Shown: one piece after another, positions 1 to 64,000 of the stretch
How the letters are laid out: every line of letters starts with the position of its first letter
Numbering within the stretch: the stretch's first letter is position 1
Source: Brachionus manjavacas
Lineage: Eukaryota > Rotifera > Eurotatoria > Ploima > Brachionidae
Reading direction: 5' to 3'
Length of the DNA stretch: 64,000 bases
Assembly (NCBI GenBank): GCA_019054805.1
Contig: JAHQIY010000015.1
Span: forward strand, 1,372,001-1,436,000
Notes under the pieces: model-generated
Seen by the model: only the letters and a program-made list of their open reading frames with translations
The model's database searches: none
Told to the model about the DNA's origin: nothing
Translations under genes and position numbers: made by a program

Positions 1-154
1 TAATATTTGTTTTTATCTCTTTTTACTTTTTAATATTATAACGCAATAGTAAATAGTTAAAAAGCAATGTGAATAAAATTCATATTTATCATTTTAATTT
101 TTTATTTTTTTTTAAGAATTTTGAATTGAGTATAGAGCCGAAAATAATTTTTCA

Positions 155-1490
155 ACACGAATAAAATAACCATTGAGATATTTATAAGGTTTTAGAAATT
201 TATTGTTAAATTGTAAAATGAGAAAACAATTTTTTTTTGAATTTTGTTTGTATATATATAAAATACAAAAAAATTGAAATAATAAACCATTCTGTTAAAT
301 TTTCTTAGAATTGAGACATTTAATTTAAATTGAAGACTTTGAACACTCTTTTATTATTGTATTTGACTACCAAAAATTTTATTAAAACTCCACACGAATA
401 CAAAAAATATCCAAGTTTTTTGAATTATAATAGTCTTAAACTTTAAAAATATAGTCCTTTTGAAATCAATCACTCTCAAAAATCCTTTTTCAAACAATGA
501 AGATCAATTACGTTAATATTAAGTTAAAACTTGATTAAAATAGCAATGTTTCAAATTATGAAAAAGGTACTTTTTGATTGAGAAATTCTCTGTTGGAATT
601 GAAAAAGAGACAACCTTTTATCAGATTAAAACAAAAAATTAGTATTCGCGTCATGCGATTAAGGTGCAAGATTAGCTAGAGAACGGCATTTTACTATTAC
701 TAAAATATCGAGTGACTTTTATTTGTGATTTGGATTATTTGTCTAAAGCACCTTTTTCAACAAATGTCTGATTCACAAGCAAATTTTACGACTGCCAAAT
801 TACTATTTACAACAGGTAACCCATTCAGAAAAAAAAAGATTATTCTTCATATGTAGACACATCTTCGAGTATTTCAAATATTTAAAAGGCAAATCAAGGA
901 TTAGCTAATTTACATAATTATTTTATTCAAGATAATTAAATTTTTTAAATTAAATTTTTTTTTTAAACCAAAAATCACTCAAAATTTTTAAGAGAGATTC
1001 CTCTCTTTTTTGGCCATCTCGAATCCAGATTTCTCAGCAGGATATTCTGTTCAATATTTAAAATAAATCAAGCGACACAATTCAATTGAGTTCTAATAAG
1101 TCCATTATTTTTTATTCAATAGGGACATGCGATAAAAAATAAATTAAAATTTGCATTTATCGGTCTACAAGCTTCTTAATTTTCAGTCCGCTCATTTTGA
1201 CACATTTAAAAGTAATTTATGTCTCTGTCGAACTCTAATTACCTGTTAAGATGATATCGACTGATTTAGCGATAACTGGTTTTTTATCCGTTTCCAAAAT
1301 ACAATAGGACTTCTATTAAAACAAAAACCTTAATTTTATATTTATTGCAAAATTTTACTCTGGTAAATATTTAAATTTTTTAGATCCAATATATTCAAAA
1401 TTCAAAATTTAAAATTCGGCTCTTTTTTTCGAGAGAAATCTCACTCGAAAGCCAAATATTTAAATATTTCTTTTTAAGTTTTTAATAAAA
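155..1490. repeat. Duplicated 1.3-kb non-coding block, copy A
   Basis: This stretch is repeated almost letter for letter at 4307-5632. The match starts at ACACGAATAAAA and ends at TTTTTAATAAAATT. Differences are few: single substitutions, short homopolymer changes and a 10-bp insertion near 1400 in this copy. No long ORF and no terminal inverted repeats were found, so it does not look like a DNA transposon. Each copy lies upstream of an innexin gene, so it is probably part of the tandem duplication that made the innexin pair and could carry shared regulatory sequence (inference). Confidence 0.9.
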
Positions 1491-1990
1491 TTCTGAATTT
1501 TTTTATTTTTATTACTCTTTATTTTTTATTTTTTTTATTTTTGCTTCATATCAGATAAAAAAATTTTCAATTCGCTTTTTGTATAATTTCACATTTAAAA
1601 ATTCGCATTTTTATAGAACTCCACAAAATAACATTAATTTTTTAATCAATTTAAATTTTCGTTATACTTATTTAAATTATTAGTCTCAAACTCGATTCTG
1701 TTATTAATTTCTTTTTGGCCATTACTTTTATTTTCATAAAAATTCGGTTTCATTTCAATCGTTTAATGAATGTACTTAATTTCTTCTTGAACCTAATTCA
1801 ATACAAGTTGCTAAAATTATGTAACAGAAACATAGAATTCAACGTATTTATTTAAGTAAATCTGTATTTTAAAACTTTTAGGCTTAAAAAAAATGTTAAA
1901 TTTAAAACTTGTTTTAACAAAATTTATTGATATTTAGATAAAAAAAAGTTAAGAATTAGTCTTCAAAAAACACCAGAATATTGGCCAAAA
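1491..1990. other. Upstream region of innexin copy 1, no feature seen
   Basis: AT-rich sequence between the repeat block and the innexin start codon. It has no clear similarity to the corresponding 1.5 kb upstream of innexin copy 2. Probably 5' flank and promoter; no specific element could be recognised. Confidence 0.5.
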
Positions 1991-3320
1991 ATGTTAGCAT
2001 CTATTATTGATGAAATACGCTTATTTGTAAATAAGCATGAAGATGATATTGTTGACAGATATAACCACCGGTACACGGTCATAGCTCTAGCTATTTTTAT
2101 TTTTGTTATTGCTAGCAAACAATACTTTGGCGAGCCAATTACATGGTAATTTATTTGGAAAAAATTTGGAACCTATTGATTTAAATTTTAAGCTGGACTC
2201 CAGCTCAATTTACTGATTCACACAATTCCTATGCAAATACCATATGGTAAATTTATTACTAAATTATAAGAGATAATAAAATATTCTTTAAGTTGGACAA
2301 ATGGAACATATCCTGTGGGAGGAGACCAGCCGTACCACACAGTCGATAGGACAAAAGTTTTGCCCTATTATCAGTGGGTTCCTTTTATTTTGTTGTTTCA
2401 GGCAGCTTGTTTCATGATTCCGAATCTTATTTGGCACACGTTTAGCAAATCAGCCGGAATTGACATCACTTCTCTGGGACAAAACGCTAGCGCCTTGGAT
2501 AACTTTGATCTGGAGAATAGAGAAAAACTATAAGCCAAATAGCTAGACACATTCACATAGCCATTAGTTCAAAATATGACTATTTGCCAACATTTAAAAA
2601 ATTCAACCTCAGAGACCGACTGCCGATCGGTCGTCGGCACGGAAATTACCTCTTTGTTGTTTACTTGTTGGTCAAGATGATCTATGTGCTCAACATATTT
2701 GCGCAGTTGATTCTTATGGACTCTTTTTTTGGCTTCAAGTATCATTCATACGGTCTGGATTTTTGAAAAAGTTTCTCATCGGCGACGACTATTCGAGAAT
2801 AGACCGCGCTTTTCCTCGCGTCACATTTTGTGACTTTAGGATTAGAAATTTGGCTGACAATATTCACCAGCACAGTGTACAGTGTGCTTTGCCAATTAAT
2901 TTATTCAATGAGAAATTTTTTATTTGCCTCTGGTTTTGGTTGATATTTTTGGCATTGGTTACCATTTTCAATTTCTTCTCATGGCTCAAGATTGTCTTCA
3001 CTGGCTACAGAAAAAATACAATATCCAAGTACTTGAAGTCTTTGAAAAAGCTTGGCAGTTCAGATAAGGACAAAGAAATTCTAGACACATTCGTTACTGA
3101 TTATTGTCATTTGGATGGTGCATTTATTTTTAACCTTTTGAGAAGAAATAGTAATTATATAACCACTTCGGAAATTATAAGCGCCTTGTATGAACGATAT
3201 TGCCGCGATTATATCCGACCACCAAGAAGATCCATTGTCATGAGTTCGTATAACAAAGACAATGTTGAAATAGATCTAGAGACTGATGTTTATGATGAAA
3301 AAAAACCATTCACAGAATAA
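1991..3320 (+). pseudogene. Innexin, copy 1, with two frameshifts
   Basis: Gap-junction/hemichannel subunit of the innexin family, four-pass in the plasma membrane. Exons by splice sites: 1991-2145, 2193-2246, 2293-3320. Exon 1 encodes the N-terminus, TM1 and the YFGEPITCW signature; exon 3 holds the YYQWVP motif, TM2-4 and the cytoplasmic tail. Exon 3 is nearly identical to copy 2 but lacks one A in the run at 2523-2527 (five versus six) and one T in the run at 2760-2764 (five versus six). The two -1 shifts do not compensate, so the frame moves twice and the protein would stop shortly after the first. Either this is a very young pseudogene or both are homopolymer errors in the assembly. The splice sites and the rest of the coding sequence are intact, which favours error or extreme youth. 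Confidence 0.85.
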
Positions 3321-4306
3321 CTAATGTATCATTAATTTAGAAAAAAGAATTACGAATTTTTTTTGTTAATAATTTTGGTTAAACAAATATTATATTTCAA
3401 TAAATTTTAATTTTAACATTTATGACGATTTTATTTAAATTTTTAATACTTTTTTTTTTAAATTCTTTATATCTCTAATCAAATTGTAAAAATTAATTTA
3501 TTAAATGCACATTAAGATACGGCTTGTTTTCTCTCAAAATATTATTTTGTAATTTTACTTTTTTAAATTTAGTTTTTTTGTTTAATAAATTTTTTATTCA
3601 ATTAGTTTGAAAATTAATAATGATTATTTCAAATTCTCAACTCGTTTGGAAATATCATTTTTTTTTGATTAAAAACCAGTTGATTTTTTTAAAATATCAT
3701 ATAAGAAACCAACGATAATCGATTTTACTTTTAAAAGATTTAAAAATATTTGAACTTTAAATTATATTGTATTTTTATTTAAAAAAATTAGCCCAATAAT
3801 TGAAAAGTGATTTGATATTTTCATAAAAATAAATATTTCTTAACAGTTGTGTAATTTTTGAAAAGGATTTTTTTAATAAACCAGGATGAATAAACGTTTT
3901 AAAAGTGTATCAACTGTACAGTTAAAATTTAAAAAAATTCAAATGCACTTTTTATTTTAGACAACTCATAATTATGTAAAAGAAATGTATTCTTGAAAGA
4001 AAATAAAAAATTTAAAATTTCTTTGGGCAATTAATTTTGAAAGCTTAATTAATGCATTTTTGAAAAATATTGAGATTTTGGAAATATTTTACTCAAGTTT
4101 TTAGTAGAGAAATATTTAAAATAAAATTCAAATAAATGCAATATAAATTTAAAAAGTTTAAATACAATGTTAATTATACAATCTAATGAAGTACTTACAG
4201 AAAAAAAAAGTTTTGTTCTAAACTAACGCAAATAATTCTTTTAAATACTAATTTTAAACAAACAAAAAACAAATTGAAAAGAATTTAACTAAATGCCGAT
4301 AATTGG
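3321..4306. other. Intergenic between innexin copy 1 and repeat copy B
   Basis: The first 35 or so bases after the stop match the 3' flank of innexin copy 2, then similarity ends. The remainder is A/T-rich with no ORF, RNA gene or recognisable repeat. An AATAAA at about 3400 could serve polyadenylation of copy 1. Confidence 0.5.
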
Positions 4307-5632
4307 ACACGAATAAAAAAACCATTGAGATATTTATAAGGTTTTAGAAATTTATTGTTAAATTGTAAAATGAGAAAACTATTTTTTTTTGAATTTTGTT
4401 TGTATATATATAAAAAACAAAAAAATTGAAATAATAAACCATTCTGTTAAATTTTCTTAGAATTGAGACATTTAATTTAAATTGAAGACTTTGAACACTC
4501 TTTTATTATTGTATTTGACTACCAAAAATTTTATTAAAACTCCACACGAATACAAAAAATATCCAAGTTTTTGAATTATAATAGTCTTAAACTTTAAAAA
4601 TATAGTCCTTTTGAAATCAATCACTCTCAAAAATCCTTTTTCAAACAATGAAGATCAATTACGTTAATATTAAGTTAAAACTTGATTAAAATAGCAATGT
4701 TTCAAATTATGAAAAAGGTACTTTTTGATTGAGAAATTCTCTGTTGGAATTGAAAAAGAGACAACCTTTTATCAGATTAAAACAAAAAATTAGTATTCGC
4801 GTCATGCGATTAAGGTGCAAGATTAGCTAGAGAACGGCATTTTACTATTACTAAAATATCGAGTGACTTTTATTTGTGATTTGGATTATTTGTCTAAAGC
4901 ACCTTTTTCAACAAATGTCTGATTCACAAGCAAATTTTACGACTGCCAAATTACTATTTACAACAGGTAACCCATTCAGAAAAAAGATTATTCTTCATAT
5001 GTAGACACATCTTCGAGTATTTCAAATATTTAAAAGGCAAATCAAGGATTAGCTAATTTACATAATTATTTTATTCAAGATAATTAAATTTTTTAAATTA
5101 AATTTTTTTTTTAAACCAAAAATCACTCAAAATTTTTAAGAGAGATTCCTCTCTTTTTTGGCCATCTCGAATCCAGATTTCTCAGCAGGATATTCTGTTC
5201 AATATTTAAAATAAATCAAGCGACACAATTCAATTGAGTTCTAATAAGTCCATTATTTTTTATTCAATAGGGACATGCGATAAAAAATAAATTAAAATTT
5301 GCATTTATCGGTCTACAAGCTTCTTAATTTTCAGTCCGCTCATTTTGACACATTTAAAAGTAAATCATGTCTCTTTCGAACTCTAATTACCTGTTAAGAT
5401 GATATCGACTGATTTAGCGATAACTGGTTTTTTATCCATTTCTAAAATACAATAGGACTTCTATTAAAACAAAAACCTTAATTTTATATTTATTGCAAAA
5501 TTTAACTCTGGTAAATATTTAAATTTTTTAGATCCAATATATTCAAAATTTAAAATTCGGCTCTTTTTTTCGAGAGAAATCTCACTCGAAAGCCAAATAT
5601 TTAAATATTTCTTTTTAAGTTTTTAATAAAAT
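4307..5632. repeat. Duplicated 1.3-kb non-coding block, copy B
   Basis: Second copy of the block at 155-1490, about 4.15 kb downstream in the same orientation. It lies 1.5 kb upstream of innexin copy 2, compared with 0.5 kb for copy A, so the spacers differ in length and sequence while the block itself is conserved. Confidence 0.9.
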
Positions 5633-7135
5633 TTTGCTTTTTTATCCGATTTATTTAATTTTAGTTTTTTCTTATCAATTATAATTTCATTGTTTTTCTT
5701 TGATTAAATAAGAGCCTCGGCATGGCTATAAAGTCCTAATTTCTATACTTACTTGGAGATGAAGCCAAAATTTAGTTAAGAATGAAAATCTTTTCAAAAT
5801 TAATTTTAGAATATATTCATTTAGCTTTATTCTAAATTAGGATCATAGGATAGCTATTTGGTATTTTTGGGTATTTTTATAGCTAAAGATTATTTTAAAC
5901 CGACGTTTCGCTCATGGAATTTTTGTCTAATAAGTTAACATTTTACGAAGCATATCAATCAAAATTATTCAATTAAAAGCTAAATATTATACTTTATCAT
6001 AGTTTTAAGACCAAAAAGAATTCTATTTATTTTAGAATTGAAGCAAAAAAAATTATCTTAGCATCGGTGGCTAAGATAACTTTTTGACCAGAAACTTTAT
6101 TTAATGTCCACTTAAGAATCTGTTCCAGACATTTTATTTGGTTTAATGTGATGGAGAAGATGAGACTTCCAAGAAAGTTAATGGTTTTGTGTCAATCAAA
6201 ACTGAATTTTAATGATGAAAATAGACCGGGTATAGAAATATGTTGGAGAGGGATCATAAATCTTTCAAAAATCTACTACGAGATAAGAGATTTTATTACC
6301 TACGAGTGTCGTTAATAAGTTAAGCGACCATATGCTTGTTCTTAGCGGTATTCTCGAAGAGAAAATACGTAACATAATTTTGTTCATTTAAATTTTATTT
6401 ATTCAAGATAATATCATAAAACAATTGAATTAAGTAAAATTTAAATTAAGGTAATAAAAAGTTATGCTGATATTTTACTCAATTAACATGTCCGTTCTTA
6501 AATTTAGATTGTAGTAAATTTTAATTTTAATTTAACAAAATTATTTCAATCTTAACCTTTAAATTTATTGTTTGGAAACTAAAATTGGCAAAAAAGGCTA
6601 AAATATCAGATATTATTTTACTATTTTGAACCTGTTTTGATACAATAGAATGCATTTAATTGTTAAATGGTCTTTTAATTTAAGCCAAGCTCTGACTTGG
6701 GATGAAATTATTTAAAAAATTATTTTTCTAGCATAAATTTTAAATGAGTCGAATTTCAAATAAAAAGGTAAAGTTTGGACTATTTAAAATTTTCGCTATC
6801 AGAAGATAATGCGCTGCGTAATTTGATAATTTAGCCAAATTATTTTCAATTCACTTTTTGTTTTTATCGGACTTTAAAACAAATTTAGGGACAACAAAAA
6901 TCTTAAAGTTAATTAAGTTTGATTCTTAACTATCCATAGCGATAAACTTTTTTTTTTTTAAATATTAAGTTTTCGGATAACCATATAACCTTTAAACGTA
7001 TTCATATAACAATTAAACCAATATATTAAATTACAAAACCATTCTATTAAAATTAAATCATTTTATAATTTTAAGATAAGAAAAATAAGAATTTGACTCT
7101 AAATAAAAAAGAAGCCAGAAATTTTTTTTGTGAAA
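5633..7135. other. Upstream region of innexin copy 2
   Basis: No gene found. A short perfect hairpin lies near 6054-6080 (TTATCTTAGC ... GCTAAGATAA). The sequence is unrelated to the upstream region of copy 1, so the two innexin copies likely have different promoters even though the distal 1.3-kb block is shared. Confidence 0.5.
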
Positions 7136-8472
7136 ATGATGTTAGGGTCGGTTATTGGTGAAGTTCGCTCAATTGTTAATAAGCACGATGACGATATTGT
7201 TGACAGATATAACCACCGGTACACGGTCATAGCTCTGGCTATTTTTATTTTTGTTATTGCTAGCAAACAATACTTTGGCGAGCCAATTACATGGTAATTT
7301 ATTTGGAAAAAAAATTGGAGTCTATTAATTAATAATTTTAGCTGGACTCCGGCTCAATTTACTGGTTCACACAATTCTTATGCAAATACCATTTGGTAAA
7401 GAGTAAAACAAAATTTTTAAATTATTTTAATTTTTTTAAAAGCTGGACTCAAGGCACATATCCTGTGGGAGGAGACCAGCCGTACCACACAGTCGATAGG
7501 ACAAAAGTTTTGCCCTATTATCAGTGGGTTCCTTTTATTTTGTTGTTTCAGGCAGCTTGTTTCATGATTCCGAATCTTATTTGGCACACGTTTAGCAAAT
7601 CAGCCGGAATTGACATCACTTCTCTGGGACAAAACGCTAGCGCCTTGGATAACTTTGATCTGGAGAATAGAGAAAAAACTATAAGCCAAATAGCTAGACA
7701 CATTCACATAGCCATTAGTTCAAAATATGACTATTTGCCAACATTTAAAAAATTCAACCTCAGAGACCGACTGCCGATCGGTCGTCGGCACGGAAATTAC
7801 CTCTTTGTTGTTTACTTGTTGGTCAAGATGATCTATGTGCTCAACATATTTGCGCAGTTGATTCTTATGGACTCTTTTTTTGGCTTCAAGTATCATTCAT
7901 ACGGTCTGGATTTTTTGAAAAAGTTTCTCATCGGCGACGACTATTCGAGAATAGACCGCGCTTTTCCTCGCGTCACATTTTGTGACTTTAGGATTAGAAA
8001 TTTGGCTGACAATATTCACCAGCACAGTGTACAGTGTGCTTTGCCAATTAATTTATTCAATGAGAAATTTTTTATTTGCCTCTGGTTTTGGTTGATATTT
8101 TTGGCATTGGTTACCATTTTCAATTTCTTCTCATGGCTCAAGATTGTCTTCACTGGCTACAGAAAAAATACAATATCCAAGTACTTGAAGTCTTTGAAAA
8201 AGCTTGGCAGTTCAGATAAGGACAAAGAAATTCTAGACACATTCGTTACTGATTATTGTCATTTGGATGGTGCATTTATTTTTAACCTTTTGAGAAGAAA
8301 TAGTAATTATATAACCACTTCGGAAATTATAAGCGCCTTGTATGAACGATATTGCCGCGATTATATCCGACCACCTAGAAGATCCATTGTCATGAGTTCG
8401 TATAACAAAGACAATGTTGAAATAGATCTAGAGACTGATGATTATGATGAAAAAAAACCATTCACAGAATAA
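7136..8472 (+). CDS. Innexin, copy 2 (intact, 413 aa)
   Basis: Gap-junction/hemichannel subunit of the innexin family. Exons 7136-7293, 7342-7395 and 7443-8472 join to 1242 nt. A second ATG follows directly; I take the first. Family marks are visible: TM1 at about residues 30-45, YFGEPITCW at 46-54, YYQWVP at 96-101, and two cysteines in each extracellular loop (C53/C71 and C251/C269, both 18 apart), the expected disulfide pattern. The C-terminal tail is charged (DYDEKKPFTE end). Exon 3 is almost identical to copy 1, whereas the first 20 codons and both introns differ. The two introns are 48 and 47 bp. It likely forms intercellular channels with other innexins; the partner is unknown. Very confident in family, no ortholog assignment. 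Confidence 0.95.
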
Positions 8473-11400
8473 CTAATGTATCATTAATTTAGAAAAAAGA
8501 ATTACGAATTTTTTTTTTATGATAAAAATCAGATTTCAAATAAATTTTTAAAAATTTGTTTTTTTTTTTTTATTTATATTCTTCTTTTATTACCATTAAT
8601 ATCTGGAATAGATTTTTTTAAAATAAAGCTCAATTTTAAATTTTTTTTTAAAATTTAATCGAATATTCAATTTAATGGAGTTTTTTTCAAATTTTTTTTA
8701 TGTTAAATATATGAATCTCTTTTTCTAGTTTTTTTTCTTTAACTGTTTCTTTAAAAATAATATCAAGTTTGTCTAAAAAAGTGTTCTTCAAATTTCTTTT
8801 TAAAATTCAAGTTCAATTGCTAAATCTCTCAAACCAATTTTGCTATCAATTTAAACTTTATTTGTAGATATCTTGTTCCAAGTGTTTTCTTTAATTTCAT
8901 TGAAAATTCAACACCTGACTTTCGTTTGACTTTCGAAAATCAGGTGTATCTAGCTTTCAAATTTTAAAATCCAATTTAATAAGATAATAGAAATAAAACA
9001 TGATTCAAAATTTTTATTTTTTTATAAATTTTAAAATTATAAAATCACAGTTGAATTAATAAAAATAAATTTTTAATTATAAATAACTTACTTTTTAAAA
9101 AAAAAATTGGATTTAAAGCCTCATCTCTTCAGTTTTATAATAAACCATGCTTAAATCTAATTTAAATATCCGAAGCCAAAAAGAAATTCAATTTCATTCT
9201 TTTTTAAAGGCACGATTAAAATTTAAATATCCTTCATTTGCCTATCATGAGGAAACTGATTTGTAAAAGGAATACCGAATTTATTAATATATTCAAAATT
9301 AATATCTATTATCAAAGTACTTTCCATATTCTTTTTTCTTTCCTGAACTATCAAATATTTAAACATGTTTAACCTCAAGCTATTTCAACTTAACGTTTTG
9401 AATTTTTTTTTCATTATTTAATCCTATTTTTTAATTTTGTATATTTTTATTTTCTATGCCTTTATTCTGAAGGAGCATTAGCTCGGTATAGATTTACAAA
9501 TAAATAAAAATAAAATATTTAATCAAAGACTTGACAATACTCGCTTTTCAAGAATCAAAAAAACGCGAGATCTTGCGGAGGGTAATTTTTTATTCTGAAC
9601 GCATTACCGACCTAAGACCCTATGTTAAAATCGGCTCCTTGTGATGCATGCGTAAAAAAGCGCTTTTTCATGTTTTAATGCGGCGTTAATTCAAAAAACC
9701 TGCAATAATGCTAGGTCAAAATTTTGGTGAAGGGTAAAAATAAAAGATTTTGAAAAAAGTGCTCGATTAAAAATTGATATTTAAATTAAGTTTTTAACAG
9801 ATAAAAAAATACCAATTGGAGTATATTTTAAAATTTTTTATTGAAGTTACTTGTTCTCTTTTTTTTTCCTTTAATTCGCGGTTAACCTTGGACTTTTTTT
9901 AATTTATCTTTTTCTTAATGAAATAAATTCCGTTGAATATGCCCTTGTTATTGATAAAGGTGTTGGAAAAGTTTGTAAAATTTGAATCGATAATGTGTTT
10001 GCAATGTAGGTTTCGAGAATCCATTGATTTGTGAGAAATGACTTTCTGGTGTTATTTTTGGATGAGATTGATTATCAAATAAAGAATTTTCATTCGTATC
10101 GAATCTTGTAATTCCATCACGCTGATAGATATCCCACGTTGATCAAAGCTTTTCAAAATACTCCCAGTGCTAAAGAATTAATAAATTTGGGACAGAAAAT
10201 CTATTTAGAATGAACACCCTGATGATTTTCGGTTGCCAAACTTGGTTTAAATTTACTAGCCATTTAAAACCAATTAATATCTCGTAAAGATCTACGGTAG
10301 CTACCGATTTCAGTCCAAAATTAAAGCTATTTATATTTTTAATAAAACTTATAGATAGAGTTCAAAAGGTTTTTTAGTATTTTTTAATATATATGCAGAA
10401 ACACATTTTTATATTAAAATAATTATGTTTAACCACAGCTAAGTATTATGATTAATTTTGCATCAATAAAATAGTTACAAGGTTTTGAAGACATTAAAGA
10501 TTAAGTCAATTATTAAATTTAGTTATTTTGTCTAAAAAACAATAGAAAAAATTAATATTTTGAATCTTAAACGATATTTTAATCAAAAATTTATGAAAAA
10601 ATTCTGAAAATAACAATTTTATAAATAATTAGTCTTTAATAAAATTTCCCAAATTACTTCATTGAAAAAGATTATTGTTTAAAAAACTATTTTTTATTAT
10701 CATTTAAGATTATTAAAAAGCAAAGCAAATAAAAAAATAATTTTCATTTTTTTATTTTGAAAATTTAAAAGAAAAATTACCAAATAAAACTCTATCATTT
10801 TCAAAAGCACTTATCTAATAATTAAGATCAAGATTGCCTTAACACGAAAATATTAAAAAACGGCAATTACTTCTAGCAATTTAAGAAAATAATCAAAATT
10901 TCTAAAAAAAAATTCTCACATTATAATAAGCAAAATTATTAAATTTTCAACAAAAACTGCTTTATTGATTTATTTATTAAGAACTGAGTTGGATCTGAAG
11001 TTTGTCGAAAAAATTTTCATATTAAATTCACTATCTTTTATTTGTTAATTATTTTTTGTTTTTTTAAAGAATTTCGTGTGGGAATTTTTTTTCAATTTTG
11101 AACTAATTCAAAATTATCTAAGAATTAAAATGCCACAAACAACTGCTGAAATAGTTCGAATCATGTGAGACTGATGCGTTAAGTCTTGATTTTAAATTCA
11201 GTTTCTAAAGAGCATTATCTTTTATTTTTTCAATTAATAACTGCTTTACAAAACTATTAATATTATTTGTCGATCAAAGACTATAACCAGGCAGAATAGT
11301 AAAATTTCTCACCTAAGTTTACTTTGGATCAGACTGAACAAATAATTAGTAAGCTTAGAATGTCGAAATTCTATAAAAAATCAATAACTCTTATTAAAAT

Positions 11401-12000
11401 TAATTAGCTTTACTTAACACAAAATCGGATCATTTGCCATAAAATTCTGCTGGAATCTAATCAGCCAACTATATAAAGATACCAAGTGATTAGCTTGCAT
11501 CAGGCAACTTCTATTCCTCGAGTATAATATTCAAAGCAAAATATTAAATTATTAATTAGCAGTATATCAATATCTTTGCTTTTATATTTAGCATTTGTCT
11601 TTTTTTCCCACTTTATTAATTAAGAATTGTTAATCATCATAATTCATTATAATTTTTCTGTCGAACCGAGAACAATTTGTTTGGAAATATTTTCGGAGTC
11701 ATCGTTCTGCCGAATTAAGTTCGATTTTTCCAACATAAAAAAAGAATTTATTGTTAAAATGAAGAAAAGAGAATTAAAGACAAGAATTGAATGTTTATAA
11801 AGGATTAGACTGAAATCATTCTATTATGCAACAACAATTCAAGAATAATTCCTCTTTTTTATTAGTAGTTTTTCTTGGCGAGTGTCTCTTTAAAATTTTC
11901 AAATTAAAAATAAAATTTTCAATTATTTTTTCTAATTACCTCGGTAATTCTAAACTAGGCAAACAATTTCAAATAAAAAATTTTTGTTGATCATTTAGAA
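8473..12000. other. Gene-free intergenic region
   Basis: About 3.5 kb, A/T-rich. No convincing exon. It contains a hairpin at 8911-8947, a less AT-rich stretch at 9540-9720 sharing words with the fold-back element at 29.9 kb, a 30-bp match to 50.78 kb at 9461-9490, and a higher-complexity patch at 9880-10260 that may be a decayed mobile element. The promoter of the downstream choline transporter should lie near its end. Confidence 0.5.
8911..8947. repeat. Hairpin (14-bp stem, one mismatch)
   Basis: Inverted repeat with arms ACACCTGACTTTCG and CGAAAATCAGGTGT, one C/A mismatch, and a loop of about 9 nt. It lies 440 bp downstream of innexin copy 2. It contains the E-box half CACCTG on each arm. 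Function unknown. Confidence 0.6.
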
Positions 12001-15000
12001 ATGAGTATGTATATTGGTGGTATCATATCGGTGATAATATTCTATTTGTTAATTCTGGGAGTTGGCATATGGGCTGGAAAAAAGCAAAAATGTACCGAAA
12101 AAGATCCGGACACGGAAGAAATAATGCTTGCAGGCCGGAACATTGGACTTATAGTTGGAATATTTACAATGACTGGTAATTTATTTTTATGGTAAAATTA
12201 GAAAAAAAAATGTTCAATTAATTGAAAAATTAGTTTTTTAAAAAATCAATATTTAAGTATCTAGAATTTATTTTTCTTCGGGGCTTAATTATTCATAATA
12301 AACAGTTAAGACCAAGTTAGAGTAAAATTTAAAGCTATCAATTTTATAATTCTAAATTATATTGTGAGTAAATTATTTTCATTTTGATTACACAATGTTT
12401 TGGTCACGTTTACTTAGACAAAATCAAGTGTGCATTTCAATTTGACAATTTAAAAACTTTGTTTTACGTAAAAACATATAAAGTTTCATAAAAAATTTAT
12501 CAAGTTGTTCAATTAGATACAAATGAGAAAAAATTAATTATTTTTTGGTAGAAATTAAAAATAACTGCTTCGAGTTTTATTTTAAGTTCTGACGCAAGAT
12601 CAATAAATAAAAAAAATATTTCATCTTCCAAAAAATAAATAATTAATTAAATGTTTTGAATTTAGCTGACGTTAATCAATATATTTTAGTGAAAAATTAA
12701 ATTCTTTTAATCTATTAAATTTTATTCGAACTGATTGAACTTTAATTTGAAACTAAATTTAAACAATTATTATTTTTTTCACTATAAAAAAATTGATAAA
12801 TCCATTTTTTGAAAATAGGTATTAAAATACTTAATTTTTAATGAAAGAATTAATCAACAATTAAATTAACAATTAAATAAAAGTTTTCACTAAATTTATA
12901 ATTTATTTGATCAATTACTTTGAAAAAAAAATAAAAAAAAATTTTATAGAGTAATTATTCATTGAGTTTTTAGGGAATAAAAAGATCCCAATAAAATTGA
13001 AAATTACAATTGAAATTTCTATTTATCATTAATAAAGATTTGAATTAAAAAACAAAATCGGCAGTTTTTTTAAATTTCAAAATTAATTTCATAATATTTA
13101 GATTTTACAAAAACAAACGAAAACTACATAAAAAAGTTATCAACAAAAAGCATTCTACAAGACAGTCTTTATTTTTATGAAATAGACAATTTTTTTTCAA
13201 AAAAATTTTAAATTTTCATTTTTGAAATTAACAGATCTTCATATCCATGTTAAGGTTTAAATTTTTTTCTTTTATTCTAAAAATTAAATCTAACTGAATT
13301 CAAATTCAGTCCAACAAAATGATTAAAAATCTAACAAATTTTCTTCTGAGTTCGAAATTAGTTCTGAGAAAATTAGTTCATAGTTGCATGTTTAATCAAA
13401 TTTTGTTAAAACTGCAAATTTCGTAGAATTAAAATTCAAATATATTCTAGCATGGCATGTTGCATCATGTTTAATTTAATTCTCTCAAAAAAAATATTTG
13501 TTTGAATATTTTTTTGTCCTGATTTTCAAGAAAGAAATTGAGAAGATTTATTTTCATTTTAAAGTTTAAGATCAATTTTTGATGCTCAAAATTATCAAGT
13601 CTAGTTTGAAATATGAAATTAATTGTGATTTTTTAAAAGAATTAATGCAGAACTACACTTTAGGATTTAAATCTAGAGGAACCTCTGCAAAAGTCTGCAA
13701 AAAAAACTCAATTAAAATAGTATCATTAAGATGGTGTGCACATTGAAATATTCTGCATTAATTAAGAAATAAGAATTTATTTCATATTTAAAGATTAGTT
13801 TGATTATTTTGAGCATAAAAAATTTACTTTAAAATTCTAATGCCGATTTACTTCATTTATAATATTCAAAGTTAAACAAATAATAATTTTATCACTCAAA
13901 TTTTGCTTTAACTCTCGGGAGTTGTTTGAAATTTATAAAAACGATCTTAAAATTAAAGAAAATTTATCAAATTTATTATTAAAATACGCTAACAAAGAAG
14001 ATTTTATTTTTAAGCTACATGGGTTGGTGGAGGTTTCATAAATGGAGCAGCCGAAATGGTCTATTCAACTGGCTTGATATGGTGTCAAGCTCCGCTTGGC
14101 TATGCCCTAAGTTTGGTATTTGGAGGATTTTTATTTGCCCGAAAAATGAGAAGAGAAGGCTACGTGACCATGATTGATCCTTTTCAGCGCAAATATGGCG
14201 AAAGAATGGGCGGATTATTGTTCATACCAGCTCTTTTGGGAGAAATTTTCTGGACAGCTGCTATTTTATCAGCTCTTGGTGGAACAATATCAGTCATTAT
14301 GAAACTAGATAACACCACTTCAATTATAGTATCGGCAATTGTTGTCGTAATTTATACTCTTTTTGGAGGCCTTTACTCAGTGGCCTACACCGATGTGGTT
14401 CAATTATTCTGCATTTTTGTCGGATTGGTAATTTAATTATGTTTACTCTAAAAAAAAACTAAAAAATTTTAAGATTTTGTCTATTCCTTTTGCATTGAAT
14501 CATAAAGCAGTATCAAATATTATTGATTCTGAGAAAAACTTAATTGGCGAAGTTAAACCGATAGATATATGCTACTATATAGATCTAATGCTGGTCCTTA
14601 TTTTTGGCGGAATACCTTGGCAAGTCTATTTTCAAAGAGTGTTGTCTGCTAAAACCGAAAAAAGTGCAATGTATTTATCGTACATAGCTGCAGTCGGTTG
14701 TTTTGTGGCCGGAATTCCACCCATAATCATAGGTGTAATTGCAAAATCAACAAGTAAGGAAAAATAAACATTTGTTTAGAAAACCGGTTTTAATTTTGAA
14801 CCGGTTTTTTAAGTTTTGGAAAAAAAAAAACAAAAAAAAATTTTATCTAAATATATCTAATGATCATTTATTTATTTAAGAATAAGAGTTGGCTAGTTTA
14901 AAACTAATTTATTTCTTTACCAAAAAATTTTACTTAAGTTTTAGCAAACCAAATTTCTAACATTATATTGATTTTGAATCAACAAAGAAATAGAAGATGA

Positions 15001-16629
15001 CAATTTTATTTTCAAATAAACAATCTATTGATTCAATATTTTTATTCTGTAAATTTTAATAATTAGAAATTAAGATTATTTTTTAAAAAAACATTTATTT
15101 AAAAAAAAATTTCGAAAAAAAAAGTAAATTTGTTCAACATGTAAACGACGCGTTCCGACAAAATGGCCTTTTTCTGATTTTAAGACTGAAAGAAAGATAA
15201 AATTGAATAATAAGAAAAAAATTAAGGAAATAAATTTTTCAATGTTTACAATTGAAAAAATAGATGCTTTTAAAATTATTTTTTAAAAAGAGCTAATTAG
15301 AATAAAATTAAGATACAAAAAATAAATTTTGAATTAATGTTAAGTTAATGTAGAATTTTCATATTTAATATTTTAAATTAAGCTGATTGAGCTGTAAAGT
15401 TATCCAACAAGATAATGGTGCTATTCTCCATATAATCATAACTTTTGAGTGTTTTTTCATTTAAATTTCTAGTTTTTGGGTGTATAGTATCCTTACCATT
15501 ATTTTGGCCCGGTAAATATTTCTATTTTACGATTCTACTGTATTTTACATGAATTATCGTAAAATTTTGTAAAATTCCCGTTTCCAATCACCACTGTAAG
15601 TTATACTTATATCATAAGAAATAATTATTTTTGAAATTTTTCATTTGAAAATACTCCAAGAATACAAATTGAAAAAAATAATGGAAAAATTCCCATGTGT
15701 AAAATAGAAAAAAAATAATTTTTTTTGAATTTAATTAAATGTTTTTTTTAACTTTTATTATCATCAAATAAGATACTAAATCGACACATTTATTTTTTTT
15801 TATTTTTTTATAACAAAATTTAGACTGGACGATGACTAGTTATGATGGTACATTGCCCATTCCACCAGAAGATGAAAAGCTCATTTTACCAATGGTGATC
15901 CAGTACTTGACTCCCTCAGTCATATCTTTTTTTGGATTAGGCGCTATCTCAGCAGCAGTAATGTCATCAGCAGACTCGAGTGTGCTCAGTGCTAGCTCGA
16001 TGTTTGCCCGCAACATTTGGAAGCTTGTATTCAGGCAAAAGGCTAGTGAGCGAGAAATTCTTTGGGTCATGAGGCTCGGAATATTTTTTGTAGCTTCTTT
16101 GGCGACTATAATGGGAATAACAATAACAACAGTGTATGGTCTTTGGTTTTTATGCTCTGATCTGGTCTATGTTGTTTTATTTCCACAATTATTCAGCGTG
16201 GTGTATATCAAGGATACAAATACATATGGGTCCATGGTAGCTTATTGGACTGGCATCGTGCTTAGACTGTCTGGAGGCGAGCCATTGTTTAATCTTCCAC
16301 CATTGATCAAATTTCCTTTATTTGACGAAGTGAATAATATTCAGAGATTTCCATTTAGAACAACCAGCATGTTAATCAGCTTCATTTTAAACATATCAGT
16401 ATCTTATTTATCCAAGTTCCTTTTCGAAAACGAGTACCTGAGAAAAGAGTATGACATTTTTAAATGTGTCACTAACATACCTATTGAGTCAATTGCATTG
16501 AAAGACAGTGTGACTGTTGACGAATTTTCAAGACTTAATATAAGTGTGAGCAATGGTCTTAAATATACCAATGAAGACTTACACAACATGATCAAAGATG
16601 AACATGAGCCAAAGCCAACTCAACATTAA
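12001..16629 (+). CDS. SLC5A7: High-affinity choline transporter (CHT1)
   Basis: Sodium- and chloride-dependent choline uptake carrier of the SLC5 sodium:solute symporter family; it supplies choline for acetylcholine synthesis in cholinergic nerve endings. Exons 12001-12175, 14015-14427, 14474-14753 and 15824-16629 join to 1674 nt (557 aa; the human protein is 580 aa). Family landmarks run in order: the N-terminus with [15 protein letters not shown], then FTMTATWVGGG across the first splice junction, [77 protein letters not shown], and a tail after the last membrane helix. The match is to CHT1 specifically rather than to glucose or iodide SLC5 carriers. Intron 1 is long (1839 bp), intron 2 only 46 bp, intron 3 1070 bp. 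An AATAAA follows at about 16843. Presence implies cholinergic neurons. Confidence 0.96.
12176..14014. other. Intron 1 of the choline transporter
   Basis: 1.84 kb of A/T-rich sequence with a GTAATT donor and a TTTAAG acceptor. No nested gene, RNA or repeat recognised. Its size is unusual here, where most introns are under 100 bp; long first introns often hold regulatory sequence (inference). Confidence 0.7.
14754..15823. other. Intron 3 of the choline transporter
   Basis: 1.07 kb, A/T-rich, donor GTAAGG and acceptor TTTAG. Just inside the donor, at about 14779-14809, is a hairpin with arms AAAACCGGTT and AACCGGTTTT. Nothing else recognised. Confidence 0.7.
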
Positions 16630-17399
16630 AAATCCTAATTGTAAATTTAATTTAAACATATCAGAGGATTTTTAAATCGATTGATAAAATTTATTTTATT
16701 GATTTTCCCTTTTTTGCGGAGATGCATCTTTTTTCCTTTTATTTACCTTTTGTGTTTATGTTGTTTAAATTTTAGTAATAGACGGATATTTTTTAAGACA
16801 TTTCAATCTAAAAAATGTTCTTAGAGTAAAAAAAACATATCATAATAAAACACATATCAAATATTATCTTCTTTATTTTCAATCAATTTTTAAATAAAGC
16901 TTTGAGTTAACATTTATTTTTTTAGATCTTCCTTGAATTCTTTTAATTTTTAATCTTTTTGAATTAAAAAAATTAATTAACCTAATGATTCTTTTTTGTG
17001 TTATTTTTTTGTCCAAAAATAATCATTAACAAGACTTGTGTATTTGAGTTTAATAATATAAAATTGATACAAAATTTTTTAATAATTTAGATTTTTTTAA
17101 TTTCCTTTTTTTGGATCTAAAATGTGAGCTTCAAATTAAAAAACTAAGAAAATTGAGCTAAATAATTTGTAAAGAATTTTGTCAGAATCTGTTAAAAACA
17201 TCTGGAGTTGTGGGGTAAACTTCGGATTAGTCACTAAAATACTGAAAAAACAGTAAATTTTTATTCCTTTTTTATTTCAGAAAGAAGTTCAATGATTTTT
17301 TTCAAAATATCTGAACATATCATTTTGTAGATTAGATTGGAAGCTACCATAAAACTTAAATAAATATTTATAATAATAACATATACAACATGAGGTATC
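16630..17399. other. Intergenic, 3' flank of the choline transporter
   Basis: Contains the probable poly(A) signal at about 16843. No other gene or repeat seen before the retrotransposon relic. Confidence 0.5.
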
Positions 17400-17672
17400 G
17401 GGTAGAAGCATCTATATCTCTTTTGTAGTTGGGACTTGGATTGGCGGCCTAAATTAGAAAAAATTTAGGAATAGTGTCGGAGAGAGAACGCACCCTTGTC
17501 TGACTCCTGTACAAGATATAGGGGACTATTCCATTCCAGACTTTGTTCTATGATAGTCCTAAAGTGTAAATATCTGGTCTATGTATCCTCTACCTCGTCT
17601 AAATCCTGCTTGTTTTTCTCTAAGTATAACATCCAAGGAGTTCCTGATTCTTTGCTCGCTTATATTCAGATT
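17400..17672 (-). mobile_element. RTE-type non-LTR retrotransposon relic (reverse transcriptase fragment)
   Basis: Read on the minus strand, the sequence gives typical RTE/BovB-like reverse transcriptase pieces: SEQRIRNSLDVILREKQAGF followed by RRGRGYIDQI and IIEQSLEWN, then after a jump GVRQGCVLSPTLFL. The second piece is the QGCxLSP motif. The stretch carrying the first catalytic aspartate is missing, and frames change between pieces, so this is a dead internal fragment. No endonuclease or 3' tail was found. It is flanked by ordinary AT-rich DNA. Confidence 0.75.
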
Positions 17673-18219
17673 AATTTTTTAATTCAAAAATTTAAAATAA
17701 AGAAGATGCTGTAGTTTCTCACAAACCTAAATAATATTTTCTGCCAAAAGAAATATAAGCTATTTAAATTTGAACAAACAAATAAAAATTTAAATGCTAA
17801 ATTTGAATTTTTTTATTAAATTTTTCTACTTTTTTGACACCACCTGAATTAACGTAAGAAGAAAAGATATTAATTAAATGAAAATTTAATTTTATAATGA
17901 ATTATTGATAAAATTTTTGAATTTATTTATTGTATTTAATTAAAATTAAATTTTATGTTTCAAAATTTCGATCAAAAATTAATTATTAAATTAGTACAAA
18001 AAATTTAAAATCAATTTTTGAATTGTTAGAAGATCACTCAATTTGTAGACAAAACTTTTGCTAATTCACAAAAAAGCTCTAAATAAAACAAATATATGAA
18101 TTAAGCGCTGATCTTTGAAAATCTTAAAATTATCTAAAATTATTCCGTTTGTTTGTTAAATTTTATTTCAAATGTAAAAACCATTTTAAAATTTATTCAA
18201 TTTAGTCAACAAAAAAACA
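17673..18219. other. Intergenic, 3' of GPCR 1
   Basis: A/T-rich, no feature recognised; should include the 3' UTR of the minus-strand GPCR that ends at 18220. Confidence 0.5.
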
Positions 18220-19365
18220 TTATACAAAGCTTTTTTCCATCTCATTGTATTTGAAGCAGAAATTTTTAAGAATTTGGCGAAAATTTTGATTGAAAAAACA
18301 ATAAATAGAAAAATTGAATGACAAATTAACAATAATTAAAAACTTTGAGATCATCACACCATACATGAAATATATAGATTTATTTAATTTTGTATCAATA
18401 GATATAATATGAACAATTAAATTTGGAAATTGACAAATAAAAAATAAGAAAACAACAGCTATGAGCATACAAGTCACTTTAGTCCTGCCTAGTTTATTTC
18501 TTCTTTCACCAATTTTGCACTCTCGCTTGACATTTTCTTCTTTCCTCAGATCAGTTTCCTCATTATTGGAATAACTAAATGACGAAAGAGTCGAAATTTT
18601 TTGGTTGTACCGAGTTTTTTTTTTATCATCTTGCCTCGCCAATTTAGCATTCAGCCGCTTATCCGTCAAAATTCCCAAATGCTTTCTGCGCTGTTTGGCA
18701 ATCATCAGTTTGAACAGAAGATAAGAATTGGTTATGAGCAAGATTGAAAAGGGAATCAAATAAACAATGGGTAGATATAGCCAAAAATTTATCAACTGGT
18801 TAAATTTGGTATTGGTACCAATAGCTGTGCGCACCACTGAACACCCTTCATATCTAAATATAAACCAATAAGGCACGCAGTAGAAAGCGCTGGCTATATA
18901 AACTACTACTATTATTTTTTTAGATTTATTCAGTTCGATTTTGTTTGAAAGTTTTGAGTAGTTTTTGATTTTGGCCAGGTAGATGCACATAAACTGGTTG
19001 ACAGACACACAAACTGTGAGCATTATGCAGGCCATTTGAAATGTGTTGATGACAGGATAGAAAAATGGATAGAAAAATGCTATTAGACAAAAAGGTATTT
19101 CGAATTGGTAGTAGGCTGTCAGGCGATACAGGATTGAGTTAATCAGCAAGCCGAATAAGGCAACAAAGCTGCATAGGCACAGATTTGACAAGAAAATGTT
19201 TGTGGTGTTTCGCATCTTGGGACTTATGAGCACAAAAAATGAAAGACAATTGCCAATTAGACCAACTGTGATGACTGTCAAATTAATCCAGTCTAAGAAT
19301 ATTTGAGTGCTGCCTGAGTGAAAATATGAACCAGCGGTCGTATGGTTGCTTGAATTTAGACTCAT
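18220..19365 (-). CDS. Rhodopsin-family GPCR, neuropeptide-receptor-like (381 aa)
   Basis: Single-exon class A GPCR. The N-terminus is short with NSS and NHT glycosylation sites. TM1 has the GN pair (residues 38-39), followed by the intracellular SPKMR turn. A cysteine at 93 before TM3 and another in the YEGC segment of loop 2 can form the usual disulfide. TM5 has a conserved proline (YLIPFS), TM6 ends FFICQFP, and TM7 ends NFSIYCFF, an NPxxY variant. Odd points: TM2 lacks the usual sodium-binding Asp, and the DRY motif after TM3 is replaced by NQF (123-125). The third intracellular loop is about 85 residues and basic. General resemblance is to FMRFamide/myosuppressin-type invertebrate receptors; the ligand is unknown. 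It is paralogous to the gene at 22702-23949 on the same strand. Confidence 0.88.
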   Translation of the reverse strand: MSLNSSNHTTAGSYFHSGSTQIFLDWINLTVITVGLIGNCLSFFVLISPKMRNTTNIFLSNLCLCSFVALFGLLINSILYRLTAYYQFEIPFCLIAFFYPFFYPVINTFQMACIMLTVCVSVNQFMCIYLAKIKNYSKLSNKIELNKSKKIIVVVYIASAFYCVPYWFIFRYEGCSVVRTAIGTNTKFNQLINFWLYLPIVYLIPFSILLITNSYLLFKLMIAKQRRKHLGILTDKRLNAKLARQDDKKKTRYNQKISTLSSFSYSNNEETDLRKEENVKRECKIGERRNKLGRTKVTCMLIAVVFLFFICQFPNLIVHIISIDTKLNKSIYFMYGVMISKFLIIVNLSFNFSIYCFFNQNFRQILKNFCFKYNEMEKSFV

Positions 19366-22300
19366 TCTTTTTTGCTATTTAAAACAACATAGTGAATTTG
19401 GTATTTATTTTTATCTATTAAAATAAAATAAAATCTAAAACATCATATTTTTTACAAAAAGTATAAAAGATAATAGATTCAAAAATGGATTAAATTAGTG
19501 TCATTTTCATTCTGATTATTTGTTTCTTGAATTATTTTAAATCAAATTGAAAATGAAGCAGACTTTTAAATATTTTATTACTGTAAAATTATTTAATGAG
19601 TCATTTAATGACACACGAATAGTTTTTTGCTTCAAAATCAAAATAAATTATCATCGGTTTGATTAAGTTTTTCTTTTAGATTTTGATTTAATGATCGAAC
19701 AATATCTTGGCGGGAAGTAATCCAAACGCTTTCAAAAAGCTAATGATTCTTTTTGATTACCATTTGAAGTACCCAAGAAAAATACTTAACTTGGATTTTA
19801 AACAAAATGATTTGTACTTTTCAAATTCTTGGCATGAAGTAAGATCTTTACTATTTGATAATTAAAACTATTTTTTAAATCTGTTATGTTTAATCAAACC
19901 GACACCGAAACAGCATTTGAGAAATTTATCAAAAAAAATTAGTTTTTTATAATAAATTAATTAAAAACTTTCTTTGAATTCCTCAAATGATTGACAATAA
20001 TTGATTTCTGCTCATAGTTGAATTTTAAAAGCTCATATCACTTTTTACCTTGGAATTAATAACAAAAGCCTGCTTCACAAGGTTTTACAGAAATTAGTCT
20101 AAATTTAAAATTTGACAGCTAAAAGGATTTTTTGTTAAAAATCGTATTCCATTTTAATAGCTTAATGAAAAAATGGATTAAATGTTTATCTTATTTTTAA
20201 ATGAATACAAAAGCTGATTTAAAATTAGATACTTTTAAATACCGCCTGCAAGCTTTCCGATTATCAAATTTATTCGGTCCTTTTAATGTCTGATTGCAAA
20301 AGATATTTAAACGGCATTTAAAATATCAAATGAACCTTATGAAACGAAATTTTTTAATTTACCAATTGCATTGTTATATTCAGAATGTGATATTAAATAT
20401 TTTAATTATTATGGCGGTAATCTTAATTTCTAATTTGGATAAATTTGGATAAATTTGGCCAAAATGCTATTTTAAAAACATTTAAACAAAATAATTCTTA
20501 AGTTTAATTGCTAAATATAAATGATTATTTTTTTATTTCCGTTCATGGTATACTATAAATTATTTGTTTTTTTCAAAAATAAATGAAAGAAATAATAGTT
20601 TAAGTTTTAATTTTTCTTAAAGGTTTAAATTAGAAAAATTTATTTAAAAAAAAAATGCATTTGAACTAGCTTGTTAAAATGGGCTTGAAATTTGTCGAGT
20701 TTTAGACCTTTTATTTATTTTAAATGAAAAAAAAAAGAAATAAAAATTTAAAAGTAAAAGTTGGATTAAAATAAATAAGTGTAAATGAATTAAAACTTTG
20801 AATTTGAGGATTAAAATTAGGAAAAGATATATATAGTGAATGCTAAGGGACATAAAAAATGGATAATAAAATCGATAAGAAGATAATTAGAATTATAAAT
20901 TTTTCCATTTTCAAAAAAAAAATTCTGCACTTTAATTTCTTTTAAATACTCATTAAAATTGTATTAAATATTTGAGACACTTATTGAATAAAAACTGGTT
21001 TATAATTTCAATATCTTCTAATGCTTCATTAGCACCCTTGAGCCTGTGTTTCTAATCTTTTTGATAGAGCCTTTGGACCAGCTTTTCTTTGGAAGCTTAA
21101 CTACTTCCGGTGAAGTCAATTAACCAAACCAATGATATCAACAAAGAAGTCACTCTTTAACTTTGAGGATATTTATTTTTGTATTAAAATAAAAATAATT
21201 AATTGTTTTTAAATTATTTATTGTTTGAGCAGGTATAAATTTTAAAATAAACAGGCAGTCTTTCACACCCTATATTTTATTTATTTAAAAATAAATTAGA
21301 CACAAGTCTAAGGAAGTATATAATGGTAAAAAAAGCTTCTTTTCATCCTGAATTTTATTAAAAACTTATAAAAAAATATCTATTTGTTGGTTTGTAAATT
21401 ATATTGAATTGATTCTTTTTTTTTTAAATTTAAAATATGGTTGATTAGATCTTGATTTTATTATTTCCGTAAATTAATAAATTGCCTCTTCGTTTGAAAT
21501 TCAATATTATTTTCCTTTATTTATTTTCTTTGGGTCAAATTAATCTTTTGTACTCAGTTGCTTATTTTTTCTTAAATTTAAATTTTTAGTCAACAAACAA
21601 GAAAAAATATTGATATTTATATAGTTTAAAAATATAACAGGTCTAATTTAAAAAAAAAATTCTCATAATACATTCAAGCTTCACTTATTATAAATCATCT
21701 TTAATTATTTATTTAAATCAAAATTTTGTAAAGAATTCTGAAAAATATGGCTTATAGTTTGAAACTGATAAACAACATGTACATATGTTTAATAAAATAA
21801 AAAAATTGATCAAAGAAAATTTACCTAAAAATTCAATACTCTTTAAGGAAATTTTGAAATTAAATAAGCAAAAAATATTAAAATACTATAAATTTTGTTA
21901 TTTTTAAAAAAACTAGAGTATAATTCAGAAAAAAAAAGCTGCTTTATAGAAAAACTTTGTTTTTAAATGATATCCTAAATGTCTTTTATAGCAATATTTA
22001 TAAACTAAACTGTATTAAATCTTGTTTTTTTAAATACCCGTAAATTGACTTGATTAAAACATTAAAAAATGAAAAAATAATTTTGATTTCACATCAAAGT
22101 AAAAAGCAAAACTCTATCTTAATGCCTATTATTCAATTCTAATATTAAAATATAATAAAAATTACATAAGATCATGATTTTTTTACGTAAACCTCTTCAC
22201 GTTTTCGAACATTTTATAATCTTCGAAAAAAAAATAAACCGTAAAGTATTCATTCAAGACCACAAGTCTCTTAAATTTAAAATTAATTAATTAATTTTTT

Positions 22301-22701
22301 ATTACATTCTAAAAACAAACAGCCAAAATCATCAATGAATTTCTTTTTATACCAGACTTTTGGTTTTATTTGCTAATATCAGCTCTTTTATAACTTGAGC
22401 TGCTCCCCGGAGACATTTTCCATCAAATAACGTCAGCAGATAATTAAATTTGTTTTTACAGTTGGAAATTATATTTGAAAAATACGGTCAAATTCAAATT
22501 AATTGAAAAATTTTTTGAACATATATCACCGAGAGCTCTTACTTTTATTAACTTAAAAGTACTAATATTTCAAATGGGAAATTGAAAAAAAATCAATCAA
22601 ATTATTTCCTTAAACTTTTGACAAAGTAAATAAAATTTTCAAATTTTAAATTTTATTAAATTTTATCGGAAATTTCGGAATTTAAACAAAAATTTTTTTT
22701 C
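19366..22701. other. Intergenic between the two GPCRs
   Basis: 3.3 kb of A/T-rich sequence. No exon, RNA gene or element could be supported on either strand. Confidence 0.5.
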
Positions 22702-23949
22702 TCAACAACAAAAAATCAGCTTTGGCAATGATTCTTTTAAGACCAATCTAAATTTAGGACTAAATAAACAATAACAAACAAAATTAAATGATAAATTTAT
22801 GATTAACAACATTTTTGATATAACATAACAATAATTTAATAAATATGATGAGCTGCATCTATCGGTATTTGATGAGCATACCATTGATTGAATAATATGC
22901 AAAATGAGTGCTGGAAATTGGCAAATAAAAAACAAAAAAACCACCGCAATGAGCATTATAGTAATGCTTTTATTGCTTGTAGATTCTTTTTTATTTTTCT
23001 TCACCTTGGTCACACTATGCCTTGGCTTGTTCAAGCTGACACTAAGCTTGTACAAATTGGCGCCATTTGACTTGAGAGGATTTTTTAAAGTCACTGTCAT
23101 CAAAGAGTTGCTCGCCTGGCTCTTTACTTGACCAGAACAAGCGTCTTCCAAGTCTTCTTCATTTTCTCGGTGCTTTTTTTCTTTTAGACCGAGTCTTTGC
23201 TGGCGTTTTTTCTTCATTGCAATCGTGGCTATCAAATAAGCATTGGTAAAGATCAAAATCGAAAACGGGATTATATAAGCTATTGGTAGGTACATGTAAA
23301 AATGGACTATCTTTTGAAACAAATTTGTCCGAGCTATTTCGGTTTCTTGCAGACCATTCTCGTTGGAATAGGTAAATTTTAGCCAGTAAGGTACACAATA
23401 GATAATGCTTATCAAAAACATTAGAACCACTATTTTCAAGGCCCGCTGGCATTCTTGTTTAGTCGAGTTTTTCGACTGTGATCTTAATTTAGAAAAATAA
23501 ATGTACAAAAATTGGTTAACTGACACACAAACTGTAAGAAGAATGGATGCCATTTGAAATGTAGTTATTATCGGGTATATGTATGGATACAGTCGGCAAA
23601 GGAGAATGAAAAGTTCTGGAAAATTTTCCTGGTACATAGCTATTAGTTCATACAGAACCGAGTTTATAAGCAAGCCGAACAGTGCAATGAAACCAGATAC
23701 GCACAAGCTTGACAGAAAAACATTGGTAGATATGCGCATTTTGGGACTAGTCAGGATCAAAAATGAGACAAAATTTCCGATCAGACCGACGATTATGATT
23801 GCCAATGAGACCAATGAGCTGAACAAGCGGAATTTGATGTAGGTTTCCCACTGAATTAGTTGTTCTACTTGAGAAGAATTTGCTGCGTATTTGCTAATGA
23901 AGCTTTGGTTGTCGGGAAAATACATCAGCAGGTTGGAGGAATTAGTCAT
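22702..23949 (-). CDS. Rhodopsin-family GPCR, neuropeptide-receptor-like (415 aa)
   Basis: Intronless paralogue of the GPCR at 18220-19365, same strand. It shares TM1 with GLIGNF, the SPKMR turn, IFLSSL-type TM2 without the conserved Asp, the TVCVSVNQF end of TM3 in which NQF stands where DRY is expected, a proline-containing TM5 (IIPFS), TM6 FFICQFP and TM7 NFVCYCLF. The third intracellular loop is longer than in the paralogue and rich in Lys/Arg/Ser. NSS sites lie in the N-terminal tail. The two genes probably arose by local duplication, but divergence outside the membrane segments is large, so the event is old. FMRFamide-receptor-like is the best family guess; G-protein coupling and ligand cannot be told from sequence. 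Confidence 0.88.
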   Translation of the reverse strand: MTNSSNLLMYFPDNQSFISKYAANSSQVEQLIQWETYIKFRLFSSLVSLAIIIVGLIGNFVSFLILTSPKMRISTNVFLSSLCVSGFIALFGLLINSVLYELIAMYQENFPELFILLCRLYPYIYPIITTFQMASILLTVCVSVNQFLYIYFSKLRSQSKNSTKQECQRALKIVVLMFLISIIYCVPYWLKFTYSNENGLQETEIARTNLFQKIVHFYMYLPIAYIIPFSILIFTNAYLIATIAMKKKRQQRLGLKEKKHRENEEDLEDACSGQVKSQASNSLMTVTLKNPLKSNGANLYKLSVSLNKPRHSVTKVKKNKKESTSNKSITIMLIAVVFLFFICQFPALILHIIQSMVCSSNTDRCSSSYLLNYCYVISKMLLIINLSFNFVCYCLFSPKFRLVLKESLPKLIFCC

Positions 23950-26464
23950 TTTTAGGAATCTAAATAAAGAAATGACTATTTAAAGAGATTTCAATATAAA
24001 TTTTGATAAATTCACGTACATTCTAAACCGAATGTAGGGATTAGATTAATGTTTTTGGCTTACTGTCTAGTACTACTTGTTAGACTATCTTATCAAAGAA
24101 ATCTTAGATCATTTTGCATTTAAATTTTGAATTTTTTTGTTTTCGATCTTTAGCACTGTAAACTAAAATCAATATTTGACTAAAATTTTTAAATAACAAT
24201 TACTCTTACGAATTCAGAAGCTCTTGAAATCATAAAAGCTTTTCATATAAATTTTGAATGTAAAACAAAAAAAATTAAATTTGTTTTAAGATCTTTATTT
24301 TTTGACTTTTTGAATTTATTAATTTATGTGGCAAAAATTGAAAAGAATTCGAACCGAAAGTACTTAAATAAAATTTTTTGTTGTAAATTTTATTCACGAT
24401 TTTGACTATTTTTCATCAAGGAAATAAAGCTTACCAAGATTCATTGATAAAAGAAGTTTTTCGACTTTAATTTCTCATTTTAAATAATGATTAGATGATA
24501 GAAATTAATTTTTAAAATTTCTGTTTTTTAAATAAAAAACTGAATTTAAATATTCTTATTTATATCTTAAAGTTCACTAGAAATTGTCCACATGACACAA
24601 AATAAGAAGTCCAAATAAAATTAAAATAAAATATGTAAACGCGTTTCTCAATTAAATTAATGGTGTAGCTCAATACTAACATGATTATTTTGAGGATTTT
24701 TATTTATTTTTTCATCTCAAATTTTCATTTTGTATCCAAACGAATTGATTACTTCCTTTTATCAATTAGGAAGGGAATAATAAAGAAAATTTTAAAAATA
24801 TATTTTTTATTAAAATTAATTCCTTTTACGATTCTTAGAAAATTTTCCTGTCATTCGTCTTCATGAGGATCTCTGGTGAGAACAAGGCTTTTAATTAAGA
24901 AAAAAATAAACAAAATATCCCGAAATCAGTAAGTGTGTAAAAATAGTCTAATCACTTTTCAGGTGTTTGATCAAGCTGATTTACAAAAAAGACAAAATCT
25001 CCTCTCTTTGGAATATTTCGATTTCAAGAGCATCATTAGATTTTAATTATTAAAACCTAACTACTGCAGAATATATTCTCATGACAAGAGTAATCAATTA
25101 AAATAAAAACATGTTCAATTTACATAATTAACAACAGAAATCACACATGGTTTGGCATCAATAATCTAAAAACTTTCAAAAAAGTTTAAAATAGAAAAAA
25201 CTGAATTTTAATTAAATTTGTTTTTGAAAGTTTGCTAAAGTATTAAATGAACATGACTTGAAATTTACACTTAAATCAGTCCATCATTTGCAGACTTGAT
25301 TTTTTTTCCTGCTAAAATTTTTCTTTTTTGGAAAATATTACCAAATCTAGAGTACAAATCAAGCATATCAAGTAAACAAATTTTTCAATCGAATTTTAAA
25401 CACTGTCAAGCGAGTGTGAATTAGCTGATTCCATTAGATGAAATTCTTTGAAATCTCAGGATATGAGCCACGTCACAATTTAGCTTTTAGGGTTTTTAGC
25501 AATGATATTAATATTTAAATAGAAAATTCAATTATACAGATGTAATCTAGCTCCAAAAATATAATTAATAAAAAAGCGGAATTTGAGCACAATTCTGCGG
25601 TAAATATATTCCGCACTTATCAAATTGACTAATCTGATCTGATTTATTGTGAATGCATTTATTGTTATTTTAATACAAAGTTTAGATTAAGTCGAATAAT
25701 ACTGGTCCTTTGGTACTAAAATAATTATTTAAATTAAAACTGCTTTCATTTTAGGAAAAAAAAAATTTTCTGGGGGATAAAAAACCTAAATTAAATTCTA
25801 ACTATTGAAGTTGGGTAATTAAAAAATTGCGTCAAAGCACTTTTTTTATTCATCTACAAGCCTACCTCTGAAATAATTTGATCGAAACCTTGTAAAAATA
25901 ATTCCGAATAAAATTTACTTTCCTAAATTAACTCTTTAAAGTATATAACATTTGAAATTTTTATATTTCTAATTTAATTTGATAATTAAAAATTAATTCC
26001 TAGCTGGAAATAAAAATGTCGCAATTAATTGACAAATTCGATTTTAACTTTTTAATTATTGAACAAAAGAAGAAGAAAAATACATTGTGACTTAAACAAA
26101 GCTTATTTCTTTAGAAAATTTTAAGAGACATTAGATCGATGAGTTTCATTAGGCATAAAATTCAATTGTGTCTAAAATGTATGATTTGAAAAACATAATA
26201 AACCTTCAATTGCATGTTTTCTTGGTATTTATTTAAATCCATAAGACTAAGGGGTTGATTTTATTTTAAGCTGGTAGCTATCAAAATGATATAGAAAAAA
26301 TATATTTTTAATTTTGATTATTCAATAATTGCCGAGATCGTAAACCAATTGTTTATGATGTCGAAATTTTTTATTTTGCATTAAATTTTCTATTCCGATC
26401 CGTATAAATTGAGTTTCTAAACACGAATCGTTTAAAAATAATTAAAATTATTTTAATTAAAATT
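23950..26464. other. Intergenic upstream of GPCR 2
   Basis: 2.5 kb, A/T-rich, no supported gene. A 61-codon ORF at 24681-24866 has low-complexity hydrophobic content and no exon signals; I do not regard it as a gene. Confidence 0.5.
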
Positions 26465-27657
26465 TCACTCTACATTTTGAACCGTCTCTAAAGTACTGAT
26501 CAAATTGTCTAATTGATATTTGTCCAGTTCCAGTGCAGTTAAATTGTCTTTCGAGTTTAGTTTATCTGTCTCTAAGGTAAGGAAGCACTTGAGCTCATTT
26601 AATTTGGCAAATTTATCACTACTGTGTACAAGCTAAGAAAAATATCTTAATTTTGGCTAATTTTTTTAATTTTATTATAAATACTTTAAGACTCCAGTCG
26701 AAATTTTTAAGATAAGTACGACTGAAATTCGCAGATTTGGTCATTATTAAATCCTCTAAATCAGTTTTTCTGCTCTTCAAAGCTTCAATCAAAACATCGG
26801 CGTTTTTTGTCTCTTGTAATTTTTCCTTAAGCTAAAAAAAAGTTTTCTATTAAATTTTTTCTATAAATATTTTCAGAATTTTTTTATTTGGATTAATTTA
26901 GACAATTAAAATTTAAAGATATCGTACTAAATAAGGTATCTAAAAATGGAGGGAATATTTTCTTGAAAAATTTTGACTAAAATATCTAGCCTACACTTAA
27001 ATCCAAGAAAAAACTTAAAAATAATTGGAAAATTATTGCCGGAATTGGCAATTTTAAAAGATGAATTTGAAAAGTGATCTAAAATTGAAAAAGTTTCCTG
27101 AAACCAAAAAAAATCAATTAATCAACACACGAAGGCATCATCTATTTGCCAAATGTGTTATTTTAAAATATACTCTAGAGAACTATATTAATTTTCCTTT
27201 TGTTCCCAGAATTATTTGAAAATTTTGCTGGCGTTTCAAAAAATTTAGCGTTTATTAAATTATTTATAGAAAAAATTTAAATCAAAATTATCACGTATAA
27301 AAATTCAACTATGGATGAATGGGTGGATTCGGCTTTCATTTCACTAATAGTTTAATTAAAATTATGATATTTACTTCCTGTTCGTTTGCTAAATAGATAT
27401 ACATTTTTGCAATGCAGTCAAATTCTTTTTCTAATTTCCACCAGTCTTCCAATTCGATTAAATGAGAATAGTTGACATATGTCAAATTTCCGACATTAAT
27501 CCAGGAATTAATCAATTCATGGATATACTTGAATTTACATTCAAAAGTTAGATAAATTAATTTTCTTTAAAAAGTTCACCACAACCTTAACTAGACAATC
27601 TGAATCGAAATTTTCCGTCAATTTGTTCAACCTAGCTGAATCGTACTGGATCATCAT
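26465..27657 (-). CDS. COMMD8: COMM domain-containing protein 8
   Basis: Subunit of the COMMD/CCDC22/CCDC93 (CCC) complex, which works with retriever and WASH in endosomal recycling and also affects NF-kB turnover. Four minus-strand exons: 27580-27657, 27375-27527, 26685-26831 and 26465-26632. Total 546 nt, 181 aa (human COMMD8 is 183). The ATG is directly preceded by an in-frame TAA. The N-terminal helical domain has LEDWWKLEKEF, like the WESEEW region of the human protein. The C-terminal COMM domain has LKNFDWSLKLVHSSDKFAKL, matching the FDW..KL.LSSDK hallmark, then ELDKYQLDNLISTLE. The donor of exon 1 is uncertain by two codons (GTTGTG or GTGAAC). Because every exon is short, simple ORF scanning misses this gene. 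Confidence 0.9.
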
Positions 27658-27898
27658 TTAGCTAAAAAATCCGAAAATAATTTAAGCAAAAAGTCACAAG
27701 AATTTCTTTTATTTGGATAACGTGATGCATTTAAAATAAAACAAAATTAATTTTCTTTTCTATCATTAAAAACTTAACTTTAATTCAAACAATTTTATTT
27801 TTAAAAGTTATTTGTCAATAGTTGAAATAAAAGCATTTTTATAGCTACTTAATTTTAAAAGTTTCCTGAATTTAAAACTTAAATTCTTCCTTTTCTCC

Positions 27899-28276
27899 CT
27901 ATTTTTTTATTTTTATAGGGTGCTGTTTCGTAATTTTCGGTGAGGTTTTTCTTCCAAATCTCGTGATAATTTGCAAGTTTTCATGTTTTATTGTACCTTC
28001 AACAGGATATTTGAAGGCTGTTTTCGAGACTTTAAAAAAATAATGAAGTTTAACAGTTCTAAAATAAATCAAATAAAAAAGTTTATTAAAAATTTATTTT
28101 TTTTATTAGCTATAACTTCATATCTAGTTTTATCTTGAATTTATTTTCTGACTAAAGATTAAATGGATTATCAATCGTAACTTAATAATAAAATTCATAA
28201 AAAAAACTTCAAAAGGAGAACATATTTTGTAGCGTTTTTGATGTTACTTCTTGATTTCTCTCGAATGCAAAATCAT
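27899..28276 (-). CDS. Small hypothetical two-exon gene (62 aa)
   Basis: Two minus-strand exons, 28248-28276 and 27899-28058, join in frame to 189 nt ending in TAG. Exon 2 stands out from its surroundings by lower A/T content and codon-like texture; it is preceded by a pyrimidine-rich ATTTTAG acceptor, and exon 1 ends at a GTAACA donor in matching phase. The protein is very basic (KYPVEGTIKHENLQ, RFGRKTSPKITKQ) and ends in a Lys-rich tail. I do not recognise the family; a small mitochondrial, ribosome-associated or ciliary protein would be compatible, but nothing decides it. It lies 240 bp upstream of COMMD8 on the same strand. Exon 2 is firmer than exon 1. Confidence 0.45.
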
Positions 28277-29870
28277 TAAGTTACGAATGCTAATCAATTT
28301 TAATCATCATTAAGTTATCTGTCTGAAAATAAATTAAAAAAAAATAATTAACTTTTATTTATAGAGGAAATTTTTAGTTTTAGGTAGGGCTCATTCTTTA
28401 GGTTCAAAATTTCCCAATAAACTAATTTTTTTATTAAAGATTTTACTTTTTTTTTAAACTTAGAGTTGTTGAGTTAATAATCTATCAAATTATTAATTGC
28501 ATAATTTAATCATTATTTTTTAAGTCTCTTTAAACGGTCTTAAAATACTAAACACCCTTTAAAAGGTTTCATAATAATCAATATAAAAATTAGTTAATAC
28601 TGGACCAAAATTTATTCTTAGTTAAAAAAATAAAAAATCCCATGAAAGACGTATATTTAAATCTAATAAAAATTTGTATGTAAGAACAAAAATAAACTCT
28701 CTAATAAATTAACCAAATTAAGTAAAAAATATTCTCTTAAATATAATCACGTTTCTATATCGATAAAAACGATTGTTTTTCAAAAATAATGGTATTCAAA
28801 ATCTTCGAATAATATTAATTAAAAAAATTTTAAAGTATTAACATATCTTTTAGTTTTTTTTTGAAATATGATAAAGCATTAGGTTCTATGTAGAGTACAG
28901 AGAATTTATCTTTGATTCATTTGAGTGTGAACAGTGCAAACAGGAGAAAAGTAAAATTATATGAAACAAAAAATTTCTTTTTCCCTTGGCTGATAGAATG
29001 ACAAAATTCGAAAATAAAAATTTCTACCGTGGGAAATTCTCAATTACAATTCATTAATTTTTCTCAGTGGACTTTCTAAAATAATAATTAAGTCATATAT
29101 TTTGAATACTTAAATAATTTAATTCTTGAAATGAATTTTAAAGACTTAACTGAAAAACTAATGATAGTTTATTTTCTTTTTTTTAATAAATTTACAATTA
29201 AAAAGATTGACTAGTAGGCATCAAGTCTTCAAGCGTTATTGGAAAAATCATTTTTAGCCTAGTGTAACTTAGAAAAGAAATATTATAATTTTTTATATAT
29301 TGGAAATATTTTTATTTATCAAATTTAATATTTTTCTTATATTTTACATTCAAAGTTTTTGCTTTATGAAACTGGAAACGAAATATTTTGTGAAAAATAT
29401 TTTTTCCCTCAACTTTAACTAATCGATTAAGATAAATTATTTTTTTGTGGAAATTCAAGTTTCCTACTCAAATAAATCTTAAATATCCAAAATATTTTTT
29501 TTCAGAAATTTTAGATTAAAAATTTGCTAAAATATTTTTATAATTTTTTCAGTTTTAGTCATATTTAACGTGAAATATACAATTTGAATTATTGTCTTTT
29601 AACTTAATTGAAATTAACAATTACGTACGAAGCTTAGAGACTATCAAAACTAATTTTTATAAATAAAAATACTAAGGAAAAGTCAATTTTTATGATATAA
29701 TTGCTTTGTTCGATAAAGGTCTAATGATTGATAAATATTATCTTAAATGTTTTTGGAAATGAGAAATAATAACTGTTGTTTAAAAATTAAAAAAATATTT
29801 CCCTAGTGATCACTCATCAAACTAGTGGTAATTTTTTAAGTCAATCTAAAATAAAATAGAATTTTATTTA
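28277..29870. other. Gene-free intergenic region
   Basis: About 1.6 kb of A/T-rich sequence upstream of the 62-aa gene. No feature recognised. Confidence 0.5.
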
Positions 29871-30355
29871 CCCTGGTTTGATTATGCTACACCACAAACT
29901 AGGACACTCATTTGACCATGCACCGAAGTAAATTTCGCCTATTCTAAAGCATTTTTGATTAAGAACGCATGGTCTAATATTAAGAACGCAGGGTTTAGGG
30001 CCGCATTAAACTCTGAAATTTTCAGTCTAATGCGTCATCAAGACTTGAATTTAAGAAAAAAATCGAAAAAAACAAAATAATAAAAAATTAATTTTTCTAA
30101 TATTTTATTTTCTTAATTATTGGTGCTGCATCAAATGCATAATAGAAAATAATTCTTTTGATTTTTTTTTCGTAATTTCAAGTCTTGATGACGCACTAAA
30201 TTAATAAATTCAGAGTTTGATGCGGCCCTAGGCTCGTGATAATAATATTAGACCATGCGTTCTTAATCAAAAATGTTTTAGCATAGGCAAGATTTACTGT
30301 GATGCATGGTCCTAAAGCGTGTCTTAGTTTGTGGTGCAGTAAAATTAAACGAGGG
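29871..30355. mobile_element. Fold-back (MITE-like) element with arms of about 180 bp
   Basis: Left arm 29871-30049 and right arm 30177-30355 are imperfect inverted copies (roughly 80-85 % by eye), separated by a non-coding spacer of about 125 bp. Termini are CCCTGGTTT and AAACGAGGG. Shared internal words include CACCACAAACTA, GATTAAGAACGCATGGTCTA and GCGTCATCAAGACTTGAA. No ORF, so non-autonomous. The target-site duplication is not clear (flanks TTTA and AATA). The GC content is visibly higher than the surrounding DNA, consistent with an inserted element. Confidence 0.85.
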
Positions 30356-32604
30356 AATACGGAAATTTATTTTTTTTAAATTTAGACAGGACTTTGGATG
30401 GATACTTAGTCTTTCAATCACATTATTTAGATTTTTATTCTAAAATTATAAAGATTATAATAAAAAATCTTAAAATTTAAACTGTTGTTTAAATATAGAA
30501 GAAAATACAAAGAAAACTTAAAAATTTTAATTAAAGACTTCAGCATATTTTGTTTTCATTTTGATACTTAAAAATAAATATCTAAAAATCGTATTAAAAA
30601 AAAGATAAAAATCATGATTTATTTTTAATTTTCAATCCTTTTCTAGGTAAAGAAATTGTTTTTTTTTAATTTAAATAATCTATTTGTCCTGGAGACTTGA
30701 TTATTTTTAGAAATTCATCAGTTAAAGAGACCAAAAAAAAATCTAAGAAATGCAATTTTAAAAATTAAACATTTGAAATTTTTTATACTTTTAATGGTAT
30801 TTAACCCTAACAAGAGTCCAATTTAAAAAATGAAAATGTATCTTATTTTCACTTTTAAATTCCACTTTAAAAACTTAAATTAATTTTGTTGAAAAAATTT
30901 AATTAAAGATTTTTAATGATAAAAAAAATTAATCTTAAATTATTAAAGTATTAGTATTTATAGATCTTTGAAAATGTTGTTTAATCTTTAAAGATTTCTA
31001 AATGAATTCAATACCTTCTCAACGTTCGATAACTTGCGAAATGTTGAAATATTTGATTCTTTTTTTACTATTTGACGAAATAGACTTAATGAGTGAAAAA
31101 TATATTGCTAAGGTAATTATAGAGTCTAAATGGACTGATAGCTCAAAACAAGTCAATTACGACTAAAATAATAACTGAATTCCAAAACTCTATATTGAAA
31201 ATCTCTCTTTCTAATGTCAAAGAAGCAATTTCTTATACTATGGAGCGAAACCACGAACATTCTACAGTTCGACATGTAAAAGGATCATAAATAGAAAAAA
31301 CTGGAACTGGAAAGATTTCTGTTTGGCACCCAGGATTCAAATGTTACAATCACTTCAAAATTTCATCGTAGTGAAGTTAATCTAGTGTTCAATTATCAAA
31401 GTTTATCGTATTTGGACCCAGAGGTATTGAATACTATCAGCGATTAACAAAAATGGAAAAGTGATTTTTTTTTAAGATTCTTTTTAACATAAGTTCTTTA
31501 AAACATACTCTACCAGTTAGTTGAAATAACCGAGTCGGTCTTCAATTCAAGAAGCTGTGATATTAAACAACATATCATTCAAGTGGATTACCAATAGATT
31601 TTTACCATCTAAATCTTATGACTTTTCTTGATAAATATCAAAAAGCAATCATTTTATTTATGTGCTTTGGATGTTATTGGCATGCATTGGTAAAAAGCGT
31701 TTTCAAACAAAATTTTGCAGTTGTTTATGATAGAATAGCTTATCTGTTTTATTTATGTTGTTTTATACTAATTCAAATTTATTTCTCAATTATTTTTTGC
31801 ATAGGTTTTAAAATTTTTAAAGGCACTAGAAAAAAATATTTTTGAAAAAAAAAATACAAATTTTAATTTAAGTAAAATAACTAAAATATCCCTGATACCA
31901 GTTGAGAATCAATCATTATTCTGAACAAAATTATTAAAATTCTCTTAAATTGAGTCTGATGTGAATGAAATAAATCTACCAAAATTTTAGAAAAATTAAT
32001 TGATATTAAAAATTTTAAATATGGCACATAATTTTTAAATTAACAAGCATTCTAAAAATAAAAACGGTAATCATTTTTTATTAAATTGTTTTTAATTACC
32101 GAAAAAAAAATCTTTAAAATTTATTTTTTTAGTAGTGATTTTTCTTAAAATTTTTTTGCACCACAAATGTGACACGGAAAATATTTGCCAATATGCTTGA
32201 AAATTTTAATTTCTATAATTAATTGATTATAAATGCTATTTAATTACGGAAAAATTTTCACTGAAAAAGAAATTAATTAAAACAATTTTTTAAAATTTAA
32301 ATTTTTTCCCAAAATTCACAACAAAAGTATCGTAAAATAAGAAGTGACATGCTGCATTTGGCGTATTACTTAAGTTTAAAGATATTGTCGATATCCTTCA
32401 AAGCTAAAATAGATAGATGGCTTAACATTTAAAAAATTCGATCTTACAGAACTTCCAATCCTAGAACCAAATATGAAAAAGCTTAAAAAATAAATGAAAT
32501 TACCTGATTTTAGCTATTGTTTGCGATTGAATGGTTTTGCGTTTTGTTACTAGAAGTGTAGAAAATTAATTTCTATAATTTACTCAATCAAGTTTTCACG
32601 ATTC
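30356..32604. other. Gene-free intergenic region
   Basis: A/T-rich. 31190-31480 is less AT-rich and reads in broken coding-like pieces on the plus strand (MSKKQFLILWSETTNIL, then a stop), possibly a decayed gene or element; nothing could be identified. A 75-codon ORF at 31618-31845 follows without splice or homology support. Confidence 0.45.
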
Positions 32605-32649
32605 GATGAGATATTATTATTTTAATAATTAAAATAATAATATCTCATC
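32605..32649. repeat. Perfect 20-bp-arm palindrome
   Basis: Arms GATGAGATATTATTATTTTA and its exact reverse complement around a 5-nt loop (ATAAT). With one mismatch allowed the arms extend 3-4 bases further. It is followed 4 bp later by a second perfect palindrome. Confidence 0.9.
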
Positions 32650-32653
32650 AAAT

Positions 32654-32710
32654 ACATTTTTTTTTGGATATATGAATTAAAATTTAATTCATATATCCAA
32701 AAAAAAATGT
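32654..32710. repeat. Perfect 28-bp-arm palindrome
   Basis: 57-bp palindrome centred on one base. Each arm starts ACATTTTTTTTT, then GGATATATGAATTAAA. There is essentially no loop, so it can extrude as a cruciform. Such sequences are unstable in cloning and amplification, so the exact length should be treated with care. Confidence 0.9.
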
Positions 32711-33800
32711 CGAATAATTTTAGTGTTAGATGTATTGAAAAAATAACATTTACTGTCATAGCTTATATTAAAAAAGAAAGGATGCAGTATTTGTTACTTC
32801 TGCTCCTAATCCTATTTTATTTCAAAAATTAAAAACAATAACTCTGATTTTAAAATTTTTAAATATAAAAAATTTTGCAAAAAATATTATAATATAAAGT
32901 TATAAATTATAAAATTTTAGGATTTATAAATTATTGATTTTATTTTAACAAATTTTATTCTCATCTATTTTTTTACTTATCGTGGAAAACACCCACAATA
33001 CTAAGGAAGCTTTGCGAGCTTAAAGTTGTTTCAGTTTTATAAATTCACTAAAATTAGGAAATCTATTTAATCTTATATGAAAAGATTCGAAGCGATAAAA
33101 TAATTATTTTTGTTTAAAGTAGTGCAAGAAATCGACTCCAATCGACTAAATAATTTCAATCAATTTATTTTTTAAATCGATTATTTTTCAATTATTTTAA
33201 AGGTATTTTCAGGCCGTTGAATCATACAGATATTAATTGAAGTGATATTGTGGAACAATAAATTTTGAAACAAAGAGCAAAACAAAAATTTAAAATTGAA
33301 CTAACTTTTTTTATTTAGGACTAAAAAATATTTCCGAAATATATATCAACTGATACAAACTTTGTGTCACCCAAATTTAGTTTATTTAGTTATTTTATTT
33401 GATAGATACAATTTGAGGAACGAACCTGAAAAATTCATATCAGTTTAAATTTTTTTTTTCTTTTGATCCAAAATTCCAAAATTTTTAAGCTACAATTTTT
33501 CCTTTATTTAAAATTCAAGCTATCAATGATTTAACTTTAATAAAGAACAACATCGCATTTAAAGAAGTGGTTAAAATTATTAAAATTTTTGAAATGAAAA
33601 ATGCATTATTTAATTTTCCAATAATAAGTCTTAAAACTTTGAATTATTTGAATCTGTTTAATTATTTTTAAAAAAATTATACCTCAAAATTGAATATCTA
33701 AGTATCTTCACATATATAAGTTCTCCTCCTCAGTCGCTTGATTTGAATACAATTGAAATTTCATAGAATGGGGATACAAGAATTTGTTGGAAAGAAGATG
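32711..33800. other. Gene-free intergenic region
   Basis: A/T-rich; no gene or element recognised. Confidence 0.5.
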
Positions 33801-33984
33801 GCGGGGCTAATATTTAGATTTTAAAGTAAAAATTTGAGGAAAAGATTGAAAAAAAAATTGAAATTAAAATGATAGAAAGCTAATATCTTCTATTGTAAAA
33901 GTATACAAATTAAGTCTTTCTTTTTGATTTTTTGGCTTTTTCTTATTCAAATTTTTACTTTCAAAATCTAAATATTAGCCCCGC
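33801..33984. mobile_element. Short MITE-like element with 38-bp terminal inverted repeats
   Basis: The left end begins GCGGGGCTAATATTTAGATT (33801-33838) and the right end is its near-exact reverse complement (about 33946-33984, one inserted base). The 184-bp element has an AT-rich core without an ORF. Termini are GC-rich (GCGGGGC), out of character with the surroundings. No clear target duplication was found. It is unrelated to the other fold-backs in the window. Confidence 0.8.
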
Positions 33985-35111
33985 ACTTAAAACTAGAAAA
34001 TGTATTTTTAATAAAAAAATATAATTTTTAATCATTTTTAAATTAATTATTTTTTCAATTTTTAATACTGAATTTCAAAAATAAGTTAATGACTAACATG
34101 CCGCATCTAAATTCGATTTTCAGGAATACACGCGGCGTTAAACACCAAAAATCTGCATTTTAATGTACGCATCAAAAAGGGGGGAAAGTTTAACATGGGC
34201 GAGATGTAACGTGATGCTTGGGCTAAAACCTGAGTTTTGGTTTTTGGTGCATGCATCTCTTTGCAAGGGTATACGGTACTTTTGATAATTGATGTAAAAA
34301 ATTTGATTTTTTTGGTTATTTCTGAAAAATTTTTAAAATATAAAAATAGAGTCTTTTTTATTTTTGTCACATATCGCATAAAAATAGATGAATTTAATTT
34401 GTATTCTTTTTATTTTTTGTGTTTTTACAAATTGCAAAAACACTATCTTATTTTCTTTAATTGATTTTTTAATTTTTTATGTAAAATTTCTAAAACTAAA
34501 ATATAGAAAAGACAAAATAAAATAATGAAAATTATTTTAATTTAGAATTTTATTTATTCTGAGATTTCCATAAGTTTATGATGTCATCGATTTGCCAGCA
34601 ATGAATTAATTTTAAATTATTCAATTGAAACTTTGAGTTATAAAGCGATATTTTTTGATCGAAATACATAAAAAGTATCTCTTGAGAAATTTTAATATCA
34701 CCGTACTAGAGAATCATAATTTTGAATAGCAAAAATCGTTTTATCAAAAACAATTAATTTCTAGTAAGAAAAAGAAGGAGAAAATATATAAAATCAAATG
34801 ATCATTCAGGCACAAAATTATAATTTCAAAAAAGAAACTTGGCAAAAATCTTCATTCCAAAGTATAGCTTTAGAAGAGAATATTTTAAAAATTTAGATAG
34901 AAATTAAATTCCAAAATACACAAAAATCTGCTCTGAAGGAAGAAAATATTATTTAAAGAATTTTTGTCTTATTTATTGTATTATTTTTGATTTGTAATCA
35001 AAAATCTTGAATTAAATTTTGGGTCAGGTGAATTTTTTTTCATTTTAGCCTTATAGAAAAATAAAAGCTTTTAAATAAATGATCGATTAGTACAAAAATT
35101 TCCAAATTGAA
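33985..35111. other. Intergenic upstream of the paralogue array
   Basis: 34110-34260 is less AT-rich and shares ordered words with the right arm of the fold-back element at 30.2-30.35 kb (GTGATGC-TGG-CTAAA and TTTGGTGCA), so it may be a diverged relative. ORFs here (34107-34379 minus, 34237-34464 plus) are not supported. The rest is A/T-rich and should include the promoter of the gene starting at 35112. Confidence 0.5.
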
Positions 35112-38100
35112 ATGCAGAGATATTCAAACAAAGACTTCAAATGGTACGAACAGGACAAAGAATGTAACGATGCTACCATATTTAAAAGTAACAAGAAACT
35201 TTTGAGCTCGGAATGGAACAAAAATCGGCCTGTTGAGACACAAACTTACCGTAAAACCTTGGAAAGTCACTCAAATGCCCAGCAATTTTTGATCGATCGC
35301 ATCGTCGAACGCTTGGATGAAATAGAAAAGCAATTGCCAAGCGATTACACATATGACAATTATTTATATAGCTCGCCAAGTCACAAAAATGTCATATGCA
35401 CTCGAATACCACAGTACACAAGACAGAATATAACCTCTTTTACAATTCCCAAAGAAAAAGTAAACCAATCCTTATTTGAACAAATTAAAATTCAACCCAA
35501 GCTCAACCAAACTTCCAACATAACTAATGAATCTATTGCACAATTATTCAAAAATGTTAAAGAAACCAAAGTTTCTGGCTCGAATTCTGTGGATTTTTTT
35601 AGCATGGATTCCGCAAGCATTCAGTCAAAAGTACCTGAGTCATCTTGTGGGTCAAAAAAAGCAAAAAAAATTTTAAATGTTCCAAAGATTCCTCCTTTAC
35701 CTCCTTCATTAATAAAAAGCCCAAATTATTTGGACTCTTATCATCCAGATCAATCCAAGTCTTCACTAATATCATCTGTGGCATCTGCGGTGCCACCACC
35801 GCCACCTCCACCTCTGCCCACAAGCTTTGACATAAAAACAACTTCTGGAGAGGAGAACGACTCAAAAAAATTGCCCAGCAATTTTCTTAGTCAATTGGTC
35901 GAGAAGAGAAAAATGCTCAAACATACAGAAATTGATTTTGGACCGGCTCACGATGAAAAAAACACCGATGATTTTATCAAAGAGCTCAAGGAACGCCTTA
36001 ATGTTTACCAAGAGGACTCGGATCGAGCTAAAAAAATAGAAGAGAAAATAAACCAAAATTTGGATAATGAAAAAGTAAAATTTAAGGAAGAAGACTCAGA
36101 TCAAGCTAAACAAAAAGAAGAGAAAATAAATCAAAATTTAAATAATAATAATGAAATAATAAAATTTAAGGACGAAGAGTCAAAAAAAGAAGAGAAAATA
36201 AATCAAAATTTAAATACTAAAGAAATAGAAGAAGATAACTTTTTTAAAGTCAGCGATGTGTTGCCAAAAACAAGCTCTGCATCAAGTCATTCTTTGGCTA
36301 AATCAACTTCTAGTGTGACCAGGAAACAGAGTGGTTTTAAGATAGTCTCAATTGATAATGTCCAGCTGAATGCAGATAAAGTAAGCCAAAAATCAGATTC
36401 TGTAATATCATATGGAAATACGAGCTCGGAAAGCTCTTCGTCAGATGAGGACAACAAAATAAATGAATTCATTACTCAATCGAAATTGGTTGACATCGCT
36501 CAAGAATTGGACGATTCACAAAATCTTGATCACTTCGCAACACCAATGTCCACAATTAATTCATCTCGAACACTTAGTGAACACAGCATCAAGGCCAAGA
36601 CATCTTCGGACAACGAAACCATCAAAATGGAAAGCGAAGACTTTACTCTCAATATTTTCTCACAAAGCTTTGAGCAAAAAAATGACAATAAACTACCTTT
36701 AGTCTACAATTGTAGACCATTGGAAAGAAATGCCAAACTCAAAAATGTTCTGATAAGACTGCATTTCGATTTGGAAAAATACAATTCTCAAACAAATAGC
36801 AAGGAGTTGGATATTTTGGTGCAAAATCCAGACGAGAGTCAACCGGATGGTGGAAATTTAAGTCTGGCTAGCTTCAGGAGAACAGTGAGTCACTCGGGAA
36901 ATTTGATCGAGTCTCCTAGTAGCAACACAATTGTATCTAGAGAGGCTTTTTTCGACAGTCTTCGCCAATTGGTAGAAGAAAGTCAGGACGAAACAGACAC
37001 CGAGTACCAGAGGTCCTTTCAAAATTTGAACGAATTCTACAACAGTTTATTAAAAAAATTTCAAAATAAATTTCAGTCCAGAAATGACAGTTTAGATATT
37101 GTTAGCTCGGTTGCTTCGGAAGGTGAAGCAAACTCGGTTGATAATCAGATGAGTGACAGTTCAGTGGTGCATTCGGACATAAATGAGTTTTCTGATTTGT
37201 ACAAGATTGAGCAGGATAAATTGAAAAATCAAAGAAGATCAAGCTTTATAGCGGTCATTGATGAGGCAAGTGAGGAAAGTTCCAGTGATACCGTGTTTAG
37301 ACCCAGCAAAAAATTGGATAATGAAGCTCTTGAAAAAATGAACGCTGATGAGCGTTCAGTTTCGCGCAATTCCAGACTTTTGCGCTCAAGAGCCGACGAA
37401 CAAATGTCCACCGATTCGGATGACACTTTTTTGAAGCCTTCTGAGCGCAAAACTCCCACTAAATACTTCAAAAAAAGACAAAACTCCGACTTGAACAAAG
37501 TTTATGTCGAGGAGGAAGTAAAATTTAGAACAAATTCTTCTCTTGAAGTCAAAAATGAAATTTGGGACAGGATTGAAAATTTGGAAAGTGAAATAGGTCG
37601 AGCTAAATCGGTGCCAGCTGAAAAAATGAAAAATGAAGAAAAAGAAAGACCAAAAAGTGTTGCTTTTGTTGAGGACCTAAATGATGAAGAGCCTAGTGTA
37701 TCAAATTTGATTAAAATTTGGTCTCAAGCTAAAAAAATGTGTGAGGATAGCAAAGACAAGAGTTTGGCTGGAGTTTGGAGTGAAATTGACCAAGAAGAAA
37801 GAGAAAGGGAAGCAAAAAGACTGGAGGAGTTGAAAAAAAGCGTTGAACGCTCCAATCTGTTCATAATATGGAAAGAGGCTAGAAATGTATCCAAGCACAG
37901 ATCTAAAGTGAGCGCTTATGAGCAGGTGTCCAAGGAACAGCGAGCACATAAAATGGACAAAATGTTCGAACAAGACTTGGGCTTAAGTTACCAAGAGTCC
38001 ATTGATGAAAAAATGTCCTCGAAAAATGCACCACTACCTCAAGTTCCTGCCAAAATAAATAGCTCATCTTCACACAGCTCAAAATTAGACTCGCTTCCTG

Positions 38101-39965
38101 AAGATAGGAAAATTCCGACACCTCCTCCGCTTCCCAACTGGAAGCAATCTTCCTCTGAAAGTGATGATTCTATAAGTAAACAAATAAAAGCCAAGCTTGT
38201 TCCGCTTCCGGTGTCTCCTGGAAAAAAAAGCGACTCCAGGTCAGATAGCAGTTCTCTAAAAAAGGAAACAAATTCAAGAAAAAGTTCTATACCGGTTCTT
38301 ACCAGACAATTTGGTTCAAAAAAAAGCGATTCATCTGAATTAAGTGAAGAGTATATTGATGTTCGACTGACTCCACCAGTGCCAGAATCAAAGTATCCGA
38401 CGATTGGAAATTTGATTAAAAAATTTGAGGTCAAAGATAGTCAGGTGTCCACGTCAAATAGTGAAAAATCAAGCAGGTTGCCTACTAGAGCTGCAGGCAT
38501 TATTGCCAATAAAGAACTTAATTTTCAATCTAAGAGAAAAAATGAGTTGGAAGATTTGAGGAAATCGTTTTCCCAACAAGCTAATAGTTTACTGCTAAAT
38601 GTCAAAAAAAATCAGCAGAAAAAAATTCAGTCCGAATCTATAGTAGATGAAATATTTGAAAGTCAACCAAAAAATTTATTTAATAAAAACCAAAATTACA
38701 GAGCTAAAAATTCCAGATTAAAATCAAACGAGCTTGGGTAAATTTATTAATAAAATAATGCAAAAATTTAATTTAATTTTTTTAAAGTGATACTGATCCA
38801 CTTTGGACTGAGACAATTCAAAATGACGAATTTGGAAATTCAATTTTAAAAAGGCAAACAAGAGAAAGTAATAGGTAATTAGAATTAACCTTTTTTGATA
38901 AATATGAAAATAATGATATAGTTCTATAGTTTGATCGAGTGATTATTTGTTGAAATCATCCGGTTAGACATACTTTTATTATTTCAAAAAAGAAAAAGAT
39001 AAAATAATAGAGTTAATATTGATTTTAAAAAAAATTATGAATTATTTTAAAATAATTTTTATAAAAGAAAAAAAGGAAAAAATAAAGGAAAAATTTTAAA
39101 ATAATTTTTTTTTGATCTATTCAAAAAATAAAATAAATTTAATAAAAAAAATAATTATAAAAAATTATTCAAAAATAAAAAAAAAATTATTGAGATTGTT
39201 GATTTAAGTTCTGGAGCTGGCACTCACTTATCGGAAGAAACAACTGAGTCAAGTTCTGATATAGAAAAGTATTTTATTTTAAAAAATGAAAAAGACAAAC
39301 CAAAAATTCCACCAAAACTATCATCTGAGGACTCTAATAGACACAAAATTGAAATGGTAAAGTCAGATTCTGAGTCTTCCAGTGGTGATTATGCCATTCC
39401 TCGCAACATATCATTATTTGATTTAGAAACGAATGAAGCTCACAAAGAAAAAGTTCCTAATTTTTTGAACGAAGAATCAGAGCAGATTCGAGATTCTTCT
39501 CTTTTGGACAAAATTTTGCTAAAACCATCTAAAATTGATCAGTCCCAAATTACAGAAGAACACCTGGTAGAAGAGAACAAAGACGAAACAGAGTTTGACT
39601 CGCCACAATCAGACTATGATTCAGAAGGAGAAAATTTACGTGATTCAAATGAAGGACCTTCAGCCGAAACTCTGGAAATAATTAAGCGTTTGAGAGAAAT
39701 TCCGAGTCAAAGTGCTAGTCCGGAGATGTACGGGATGCGAACGATTAATAGTGAGCTGACTAGGGAAACAAAACTATCAGGAGGCAAGCAGAGAAAGCCT
39801 AATGAAGAAAGTTTTGAGCGAAATTTAAAGCGAACCAAGTCTTCGAATTCCATCAATCTAAATCTTCGAAAAAATTTTTTTACCAAGCTATTTGCGCGAG
39901 ATAAGGCTTCAAAATCTTCTTCTGGATCAAGTTTAAAAAAAAAAAAGAAGAATTTCAACAAATAA
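35112..39965 (+). CDS. Large disordered protein with poly-Pro/WH2-like region, array gene 1 (1489 aa)
   Basis: Exons 35112-38737, 38788-38874 and 39209-39965 join to 4470 nt. Overall acidic, Ser/Lys/Glu-rich and mostly disordered. Visible in order: a helix LIDRIVERLDEIEKQLP (about 60-76); PKIPPLPP (191-198); a VPPPPPPPLP tract (227-236); a WH2-like FLSQLVEKRKMLKHTE (258-273); DDFIKELKERL (286-296); three copies of an EEKINQNL-containing repeat (about 310-375); an unassigned module starting DFTLNIF (about 510-575); two IW-centred segments (NLIKIWSQAKK and NLFIIWKEARN); a further Pro-rich PTPPPLP; and a basic tail. Poly-Pro followed by a WH2-like motif is the arrangement of WASP/WIP-type actin regulators, so an actin-linked role is a reasonable guess but unproven. 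It shares modules with the three genes downstream. Not a family I recognise. Confidence 0.85.
36025..36230 (+). repeat. In-frame tandem repeat inside array gene 1
   Basis: Three imperfect units of about 60-75 bp, each containing GAAGAGAAAATAAA(C/T)CAAAATTT and encoding EEKINQNL plus a charged KFKxExSDxAK stretch. The copies differ mainly by Asn-codon (AAT) expansion and deletion of the SDQAK part. Length likely varies between individuals. Confidence 0.8.
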
Positions 39966-42920
39966 CGGATTTTTGCTTTAGTTTGTTTATTTTTTACCTA
40001 TTTTTTTACATTCTCATTTTATTTGTATCCATATAAAAAAAAATTTTTTTAATTAGAATAAAAAATCTTTAAAGATTTTTTGAAAATGATTTTAAAATGT
40101 CGCTAATTTTTTCATGCACAAAATCAAGTTTAACAGTCTTGCGCAAGTTTAACTCTCAATTCAATAATTTTCAATTTAAGAATTCACATTTAACATAAAT
40201 CAATTAAAAATTTTAAAAGAATTTTTTTTTAATTTTTCAATTTCGAAATAGTCATTATTATAATTTATTTTAAATTTTATATTATTAAATTTAAATTAAG
40301 ATTTCTAATTCAAATATTATTTTAATAATAATGTCAATCAAATTTTTTTAGGAAAATCATAGTTTAAAAGAAAAATTTCTAATCTTTTAGGTTAAAAAAT
40401 TTTTAAATTTTCTTTAAATTTTATATGCCAAAGTTAGTCGTTAAATAAATTTTGGAGAAATTTAAAGGCTTTTAAATCAAACCCAGAAAATTCAAATTTA
40501 AAATTTAGTTAATTAATTTATAAACAGAATCTCACAGCAACCATTTAATATTATCATTTGAATTATTTTAATTTATTAAAACAAAAAACCAAAAGAATAA
40601 TTTGATAAAAAATTTAGCAATGAAAAAATTTTAAAAAATTTTGATCAAATTGGAAGCATGTTTAATTCATAGTTAAATTAAACAGCAGATTTCACAATTT
40701 CTAAGTTTAATAACTTAAGTTTTAAATGAAGTAAAACTGAAAACCATCAGTAATCTTTCAATGGTGGGAAATTACACATTTGGTCACGGTTGAAATTTGG
40801 AAATTTGATCATTAAATTAGAGAAATTTCTAGTAGCATAAATATTTATGTAAATTAATTTTTTTCAGAATAATTTTTAAATTAAAAAGAAATTATTTGCT
40901 ACACTATTCACTTTATTTTTCAATTTGATAATTAATTTAGCTGTTTGTTTAAATTTAGATTGATTTTTATTTTTGAATCATTAAATTTTAAGAGAAGAAA
41001 GTAAAAAACAAGTTTAACTTTTATTCACCAAATAATTCATAAATAAAATTGGGCTTAATCAAATTTTTACTCTTGGAAGCTAAATTGCCAAAAAGGGAGA
41101 AAAATTAAAGAAGTACTAATTGAAGACATACATTTTTATTTGGAAATGAAATTCTATAGTAAATTTATTATTTATTCTTTACCATATTTTCTACAAAAAT
41201 AGGCAAAAAAGTCTTCTACAAAACGATGTCAGTTTTAAAAATTTATTGATGTTTTTGTTTTAAAGTTTTCTTATATACAGGGAAAGTTTAAATTAATGCT
41301 TGATTATTTTTGAAATAGCATACAAATTATCAAAGTTAAATGACATTTTATGAAATTTTTTTGAATTCATCAAAAACTTTTCACAATTTATTTGAATATT
41401 TTATTTGGTTTTTATGAAAAAAAATTTACTCTTCATTTACTGATCAAGTTTTTATTCTATTTAAATCATTTCATTCATCAATTTACTCAAATTTCTTTGC
41501 GATGCCGATCAATTAAGATTATTAGATTATTATGAGATTATTAGACTTTAACTTAAAAAGTTTAAGATTAACGCCATTTTCGGAATAATTAATAATTAAT
41601 AAAAAAAAATAAGCATGATAAATTTCACATTTAGTACATTTTTTGTAAGAACAATAACTTGTACCTTAAATGCATTTTTTAACTTTTAGAAATAAATGTT
41701 TTTAAAGAAGAATTAAGTTAATTAATTGATCTTGAGTGGTAATATTTTTGAAAGAAAATTTTGATAAATTTAAAAAGATCAATATTAATATTTATCAAGT
41801 CATTTATTCAAAGACAAATTTAAATAAAATAAAAAGAAAAAAGAGTAAAAAAAAATTAAATTGTTTCAGCTTAATTATTTTTTTTTTAATAGAATTTAAT
41901 TACTCAAATTTTCAAAAATTACTCAAATTTTTTTTAAATCAGTTAAATTATTGATCAAAACCAGTCTTATTGACGTTTTATTTTTTTTCTCTTTAACAAA
42001 TGAAAGAAATTATTTTACTTACTTTATTTATTAATAATTTCATTTAAATCTTTATTCTTAATTTTCTGAAAAGAAAATATTTTTGTTCAATTTGAACAAA
42101 ATTTTCACAACTCAAGCCTCTGTTTTATCTAGTTTTATCTATAAAGGAAGTGTTCTAGGAAATTATGAGTATTTAGTCCCCTCGTAGATTTACAGTCTTC
42201 TATCCTTAAATTTGATAAATACAATAAACATGTTTGGATATTAAGATAAAAAGTTATTAAGTATTTTATTTTTTTTCTAATATTTACAATGTCATATTTT
42301 CGAATATATAAATAAAGAAAGATTTTAATTATTAAGCATAAAAATTTTGTTTTGTTTTATAAATAAATATTTTTTCAACGATAAAATTAGATCTTTATGT
42401 TTTACGACAAATTTTTCAAAATATCAAAGAATCATCATTTATAAAAGAAACAAACAATCTAGTGTAGCTTTGATAGATATATCATTTTTAGAAACAAAGA
42501 TTTACAATACTAGAAAATTTCCAAAATTATATTAAATAAATCAAAGATGTCATTCAAATTGTAATTTTCATAGTTAAATAGAAAAAACATACCTACTAAC
42601 ATTTTATCTTTTAACTAATCTCTTTATTTAAATTCCATTTTCTTAGATGCAATTTCTACACAAAACTATTTTGATACTCGAAATAAAGTGAAGCAAGAAT
42701 CACTTGACTAATTGTTATACCATCACAAATATATCTCTCTTGTTGTGCAATCTCTAAAAACAACTTATCACTTTTTAACAATTAATAATCCAGTTTTAAA
42801 GAGTTTTTTTTTTAATTAACATACTTAAAAATTTAATAATTAATAATTAAAATTGGGCAAAACCAATTTGGGAAAAAAATATTATTTTTTTAGAAAACCA
42901 AATAGTATCTAAGAAATACA
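39966..42920. other. Intergenic between array genes 1 and 2
   Basis: Nearly 3 kb, A/T-rich. Two short ORFs (41736-41954 and 42347-42535) are Lys/Asn/Phe-rich by composition only. No repeat or RNA recognised. Confidence 0.5.
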
Positions 42921-44359
42921 ATGCAATTTTGTGTGCCACAGAATTATAGAACCCAAAAAATCAATCAACATAATTCTATTATTGGAACCAAATTTTTATC
43001 AGAAAAAGAAATTGCCACAAAATTAAGCCTTTTTGACCGAATAATTGAGCGTATCGATTCTATTGAAAAAGAATTACCAGAAAGTTTAAATCCAAATGCC
43101 CATAAGCTTCTTAATTACAATCATATTCCTATCAGCGGTGAAAATTCTCCTTGCATTGATCAAAAAATAGATTTTCCATTTTCCTTAGTGGAATTTTACC
43201 CTTACAGATCCAATGAGTCACTGATCAAAAATAAACGACCAAGCAAAATATCATCAGCCGAACAAACAGTCCAAAAAGAAAAGGGCAAAAAACTGTCGAC
43301 ACCTACAAAATGCATCCCAAACAGAAAAATTGTCGCAGAAACTGAGGCCAGTGATGAGCTTGAGGTAAATGAAAAGAATAAAATCAAAGAGGAGAAAATT
43401 TTAAAACAAAAAATAATCAGCATTCCGAAAGTACCACCTTTGCCCCCTGTAATAAACCAAGAAGGAAAAAAATTAGATAAAAATAATCAAAATCTAATTC
43501 CTCCTCCAAACACTTTGATTCAAAATAAATTATCTTCTTTCAATGAGCCAAAAAAAAGTGATGATTTTTTGAGTGATCTTATTAAATCAAAGAAAAGTTT
43601 AAAACGAGCTGAAATTAACGTAGAGAAAAAGCAAAGTGAAAAAGAATCAAATTTTTTAGAAGAATTAAAATTGCGTGTTAAAACTAGAAATGAAAATTCT
43701 TTAAACTTGATCGAAATTGAACCGGAAACTAATGTTAGAAATTCAATCAAAGAAAAATCAGTACAAAAAATAGAAAAAAGACCAGATTATATATTTGGAA
43801 GTTCCAGTACATCCAAATATTTTACCGCATGTAGTTCCTCGAACAAATCATACTCAACTAGATCTAATAACAACCATGAAGAAGCTTCTTTAAAAGTTGA
43901 ACAAAATTTTGAGACAAAAAAAGGTAATCAAATGCGTAATTCATTGATTTAAAAGCAAAAATGTTTATTTTTTTAATTATTCAAGATATTTTAGATAAAA
44001 GTAATTTAAAGAAAAACCCTGATTCAGAAAGCTTTAAAATTTCATCATCATGGACGCCCAGTGAAGATTCGGACACAATTGAAAGAAGAAGAAAGGAAAT
44101 AAAAAGTCTACTAGCTATGAAAAATTTTTTAGTTCCAAAGTCTGATAAAAATAATGTAAAAGAGCCGAATAAATTAATTATTAAAACCGAAAGTGACGAG
44201 TCAAGTGGAGCATCTATTCAGATAAATGGACTGGTCACTTCAAAAAAATTAAAAAAAGACAAAATTATAAACAGCAGGTCGAAAGAGCCTGAACCTTTCT
44301 CCTCAAGAGCTAACGATTTATTACAAAACATGAGAAAAAAAGACATAAAGCCATTGTGA
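42921..44359 (+). CDS. Array gene 2, paralogue of gene 1 ends (458 aa)
   Basis: Two exons, 42921-43923 and 43986-44359, intron 62 bp, 1377 nt. It follows gene 1 in order: the N-terminal helix SLFDRIIERIDSIEKELP; PKVPPLPP; a shortened Pro stretch LIPPPN; the WH2-like FLSDLIKSKKSLKRAE; and NFLEELKLRVK. The C-terminal FSSRANDLLQNMRKK matches FSQQANSLLLNVKKN near the end of exon 1 in gene 1. The whole middle of gene 1, including the DFTLNIF-type module and the IW segments, is absent. It reads like gene 1 with the central 800 residues missing. Intact frame and consensus GTAATC donor and CAAG acceptor argue for a working gene. Function unknown; the same tentative actin link applies. Confidence 0.82.
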
Positions 44360-44916
44360 GAGACATTTTTTAAGGATTATTGAAATTAATTGATTGAAAA
44401 AGCTCTAAATGTAAGACTTAATTTAGTCATTTTTCATTATATTGAAATAAAAAATTTTATTTTGCAAAATTAGAATAAAATTTCATTAATGAAAAAAAAA
44501 ATTAAAAATTTTATTTTGTTAAATTGCAAGTTTTGGCTATTAAAAGTTCCATTTTGGCTATGGATCTTAAAATTTATTCTCTTTGTTTTACTTGAAATTT
44601 TATAGTAATTCTTTAAAAATTTTTTTTTATTTTGAAGGAATGAATTTTTTTTGATTCTTTCTATTAGAGACTAAATTGATTAAAATACAAGTATTTTTAA
44701 ATTTTATGAGAAAATTTATTTTTAATCTTTAAGAAAATTTAAAAGATGAAAAATTAAATAATTCTTGGTTTGTTTAAATAATTCTAAAACAACAGAGAAT
44801 CAATGTTTGAGAAAAAATTATATTTTCAATTTAACTTTTATTTATACCAAGAAAAAAGCTATGAATATATTTTTAAATTTAAAAATTTTTTGAAAATGAA
44901 AGAGCTTTCCGATTAA
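44360..44916. other. Intergenic, array genes 2 to pseudogene
   Basis: A/T-rich; an ATTGAAATAAA signal follows gene 2 at about 44440. Nothing else recognised. Confidence 0.5.
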
Positions 44917-45410
44917 GAAATCGAAGAGATATTGGAAAAAATATGATAAACTGTTGAGTGAAATCTATCGTATACCTCGCTACATGATAGAATCAAACCT
45001 CAGCTAGATATAAATCAACTCAATTTTGATACCCATTAAAATAATTTTAATTTTGCCAAATTAAAAGAGATGGTAGAAAAAAATGATCCTTTGGAGTCGG
45101 GTGTTGAGAAAATCTGGAAATTCGAATCATTCAATTGTGAATTAAACGATGAGAGATTTTTCAATTTTCAATTAGAGATAAGGAAAATGAAAACTTGGAA
45201 AAAAATCAATTTCTTGAAGTTTCAGTGACAATGCCTGATTCTGGCACTAATATTGACAATAATGATGAATGCAAATTAACTCAGAAAAGTTTAAAAATTA
45301 ATTTTTTGAAGATCTATTTGGAAAAAAAATCATAAAATGAGTCTTTAATTTTTGAGGGAAAACAAATTGATGAATTTCCAAATTTAAATTTAAATTTTAA
45401 TGCAGTGTTT
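44917..45410 (+). pseudogene. Decayed copy of array gene 3
   Basis: Translated pieces in shifting frames match gene 3 in order. EIEEILEKYDKLLSEIY corresponds to its ELKEILESYSHLFDDL start. FAKLKEMVEKNDPLESGVEK and IWKFESFN correspond to EQLKKIIEKVDPLEPG and IWDFDSFD. VTMPDSG corresponds to TRMPDE, and FEGKQIDEFPNLNLNFN to the PNLELRLFF part of the final module. Stops and frame changes lie between the pieces, the intron is not recognisable, and most of the disordered middle is gone. It sits directly upstream of the intact gene 3 in the same orientation, so it is a dead tandem duplicate. Confidence 0.78.
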
Positions 45411-45860
45411 TATTTTTTTATTCATGTTTTTTTTTTAATTGAAGCTTCTTGATTTTTAATAACTTATAAAAAAGGATTTATTTTCAAATTTAGGAAAAAA
45501 TTTCTTTTTAATCTCTGATTATTTTTGTCAAATAAAGACTTGATTATCAATTATTTTGTATGTATTCAACTTACTTCTAAAGAAATCAAAAAAAATAATA
45601 CCCAACATTTTACTGAAAAAAAATATGAAGCAACTAAATTTTAAAATATTTTAATGTGATAAGGTCAATTTAAAAAAAATTTTAATTATTTGGGCGTAAG
45701 CGACTATTTTCTTTAGAGATGATTTTAAATAAAAAACTAAAGATTATTTGGCTGCTCAAGCGAATCAAATTAAATAATAGGAAAACGATCTTAGACAAAA
45801 TTATGTATAAAAACCGACTGTATTCGATTGCTTAACAATCACTTTTAAACAATTTAAATA
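45411..45860. other. Upstream region of array gene 3
   Basis: A/T-rich, no feature recognised; presumed promoter of gene 3. Confidence 0.5.
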
Positions 45861-46982
45861 ATGACTACAGAAAAGGTATCAATAGAAAGTGAACTAAAAG
45901 AAATATTGGAATCTTATAGCCATTTGTTTGATGATTTAGGCAACCAGTATACATCTGACAATGCATGTTATAGTCTTAAGCAAGAGGATTTTTTGATCAA
46001 AGATAATAATTCAGCAAGCCACGAAATTATAGTAGTGAGCAATGCCAATAGTGATCAAATTGCGGCCACTGGCGAAGACGATGCTGCTGAACTGTGCCAA
46101 AATTTATCCGAAAATTATCAATCAAATGATGAATTTATTGAAGAGCTAAAAGATTGCATACAGAAAATAAACGAGAAAAAGAGATTACCTTTTGCAAAAG
46201 AAAATGAACCAGTCTTAGGTTAAAAATTGCATCAAATGAATTTTGTGTCAAATTTTTTTTAATAGAATGCTGGAAATGCTAAACATTTTTTATTAATTTA
46301 AAAATAAATTTTTAAAAGATTCCAATTCTTTTATTTTTGTACAACTTAAGGGAAAATGAACAAAAAAAAGGCACCTTATTTGGAAGAATTGAAACTTTTG
46401 CTAAACAAAAGAGAACATCTGGCAAAAAAGTGCGCAGATAACTTGCAACCAACTTCTGTTCTAAGAAACAAAACAAACCAAAGTGATAGCGATCACTCGT
46501 TGGATATAGATGATTTTTTAACAACCAGCTCGGAAGATGCTCGTCAATCTCCCGTAAAAAATAAACGTGTTGATTTTTGCCAAAGTGAGCATGATACATT
46601 TGGAGGTGGTTTTTTTGAGCAGCTAAAAAAAATCATCGAAAAAGTCGATCCATTGGAGCCAGGTGTTCAAACCATTTGGGATTTTGACTCTTTCGATTTG
46701 AACTCTTCTTCAAGCTCGGTAGTGTTCGAAGAGCTACAGAAACCAAGCAGTTTTATGACCAGAATGCCTGATGAACAGCAAAGTTTGACCTTGAATATCT
46801 TTCACCAAGACGAGAATGAAAAACAAAGTGATCCTACTATTTTCAATTTTATCCCCATCGAAGATGACCCCTCTGTGCCAAATTTGGAACTAAGACTCTT
46901 CTTCGATATGGACAAGCACAAGCAATTGATTCAAAATCAATATTTGGACTTAATTGTTAAACAAAATACAAATATTAATTAA
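45861..46982 (+). CDS. Array gene 3 (329 aa)
   Basis: Exons 45861-46218 and 46351-46982 join to 990 nt; the donor is GTTAAA, weaker than usual, the acceptor CTTAAG. The protein is acidic with short predicted helices. Two 'FxEELK' segments occur (DEFIEELKDCIQKI and APYLEELKLLLNKR), then FFEQLKKIIEKVDPLEPG, IWDFDSF, and a C-terminal module SLTLNIFHQ through PNLELRLFFDMDKHKQ to YLDLIVKQ. That last module is shared with gene 1 (about 510-575) and gene 4. There is no poly-Pro or clear WH2 motif, so if the array is actin-related this member would act differently. An upstream dead copy shows recent turnover. Function unknown. Confidence 0.82.
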
Positions 46983-47191
46983 TAAATTTTTTTAATTTAA
47001 ATTTAAAATTTTATTTTTTTTATGTGCCTGCTAAAAGCGTTTATTAAAAATGATGAATAATTTAAAAACGCAGTTGATTGTTTATTCAAGTGTAAAATTT
47101 TGCATTATATAATTTATGAATCATTGTGAACCAATCTCACCATATTTCTCAATAACTTGGAACATTTATTTTTTTCTCAAAAAAGCACTTG
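46983..47191. other. Short spacer between array genes 3 and 4
   Basis: 209 bp, A/T-rich; must hold the end of gene 3 and the promoter of gene 4. Confidence 0.4.
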
Positions 47192-48196
47192 ATGAGCCAA
47201 AAAGAAAATTATGTGGAGCCCGAGCTCAACATCGATGAGATTGACAAGAAGATCAACCGCAAAAATTCCAAAATAAAGACCCGCTATGTAGAAGAGCTCA
47301 AAGAATACTTGGGAAAGATCAAAAAAGATAACGATGATGCGAATGTGTCAGCAAAAATTTTCAAAAAAACCATCAATGAAGAAGACGATGAATCAAGCAA
47401 TAATAATGAGTATAGGTATTCGAATATTAGTGATGAAATAGACAACACTTTTAGCTACTTGAACGATTCGTCATATAGCTCGGATCAAGATGACACATTG
47501 GTGCAGGAGAATTTTTTCAACTTTGTGAAAGACCAAAAAGATGATGACTTCTATAAAGAATTGAGCAAAATACTGGAAAAGTTTCCGAAACGTCCCAAAT
47601 ATGTAGTTGAGCCCAAGGTTCGCTCCAGTCTGACAAACTCGAGAAAAAATGATCAAATAGAAGAGGAAATTTTTATGAACAATTACCGCAAAACTTTGCA
47701 AGATAAATTGCAATCGGATGAAATTGACCAAGAGGTAAAAAGAGTCAAGGAGTTTTTCGACTGGTTGGCCGCAAACCATGGGATTTTCTTGTTTAAAAAA
47801 AAAGAAAATAATCTTGTTGTGAACATATTTCATCCGAATGCAAGCGAAAATAAATTTGCAGACAACCCGAAAAGTGTTATCTATAAGCCAGTTGATGAAG
47901 GTACAAGTGGGAAAAATCTTGAGCTAAAAATTTATTTTGATTCGAAAAAATACAAAAATTTGCTGGACATCGATCAATTGGATCTGTTTTTGACCGATCC
48001 GAATGACAGTGAAATGCTCAAGACAAAGAAAAATGAAAATGAGCAGGAAATAAGTTCTAATGATGAGCCAAATGACAAAATGGATGAGCAACCTTCAGAA
48101 AATAATGTCTTTAACAGGCTTCAAAAAATCAATCCGTTCAAACGGATTAGAAGCTTTAATCTCAACCAGATGAATGTTTTTCGTCAAAAAAAATAG
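47192..48196 (+). CDS. Array gene 4, single exon (334 aa)
   Basis: Uninterrupted 1005-nt frame; I start at the first ATG (47192). Highly charged: the N-terminal half is acidic with a D/S/N-rich stretch. YVEELKEYLGKIKK (about 30) is the array's helical motif, and DDDFYKELSKILEKF is a second copy. EFFDWLAANHGIFLFKKKE leads into the shared module NLVVNIFHP through KNLELKIYFDSKKYKN to LDLFLTDPND (about 205-270). The protein ends in a basic tail FNRLQKINPFKRIRSFNLN, which resembles the basic C-terminus of gene 1 (FERNLKRTKSSNSINLN). This pairing of the module with a basic tail suggests genes 1 and 4 share a C-terminal ancestor. Function unknown. Confidence 0.82.
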   Translation: MSQKENYVEPELNIDEIDKKINRKNSKIKTRYVEELKEYLGKIKKDNDDANVSAKIFKKTINEEDDESSNNNEYRYSNISDEIDNTFSYLNDSSYSSDQDDTLVQENFFNFVKDQKDDDFYKELSKILEKFPKRPKYVVEPKVRSSLTNSRKNDQIEEEIFMNNYRKTLQDKLQSDEIDQEVKRVKEFFDWLAANHGIFLFKKKENNLVVNIFHPNASENKFADNPKSVIYKPVDEGTSGKNLELKIYFDSKKYKNLLDIDQLDLFLTDPNDSEMLKTKKNENEQEISSNDEPNDKMDEQPSENNVFNRLQKINPFKRIRSFNLNQMNVFRQKK

Positions 48197-49580
48197 TTAA
48201 ATGTGATACAAATAGCTGGATACAAATTTTTTTGATTAGATAAAATTTCAAATAAATTGTTGATAATAGAATAGAATTTTTTTTTGAGGATTTTTTTTTC
48301 ATAAAAAAAAGAAAAATGGACAATTAGTTCCAAAAATGAAAACTCTTTTTTTATTTTAAATATTTGATTTTTAAAGGATACTAAAGTTTAATTAGAAAAA
48401 ATTAAAGTTAATATTGATGGAATCTTGAATTGATGATCAATTCAAAATATCAAAATGAAGTTTTTAAATTAAAAAAAATTGGAAAAGTTTATTAGAAAAT
48501 TTTTTTTATTTTTTTAAATTTACCTAACATGTAAAGCTTGTTACATTAAAATTCTCTAAATTAATTCAAAGATTAATTTTGATATCTAAAGATAAACTCA
48601 TTGAATAGAAGTGATATTTTGAATTGATCATCAATTTCATGATGCCAAATTGATTTGTATTTTTTTAATGCAAAAAATATTTTTTATTAAACTTTTCCAA
48701 TTTTTTTTAAATTTAAAAACTTCATCTTGTATTATAATTTATTGTATTTTAATAATTTTATTGAATTTTTGTAAAAAAATTTGCACTTAATAGTAAATTT
48801 AGTTAAAAAATAGGAAATAATTACACAAAAATAAAATTGAATAACATCCAAGGGGAATTTATCAAATAATAGTTTTCACATAATAATTTTCAAATTATTC
48901 CAAATTAAACCCTTGTCGTAGCTTATTATTGTTAAACAACTGAAGTTAAAAATACTTATGCAATTGAAAAAAAAGGGAAAAATTAATAATAAATAATTAT
49001 TCCAATTTTAAGATTTTCGAGTCTTTGAAATATCACGTGAACTTAAATATTACAATTCTTTTTTTCACTAATCCATATTCCTCACCGGAAAAAGTGAGTA
49101 ATGTTGAATTAATGACATCATTTTGAAAATGGTGATTGTGACTTATCTTAAAAAAAAAATTTTTAATCTTGACCAAAATATTAAGATTTATTATTTTTGA
49201 TAACTTTTATTTAATCAACTAATAGATGAAATAAAAAATCTATTATTTGAAAACTAATTTTTCATTAAGTGTAGACGAATCTTCACTACAAAAGAGTGTG
49301 GATTGGTCAACATGTTGCCAAGAACCAATTTATTGTTTTTGAATTGTTTTTGAAGAAAATTGGCCTACAGAATATACTAATAACTTGCTAAATTTAAAAA
49401 TTAGGTTGATTGAATATTTTTTCGAATTTCTAATTAAAAAAGATTCTATTTAATTAGCAAAATTTAAAATTAAAATGAATTAAAGTGTTTTTGTGTAAAA
49501 ATTTATTTTTTTAAAAAGCAAAAAAAAAACAATATTTTTGTGTCTACATTTCAAATGAAAAAAATTATTCCAATTATAGC
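48197..49580. other. Intergenic, array gene 4 to PGAP2, with long inverted repeat
   Basis: Two-part inverted repeat. 48431-48451 pairs with 48612-48633 (GATGATCAATTCAAAATATC). 48455-48491 pairs with 48688-48725 (GAAGTTTTTAAATT and TTGGAAAAGTTTA words). The parts are interleaved rather than nested symmetrically, as if a fold-back was partly rearranged. No coding content. The rest is A/T-rich. Confidence 0.6.
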
Positions 49581-50423
49581 CTAGTCCAATTTTTTTTCTA
49601 ATAAATTTAGTTTCAAAATTTTTTTTGACAAATTTAGATCATAAAAAATAAGTGAATGATAAAAGATATTTGCTAATACAGTAAAGTACTCCATTAGAGA
49701 AAAAAAAGAGTAAACAAATGGCTCACAATACCTGTTGTGACGAATATAAAAATATAATGACATCAACAAACAAGACAAATAAACACAAAAAGTTCCGATT
49801 TTGAGTTTAAGAGATATTTTTTCCTCATTTTTTCGATGATTGAAAGCTTCTTCTCTGGGCCAGTAGTATGTACAAATAGAAACTAACATATACAACGAGG
49901 AAGTTATCAAAAAAATTATAAAACTAATCATATGAATTAAAAATATTTCTACAGATGAAACATAAGTCAAAATTAATAGAGAAGTCAATTCTATGTTATG
50001 AAACATAAAAGCAATTTTTACAATTAAAATATACAAATCAGCATTTTTCATCGATTGTCCTTTATCTTTGTAGTACTTTTTGTAGTACACAAACGAGATT
50101 AGATACCTCGGAAACGAGTCAATACCAATACAAAGTCTCCATAAAGTGTTCTGAGGATAAAATGTGCTGATGCATGCAGAAATGGAAGGCAAAAAATTAA
50201 ATACGCCACAGTGAGTTTCGTTTGCTTGATCAAAATCTTTGAAAATTGATAAAAAAATGCACAACAAAAAAGCACCCAAAGGTAAGCACAATCCAAAGTA
50301 GCACAAATATTTGAAATTTAAGTCTATTGCTGAAAAAACTAAATTAAGCAAATAAATTTTTAAACACTTTTAAATACCTTTGAATGATCTGGTTTCTAGT
50401 TTAACCATTTGATGTTTCTCCAT
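49581..50423 (-). CDS. PGAP2: Post-GPI attachment to proteins factor 2
   Basis: Golgi multi-pass membrane protein (FRAG1 family) needed for fatty-acid remodelling of GPI-anchored proteins. Exons 50378-50423 and 49581-50329 join to 795 nt, 264 aa (human about 254). Conserved blocks: THCGVFNFLPSISA, WRLCIGIDSFPRYLISF, NIELTSLLILTYVSSVE, HMISFIIFLITSSLYML, YFIRHNRYCE-like YIRHNRYCEPFVYS, and LEYFTVLANIFYH; all correspond to the PGAP2/FRAG1 core with its several membrane spans. The chosen ATG gives the normal length. The reading frame of exon 1 stays open upstream to about 50520, where a TTTTTTACAG acceptor-like site lies, so an N-terminal extension from a further exon is possible. C-terminus NLLEKKLD. 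Confidence 0.93.
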
Positions 50424-51541
50424 AATCGCAGAGCTTTTACAGCTTATTATTATTAATATTTCTTCTAGATCCTCAATAGCATAAACATAATTTTCTAACC
50501 GAAAATCTTCAGTTTTTAACTGTAAAAACATTACTAACTTTACTTTAAAATTGATTATTTTATCGTAAACAAATTGTTTATTTAAAAAAAGAGTAATTAA
50601 TTAAAATTTATTCTCAATTTGTTTTTGTAATTTTTTTAACCATTAAAATGATAACAATTTTAATCTAAGCTATGGTAGAAAACTTGCGAAAACAAACTCT
50701 AAAAAAATGGATGTCAGTATTACACAATAAATTTAGTAAAATAACCACAAATTTATATAAAATATCAATAGAAATTATATACCGAGCTAGGGCTCCTTCA
50801 GAATAAATTAAAAAAAAATCAAAATAAAGTAAATAAGCTAAAAAAAATGTAAGTTAAGAAGACAAAGATTGTTACATGTGGCACATGTTTACCTAGTTCA
50901 GGTTCTAGGAAAAAAAGAGGAAATAGTAAGGTAGCAATTACACAATGGAGTTGGGTTGGGTATTTTTTTCCGAACATTTAATAAATAAAATAACTGAATT
51001 AATAAAAACATAAAAAATTTAATATATTTTCAATTTTTATCAAATAAAAAAATTTATAAATAAATTTATTTATTTATTTAAGCTCAATAAATTTATTTAA
51101 TTGACATCAAATTAAGTCATTCAATTAGTAAAAGACTCGAAATTCCTTCTAAAAATAGTCAACATTTTTTTAACAGCTAAACAAAATTAAAAAAAAAAAA
51201 CTAGATTAAAATCAAGCTCAATGATATTGGCATGAATATACCATTGAACAACAAGCCAAAGCGAGGAGCAAAAAAGAAAACAAGATCGTGTATATATCGT
51301 GTATAACATCAACCAGCGGACTGTATTCAGAACGAAAAAAATGCCATACTTGAATCTGAAGATTCGGAAAAAGAACTTGAACACAAGCCGAATGATGCAG
51401 CTTTATTAATAGAGAATATTTGTCAAACTCGTAATACTCAAATGACGAAAAAAAGAGGTTTTTATTTTTTATTGTTTTTTTAGTTTTTAAAAGATTTTTT
51501 TTAATTTTTTTTTCAATACAAAAAAAAACATACAAACAAAT
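50424..51541. other. Intergenic, PGAP2 to retrotransposon
   Basis: A 44-codon ORF (50671-50805, plus) ends inside a 30-bp sequence that recurs inverted at 9461-9490. Several minus ORFs at 51187-51535 look like the non-coding 3' flank of the retrotransposon. No gene supported. Confidence 0.45.
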
Positions 51542-52147
51542 TTAATATTTGCTTCCTTTATTTAAATATTGCATAAAGTACGTTTTGTATATCAAATCAA
51601 ATTTTTCAAATTCATTAATAAAACGATTAAAAATCAAATTTATATTGATATCTACTCTAGTTTTGAAAAAAATTTCATTTTGATAAAGATCATCCAGAAT
51701 CAATCGATTAATAAACTTTGAAAAGAAATAACTAAATGTCAACTCTCCGTAGATTGTATTGAATTTGCATTTATCCGGCACTAACAGTTCATTTAGTGAT
51801 CCTAAATTGTAGCTGAAAGGTAATTCATTTTTGAAGTTGAATTTATTACGAATGTTCTTTGGTGTTAATAGTTTATTAAATATACCACGAATAAATGTAC
51901 AAAAACGTTTTAAAATTCAATGTTGGAAACAAGATAAATTAAATTCACTTAAAAAAATATTGAACGAGCTAAAATCATTTGAACATACATTGATTGTAGG
52001 TATTAGCTAAATTTTGTATTGATTCTTTTGGGAAATAAATTAACAACGTTGAACAGTATTCAAAATACGGCAAAATGAAAGTTTTGAAGAGTTGAATTTT
52101 TACATTAAATGAAAGGTAAAAAAGTCTAATATAAAGTTTGATAGTCT

Positions 52148-52620
52148 TTAATGAATATGTTGTCTAAAGGAACCAATTTGGCTTGTAAAATGTAATTTAT
52201 TATCTACTGTTACCCCCAGGATCCTAAAGGAATCAACAACTTCTACATGATTGGAATCTATCAAAATACTTTCTGGCTGGTAGAAACCTCTCTTTTTTGT
52301 GATAAACATAATTTTTGTTTTAGACCAATTGATGTCCAATCTATTAAAACAACACCAATCTGTTAAGGTACCAATTGAGTTTGTAAATCTCTTTATAAGA
52401 TTTTCACAATTTTCATCAGCTAAGTAGAGTGTTGTATCATCAGCAAAGAGCGAACACATAAAATCAACATACTATACCAAATCATTTATAAAAATCAAGA
52501 AGAAAAGTGGACCCAGCACGCTACCTTGCGGCACTCCATATTTAATTTCTTTTGAATTACATAAATTATTTTTATGAGATCTCATTGAAAAATAATTTTC
52601 CAAAAGTTTCATCGAAAATT
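52148..52620 (-). pseudogene. Reverse transcriptase core of the retrotransposon
   Basis: Contains the palm motifs in order: YGVPQGSVLGP, an aliphatic FINDLV segment, FADDTTLYLA with the catalytic Asp pair, then WCCFNRLDINWSKTKIMF and FRILGVTVDNKL. One in-frame TAG separates FINDLV from the FADD part, and the next frame break lies near 52150 before the thumb (ILDFFTFHL). The upstream palm with the first catalytic Asp is deleted, so no active enzyme could be made. Confidence 0.88.
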
Positions 52621-53256
52621 CATTAAAGCCATAATATTTGATTTAATGCAAGAGTATTTTTTGTAGTATTCTGCATCAGGGAAATCAGGTGGTTTATAAC
52701 TAATAATAAAATTTACATTCTTTTTTTGAATTTTGAGCTGAACGAAAATATTTTCCATTTTTTTATTTTGTGTACTGTATTTGTTTACAAACAGCCCATT
52801 TTTTATAAATACAAGTAATCAACCACCATAAGTATTACAATCACGTCTGAACGTTGAATATATATGATAACGTTGAATACTATGTGTATGTTACTTTCCC
52901 CTCAAGTTTAGTCTCATTTAGAAAAAATAAATCAAACGAATAAAATATTAAACGAGTTTAGAAAAGTTCTAAAATTTGATGAATTTCAGCAATACAACTT
53001 TCAAGATTATTAATATTTAAGTGCAACAATGCTAAACAATTGTTTCTCGATGAGTTTTGGTAGAATTTTATATGTACCAATCGTCCAACTTTTTATCTTT
53101 TTCATGGACTGAAAAGCCTTTTTTAAAAGAATAAATAATTTATTAATCAAGACTGGATCGGAATTAAAAACGGAGTCTAAGTGATTCATCGTCGTACTAT
53201 GTAAATTAAAGACAACTAATGACCAGTTACCATTATTGCAAATTGGAAAGAAAATA

Positions 53257-53989
53257 ACGTAAAGGTCCGATAAATATGACATGTCACTAACAAATTTAGT
53301 GACATGTAATATTTGAGTGAACACTGATTTTTAAAATTGAAATATTCGCTTTTAGTGACATGCAACAAAAAGCGAATATGCATAAATATTGCTATTTTTT
53401 ATGAAAATATTGCTCTGGTTTAGTGACATGTTTTTAACTCATGTAATTGACACATTATTTATAATAAATAATTTAAGATAAAAGTTTTTTTACGAAAAAT
53501 ATATTTTATTTGAATTGAATTGAATTTTTTAATGTATTATAGTTTTAAAAACAAGTAAAAAATGTACAAAAATTCATAATATATTGGAATCTTATTAAGT
53601 CTAAAAAAACAAGAACGGATGAAGTTAACAAATCTTGGAACGAGTAAAAAAAGTTGGACCACATTTAAGTTGAATTTTAAAAGTTAAACTAACTACAATT
53701 TTTACAATAGAATGAGTCATTAGGCTTAAAGCCTCTTATAAAGCCGAAAGAGTTTATTTTTCAAAAAAAAAGAAGTTGATTTTTAAATTAACATGGGTTA
53801 AAAACATGTCATTAAACCCGAGCAATATTTTCATAAAAAATAGCAATATTTATGCATATTCGCTTTTTGTTATATGTCACTAAAAGCGAATATTTCAATT
53901 TTAAAAATCAGTGTTCACTCAAATATTACATGTCACTAAAATAGGGTACTCTGTTTTAGTGACATGTCATATTTATCGGACCATTACGT
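53257..53989. mobile_element. Tc1/mariner-type fold-back element (TA target duplication) inside the retrotransposon
   Basis: Left arm 53257-53448 and right arm 53786-53989 are long inverted copies; ends are ACGTAAAGGTCCGATAAATA and its near-exact complement. The dinucleotide TA flanks both ends (53255-53256 and 53990-53991). Removing the element and one TA joins the C48-like reading frame of the host retrotransposon in phase, which confirms the boundaries. The arms carry repeated TTTAGTGACATG words in both orientations, likely transposase-binding sites. The core of about 340 bp has no ORF, so it is non-autonomous. The element is younger than the retrotransposon it broke. Confidence 0.9.
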
Positions 53990-54299
53990 TAATGTCTGGG
54001 TTACTTTCAAATATTTTATGCTTTAAGAACCATAAGTTAATATCCTTTTGTGATAAAATCAACAATTGTATCAATTCAATTTATTATCAGGCTCAAGTCT
54101 AATTAAATCAATTTTTTTACCTGTATATCATCTAATTTTGAAATATTACCCCATTTTTAAAAATGTATAAATTTGAACCATCCAAAGTTATAATAATTGT
54201 GTCATTACTGAACAATTTTTCCTCAGTTGAGTTCATTTTTGGCAAAGATGGATGATCAACAGTGGTGATGTTGTACAAAGGTGTGCGCTTTTTTGCTCC

Positions 54300-54660
54300 A
54301 GTCATGTTTTTGTTGATTGCAGCTTTGGTCGCACTGGAAAGTTTACCGTCAGTAGTTGTAATCAGGCTTTTTTTATTTAGCCGCATTGGGATGTCTGGGC
54401 TCAGCTTTTGTAATTATGCTTTTGTTGATTACAGCTTTAGTCTGACTGGGATGTTTTGACTTAGTTTCTGTTGTCTGGTTCTGGTTGACTACAATTTTGG
54501 TTGAACTTTCTTTAGCTTTAGCTGCACTGGAAAAACTGGAGTCAGCTATTTTGGTGATTGTCCTATGAATTTTAGTTTTGGTCACACTGGAACATCTGGA
54601 CTCAGATCTTGTAGTCTTGCTCTTGTTGACTTTAGCTTTGGCCGCACTGGAATGTCTCTT
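54300..54660 (-). repeat. Degenerate tandem repeat of about 80 bp encoding a K/S/T-rich tract
   Basis: Around five imperfect units recognisable by CTTTAG(C/T)T(G/T)(T/C)(A/C)GC(A/C)CTGGAA on the plus strand. On the minus strand they encode segments like SSAAKAKESSTKIVVNQNQT and AVINKSIITKAEPRHPNAAK. It forms the N-terminal region of the retrotransposon ORF, upstream of the C48-like part. Similar basic low-complexity leaders often serve RNA binding (inference). Confidence 0.7.
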
Positions 54661-54720
54661 TTTTTTTACTTAAATTTTTTTTTTTAAGTCAAGTCATAAA
54701 TTAGACTTTAATAAAACATT

Positions 54721-55332
54721 TTCTAGGTTTCTATAGCGCATCTAATCTTTGCGCTAATCTTTTTATTCCTATTATTTATTACCTTTTCCAATTTTAATAA
54801 AAAAAATTTAAAAATTTAAAAATTTTGGCTCATTTACCATATTTTATAATAAATATTTTAAAATTCTCGGACCAATTTGACAATGTAATTTTTATATTGG
54901 GTCATGCTTTGGATGAAAACTTAAATTTTTATCTAATTTTTTTTTATCAATATCTATTTAATTCAATGTTAAAAAACATTTATTGAAAATAAAAATATTT
55001 TTAAATCAATTTTGAGTCGAAGCAGTGTAAAAATTCAAACATCCAGAAAATATCAAAAAATAGATATCCAGTTAAATTCAAATCCCAATTTTTAATACAA
55101 TTAAAAAAAATGACAGAGAAAATTCGATGCGTTTAAACCAAGGTTGAAAAATATTTATTTTTAATTAAAAAATTAATTAAAAAAAAAAATTAATTTGTGT
55201 AAAACTAGACTAACATTTACGCTGTTTTTATGTTCGTTCAGAAATATTAAATCTAATGAAATATTACCAAATTTGAATTATATAATTTCAATTATTTGAA
55301 AGCATTATTGAGAAACTTTCGTGGATTTCATA
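54721..55332. other. Intergenic, retrotransposon to ACP1
   Basis: A/T-rich; presumed promoter of ACP1 near its end. No feature recognised. Confidence 0.5.
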
Positions 55333-55908
55333 ATGACAAAGCACAGTGTACTTTTTGTTTGTTTAGGTAAAAATTTATAAATAAAGCAAGATAAACTCAA
55401 TTATTTTAATTTTTTAATGTTTTAGGAAATATATGCCGATCGCCTATGGGTGAGGCAATACTTCATGATCTCGCAACTAAACAAGGAGTTCGGGATAACT
55501 GGCTCATAGACTCCGCAGGTACTGGTGGGCATGAGGCCGGCAGTAAGATTTACGGAGGTGCTCAACGAGTTCTGAAAAAATACGGAATTAATTACGAACA
55601 TATAGCTAGACAAGTAGTTTTTTTATTTTTGGAATTATCAAATATATTTTTGACTTGAAAAGATTACACCGCAAGATTTCGACAAGTTCGATCTCATCCT
55701 GGGTTTTGATGTGGACAACATACGAAATCTGGAAAGAATAAAACCAAAGAATAGCAAAGCTGAAATAAAATTAGTCAATTTCTTTAACGAAAAGCGAAAG
55801 AACAAAAACATTGAGGATCCATGGTATCCTGACACCAACCAAGCATTCGAAGCTGTCTATACGGACTGTCTTGAAGCCTGCAAAACCTTACTCAACGAAT
55901 ACAAATAG
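55333..55908 (+). CDS. ACP1: Low-molecular-weight protein tyrosine phosphatase
   Basis: Cytosolic phosphatase of phosphotyrosine and small phosphomonoesters. Exons 55333-55366, 55426-55613 and 55663-55908 join to 468 nt, 155 aa (human 158). The P-loop VCLGNICRSPMGE, carrying the C-x5-R-S catalytic signature, is split by intron 1 between Leu and Gly. LIDSAGTGG follows, then ITPQDFDKFDLILGFD, and the general-acid loop reads DPWYPD. All catalytic residues are present: Cys and Arg of the P-loop and Asp of DPW. Both introns are about 50-60 bp with GT-AG ends. Stop at 55906-55908. Confidence 0.97.
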
Positions 55909-56062
55909 ACATTTAATTAAATTTTATTCAATCTATAAATTAAGATTTATTTATTTTGAAAAAAAAAATATTTTTATTAAGATTCAAGATTTTAAACTCT
56001 TGTATTCTAAATTTGAATTTAGGTTAATTTTTAATTTAAAACCAAAACTTTTTTTTTAGATA

Positions 56063-56302
56063 ATGGGTAATTCACAGGCTCCAAATGTAAATTCTGCACC
56101 TGTAGAAAAGAAGCAGTGCGAGTCGGACTCGTGCAAACTTGAACAAAAACCAAAGACAGAGCAAAAATTGAAGCCGTGTTGTGCGTGTCCAGAGACCAAA
56201 AAAGCACGTGATGCGTGCATTATGGAAAAAGGCGAAGAAAACTGCAAAGATCTGATCGAAGCACACAAAGAATGCATGAGAAAGCTTGGTTTTAATGTTT
56301 GA
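56063..56302 (+). CDS. COX17: Cytochrome c oxidase copper chaperone
   Basis: Mitochondrial intermembrane-space copper carrier that hands Cu(I) to SCO1 and COX11 for cytochrome c oxidase assembly. The [21 protein letters not shown] core has the copper-binding CC pair and the first CX9C; the second CX9C is completed by [13 protein letters not shown]. The whole C-terminal half is nearly identical to the vertebrate protein. The N-terminal 37 residues are hydrophilic, somewhat longer than human, and contain two additional cysteines. The coding region is one exon. A TTTTTTTTAG acceptor sits 3 nt before the ATG, so the 5' UTR is either cis-spliced or receives a trans-spliced leader. It lies 155 bp after ACP1 on the same strand. 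Confidence 0.97.
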
Positions 56303-56376
56303 ATGAATTTTTTAACTATTTAATTTTTTATTATTAAATTCTTAATTAAAATAAAAAAATGAAAAAACAAAAGAGT

Positions 56377-57491
56377 TTAATCCTCAAAGTCTGATGATTT
56401 CATTTGAACATTCTGTTTCTTTGGTTTCTCTTCTTTTTTGTACGCGTTTGGTATTAGAGCCTTTTTGATAAAGTCCTTGCTATCCGAATTTAAATACTTG
56501 GGAAACTCAATATCGAATTCAATGATCAGATCTCCTTTTGTATTTGTATCTTCTACTAGTGGCATGCCTTCACCCGGAATAGATCGAGTAAATCCTGGTC
56601 TGAAGAATTTTTTATTTAAAATTAAATCTAAAACAAAGAAAAAATTACTTGACAATGTCAGTAATTGGAATATCCAAAATTCGTCCATCCAAAGTTGGTA
56701 CATGAATTGTAGTTCCGGTAAGAGCCGAGGCTAGCGGAATTTTTTGAACATAAACCAAATTGGATCCTTCTCTTCTTAAAATTGGGTGTGGCTTGTCTCT
56801 TACTATGAATACAATATCAGCTGGAATGCTGTTAGGACCTTGGTCACCCTCTTGCTCAAAAGTAACCCTAGTGCCTGGTTTCCAGCCCCGTTTTACTGTA
56901 ATGGTCAATATTTTCTCCTTAAAACTGGACGTATGCCCATCATCGTTCATGACTCGGCGCGATATTTTCATTTTCTTAATGCAACCATGGTAAACCTCTT
57001 CCAGCGAAAGCATTAGGTCTCTCTCGATCGGTGGATCTTGTTTCTTTCGACCGCGACCAGCAAGACCACCGAAATTTTCACTCTTGTCCAACTCGGCATG
57101 CTTATAGAAATCAGCAAAAGGATTGTCACCTCCGAAAAAATCATGGAAAATTTTGTGGGGATCGCCACAAAATGTGTATGGATCGCTCCAATTATTTTTG
57201 TCCAAGGGAACTCCATTTTTGAGGCCCTCTTCTCCAAACTGGTCGTAAATGGCCTTTCTTTGAGCTTTGAAAAAAAAACTTAAATCTTTCTGAATTTTGC
57301 CAGTTGGCAAACTTACGATTGCTCAATACATCATAGGCCTCGGAGCTCTCTCGAAATCTGTCCGCTGCATGTCTATCGCCAGGATTTTTGACCGGGTGAA
57401 AATTCAGTGCTATTTTTCTGTAAGCTTGCTTGATCTCTGCGTCTTTGGCACTGCGCGTTATCTGTAAAACACTATAATAATCCTTACCCAT
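56377..57491 (-). CDS. DNAJB13: DnaJ homologue subfamily B member 13 (axonemal)
   Basis: Type II J-protein that is part of the ciliary/flagellar axoneme (radial spoke). Exons 57317-57491, 56649-57264 and 56377-56599 join to 1014 nt, 337 aa (human 316). J domain at residues 1-70 starting [13 protein letters not shown]. The HPD tripeptide that stimulates Hsp70 reads HPV, and human DNAJB13 likewise has a non-HPD triplet (HPL), which identifies this member rather than DNAJB1/4/5. It continues with [20 protein letters not shown], the two C-terminal beta domains ([37 protein letters not shown]) and PGEGMPL near the end. A 20-residue Lys/Asp-rich tail (KKEEKPKKQ...) is additional. Introns are 52 and 49 bp. 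An X-box-like site lies 83 bp upstream. Confidence 0.95.
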
Positions 57492-57573
57492 TTCCCAATA
57501 TAATTACTTTAAAATTTTCTAATTTTATGTTTTGTTAGTGGAGATTAAACGAGTAAAAAATATTGGTATAATT

Positions 57574-57587
57574 TTTACCATGGAAAC
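57574..57587. promoter_or_regulatory. X-box-like (RFX) site in the DNAJB13/TRAPPC12 divergent promoter
   Basis: TTTACCATGGAAAC agrees with the RFX X-box consensus GTTRCCATGGYAAC at 12 of 14 positions, including the CCATGG core. It lies 83 bp upstream of the DNAJB13 ATG in the 244-bp gap between two divergent genes. RFX factors drive axonemal genes in animals, and DNAJB13 is one, so position and gene role support the call; binding itself is an inference. Confidence 0.6.
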
Positions 57588-57735
57588 TCTTATTAAAAAT
57601 TAAAGCCTCTTCCATATTTTCTGCTAAAGACATGTTTTTTTGTCCTAACACATTTGCATTCATTTCAAATTATGATTTTCATTTAATTTAAAATTTTTAA
57701 TTTAGTTTAATTTAGTCAAAAAAAACTGGTATAAA

Positions 57736-59808
57736 ATGTCAAATTTGCTAGCTAGCTATTTTACCAATAGTGGAAATGATATAACCAACAATACAAGCAC
57801 AACTGATATAGCAGGACGGTCATTTTTTGACATTATATCGGACTGCAAAGATTTTAGTAAAATTAAAAAAATATTCTAATAAATATTTATTGAAAAATTT
57901 ACTATAAGATGAAGAAACAGTTGAATGCATTCAAAATTCAAATATAGAAATATGGCCGTACCCAGACTCGGTCAAAGCTTCGAACAGTTCTTTTGAATTC
58001 GCGATTTCAGAGCCTTTGGTTGATCCAATTCGAATTTTGATTAACAAGTATTTCAGCGCAGCTGAAGCGGCTAAGCGCGTCTTGCCAAATGCAGATAGTG
58101 TAGTGCCCGATGCGAATGGCCTTCAAATTTTAATTGTAAATTTTGATTTAATTTGATTAAATTTAAATTAAAAAAATAAAGAAATGTGGATGCTTTCGAT
58201 CAGTTGTAAATTTAACTTATAAAATTTTGTCAAGTTTACCAAATGAGGAATTGTATACACCGTTTTCACTACAAGTGATAAAGATTAAATTTTTTTTTGT
58301 AATTTTTGAATTTTTTGCCACAGATTTGGTTTATCCGAATATCAATTTTGTTGAAAATGAAATTTTTTAAAGAAGCAGAAATGGAATTGAACCAATTTGA
58401 TAATTTTGAAAGAGCCGAGTTTTACTATCAATCTGATCAAATGAGAACATTTGTACCGTTTGGTCTGCGCATGCTCAATGCTGAATTGAGCCATTATATG
58501 GGAAATTCAAATGAAAGTGTATTAAATTTGTATAAAATTTTATCTATTGTTAAACATATTTTACTTGAGCTTCCTCAAGATTCAGGTAAGGCTAAGCTTT
58601 TTGAGTAAATAAAATGTGAAAATATTAAATTATTCTAGTTGCCAGAAAAGTTTGGAATGAGAGAAAGAACAAAATTTTATTTTCAATTTCAAACATTTTA
58701 ATTAGTCGTAAAGTAATTAATAATTTATAAGAAATAATTTAACCGATTATTTAAATCTGGTTAGAACTATTCGAAAGCAATGGAAATTTTAAATGCAATT
58801 GCCGAGTCTGAGTATGCAGACAAGAATGCAGTATGGTCTTCTATTGGGAAACTTTATGCAACAGTTAGGAAATATCAATAAAAATTAAATTCTCAAGGGA
58901 TTTAAAATAAATTATTTTTAAGCTTGGTGATGCCTTAAATGCCAGCAACTCGTTTAAAAAAGCAAAAGCATTTTCAAACGAAAATTCAGCTAGTAACAAA
59001 TGCCGAAATCTTCTTAATCTGTAAATAATCTTTTTGAAAAATTTAATTTTTTTTAAAAAAATGATCAAAATTTGATTTTTGTACTTTTTGATTTTTATTT
59101 TTTTCTGTGAACATTTAATCAAAATTTATTTAAGTAAACCTTATTTAATTTTAAAAAAGCAAATTGAGAGTCTTTTATCTATTTAAGAAATCAAAGTCGA
59201 AATCAACGTAAGATAAAGTAAATAAAATCTAAATGAGAAATTAATCTTAATTTGAATGTATTCATAGCAAATTTTGAGCATTTGATTTAATATAATTTTT
59301 TTTTTGGGAAAAATTAATTTTTCAAAAACGCCGAAAAGATCAAATAAATAAAATAATAAAAAATCAACAATTTTTCTTTGACATTTTTTATTTTTCTATT
59401 TAAACTATTTATAATTTAAAATTTTTAGAAGTTTTTTAAAAATAATGAATCATCAATATAAAGAAGCTTACGATTATTTACAAGAAGCCGATCAATTAGC
59501 ACCCCATAATTCAACAGTAAGACATTACTTTAAAATTAAGTTGCATAATTTTATTCCAAAAAAAGATATTGAATAATATGGCCTTCTGTTTGTTCTATTC
59601 TGGTAATTTAATCGAAGCAATCAATCTTATAGAATCTAAGATTCATTTGAATCCAGCTAAATATCTCAATGAAAGTCTTTTATTCAATTTATGCACTTTA
59701 TATGAACTAGAGTCATCCAGAGCCCTACAAAAAAAGCAAAATTTGCTTCTTTGGCTAAATGTTTACGCAGGCGATGGTTTCAGCGAAACTTGTTTACAAT
59801 TACAATGA
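57736..59808 (+). CDS. TRAPPC12: Trafficking protein particle complex subunit 12
   Basis: Subunit of TRAPPIII (ER-Golgi traffic, autophagy), a TPR-like helical-repeat protein. Nine exons: 57736-57856, 57909-58135, 58182-58274, 58324-58585, 58639-58712, 58765-58863, 58923-59020, 59429-59516 and 59566-59808; 1305 nt, 434 aa. Matches to the vertebrate C-terminal half are clear and ordered: IWFIRISILLKMKFFKEAEME, FVPFGLRMLNAEL, YMGNSNES, RKVWNERKNKI, then TPR-like LGDALNASNSFKKA, NNMAFCLFYSGNL and the end LFNLCTLYELESSRALQKKQ. Human TRAPPC12 is about 735 aa; the long disordered N-terminus is absent here. Introns are 46-66 bp except intron 7 (408 bp). Exon phases all agree. Confidence 0.93.
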
Positions 59809-59866
59809 TTCAAAATTTAAATTGTATTAATTTTATTTTTTTAAATAAAAAAAAAAATACTGTTGA

Positions 59867-60373
59867 TTAAAAAGGTTTAATTAAATTTTTTTCCAATTGT
59901 TCAGCCGTAATTGTACCTTGTATTCTTTCAACATTTGGATTAAATACCGAATAGGCGCTGATTTTACTCTTTTTGCCTACATTTGTATTCAAATAGATCA
60001 AAACTAATAGAGAACAAACAAAATAAACTAGACCGAACTCTAGTTTAATAAAAAGTGTCAATAAAATGGCCCATAATAAAAATTTCAGTGCTAGTTTAAA
60101 TCTTTTGATTTTTATTTCTTCGGGTTCGGGTTCAGTTGTTTCCTCTATTTCGTTGATCAAAACACCTGGTTTGTTTTTGGGCTTTATTAAAGGTCTTCTT
60201 CTAATAATTTTATCCGATTCCTCATGTTTTATTACCGAGGCTTGATTATTGTCTGAGGGAAAAAAAAAATTTGATAAACTCTTATTTAAAAATGTCTGCT
60301 TATTTTGATCGCTTGATTTTTCTTCGTTTAATTTATTTTCCCTAAATTTTGCCAATTTTTCTTCAATATCCAT
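59867..60373 (-). CDS. SAYSD1: SAYSvFN domain-containing protein
   Basis: Small membrane protein of the ER; SAYSD1 has been linked to recognising UFM1-modified, stalled ribosomes at translocons. Single exon, 168 aa (human 183). N-terminal amphipathic start DIEEKLAKFRENK, a disordered charged middle, then a hydrophobic hairpin or pair of helices (LKFLLWAILLTLFIKLEFGL and VYFVCSLLVLIYL) and the name-giving SAYSVFNPNVERIQGTITAE. Its 3' end faces TRAPPC12 with only 58 bp between stops, so transcripts probably overlap. No unusual residues. Confidence 0.95.
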   Translation of the reverse strand: MDIEEKLAKFRENKLNEEKSSDQNKQTFLNKSLSNFFFPSDNNQASVIKHEESDKIIRRRPLIKPKNKPGVLINEIEETTEPEPEEIKIKRFKLALKFLLWAILLTLFIKLEFGLVYFVCSLLVLIYLNTNVGKKSKISAYSVFNPNVERIQGTITAEQLEKNLIKPF

Positions 60374-60967
60374 TTATTCGACTACGAATAAAAATAATTT
60401 TTAAATTTAATTATCAAAAATTAATTTTTAAGAAAGCTAAAAAATTTACGATTGTAAAATTAACATTAAATTGTCTTAGTTTATGAAAAATAAAAATTTT
60501 TATCCCATTTTTTATCTTGTTTGAATACTATTTTCAACATTGAACATAATCTAACTTTTGTGAAGAAAAAACGGATATCTAAATGATCATTATTTTGAAT
60601 AAATTGATCACTAAATAAAGGATAATTATTTTTTTACTAAAAGAAAATGAAAATCTATGTATCATCTTAAATTTTAGGAGTCTCCGACGTTTTGTGACCA
60701 ATTGGTCACGAAACATGCGATCAGCATCACTTTTCTCAATTGGTGACAACCACTGGTGACTCACACTATTTGGTGACCAAGAAAATTTGTGACCAAGTGA
60801 AATTTTTCTGAAACTTTCTAGAATTACATAAAAAAATAAGAATTAAATGATTTGGAAATTTTATAACATCTAAAAAGTAAAAAAAAAGTTTTGAACTTTA
60901 AAAAATTTTAATAAATAGATAAGTACTAGTTATGATAAATACTTAATAAAATAATTTCCTTTAATTA
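60374..60967. other. Intergenic with a cluster of TGACC-type motifs
   Basis: 60690-60800 holds a perfect 16-bp palindrome GTGACCAATTGGTCAC (60694-60709), then TTGGTGACAAC, CTGGTGACTCAC, TTGGTGACCAAG and TTGTGACCAAG within about 110 bp. It resembles a repeat-derived or factor-binding cluster. It lies about 320 bp upstream of the SAYSD1 start. The rest is A/T-rich. Confidence 0.55.
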
Positions 60968-61171
60968 TTGTATTTAAAAAAAAAATTAAGCTTTACTGGG
61001 TTTGAAAATTTGGTTCTAGTGGCTAATGGTTACCCGGATGAGGAAGTTCAATTGGCGTTATATTATTGGGATACTGATTCTGAGAGTGGATCAGGTTCTA
61101 ATTTTGGGTTAAGTGATTTTAAAGATGAAAATGTCCTTGGATATGAATTTGAAGAAACTTCCATGCATTAA
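60968..61171 (+). CDS. Possible exon or small ORF (hypothetical)
   Basis: The frame encodes an acidic, non-repetitive peptide (GYPDEEVQLALYYWDTDSES, SGSNFGLSDFKDENVLGYEF) with lower A/T than the flanks, unlike chance ORFs nearby. An AAATTAAG acceptor-like site lies just before CTTTACTGGG at about 60991, so it may be the last exon of a gene or a fragment of a mobile element ORF. No partner exons and no family recognised. Confidence 0.3.
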   Translation: MYLKKKLSFTGFENLVLVANGYPDEEVQLALYYWDTDSESGSGSNFGLSDFKDENVLGYEFEETSMH

Positions 61172-64000
61172 GCTATTACTGTAGCTCAAAGCTACTAGAG
61201 ATTTGATCAAGAAAATTTGACAAAAAGAATCCCAAAAAGGTGAATAAGGCTTAAAATTCATTGAAAACATAAAAATTAAGTTTTGTTTTAATTTAAATTG
61301 ACTTTTTGTATGTTTGAATATGAAATAATAAAATCGAGAAATTTTTTTATTAATGATAGGGGAAAAAGAATGTCAATTAAATTATTAATTTATTTCATTC
61401 CTTATGTCAGAAAACCAAAAATTCAAATGCTCATAAAGTAGGAATTTCTAAAATCATTAATTCGTTAAAAGAAGCATTTAGAGATTTTTAGTATATTATT
61501 ACAGTCAACAAATAATTCAAATAATTATTTATTTTCACCAAAAAATATACTTATGAATAAGTGATCTTTACATATGTCACAAAAATAATTTAATATATAA
61601 TCTCGAATTATATAAAAAATTTTTCATTAATTGAATACTTTAATAATTTTTAGGGCTAAAAATAAAACATTCTTAAGAAATATTTGGGATAATCAAATAT
61701 CTATTGAATTTTCAAATTTAAAAAAATTATTTTGAATTTTTTTTTAAAAAATACTTTTTTGTGGTAAACTAGACGTGGCCAGCATTGCCAAACAATTATA
61801 AAAGTTTATGGTAAAATTATTATATTTTTAAATAAAAAAAAAATGTCATAAAATAGACCATGCATGGTTTAAAAATGGATTTCTTTTATTCTCCTGAAAT
61901 CATTTTGTATTTTCCCTTTTTTATATTTTGTTTTGAACTTGTCATGATTGTAAATTTTTAGGGTTATTCTTTTATTTGAAATGTTTTTGATTATATGGCA
62001 ACTTGAAGTTCATGATCATATGATAAAAAGTTAATAGATTAAAATCTAAATAAAATTGATGAAAAGATCTTTTTAAAAATACTTTTAAATTAACACAAAA
62101 TTTTTATTAATTTTTATCAATTTTTAAATAATAATTTAGTATTTAAAAATTGATAAAAATATTTTTAATGATAATGATATTTTTTTTAAAATCAAAAATT
62201 AAAAATTCTGATCTGAAATTTACATTTGATCAAAAACTTCAATTATAACATTTTTAATATCATTTTGTTAATGAAAATGAACCCAAATTAAAGCGGTGCT
62301 GAGTCAAAAATTTTAAAGATCTAAGATGTTCAACTGTTGGTGACAAAATTGGGAAAAAAAGTTTTTAAAGTCAAAATTATATAAATTTTTTTTTTGTATT
62401 GAACATTCCACAATACCGAATATACATTTAAATTAAATTAATAACTATACCGACCAGTATATTTAAGAATTAATGTCTTTATCATATCCATCCTGATTTC
62501 GTAGGTACAAATCAAAACATAATATCTGATAGTCTGTTTTGAATAATTTAATTATTTTAATATTTGGCATTTATTCTAAGACTAGAAGCAAAAAAATAAA
62601 GCTATAATAAAAGTGCTTTTTTACAAATCAAAAATTGAGTTATCAAATTACATTAAAATCTATCTAAAAACTTTTATGATAAAATTATTTATCTAACAAA
62701 GAGAAAGAACTAACGCTAAATTATTAAAACATTTTAATTCTTTGTTTAAAAATAAACGTTTTTCTAAATAGTTTATGTAAAATATAAATCATTTATATTT
62801 TACACAAACTTTTTAGAAAAACATTGACTATAAATATTATTTATTTTTAAGAGTTTTTAAACAATCTATTAAATTTAAAATGAAATAATGCTTAACTTAA
62901 ATATTAAGAGAATTATTATGTGGCGAGTTTTTGACATTTTCTTAAGAATTTTGAGTCAAACAATCCAAAAAAAGTATTTATTTTTTGTCAAATAATTTAA
63001 CATAAATTAAAAAAGTTTTTATTTTTCGGAATGTTGAATATAAAGTAAAAATTTTCTTCGAATTATTAATAATAATTCGTTTGATTTAAATAAAATGCTG
63101 CTTTTTTTAACTTAAATTTTTTCAACTCGAGATGGAACTGGATTTTTTTTCTTAGAAGCACATGTCAAAATATCTAATTAAACACAATAGCTCTATTGAA
63201 TTTTTCATGTAAAAGATTTAATTAAAATCAATTTAATAATTGTAATAAATTTTTTTCTCAACAATTCAATTTTTAAAGAGATTATTTTGAAGATCTTTAT
63301 AAATTATAATCATTTGGTGGTTTTTCTCATTATTTAAAAAAAAATAATAATTTAATACACCTAAAAAGAGAATTGTAAATAGCTTGGTTAAACAAATTTT
63401 GATTAAACGATGATTTTTATCTGTAACAAATTTTTTTTATATCGGCTGTTACAAACTGCACAGAATTTTAGATGATAAATTCACTTTTTTTTCATCACTG
63501 GTCTTAATTCAAATTTTTTGTCACCAATAAAGTAAAAAATGCGCTCAGTTGATTAAGAATCATCCAATTTTTTCAAATAGATATTTTTTTTAATTAGATA
63601 AATTTCTATTGATTAAGTTGGGTTTTCTTCTCAATAGAGATAATTAAAAAAAAAATTTTATTTTTGGTATAAGATAAGATATTTTTTTTAAAAAACAGAG
63701 GTAATTTTTAATTTTTAATTAAATTTGAAATTTTGAAAAAAAAATTTAGTTTAAAATCAATCACTGTATTTGATTATTATTAAATAAATCCGATTATTTT
63801 TTGGACTTCTCTAACTCGAAATTCTCGATTTAAGAAAAATGTCGAACATAAATTTGTCTAACTAAATAATTTGTAAATGTTCTAGAAATTTTAATTAATA
63901 AAATATGAAATAAGCAAAATTTAAAAGATGACTTTTTCTTGATTTTGAGTGACCAACATAAATAACTTAAGTTCATAAATATTTATTCGATCAAAAATAA
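61172..64000. other. Gene-free region with AT-rich hairpins
   Basis: 2.8 kb, A/T-rich. Contains a perfect 21-bp-arm hairpin at 62110-62160 (loop ATAATTTAG) and a 65-nt hairpin at 62758-62822. No exon or element recognised to the window end. Confidence 0.5.
62758..62822. repeat. 65-nt near-perfect hairpin
   Basis: Arms of about 30 bp (GTTTTTCTAAATAGTTTATG and onward) with two mismatches around a short loop TCAT. The size is in the range of a microRNA precursor, but base composition is purely AT-rich and no seed family is recognised; a small fold-back repeat is just as likely. Confidence 0.55.

Follow-up and report, generated by a model that had tools for sequence, protein, structure and literature searches.

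A tandem array of modular, mostly disordered paralogues in Brachionus manjavacas with motifs that may touch actin

What do neighbouring genes without a recognised family encode, and how did they come to share their parts in varying combinations? The question is raised by a segment of the window, the stretch of 64,000 nucleotides of the Brachionus manjavacas genome (114 Mb) that was analysed here. Between positions 35112 and 48196, the + strand carries a tandem array of four intact genes and one decayed copy, an arrangement proposed in a preliminary description and borne out by our gene models, shuffle tests and a genome search match:

35112..39965, + strand: gene 1; exons 35112-38737, 38788-38874 and 39209-39965; 1489 aa; open frame with GT-AG introns
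42921..44359, + strand: gene 2; exons 42921-43923 and 43986-44359; 458 aa; open frame
45001..45420, + strand: pseudogene derived from gene 3 exon 2 by decay; the match covers 45001-45144, the outer limit being set by eye
45861..46982, + strand: gene 3; exons 45861-46218 and 46351-46982; 329 aa; weak donor
47192..48196, + strand: gene 4; single exon; 334 aa; element order as in gene 3 exon 2

The longest frames in the array span 1216, 348, 346 and 210 codons and were taken as coding, because they are far longer than the maximum of 173 codons found in 100 Markov-1 random sequences of 17 kb. All four gene models are open. Their four introns are of the GT-AG type (50 and 334 bp in gene 1, 62 bp in gene 2 and 132 bp in gene 3), and the coordinates put them in phases 2 and 2, 1, and 1, respectively; gene 4 is intronless. 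Gene 3 could be two separate genes, given that its donor (GTTAAA) is the weakest of the four and that an early ATG lies within exon 2. Judged by composition, the proteins are mostly disordered, with 83-93% of 51-residue windows coming out as unfolded (88% in gene 1, the product of which is rich in Ser, Lys and Glu). A weak reverse-transcriptase match lies ~4 kb downstream of the array.

The members form a tandem family of modular paralogues, a conclusion that is well supported. In whole-protein Smith-Waterman comparisons, each pair being scored against 300 shuffles, genes 1 and 2 reached 218 (shuffle maximum 140), genes 3 and 4 reached 144 (maximum 94) and genes 1 and 3 reached 152 (maximum 122), while the score of 133 for genes 1 and 4 is barely above the maximum of 132. 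BLASTP gave E values of 3e-7 for gene 2 against gene 1 and 1e-8 for gene 3 against gene 4. Genes 2 and 3 scored 76, a value equalled or bettered by 8 of 300 shuffles, and we relate them through a shared helix pair (score 67, shuffle maximum 63, 0/1000 as high); the similarity between genes 2 and 4 is not significant (score 75, 176/300 shuffles as high). [FY]xEELK occurs four times versus 0.013 expected. The pseudogene was recovered by a whole-genome search with gene 3 exon 2 (45% amino acid identity, E = 6.7e-5, one in-frame stop), and its DNA score of 67 compares with a maximum of 44 among 200 shuffles.

The conserved parts of genes 1 and 2 are short islands:

35289..35348, + strand: gene 1 N-terminal helix of the DRI-ERID-IEK-LP type, LIDRIVERLDEIEKQLPSDY, residues 60-79; helix predicted from sequence; 12/20 residues identical to gene 2
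43029..43088, + strand: gene 2 N-terminal helix, LFDRIIERIDSIEKELPESL, conserved with gene 1
35682..35705, + strand: PKIPPLPP of gene 1, residues 191-198; its gene 2 counterpart is PKVPPLPP
35790..35819, + strand: VPPPPPPPLP of gene 1; by composition like a profilin or SH3 ligand, a putative function
35883..35927, + strand: gene 1 WH2-like segment, FLSQLVEKRKMLKHT, residues 258-272; differs from the published WASP-family WH2 pattern at 3 positions
43566..43610, + strand: gene 2 WH2-like segment, FLSDLIKSKKSLKRA, residues 216-230; 2 mismatches to that pattern, linker 5
35973..36020, + strand: gene 1 helix, FIKELKERLNVYQEDS, of the FxEELK motif family
43653..43700, + strand: gene 2 helix, FLEELKLRVKTRNENS, of the FxEELK motif family
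37698..37970, + strand: W repeat of gene 1 in two copies (SNLIKIW..., SNLFIIW...); 1/2000 shuffles as high

The four best-conserved 20-residue windows between genes 1 and 2 are the N-terminal helix and the FLSxL, PKxPPLPP and FxxELK segments. Gene 2 had been described as gene 1 without its middle, and this agrees with a strong N-terminal match and a weak C-terminal one: against gene 1 from residue 701, 42/1000 shuffles scored as high as gene 2 exon 2, and 16/1000 as high as the last 45 residues of gene 2, while the comparison of gene 2 exon 2 with gene 1 exon 3 was matched by 194/1000. The W repeat had no PDB match below E = 0.12. A by-eye likeness of the gene 1 N-terminus to the HMG box of a SWI/SNF subunit was dismissed, with PDB searches returning E = 0.32 and 1 and the stretch missing from gene 2.

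A further shared element, a module of ~60 residues, occurs in three of the four proteins with 25-35% identity between copies:

36624..36845, + strand: gene 1 module copy, from alignment; whole-genome search E = 2.1e-5 to gene 3 and 0.0097 to gene 4
46773..46979, + strand: gene 3 module copy, at the C-terminal end; BLASTP E = 1e-8 to gene 4
47798..48019, + strand: gene 4 module copy, from alignment

A first structural model of the module shows one helix and five strands (mean pLDDT 60.5), and a second model with the gene 3 copy as query was poorer (pLDDT 39.3). The module is without a confident fold and may be beta-rich. A Foldseek search of PDB with the first model returned 368 matches at E <= 10 and none at E <= 0.001; no convincing relative turned up in PDB, and prokaryote and viral contigs, searched with the module as sole query, gave no relative.

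The distribution of these elements bears on how the family arose. Modules are indeed shared in differing combinations, with corrections to the earlier account: only genes 1 and 2 have the WH2-like segment and the N-terminal helix in common, and the ~60-residue module belongs to genes 1, 3 and 4 and is missing from gene 2. The exon shuffling suggested earlier finds no support in the gene structures: a single 3,626-bp exon of gene 1 contains the N-terminal helix, PPLPP, the WH2-like segment, the FxEELK helix, the ~60-residue module and the W repeat, gene 4 is intronless, and no module coincides with a separate exon. Duplication, followed by loss of internal parts and rapid divergence, is enough to account for the family.

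Searches for relatives agree with the earlier statement that no known family is recognisable. A Pfam scan of seven pieces of genes 1 to 4 gave no family at cut-off, its filters dropping most matches above E = 0.1; Ssu72 in gene 3 exon 1 (E = 0.018) and adenovirus E1B 19K in gene 1 (E = 0.03) fell under the cut-off and were taken as chance. PHROGs gave no match better than E = 0.05. Whole-genome searches of the 114 Mb found no family relative beyond the cluster and no dispersed copies, with the proviso that members as diverged as gene 1 is from gene 2 would escape outside the 264 kb searched by unfiltered profiles: gene 2 exon 1 recovered only gene 2 itself, and gene 1 exon 1 recovered gene 3 and missed gene 2. 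Several weak off-locus matches were set aside as chance, namely one on C3 (E = 0.045), which overlaps the end of an immunoglobulin-like frame, W-repeat matches on C5, C2 and C4 (E = 0.35, 0.44 and 1.2) in transposase-like frames, and a module match on C14 (E = 0.19) in a helicase-like frame, all these frames being judged by eye. Other weak matches lie on C6 (E = 0.7) and, from the module search, on C17 and C33 (E = 0.46 and 3.4).

Two elements may point to actin. The WH2-like FLSxLxxxxxxLK segment named in the preliminary description is conserved in genes 1 and 2, and its assignment to WH2 is suggestive by pattern while profile tests fail. In gene 2, 13/400 shuffles were as good at linker 4-5 and 31/400 at linker 4-10; the gene 1 segment, which lies ~20 residues behind the polyproline, is not significant alone (242/400 and 371/400, respectively). 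The strict published WASP-family WH2 pattern matched 0/4 proteins, WH2 (PF02205) had no Pfam match in genes 1 to 4, and a purpose-built WH2 profile, run unfiltered, gave no match at the segment; in that run the gene 2 translation was right over the WH2-like part and out of frame in exon 2. The gene 3 helix that matches the segment is without the LK end.

According to PMC5753033, WASP-family proteins pair polyproline with WH2 to offer monomers or profilin-actin. As in the WASP family and WIP, our proteins are largely disordered by composition and have polyproline followed by the WH2-like segment with linker 5 in gene 1, and PPP plus the WH2-like segment in gene 2. Unlike those proteins, genes 1 to 4 have no WH1 or GBD in Pfam, and the WH2 profile and strict pattern find no match. 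Moreover, WASP-family promoters carry the VCA at the C-terminus, whereas the WH2-like part lies near the N-terminus in gene 1 and mid-protein in gene 2, and the WASP-family tail is acidic and mostly Trp-bearing, whereas the C-termini of genes 1 to 4 are basic or neutral by inspection. Matches to the WASP central-helix pattern (1, 0, 1 and 2 in genes 1 to 4 versus 1.4, 0.8, 0.2 and 0.5 expected) are at chance level.

The second element resembles Lifeact:

38403..38429, + strand: IGNLIKKFE of gene 1, residues 1098-1106; fits the SFM pattern VxxLxxxFE with I at P1 and has LIKKFE in common with Lifeact

The published F-actin motif SFM is VxxLxxxFE in a disordered region, and its authors score V, L and I as compatible. 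In gene 1 shuffles, [VI]xxLxxxFE is expected 0.046 times (P = 0.045), and the 204 control frames, 36,828 aa in all, have one occurrence. The hexapeptide LIKKFE itself was found in 0/2000 gene 1 shuffles and in no control frame. Counting both strands, the 114-Mb genome has 153 stretches of DNA that encode LIKKFE, from which we derive an expectation of ~0.002 for the four proteins with their combined 2,610 aa; the local 264 kb have two in six frames, that of gene 1 being one. P values for the actin motifs are optimistic because the motifs were chosen after the sequence was seen. At the positions of the Lifeact patch (V3, L6, I7, F10 and I13), gene 1 has I, L, I, F and K, and position 13 is therefore not kept. 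With V strictly at P1, the SFM has no match in genes 1 to 4, and even with I at P1 none in genes 2, 3 and 4, which leaves the motif confined to gene 1 within the family. The loosest pattern gives P = 0.25, and [VI]xxLxxx[FW], which includes one W-repeat copy, occurs 3 times in gene 1 versus 54 times in 36,828 control aa (3.8 per 2,610 aa). The W-repeat copies, which start with the similar SNLIKIW and SNLFIIW, do not have E at P9. Disorder at the gene 1 motif is borderline, since composition classes the windows centred at 1105-1108 and 1111 as folded. In PDB sequence searches, two of them with 20-residue queries and all against chains of >=20 residues, no actin-binding match appeared. Compared with Lifeact/ABP140 and ITPKA-type SFM proteins, gene 1 has one clear site, and no methyltransferase or kinase was found in Pfam. 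A binding range of 2-12 uM is given in PMC13364712.

The best explanation, which we hold tentatively and place a little below an even chance, is a disordered scaffold that touches actin and has been multiplied and trimmed in tandem. The family would have originated when genes duplicated locally, lost internal parts and diverged fast around short islands that remained conserved. The full form is probably best approximated by gene 1, the islands of which are a short amphipathic N-terminal helix, proline-rich ligands, the WH2-like part with polyproline, paired FxEELK helices, the module, the repeated W helix and the Lifeact-like helix. The likeliest mechanism is that gene 1 holds actin: its polyproline, together with the WH2-like part, would present monomers or profilin-actin, its Lifeact-like helix would grip filaments, and partners or sister proteins would dock at the N-terminal helix and at the ~60-residue module. 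What gene 2 retains would be chiefly the N-terminal, monomer-side half, and genes 3 and 4, in which no recognisable actin motifs occur, may act as adaptors or competitors via FxEELK helices and the shared module. The proteins are probably intracellular scaffolds, every binding function and the cell location being read from sequence; an actin function of the family is possible, at slightly longer chances than the explanation as a whole. Unlikely is a bolder version, in which gene 1 is an undescribed lineage-restricted actin regulator with a monomer side (polyproline and an F-type WH2 variant) and a filament side (the Lifeact-like helix and two W-bearing look-alikes), tandem duplication split the parts into sisters, three of them sharing a new small fold, and the full protein is tuned by its partial copies. 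Should the actin reading be correct, the array would present an actin-controlling protein built from, and split into, short motifs within a single lineage, the intermediates lying next to one another; otherwise it would still comprise clear tandem disordered paralogues with a module unmatched in Pfam and PDB searches. As the islands are short, the four proteins would make cheap test constructs.

Among other explanations, a generic disordered signalling or membrane scaffold, in which PPLPP binds SH3, WW or EVH1, the helices bind other partners and the actin-like motifs are chance, is rather unlikely. It is consistent with the place of PKxPPLPP among the most conserved islands of genes 1 and 2, with the Ser-, Lys- and Glu-rich composition of gene 1 and with the post hoc, modest nature of the actin-motif evidence, yet leaves unexplained the exact LIKKFE core and the position of the WH2-like segment behind the gene 1 polyproline. 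Distinctly unlikely is a fast-diverged branch of the WIP, Cobl, WAVE or NHS family with eroded diagnostic domains, families that the order helix, proline-rich, WH2-like, helix resembles. A protein on C9 of this genome, which we take to be Cordon-bleu-like (Cobl-like), shares by eye with genes 1 and 2 the helix-to-LK spacing and a second helix ~20 residues on. However, it shows no significant similarity to either, tail comparisons stay within shuffles (402/1000 for gene 1, 209/1000 for gene 2 in the translation with exon 2 out of frame), and genes 1 to 4 have no Cobl match in Pfam, nor any other at cut-off; the WH2 above Pfam cut-off sits elsewhere in the genome, only on C4 and C1. PF15273 (NHS / GUK-holder) matched none of the gene pieces, and its genome search matched nothing, control genomes included.

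A further reading is that of fast-evolving disordered proteins of reproduction, the embryo or stress that have no stable partners. High disorder by composition, tandem copies and a pseudogene would suit it, but the discrete islands of conservation and the 25-35% identity retained in the module speak for specific partners and make it improbable. That the array is non-functional, consisting of chance frames or retroelement remains, is scarcely credible: the missing family and the downstream reverse-transcriptase match could be cited for it, against frames far above chance length, GT-AG introns, paralogue conservation and the lack of dispersed copies.

A further parallel concerns a possible lineage restriction of the family, the searches having covered, among eukaryotic genomes, this one. 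DUF4476, described in passages of PMC7441323 as the defining feature of lophotrochin, had no Pfam match in genes 1 to 4. Lophotrochin and trochin offer a precedent for taxon-restricted spiralian genes, both being lineage-restricted and lophotrochin occurring also in a rotifer, according to the same passages.

Reading the 34–50.4 kb interval of the window (C15:1372001–1436000) with its six-frame list bears out the tandem array proposed in the preliminary description: four plus-strand gene models (g1–g4, within 35112–48196) together with one decayed copy, a pseudogene between g2 and g3.

g1, + strand, 3 exons, 1489 aa
g2, + strand, 2 exons, 458 aa
g3, + strand, 2 exons, 329 aa
g4, + strand, 1 exon, 334 aa

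The introns of g1–g3 (50, 334, 62 and 132 bp) are bounded by GT-AG in all four cases. The longest frames span 1216, 348, 346 and 210 codons. Among 100 Markov-1 random sequences modelled on these 17 kb, the longest frame reached 173 codons and the maxima had a median of 109; the four frames are therefore taken as coding. Exon 1 of g3 comprises 121 codons, a length that alone is no proof of coding, and an FxEELK helix is present there.

The modules said to be shared among these proteins are really shared, within limits. Judged against 300 shuffles per pair, whole-protein scores exceeded every shuffle for g1–g2 (218; shuffle maximum, 140), g3–g4 (144; 94), g1–g3 (152; 122) and, by one unit, g1–g4 (133; 132). 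The g2–g3 score of 76 was reached in 8 of 300 shuffles; g2–g4 (75) scored no better than shuffles, 176 of 300 being as high. BLASTP of single pairs gave E values of 3e-7 for g1–g2, 1e-8 for g3–g4 and 1e-4 for g1–g4. Between g1 and g2, the most conserved 20-residue windows are the N-terminal helix (12/20 identical), FLSxL (9/20), PKxPPLPP (9/20) and FxxELK (8/20). A module of ~60 residues is common to g1, g3 and g4, whose copies recover one another genome-wide (E 2.1e-5 to 0.01). The [FY]xEELK motif occurs four times in g1–g4 (0.013 expected), and the helix pair of g2 matches both g3 helices at a level reached by none of 1000 shuffles. The single exon of g4 and exon 2 of g3 have an identical order of elements, namely a YxEELK helix, an FxxxLxKIxEK helix and the module; with the module left aside, g4 residues 1–200 align with g3 residues 1–265 at a level reached in 4 of 1000 shuffles. 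The decayed copy is the remnant of a gene resembling g3 exon 2.

Relatives were sought in the whole genome (114.17 Mb, 61 contigs), where the best match outside the cluster in protein searches, run with cluster queries other than g2 exon 2, had an E value of 0.045; five off-locus matches inspected by eye, a set leaving out weak matches on contigs C6, C17 and C33, all lie in unrelated frames. When profiles were run without filters on the 2,656 frames of the surrounding 264 kb, no further member emerged, the best non-members reaching E values of 0.27, 0.11 and 0.14 with the module, N-terminal and helix profiles, which were built from cluster members and are informative for non-members only. Because g1 and g2 fail to recover each other genome-wide, an equally divergent member elsewhere could have been missed. 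Pattern matches to the module in prokaryote (195) and viral (292) contigs included no relatives. The earlier view, in which no known family was recognised, agrees with the Pfam search, in which no model reached its cut-off with any of seven pieces of g1–g4 (best E 0.018), and PDB sequence searches with the cluster proteins gave nothing better than E 0.12. The first structure model of the module comprises a helix and five strands (pLDDT 60.5; a second attempt was worse), and Foldseek returned no match to it at E ≤ 0.001. Among the matches listed from openly licensed literature on rotifer disordered or orphan families and rotifer actin proteins, the family is undescribed in the excerpts available. 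We conclude that g1–g4 are genuine paralogues in tandem and make up a disordered, multi-motif family, for which the searches made found no described relative.

As to how the cluster arose, the preliminary description had invoked both duplication followed by loss and exon shuffling. The copies sit in tandem on the same strand, and the observed pattern is accounted for by duplication in tandem combined with loss of internal parts. Exon shuffling is not supported, because the modules of g1 all lie within one 3,626-bp exon, g4 lacks an intron, and none of the modules forms its own exon. Intron phases, derived from coordinates, are 2 and 2 in g1, 1 in g2 and 1 in g3. The last 45 residues of g2 weakly resemble the end of g1 exon 1 (16 of 1000 shuffles as high), as does g2 exon 2 as a whole (42 of 1000).

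The motif evidence is no proof, but when it is combined with the polyproline, the reading favoured above any other is that of a scaffold touching actin; we hold this reading tentatively, at somewhat less than an even chance. Judged from sequence, an actin function of the family would be plausible. Compared with the WASP-family WH2 pattern published in PMC3298513, the WH2-like segment (FLSxL...LK) of g2 has two mismatches with a linker of five, and 13 of 400 shuffles were as good (31 of 400 with linkers of 4–10 allowed). That of g1 has three mismatches, equalled in 242 (linker 4–5) or 371 (linker 4–10) of 400 shuffles. A relaxed pattern, chosen post hoc, is fitted by g1 and g2 alone among 211 frames of at least 90 aa in the 264 kb. 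Neither the Pfam WH2 profile nor a purpose-built one matched the segment. According to PMC5753033, polyproline and WH2 act jointly in WASP-family proteins. Elsewhere in the genome, a WH2 segment that is Cobl-like by eye, with a second helix ~20 residues on, lies at C9:1894890–1894952 (- strand), below the Pfam cut-off.

A second motif in g1 may also touch actin. The F-actin-binding motif VxxLxxxFE was defined from Lifeact and ITPKA, with V, L and I scoring as compatible, in PMC13364712; g1 residues 1098–1106 read IGNLIKKFE. With I allowed at the first position, shuffles of g1 predict 0.046 occurrences of the motif (P 0.045), and control frames totalling 36,828 aa contain one. The strict form (V first) has no match in g1–g4, the loosest form gives P 0.25, and the motif is absent from g2, g3 and g4. 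LIKKFE itself appeared in none of 2000 g1 shuffles; DNA encoding it occurs 153 times in the genome versus 85 for the reversed pattern. The patch of the Lifeact–actin structure (PMC7717565) consists of V3, L6, I7, F10 and I13, of which g1 keeps four of five in kind. A two-copy W repeat in g1, which opens with similar stretches (SNLIKIW and SNLFIIW), was matched by 1 of 2000 shuffles; the shape [VI]xxLxxx[FW] is frequent in control frames (54 per 36,828 aa).

Other features were observed in the window and genome. Innexin gene pieces at 2598–3317 and 7342–8469 (+ strand) share 185 of 186 C-terminal residues, a sign that they were duplicated in tandem, or homogenised by gene conversion, very recently. 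Two neighbouring rhodopsin-family receptors lie at 18220–19374 and 22702–23979 (- strand). Nested inverted repeats of 64–69 nt, 75–90% complementary, form a long hairpin at 29849–30377 that looks like a non-autonomous DNA transposon. Two frames close together at 52151–53330 (- strand) resemble a reverse transcriptase (below the Pfam cut-off) and a C48 peptidase (at the cut-off), and contigs C5 and C2 carry two closely similar frames that by eye are MULE-like transposases.
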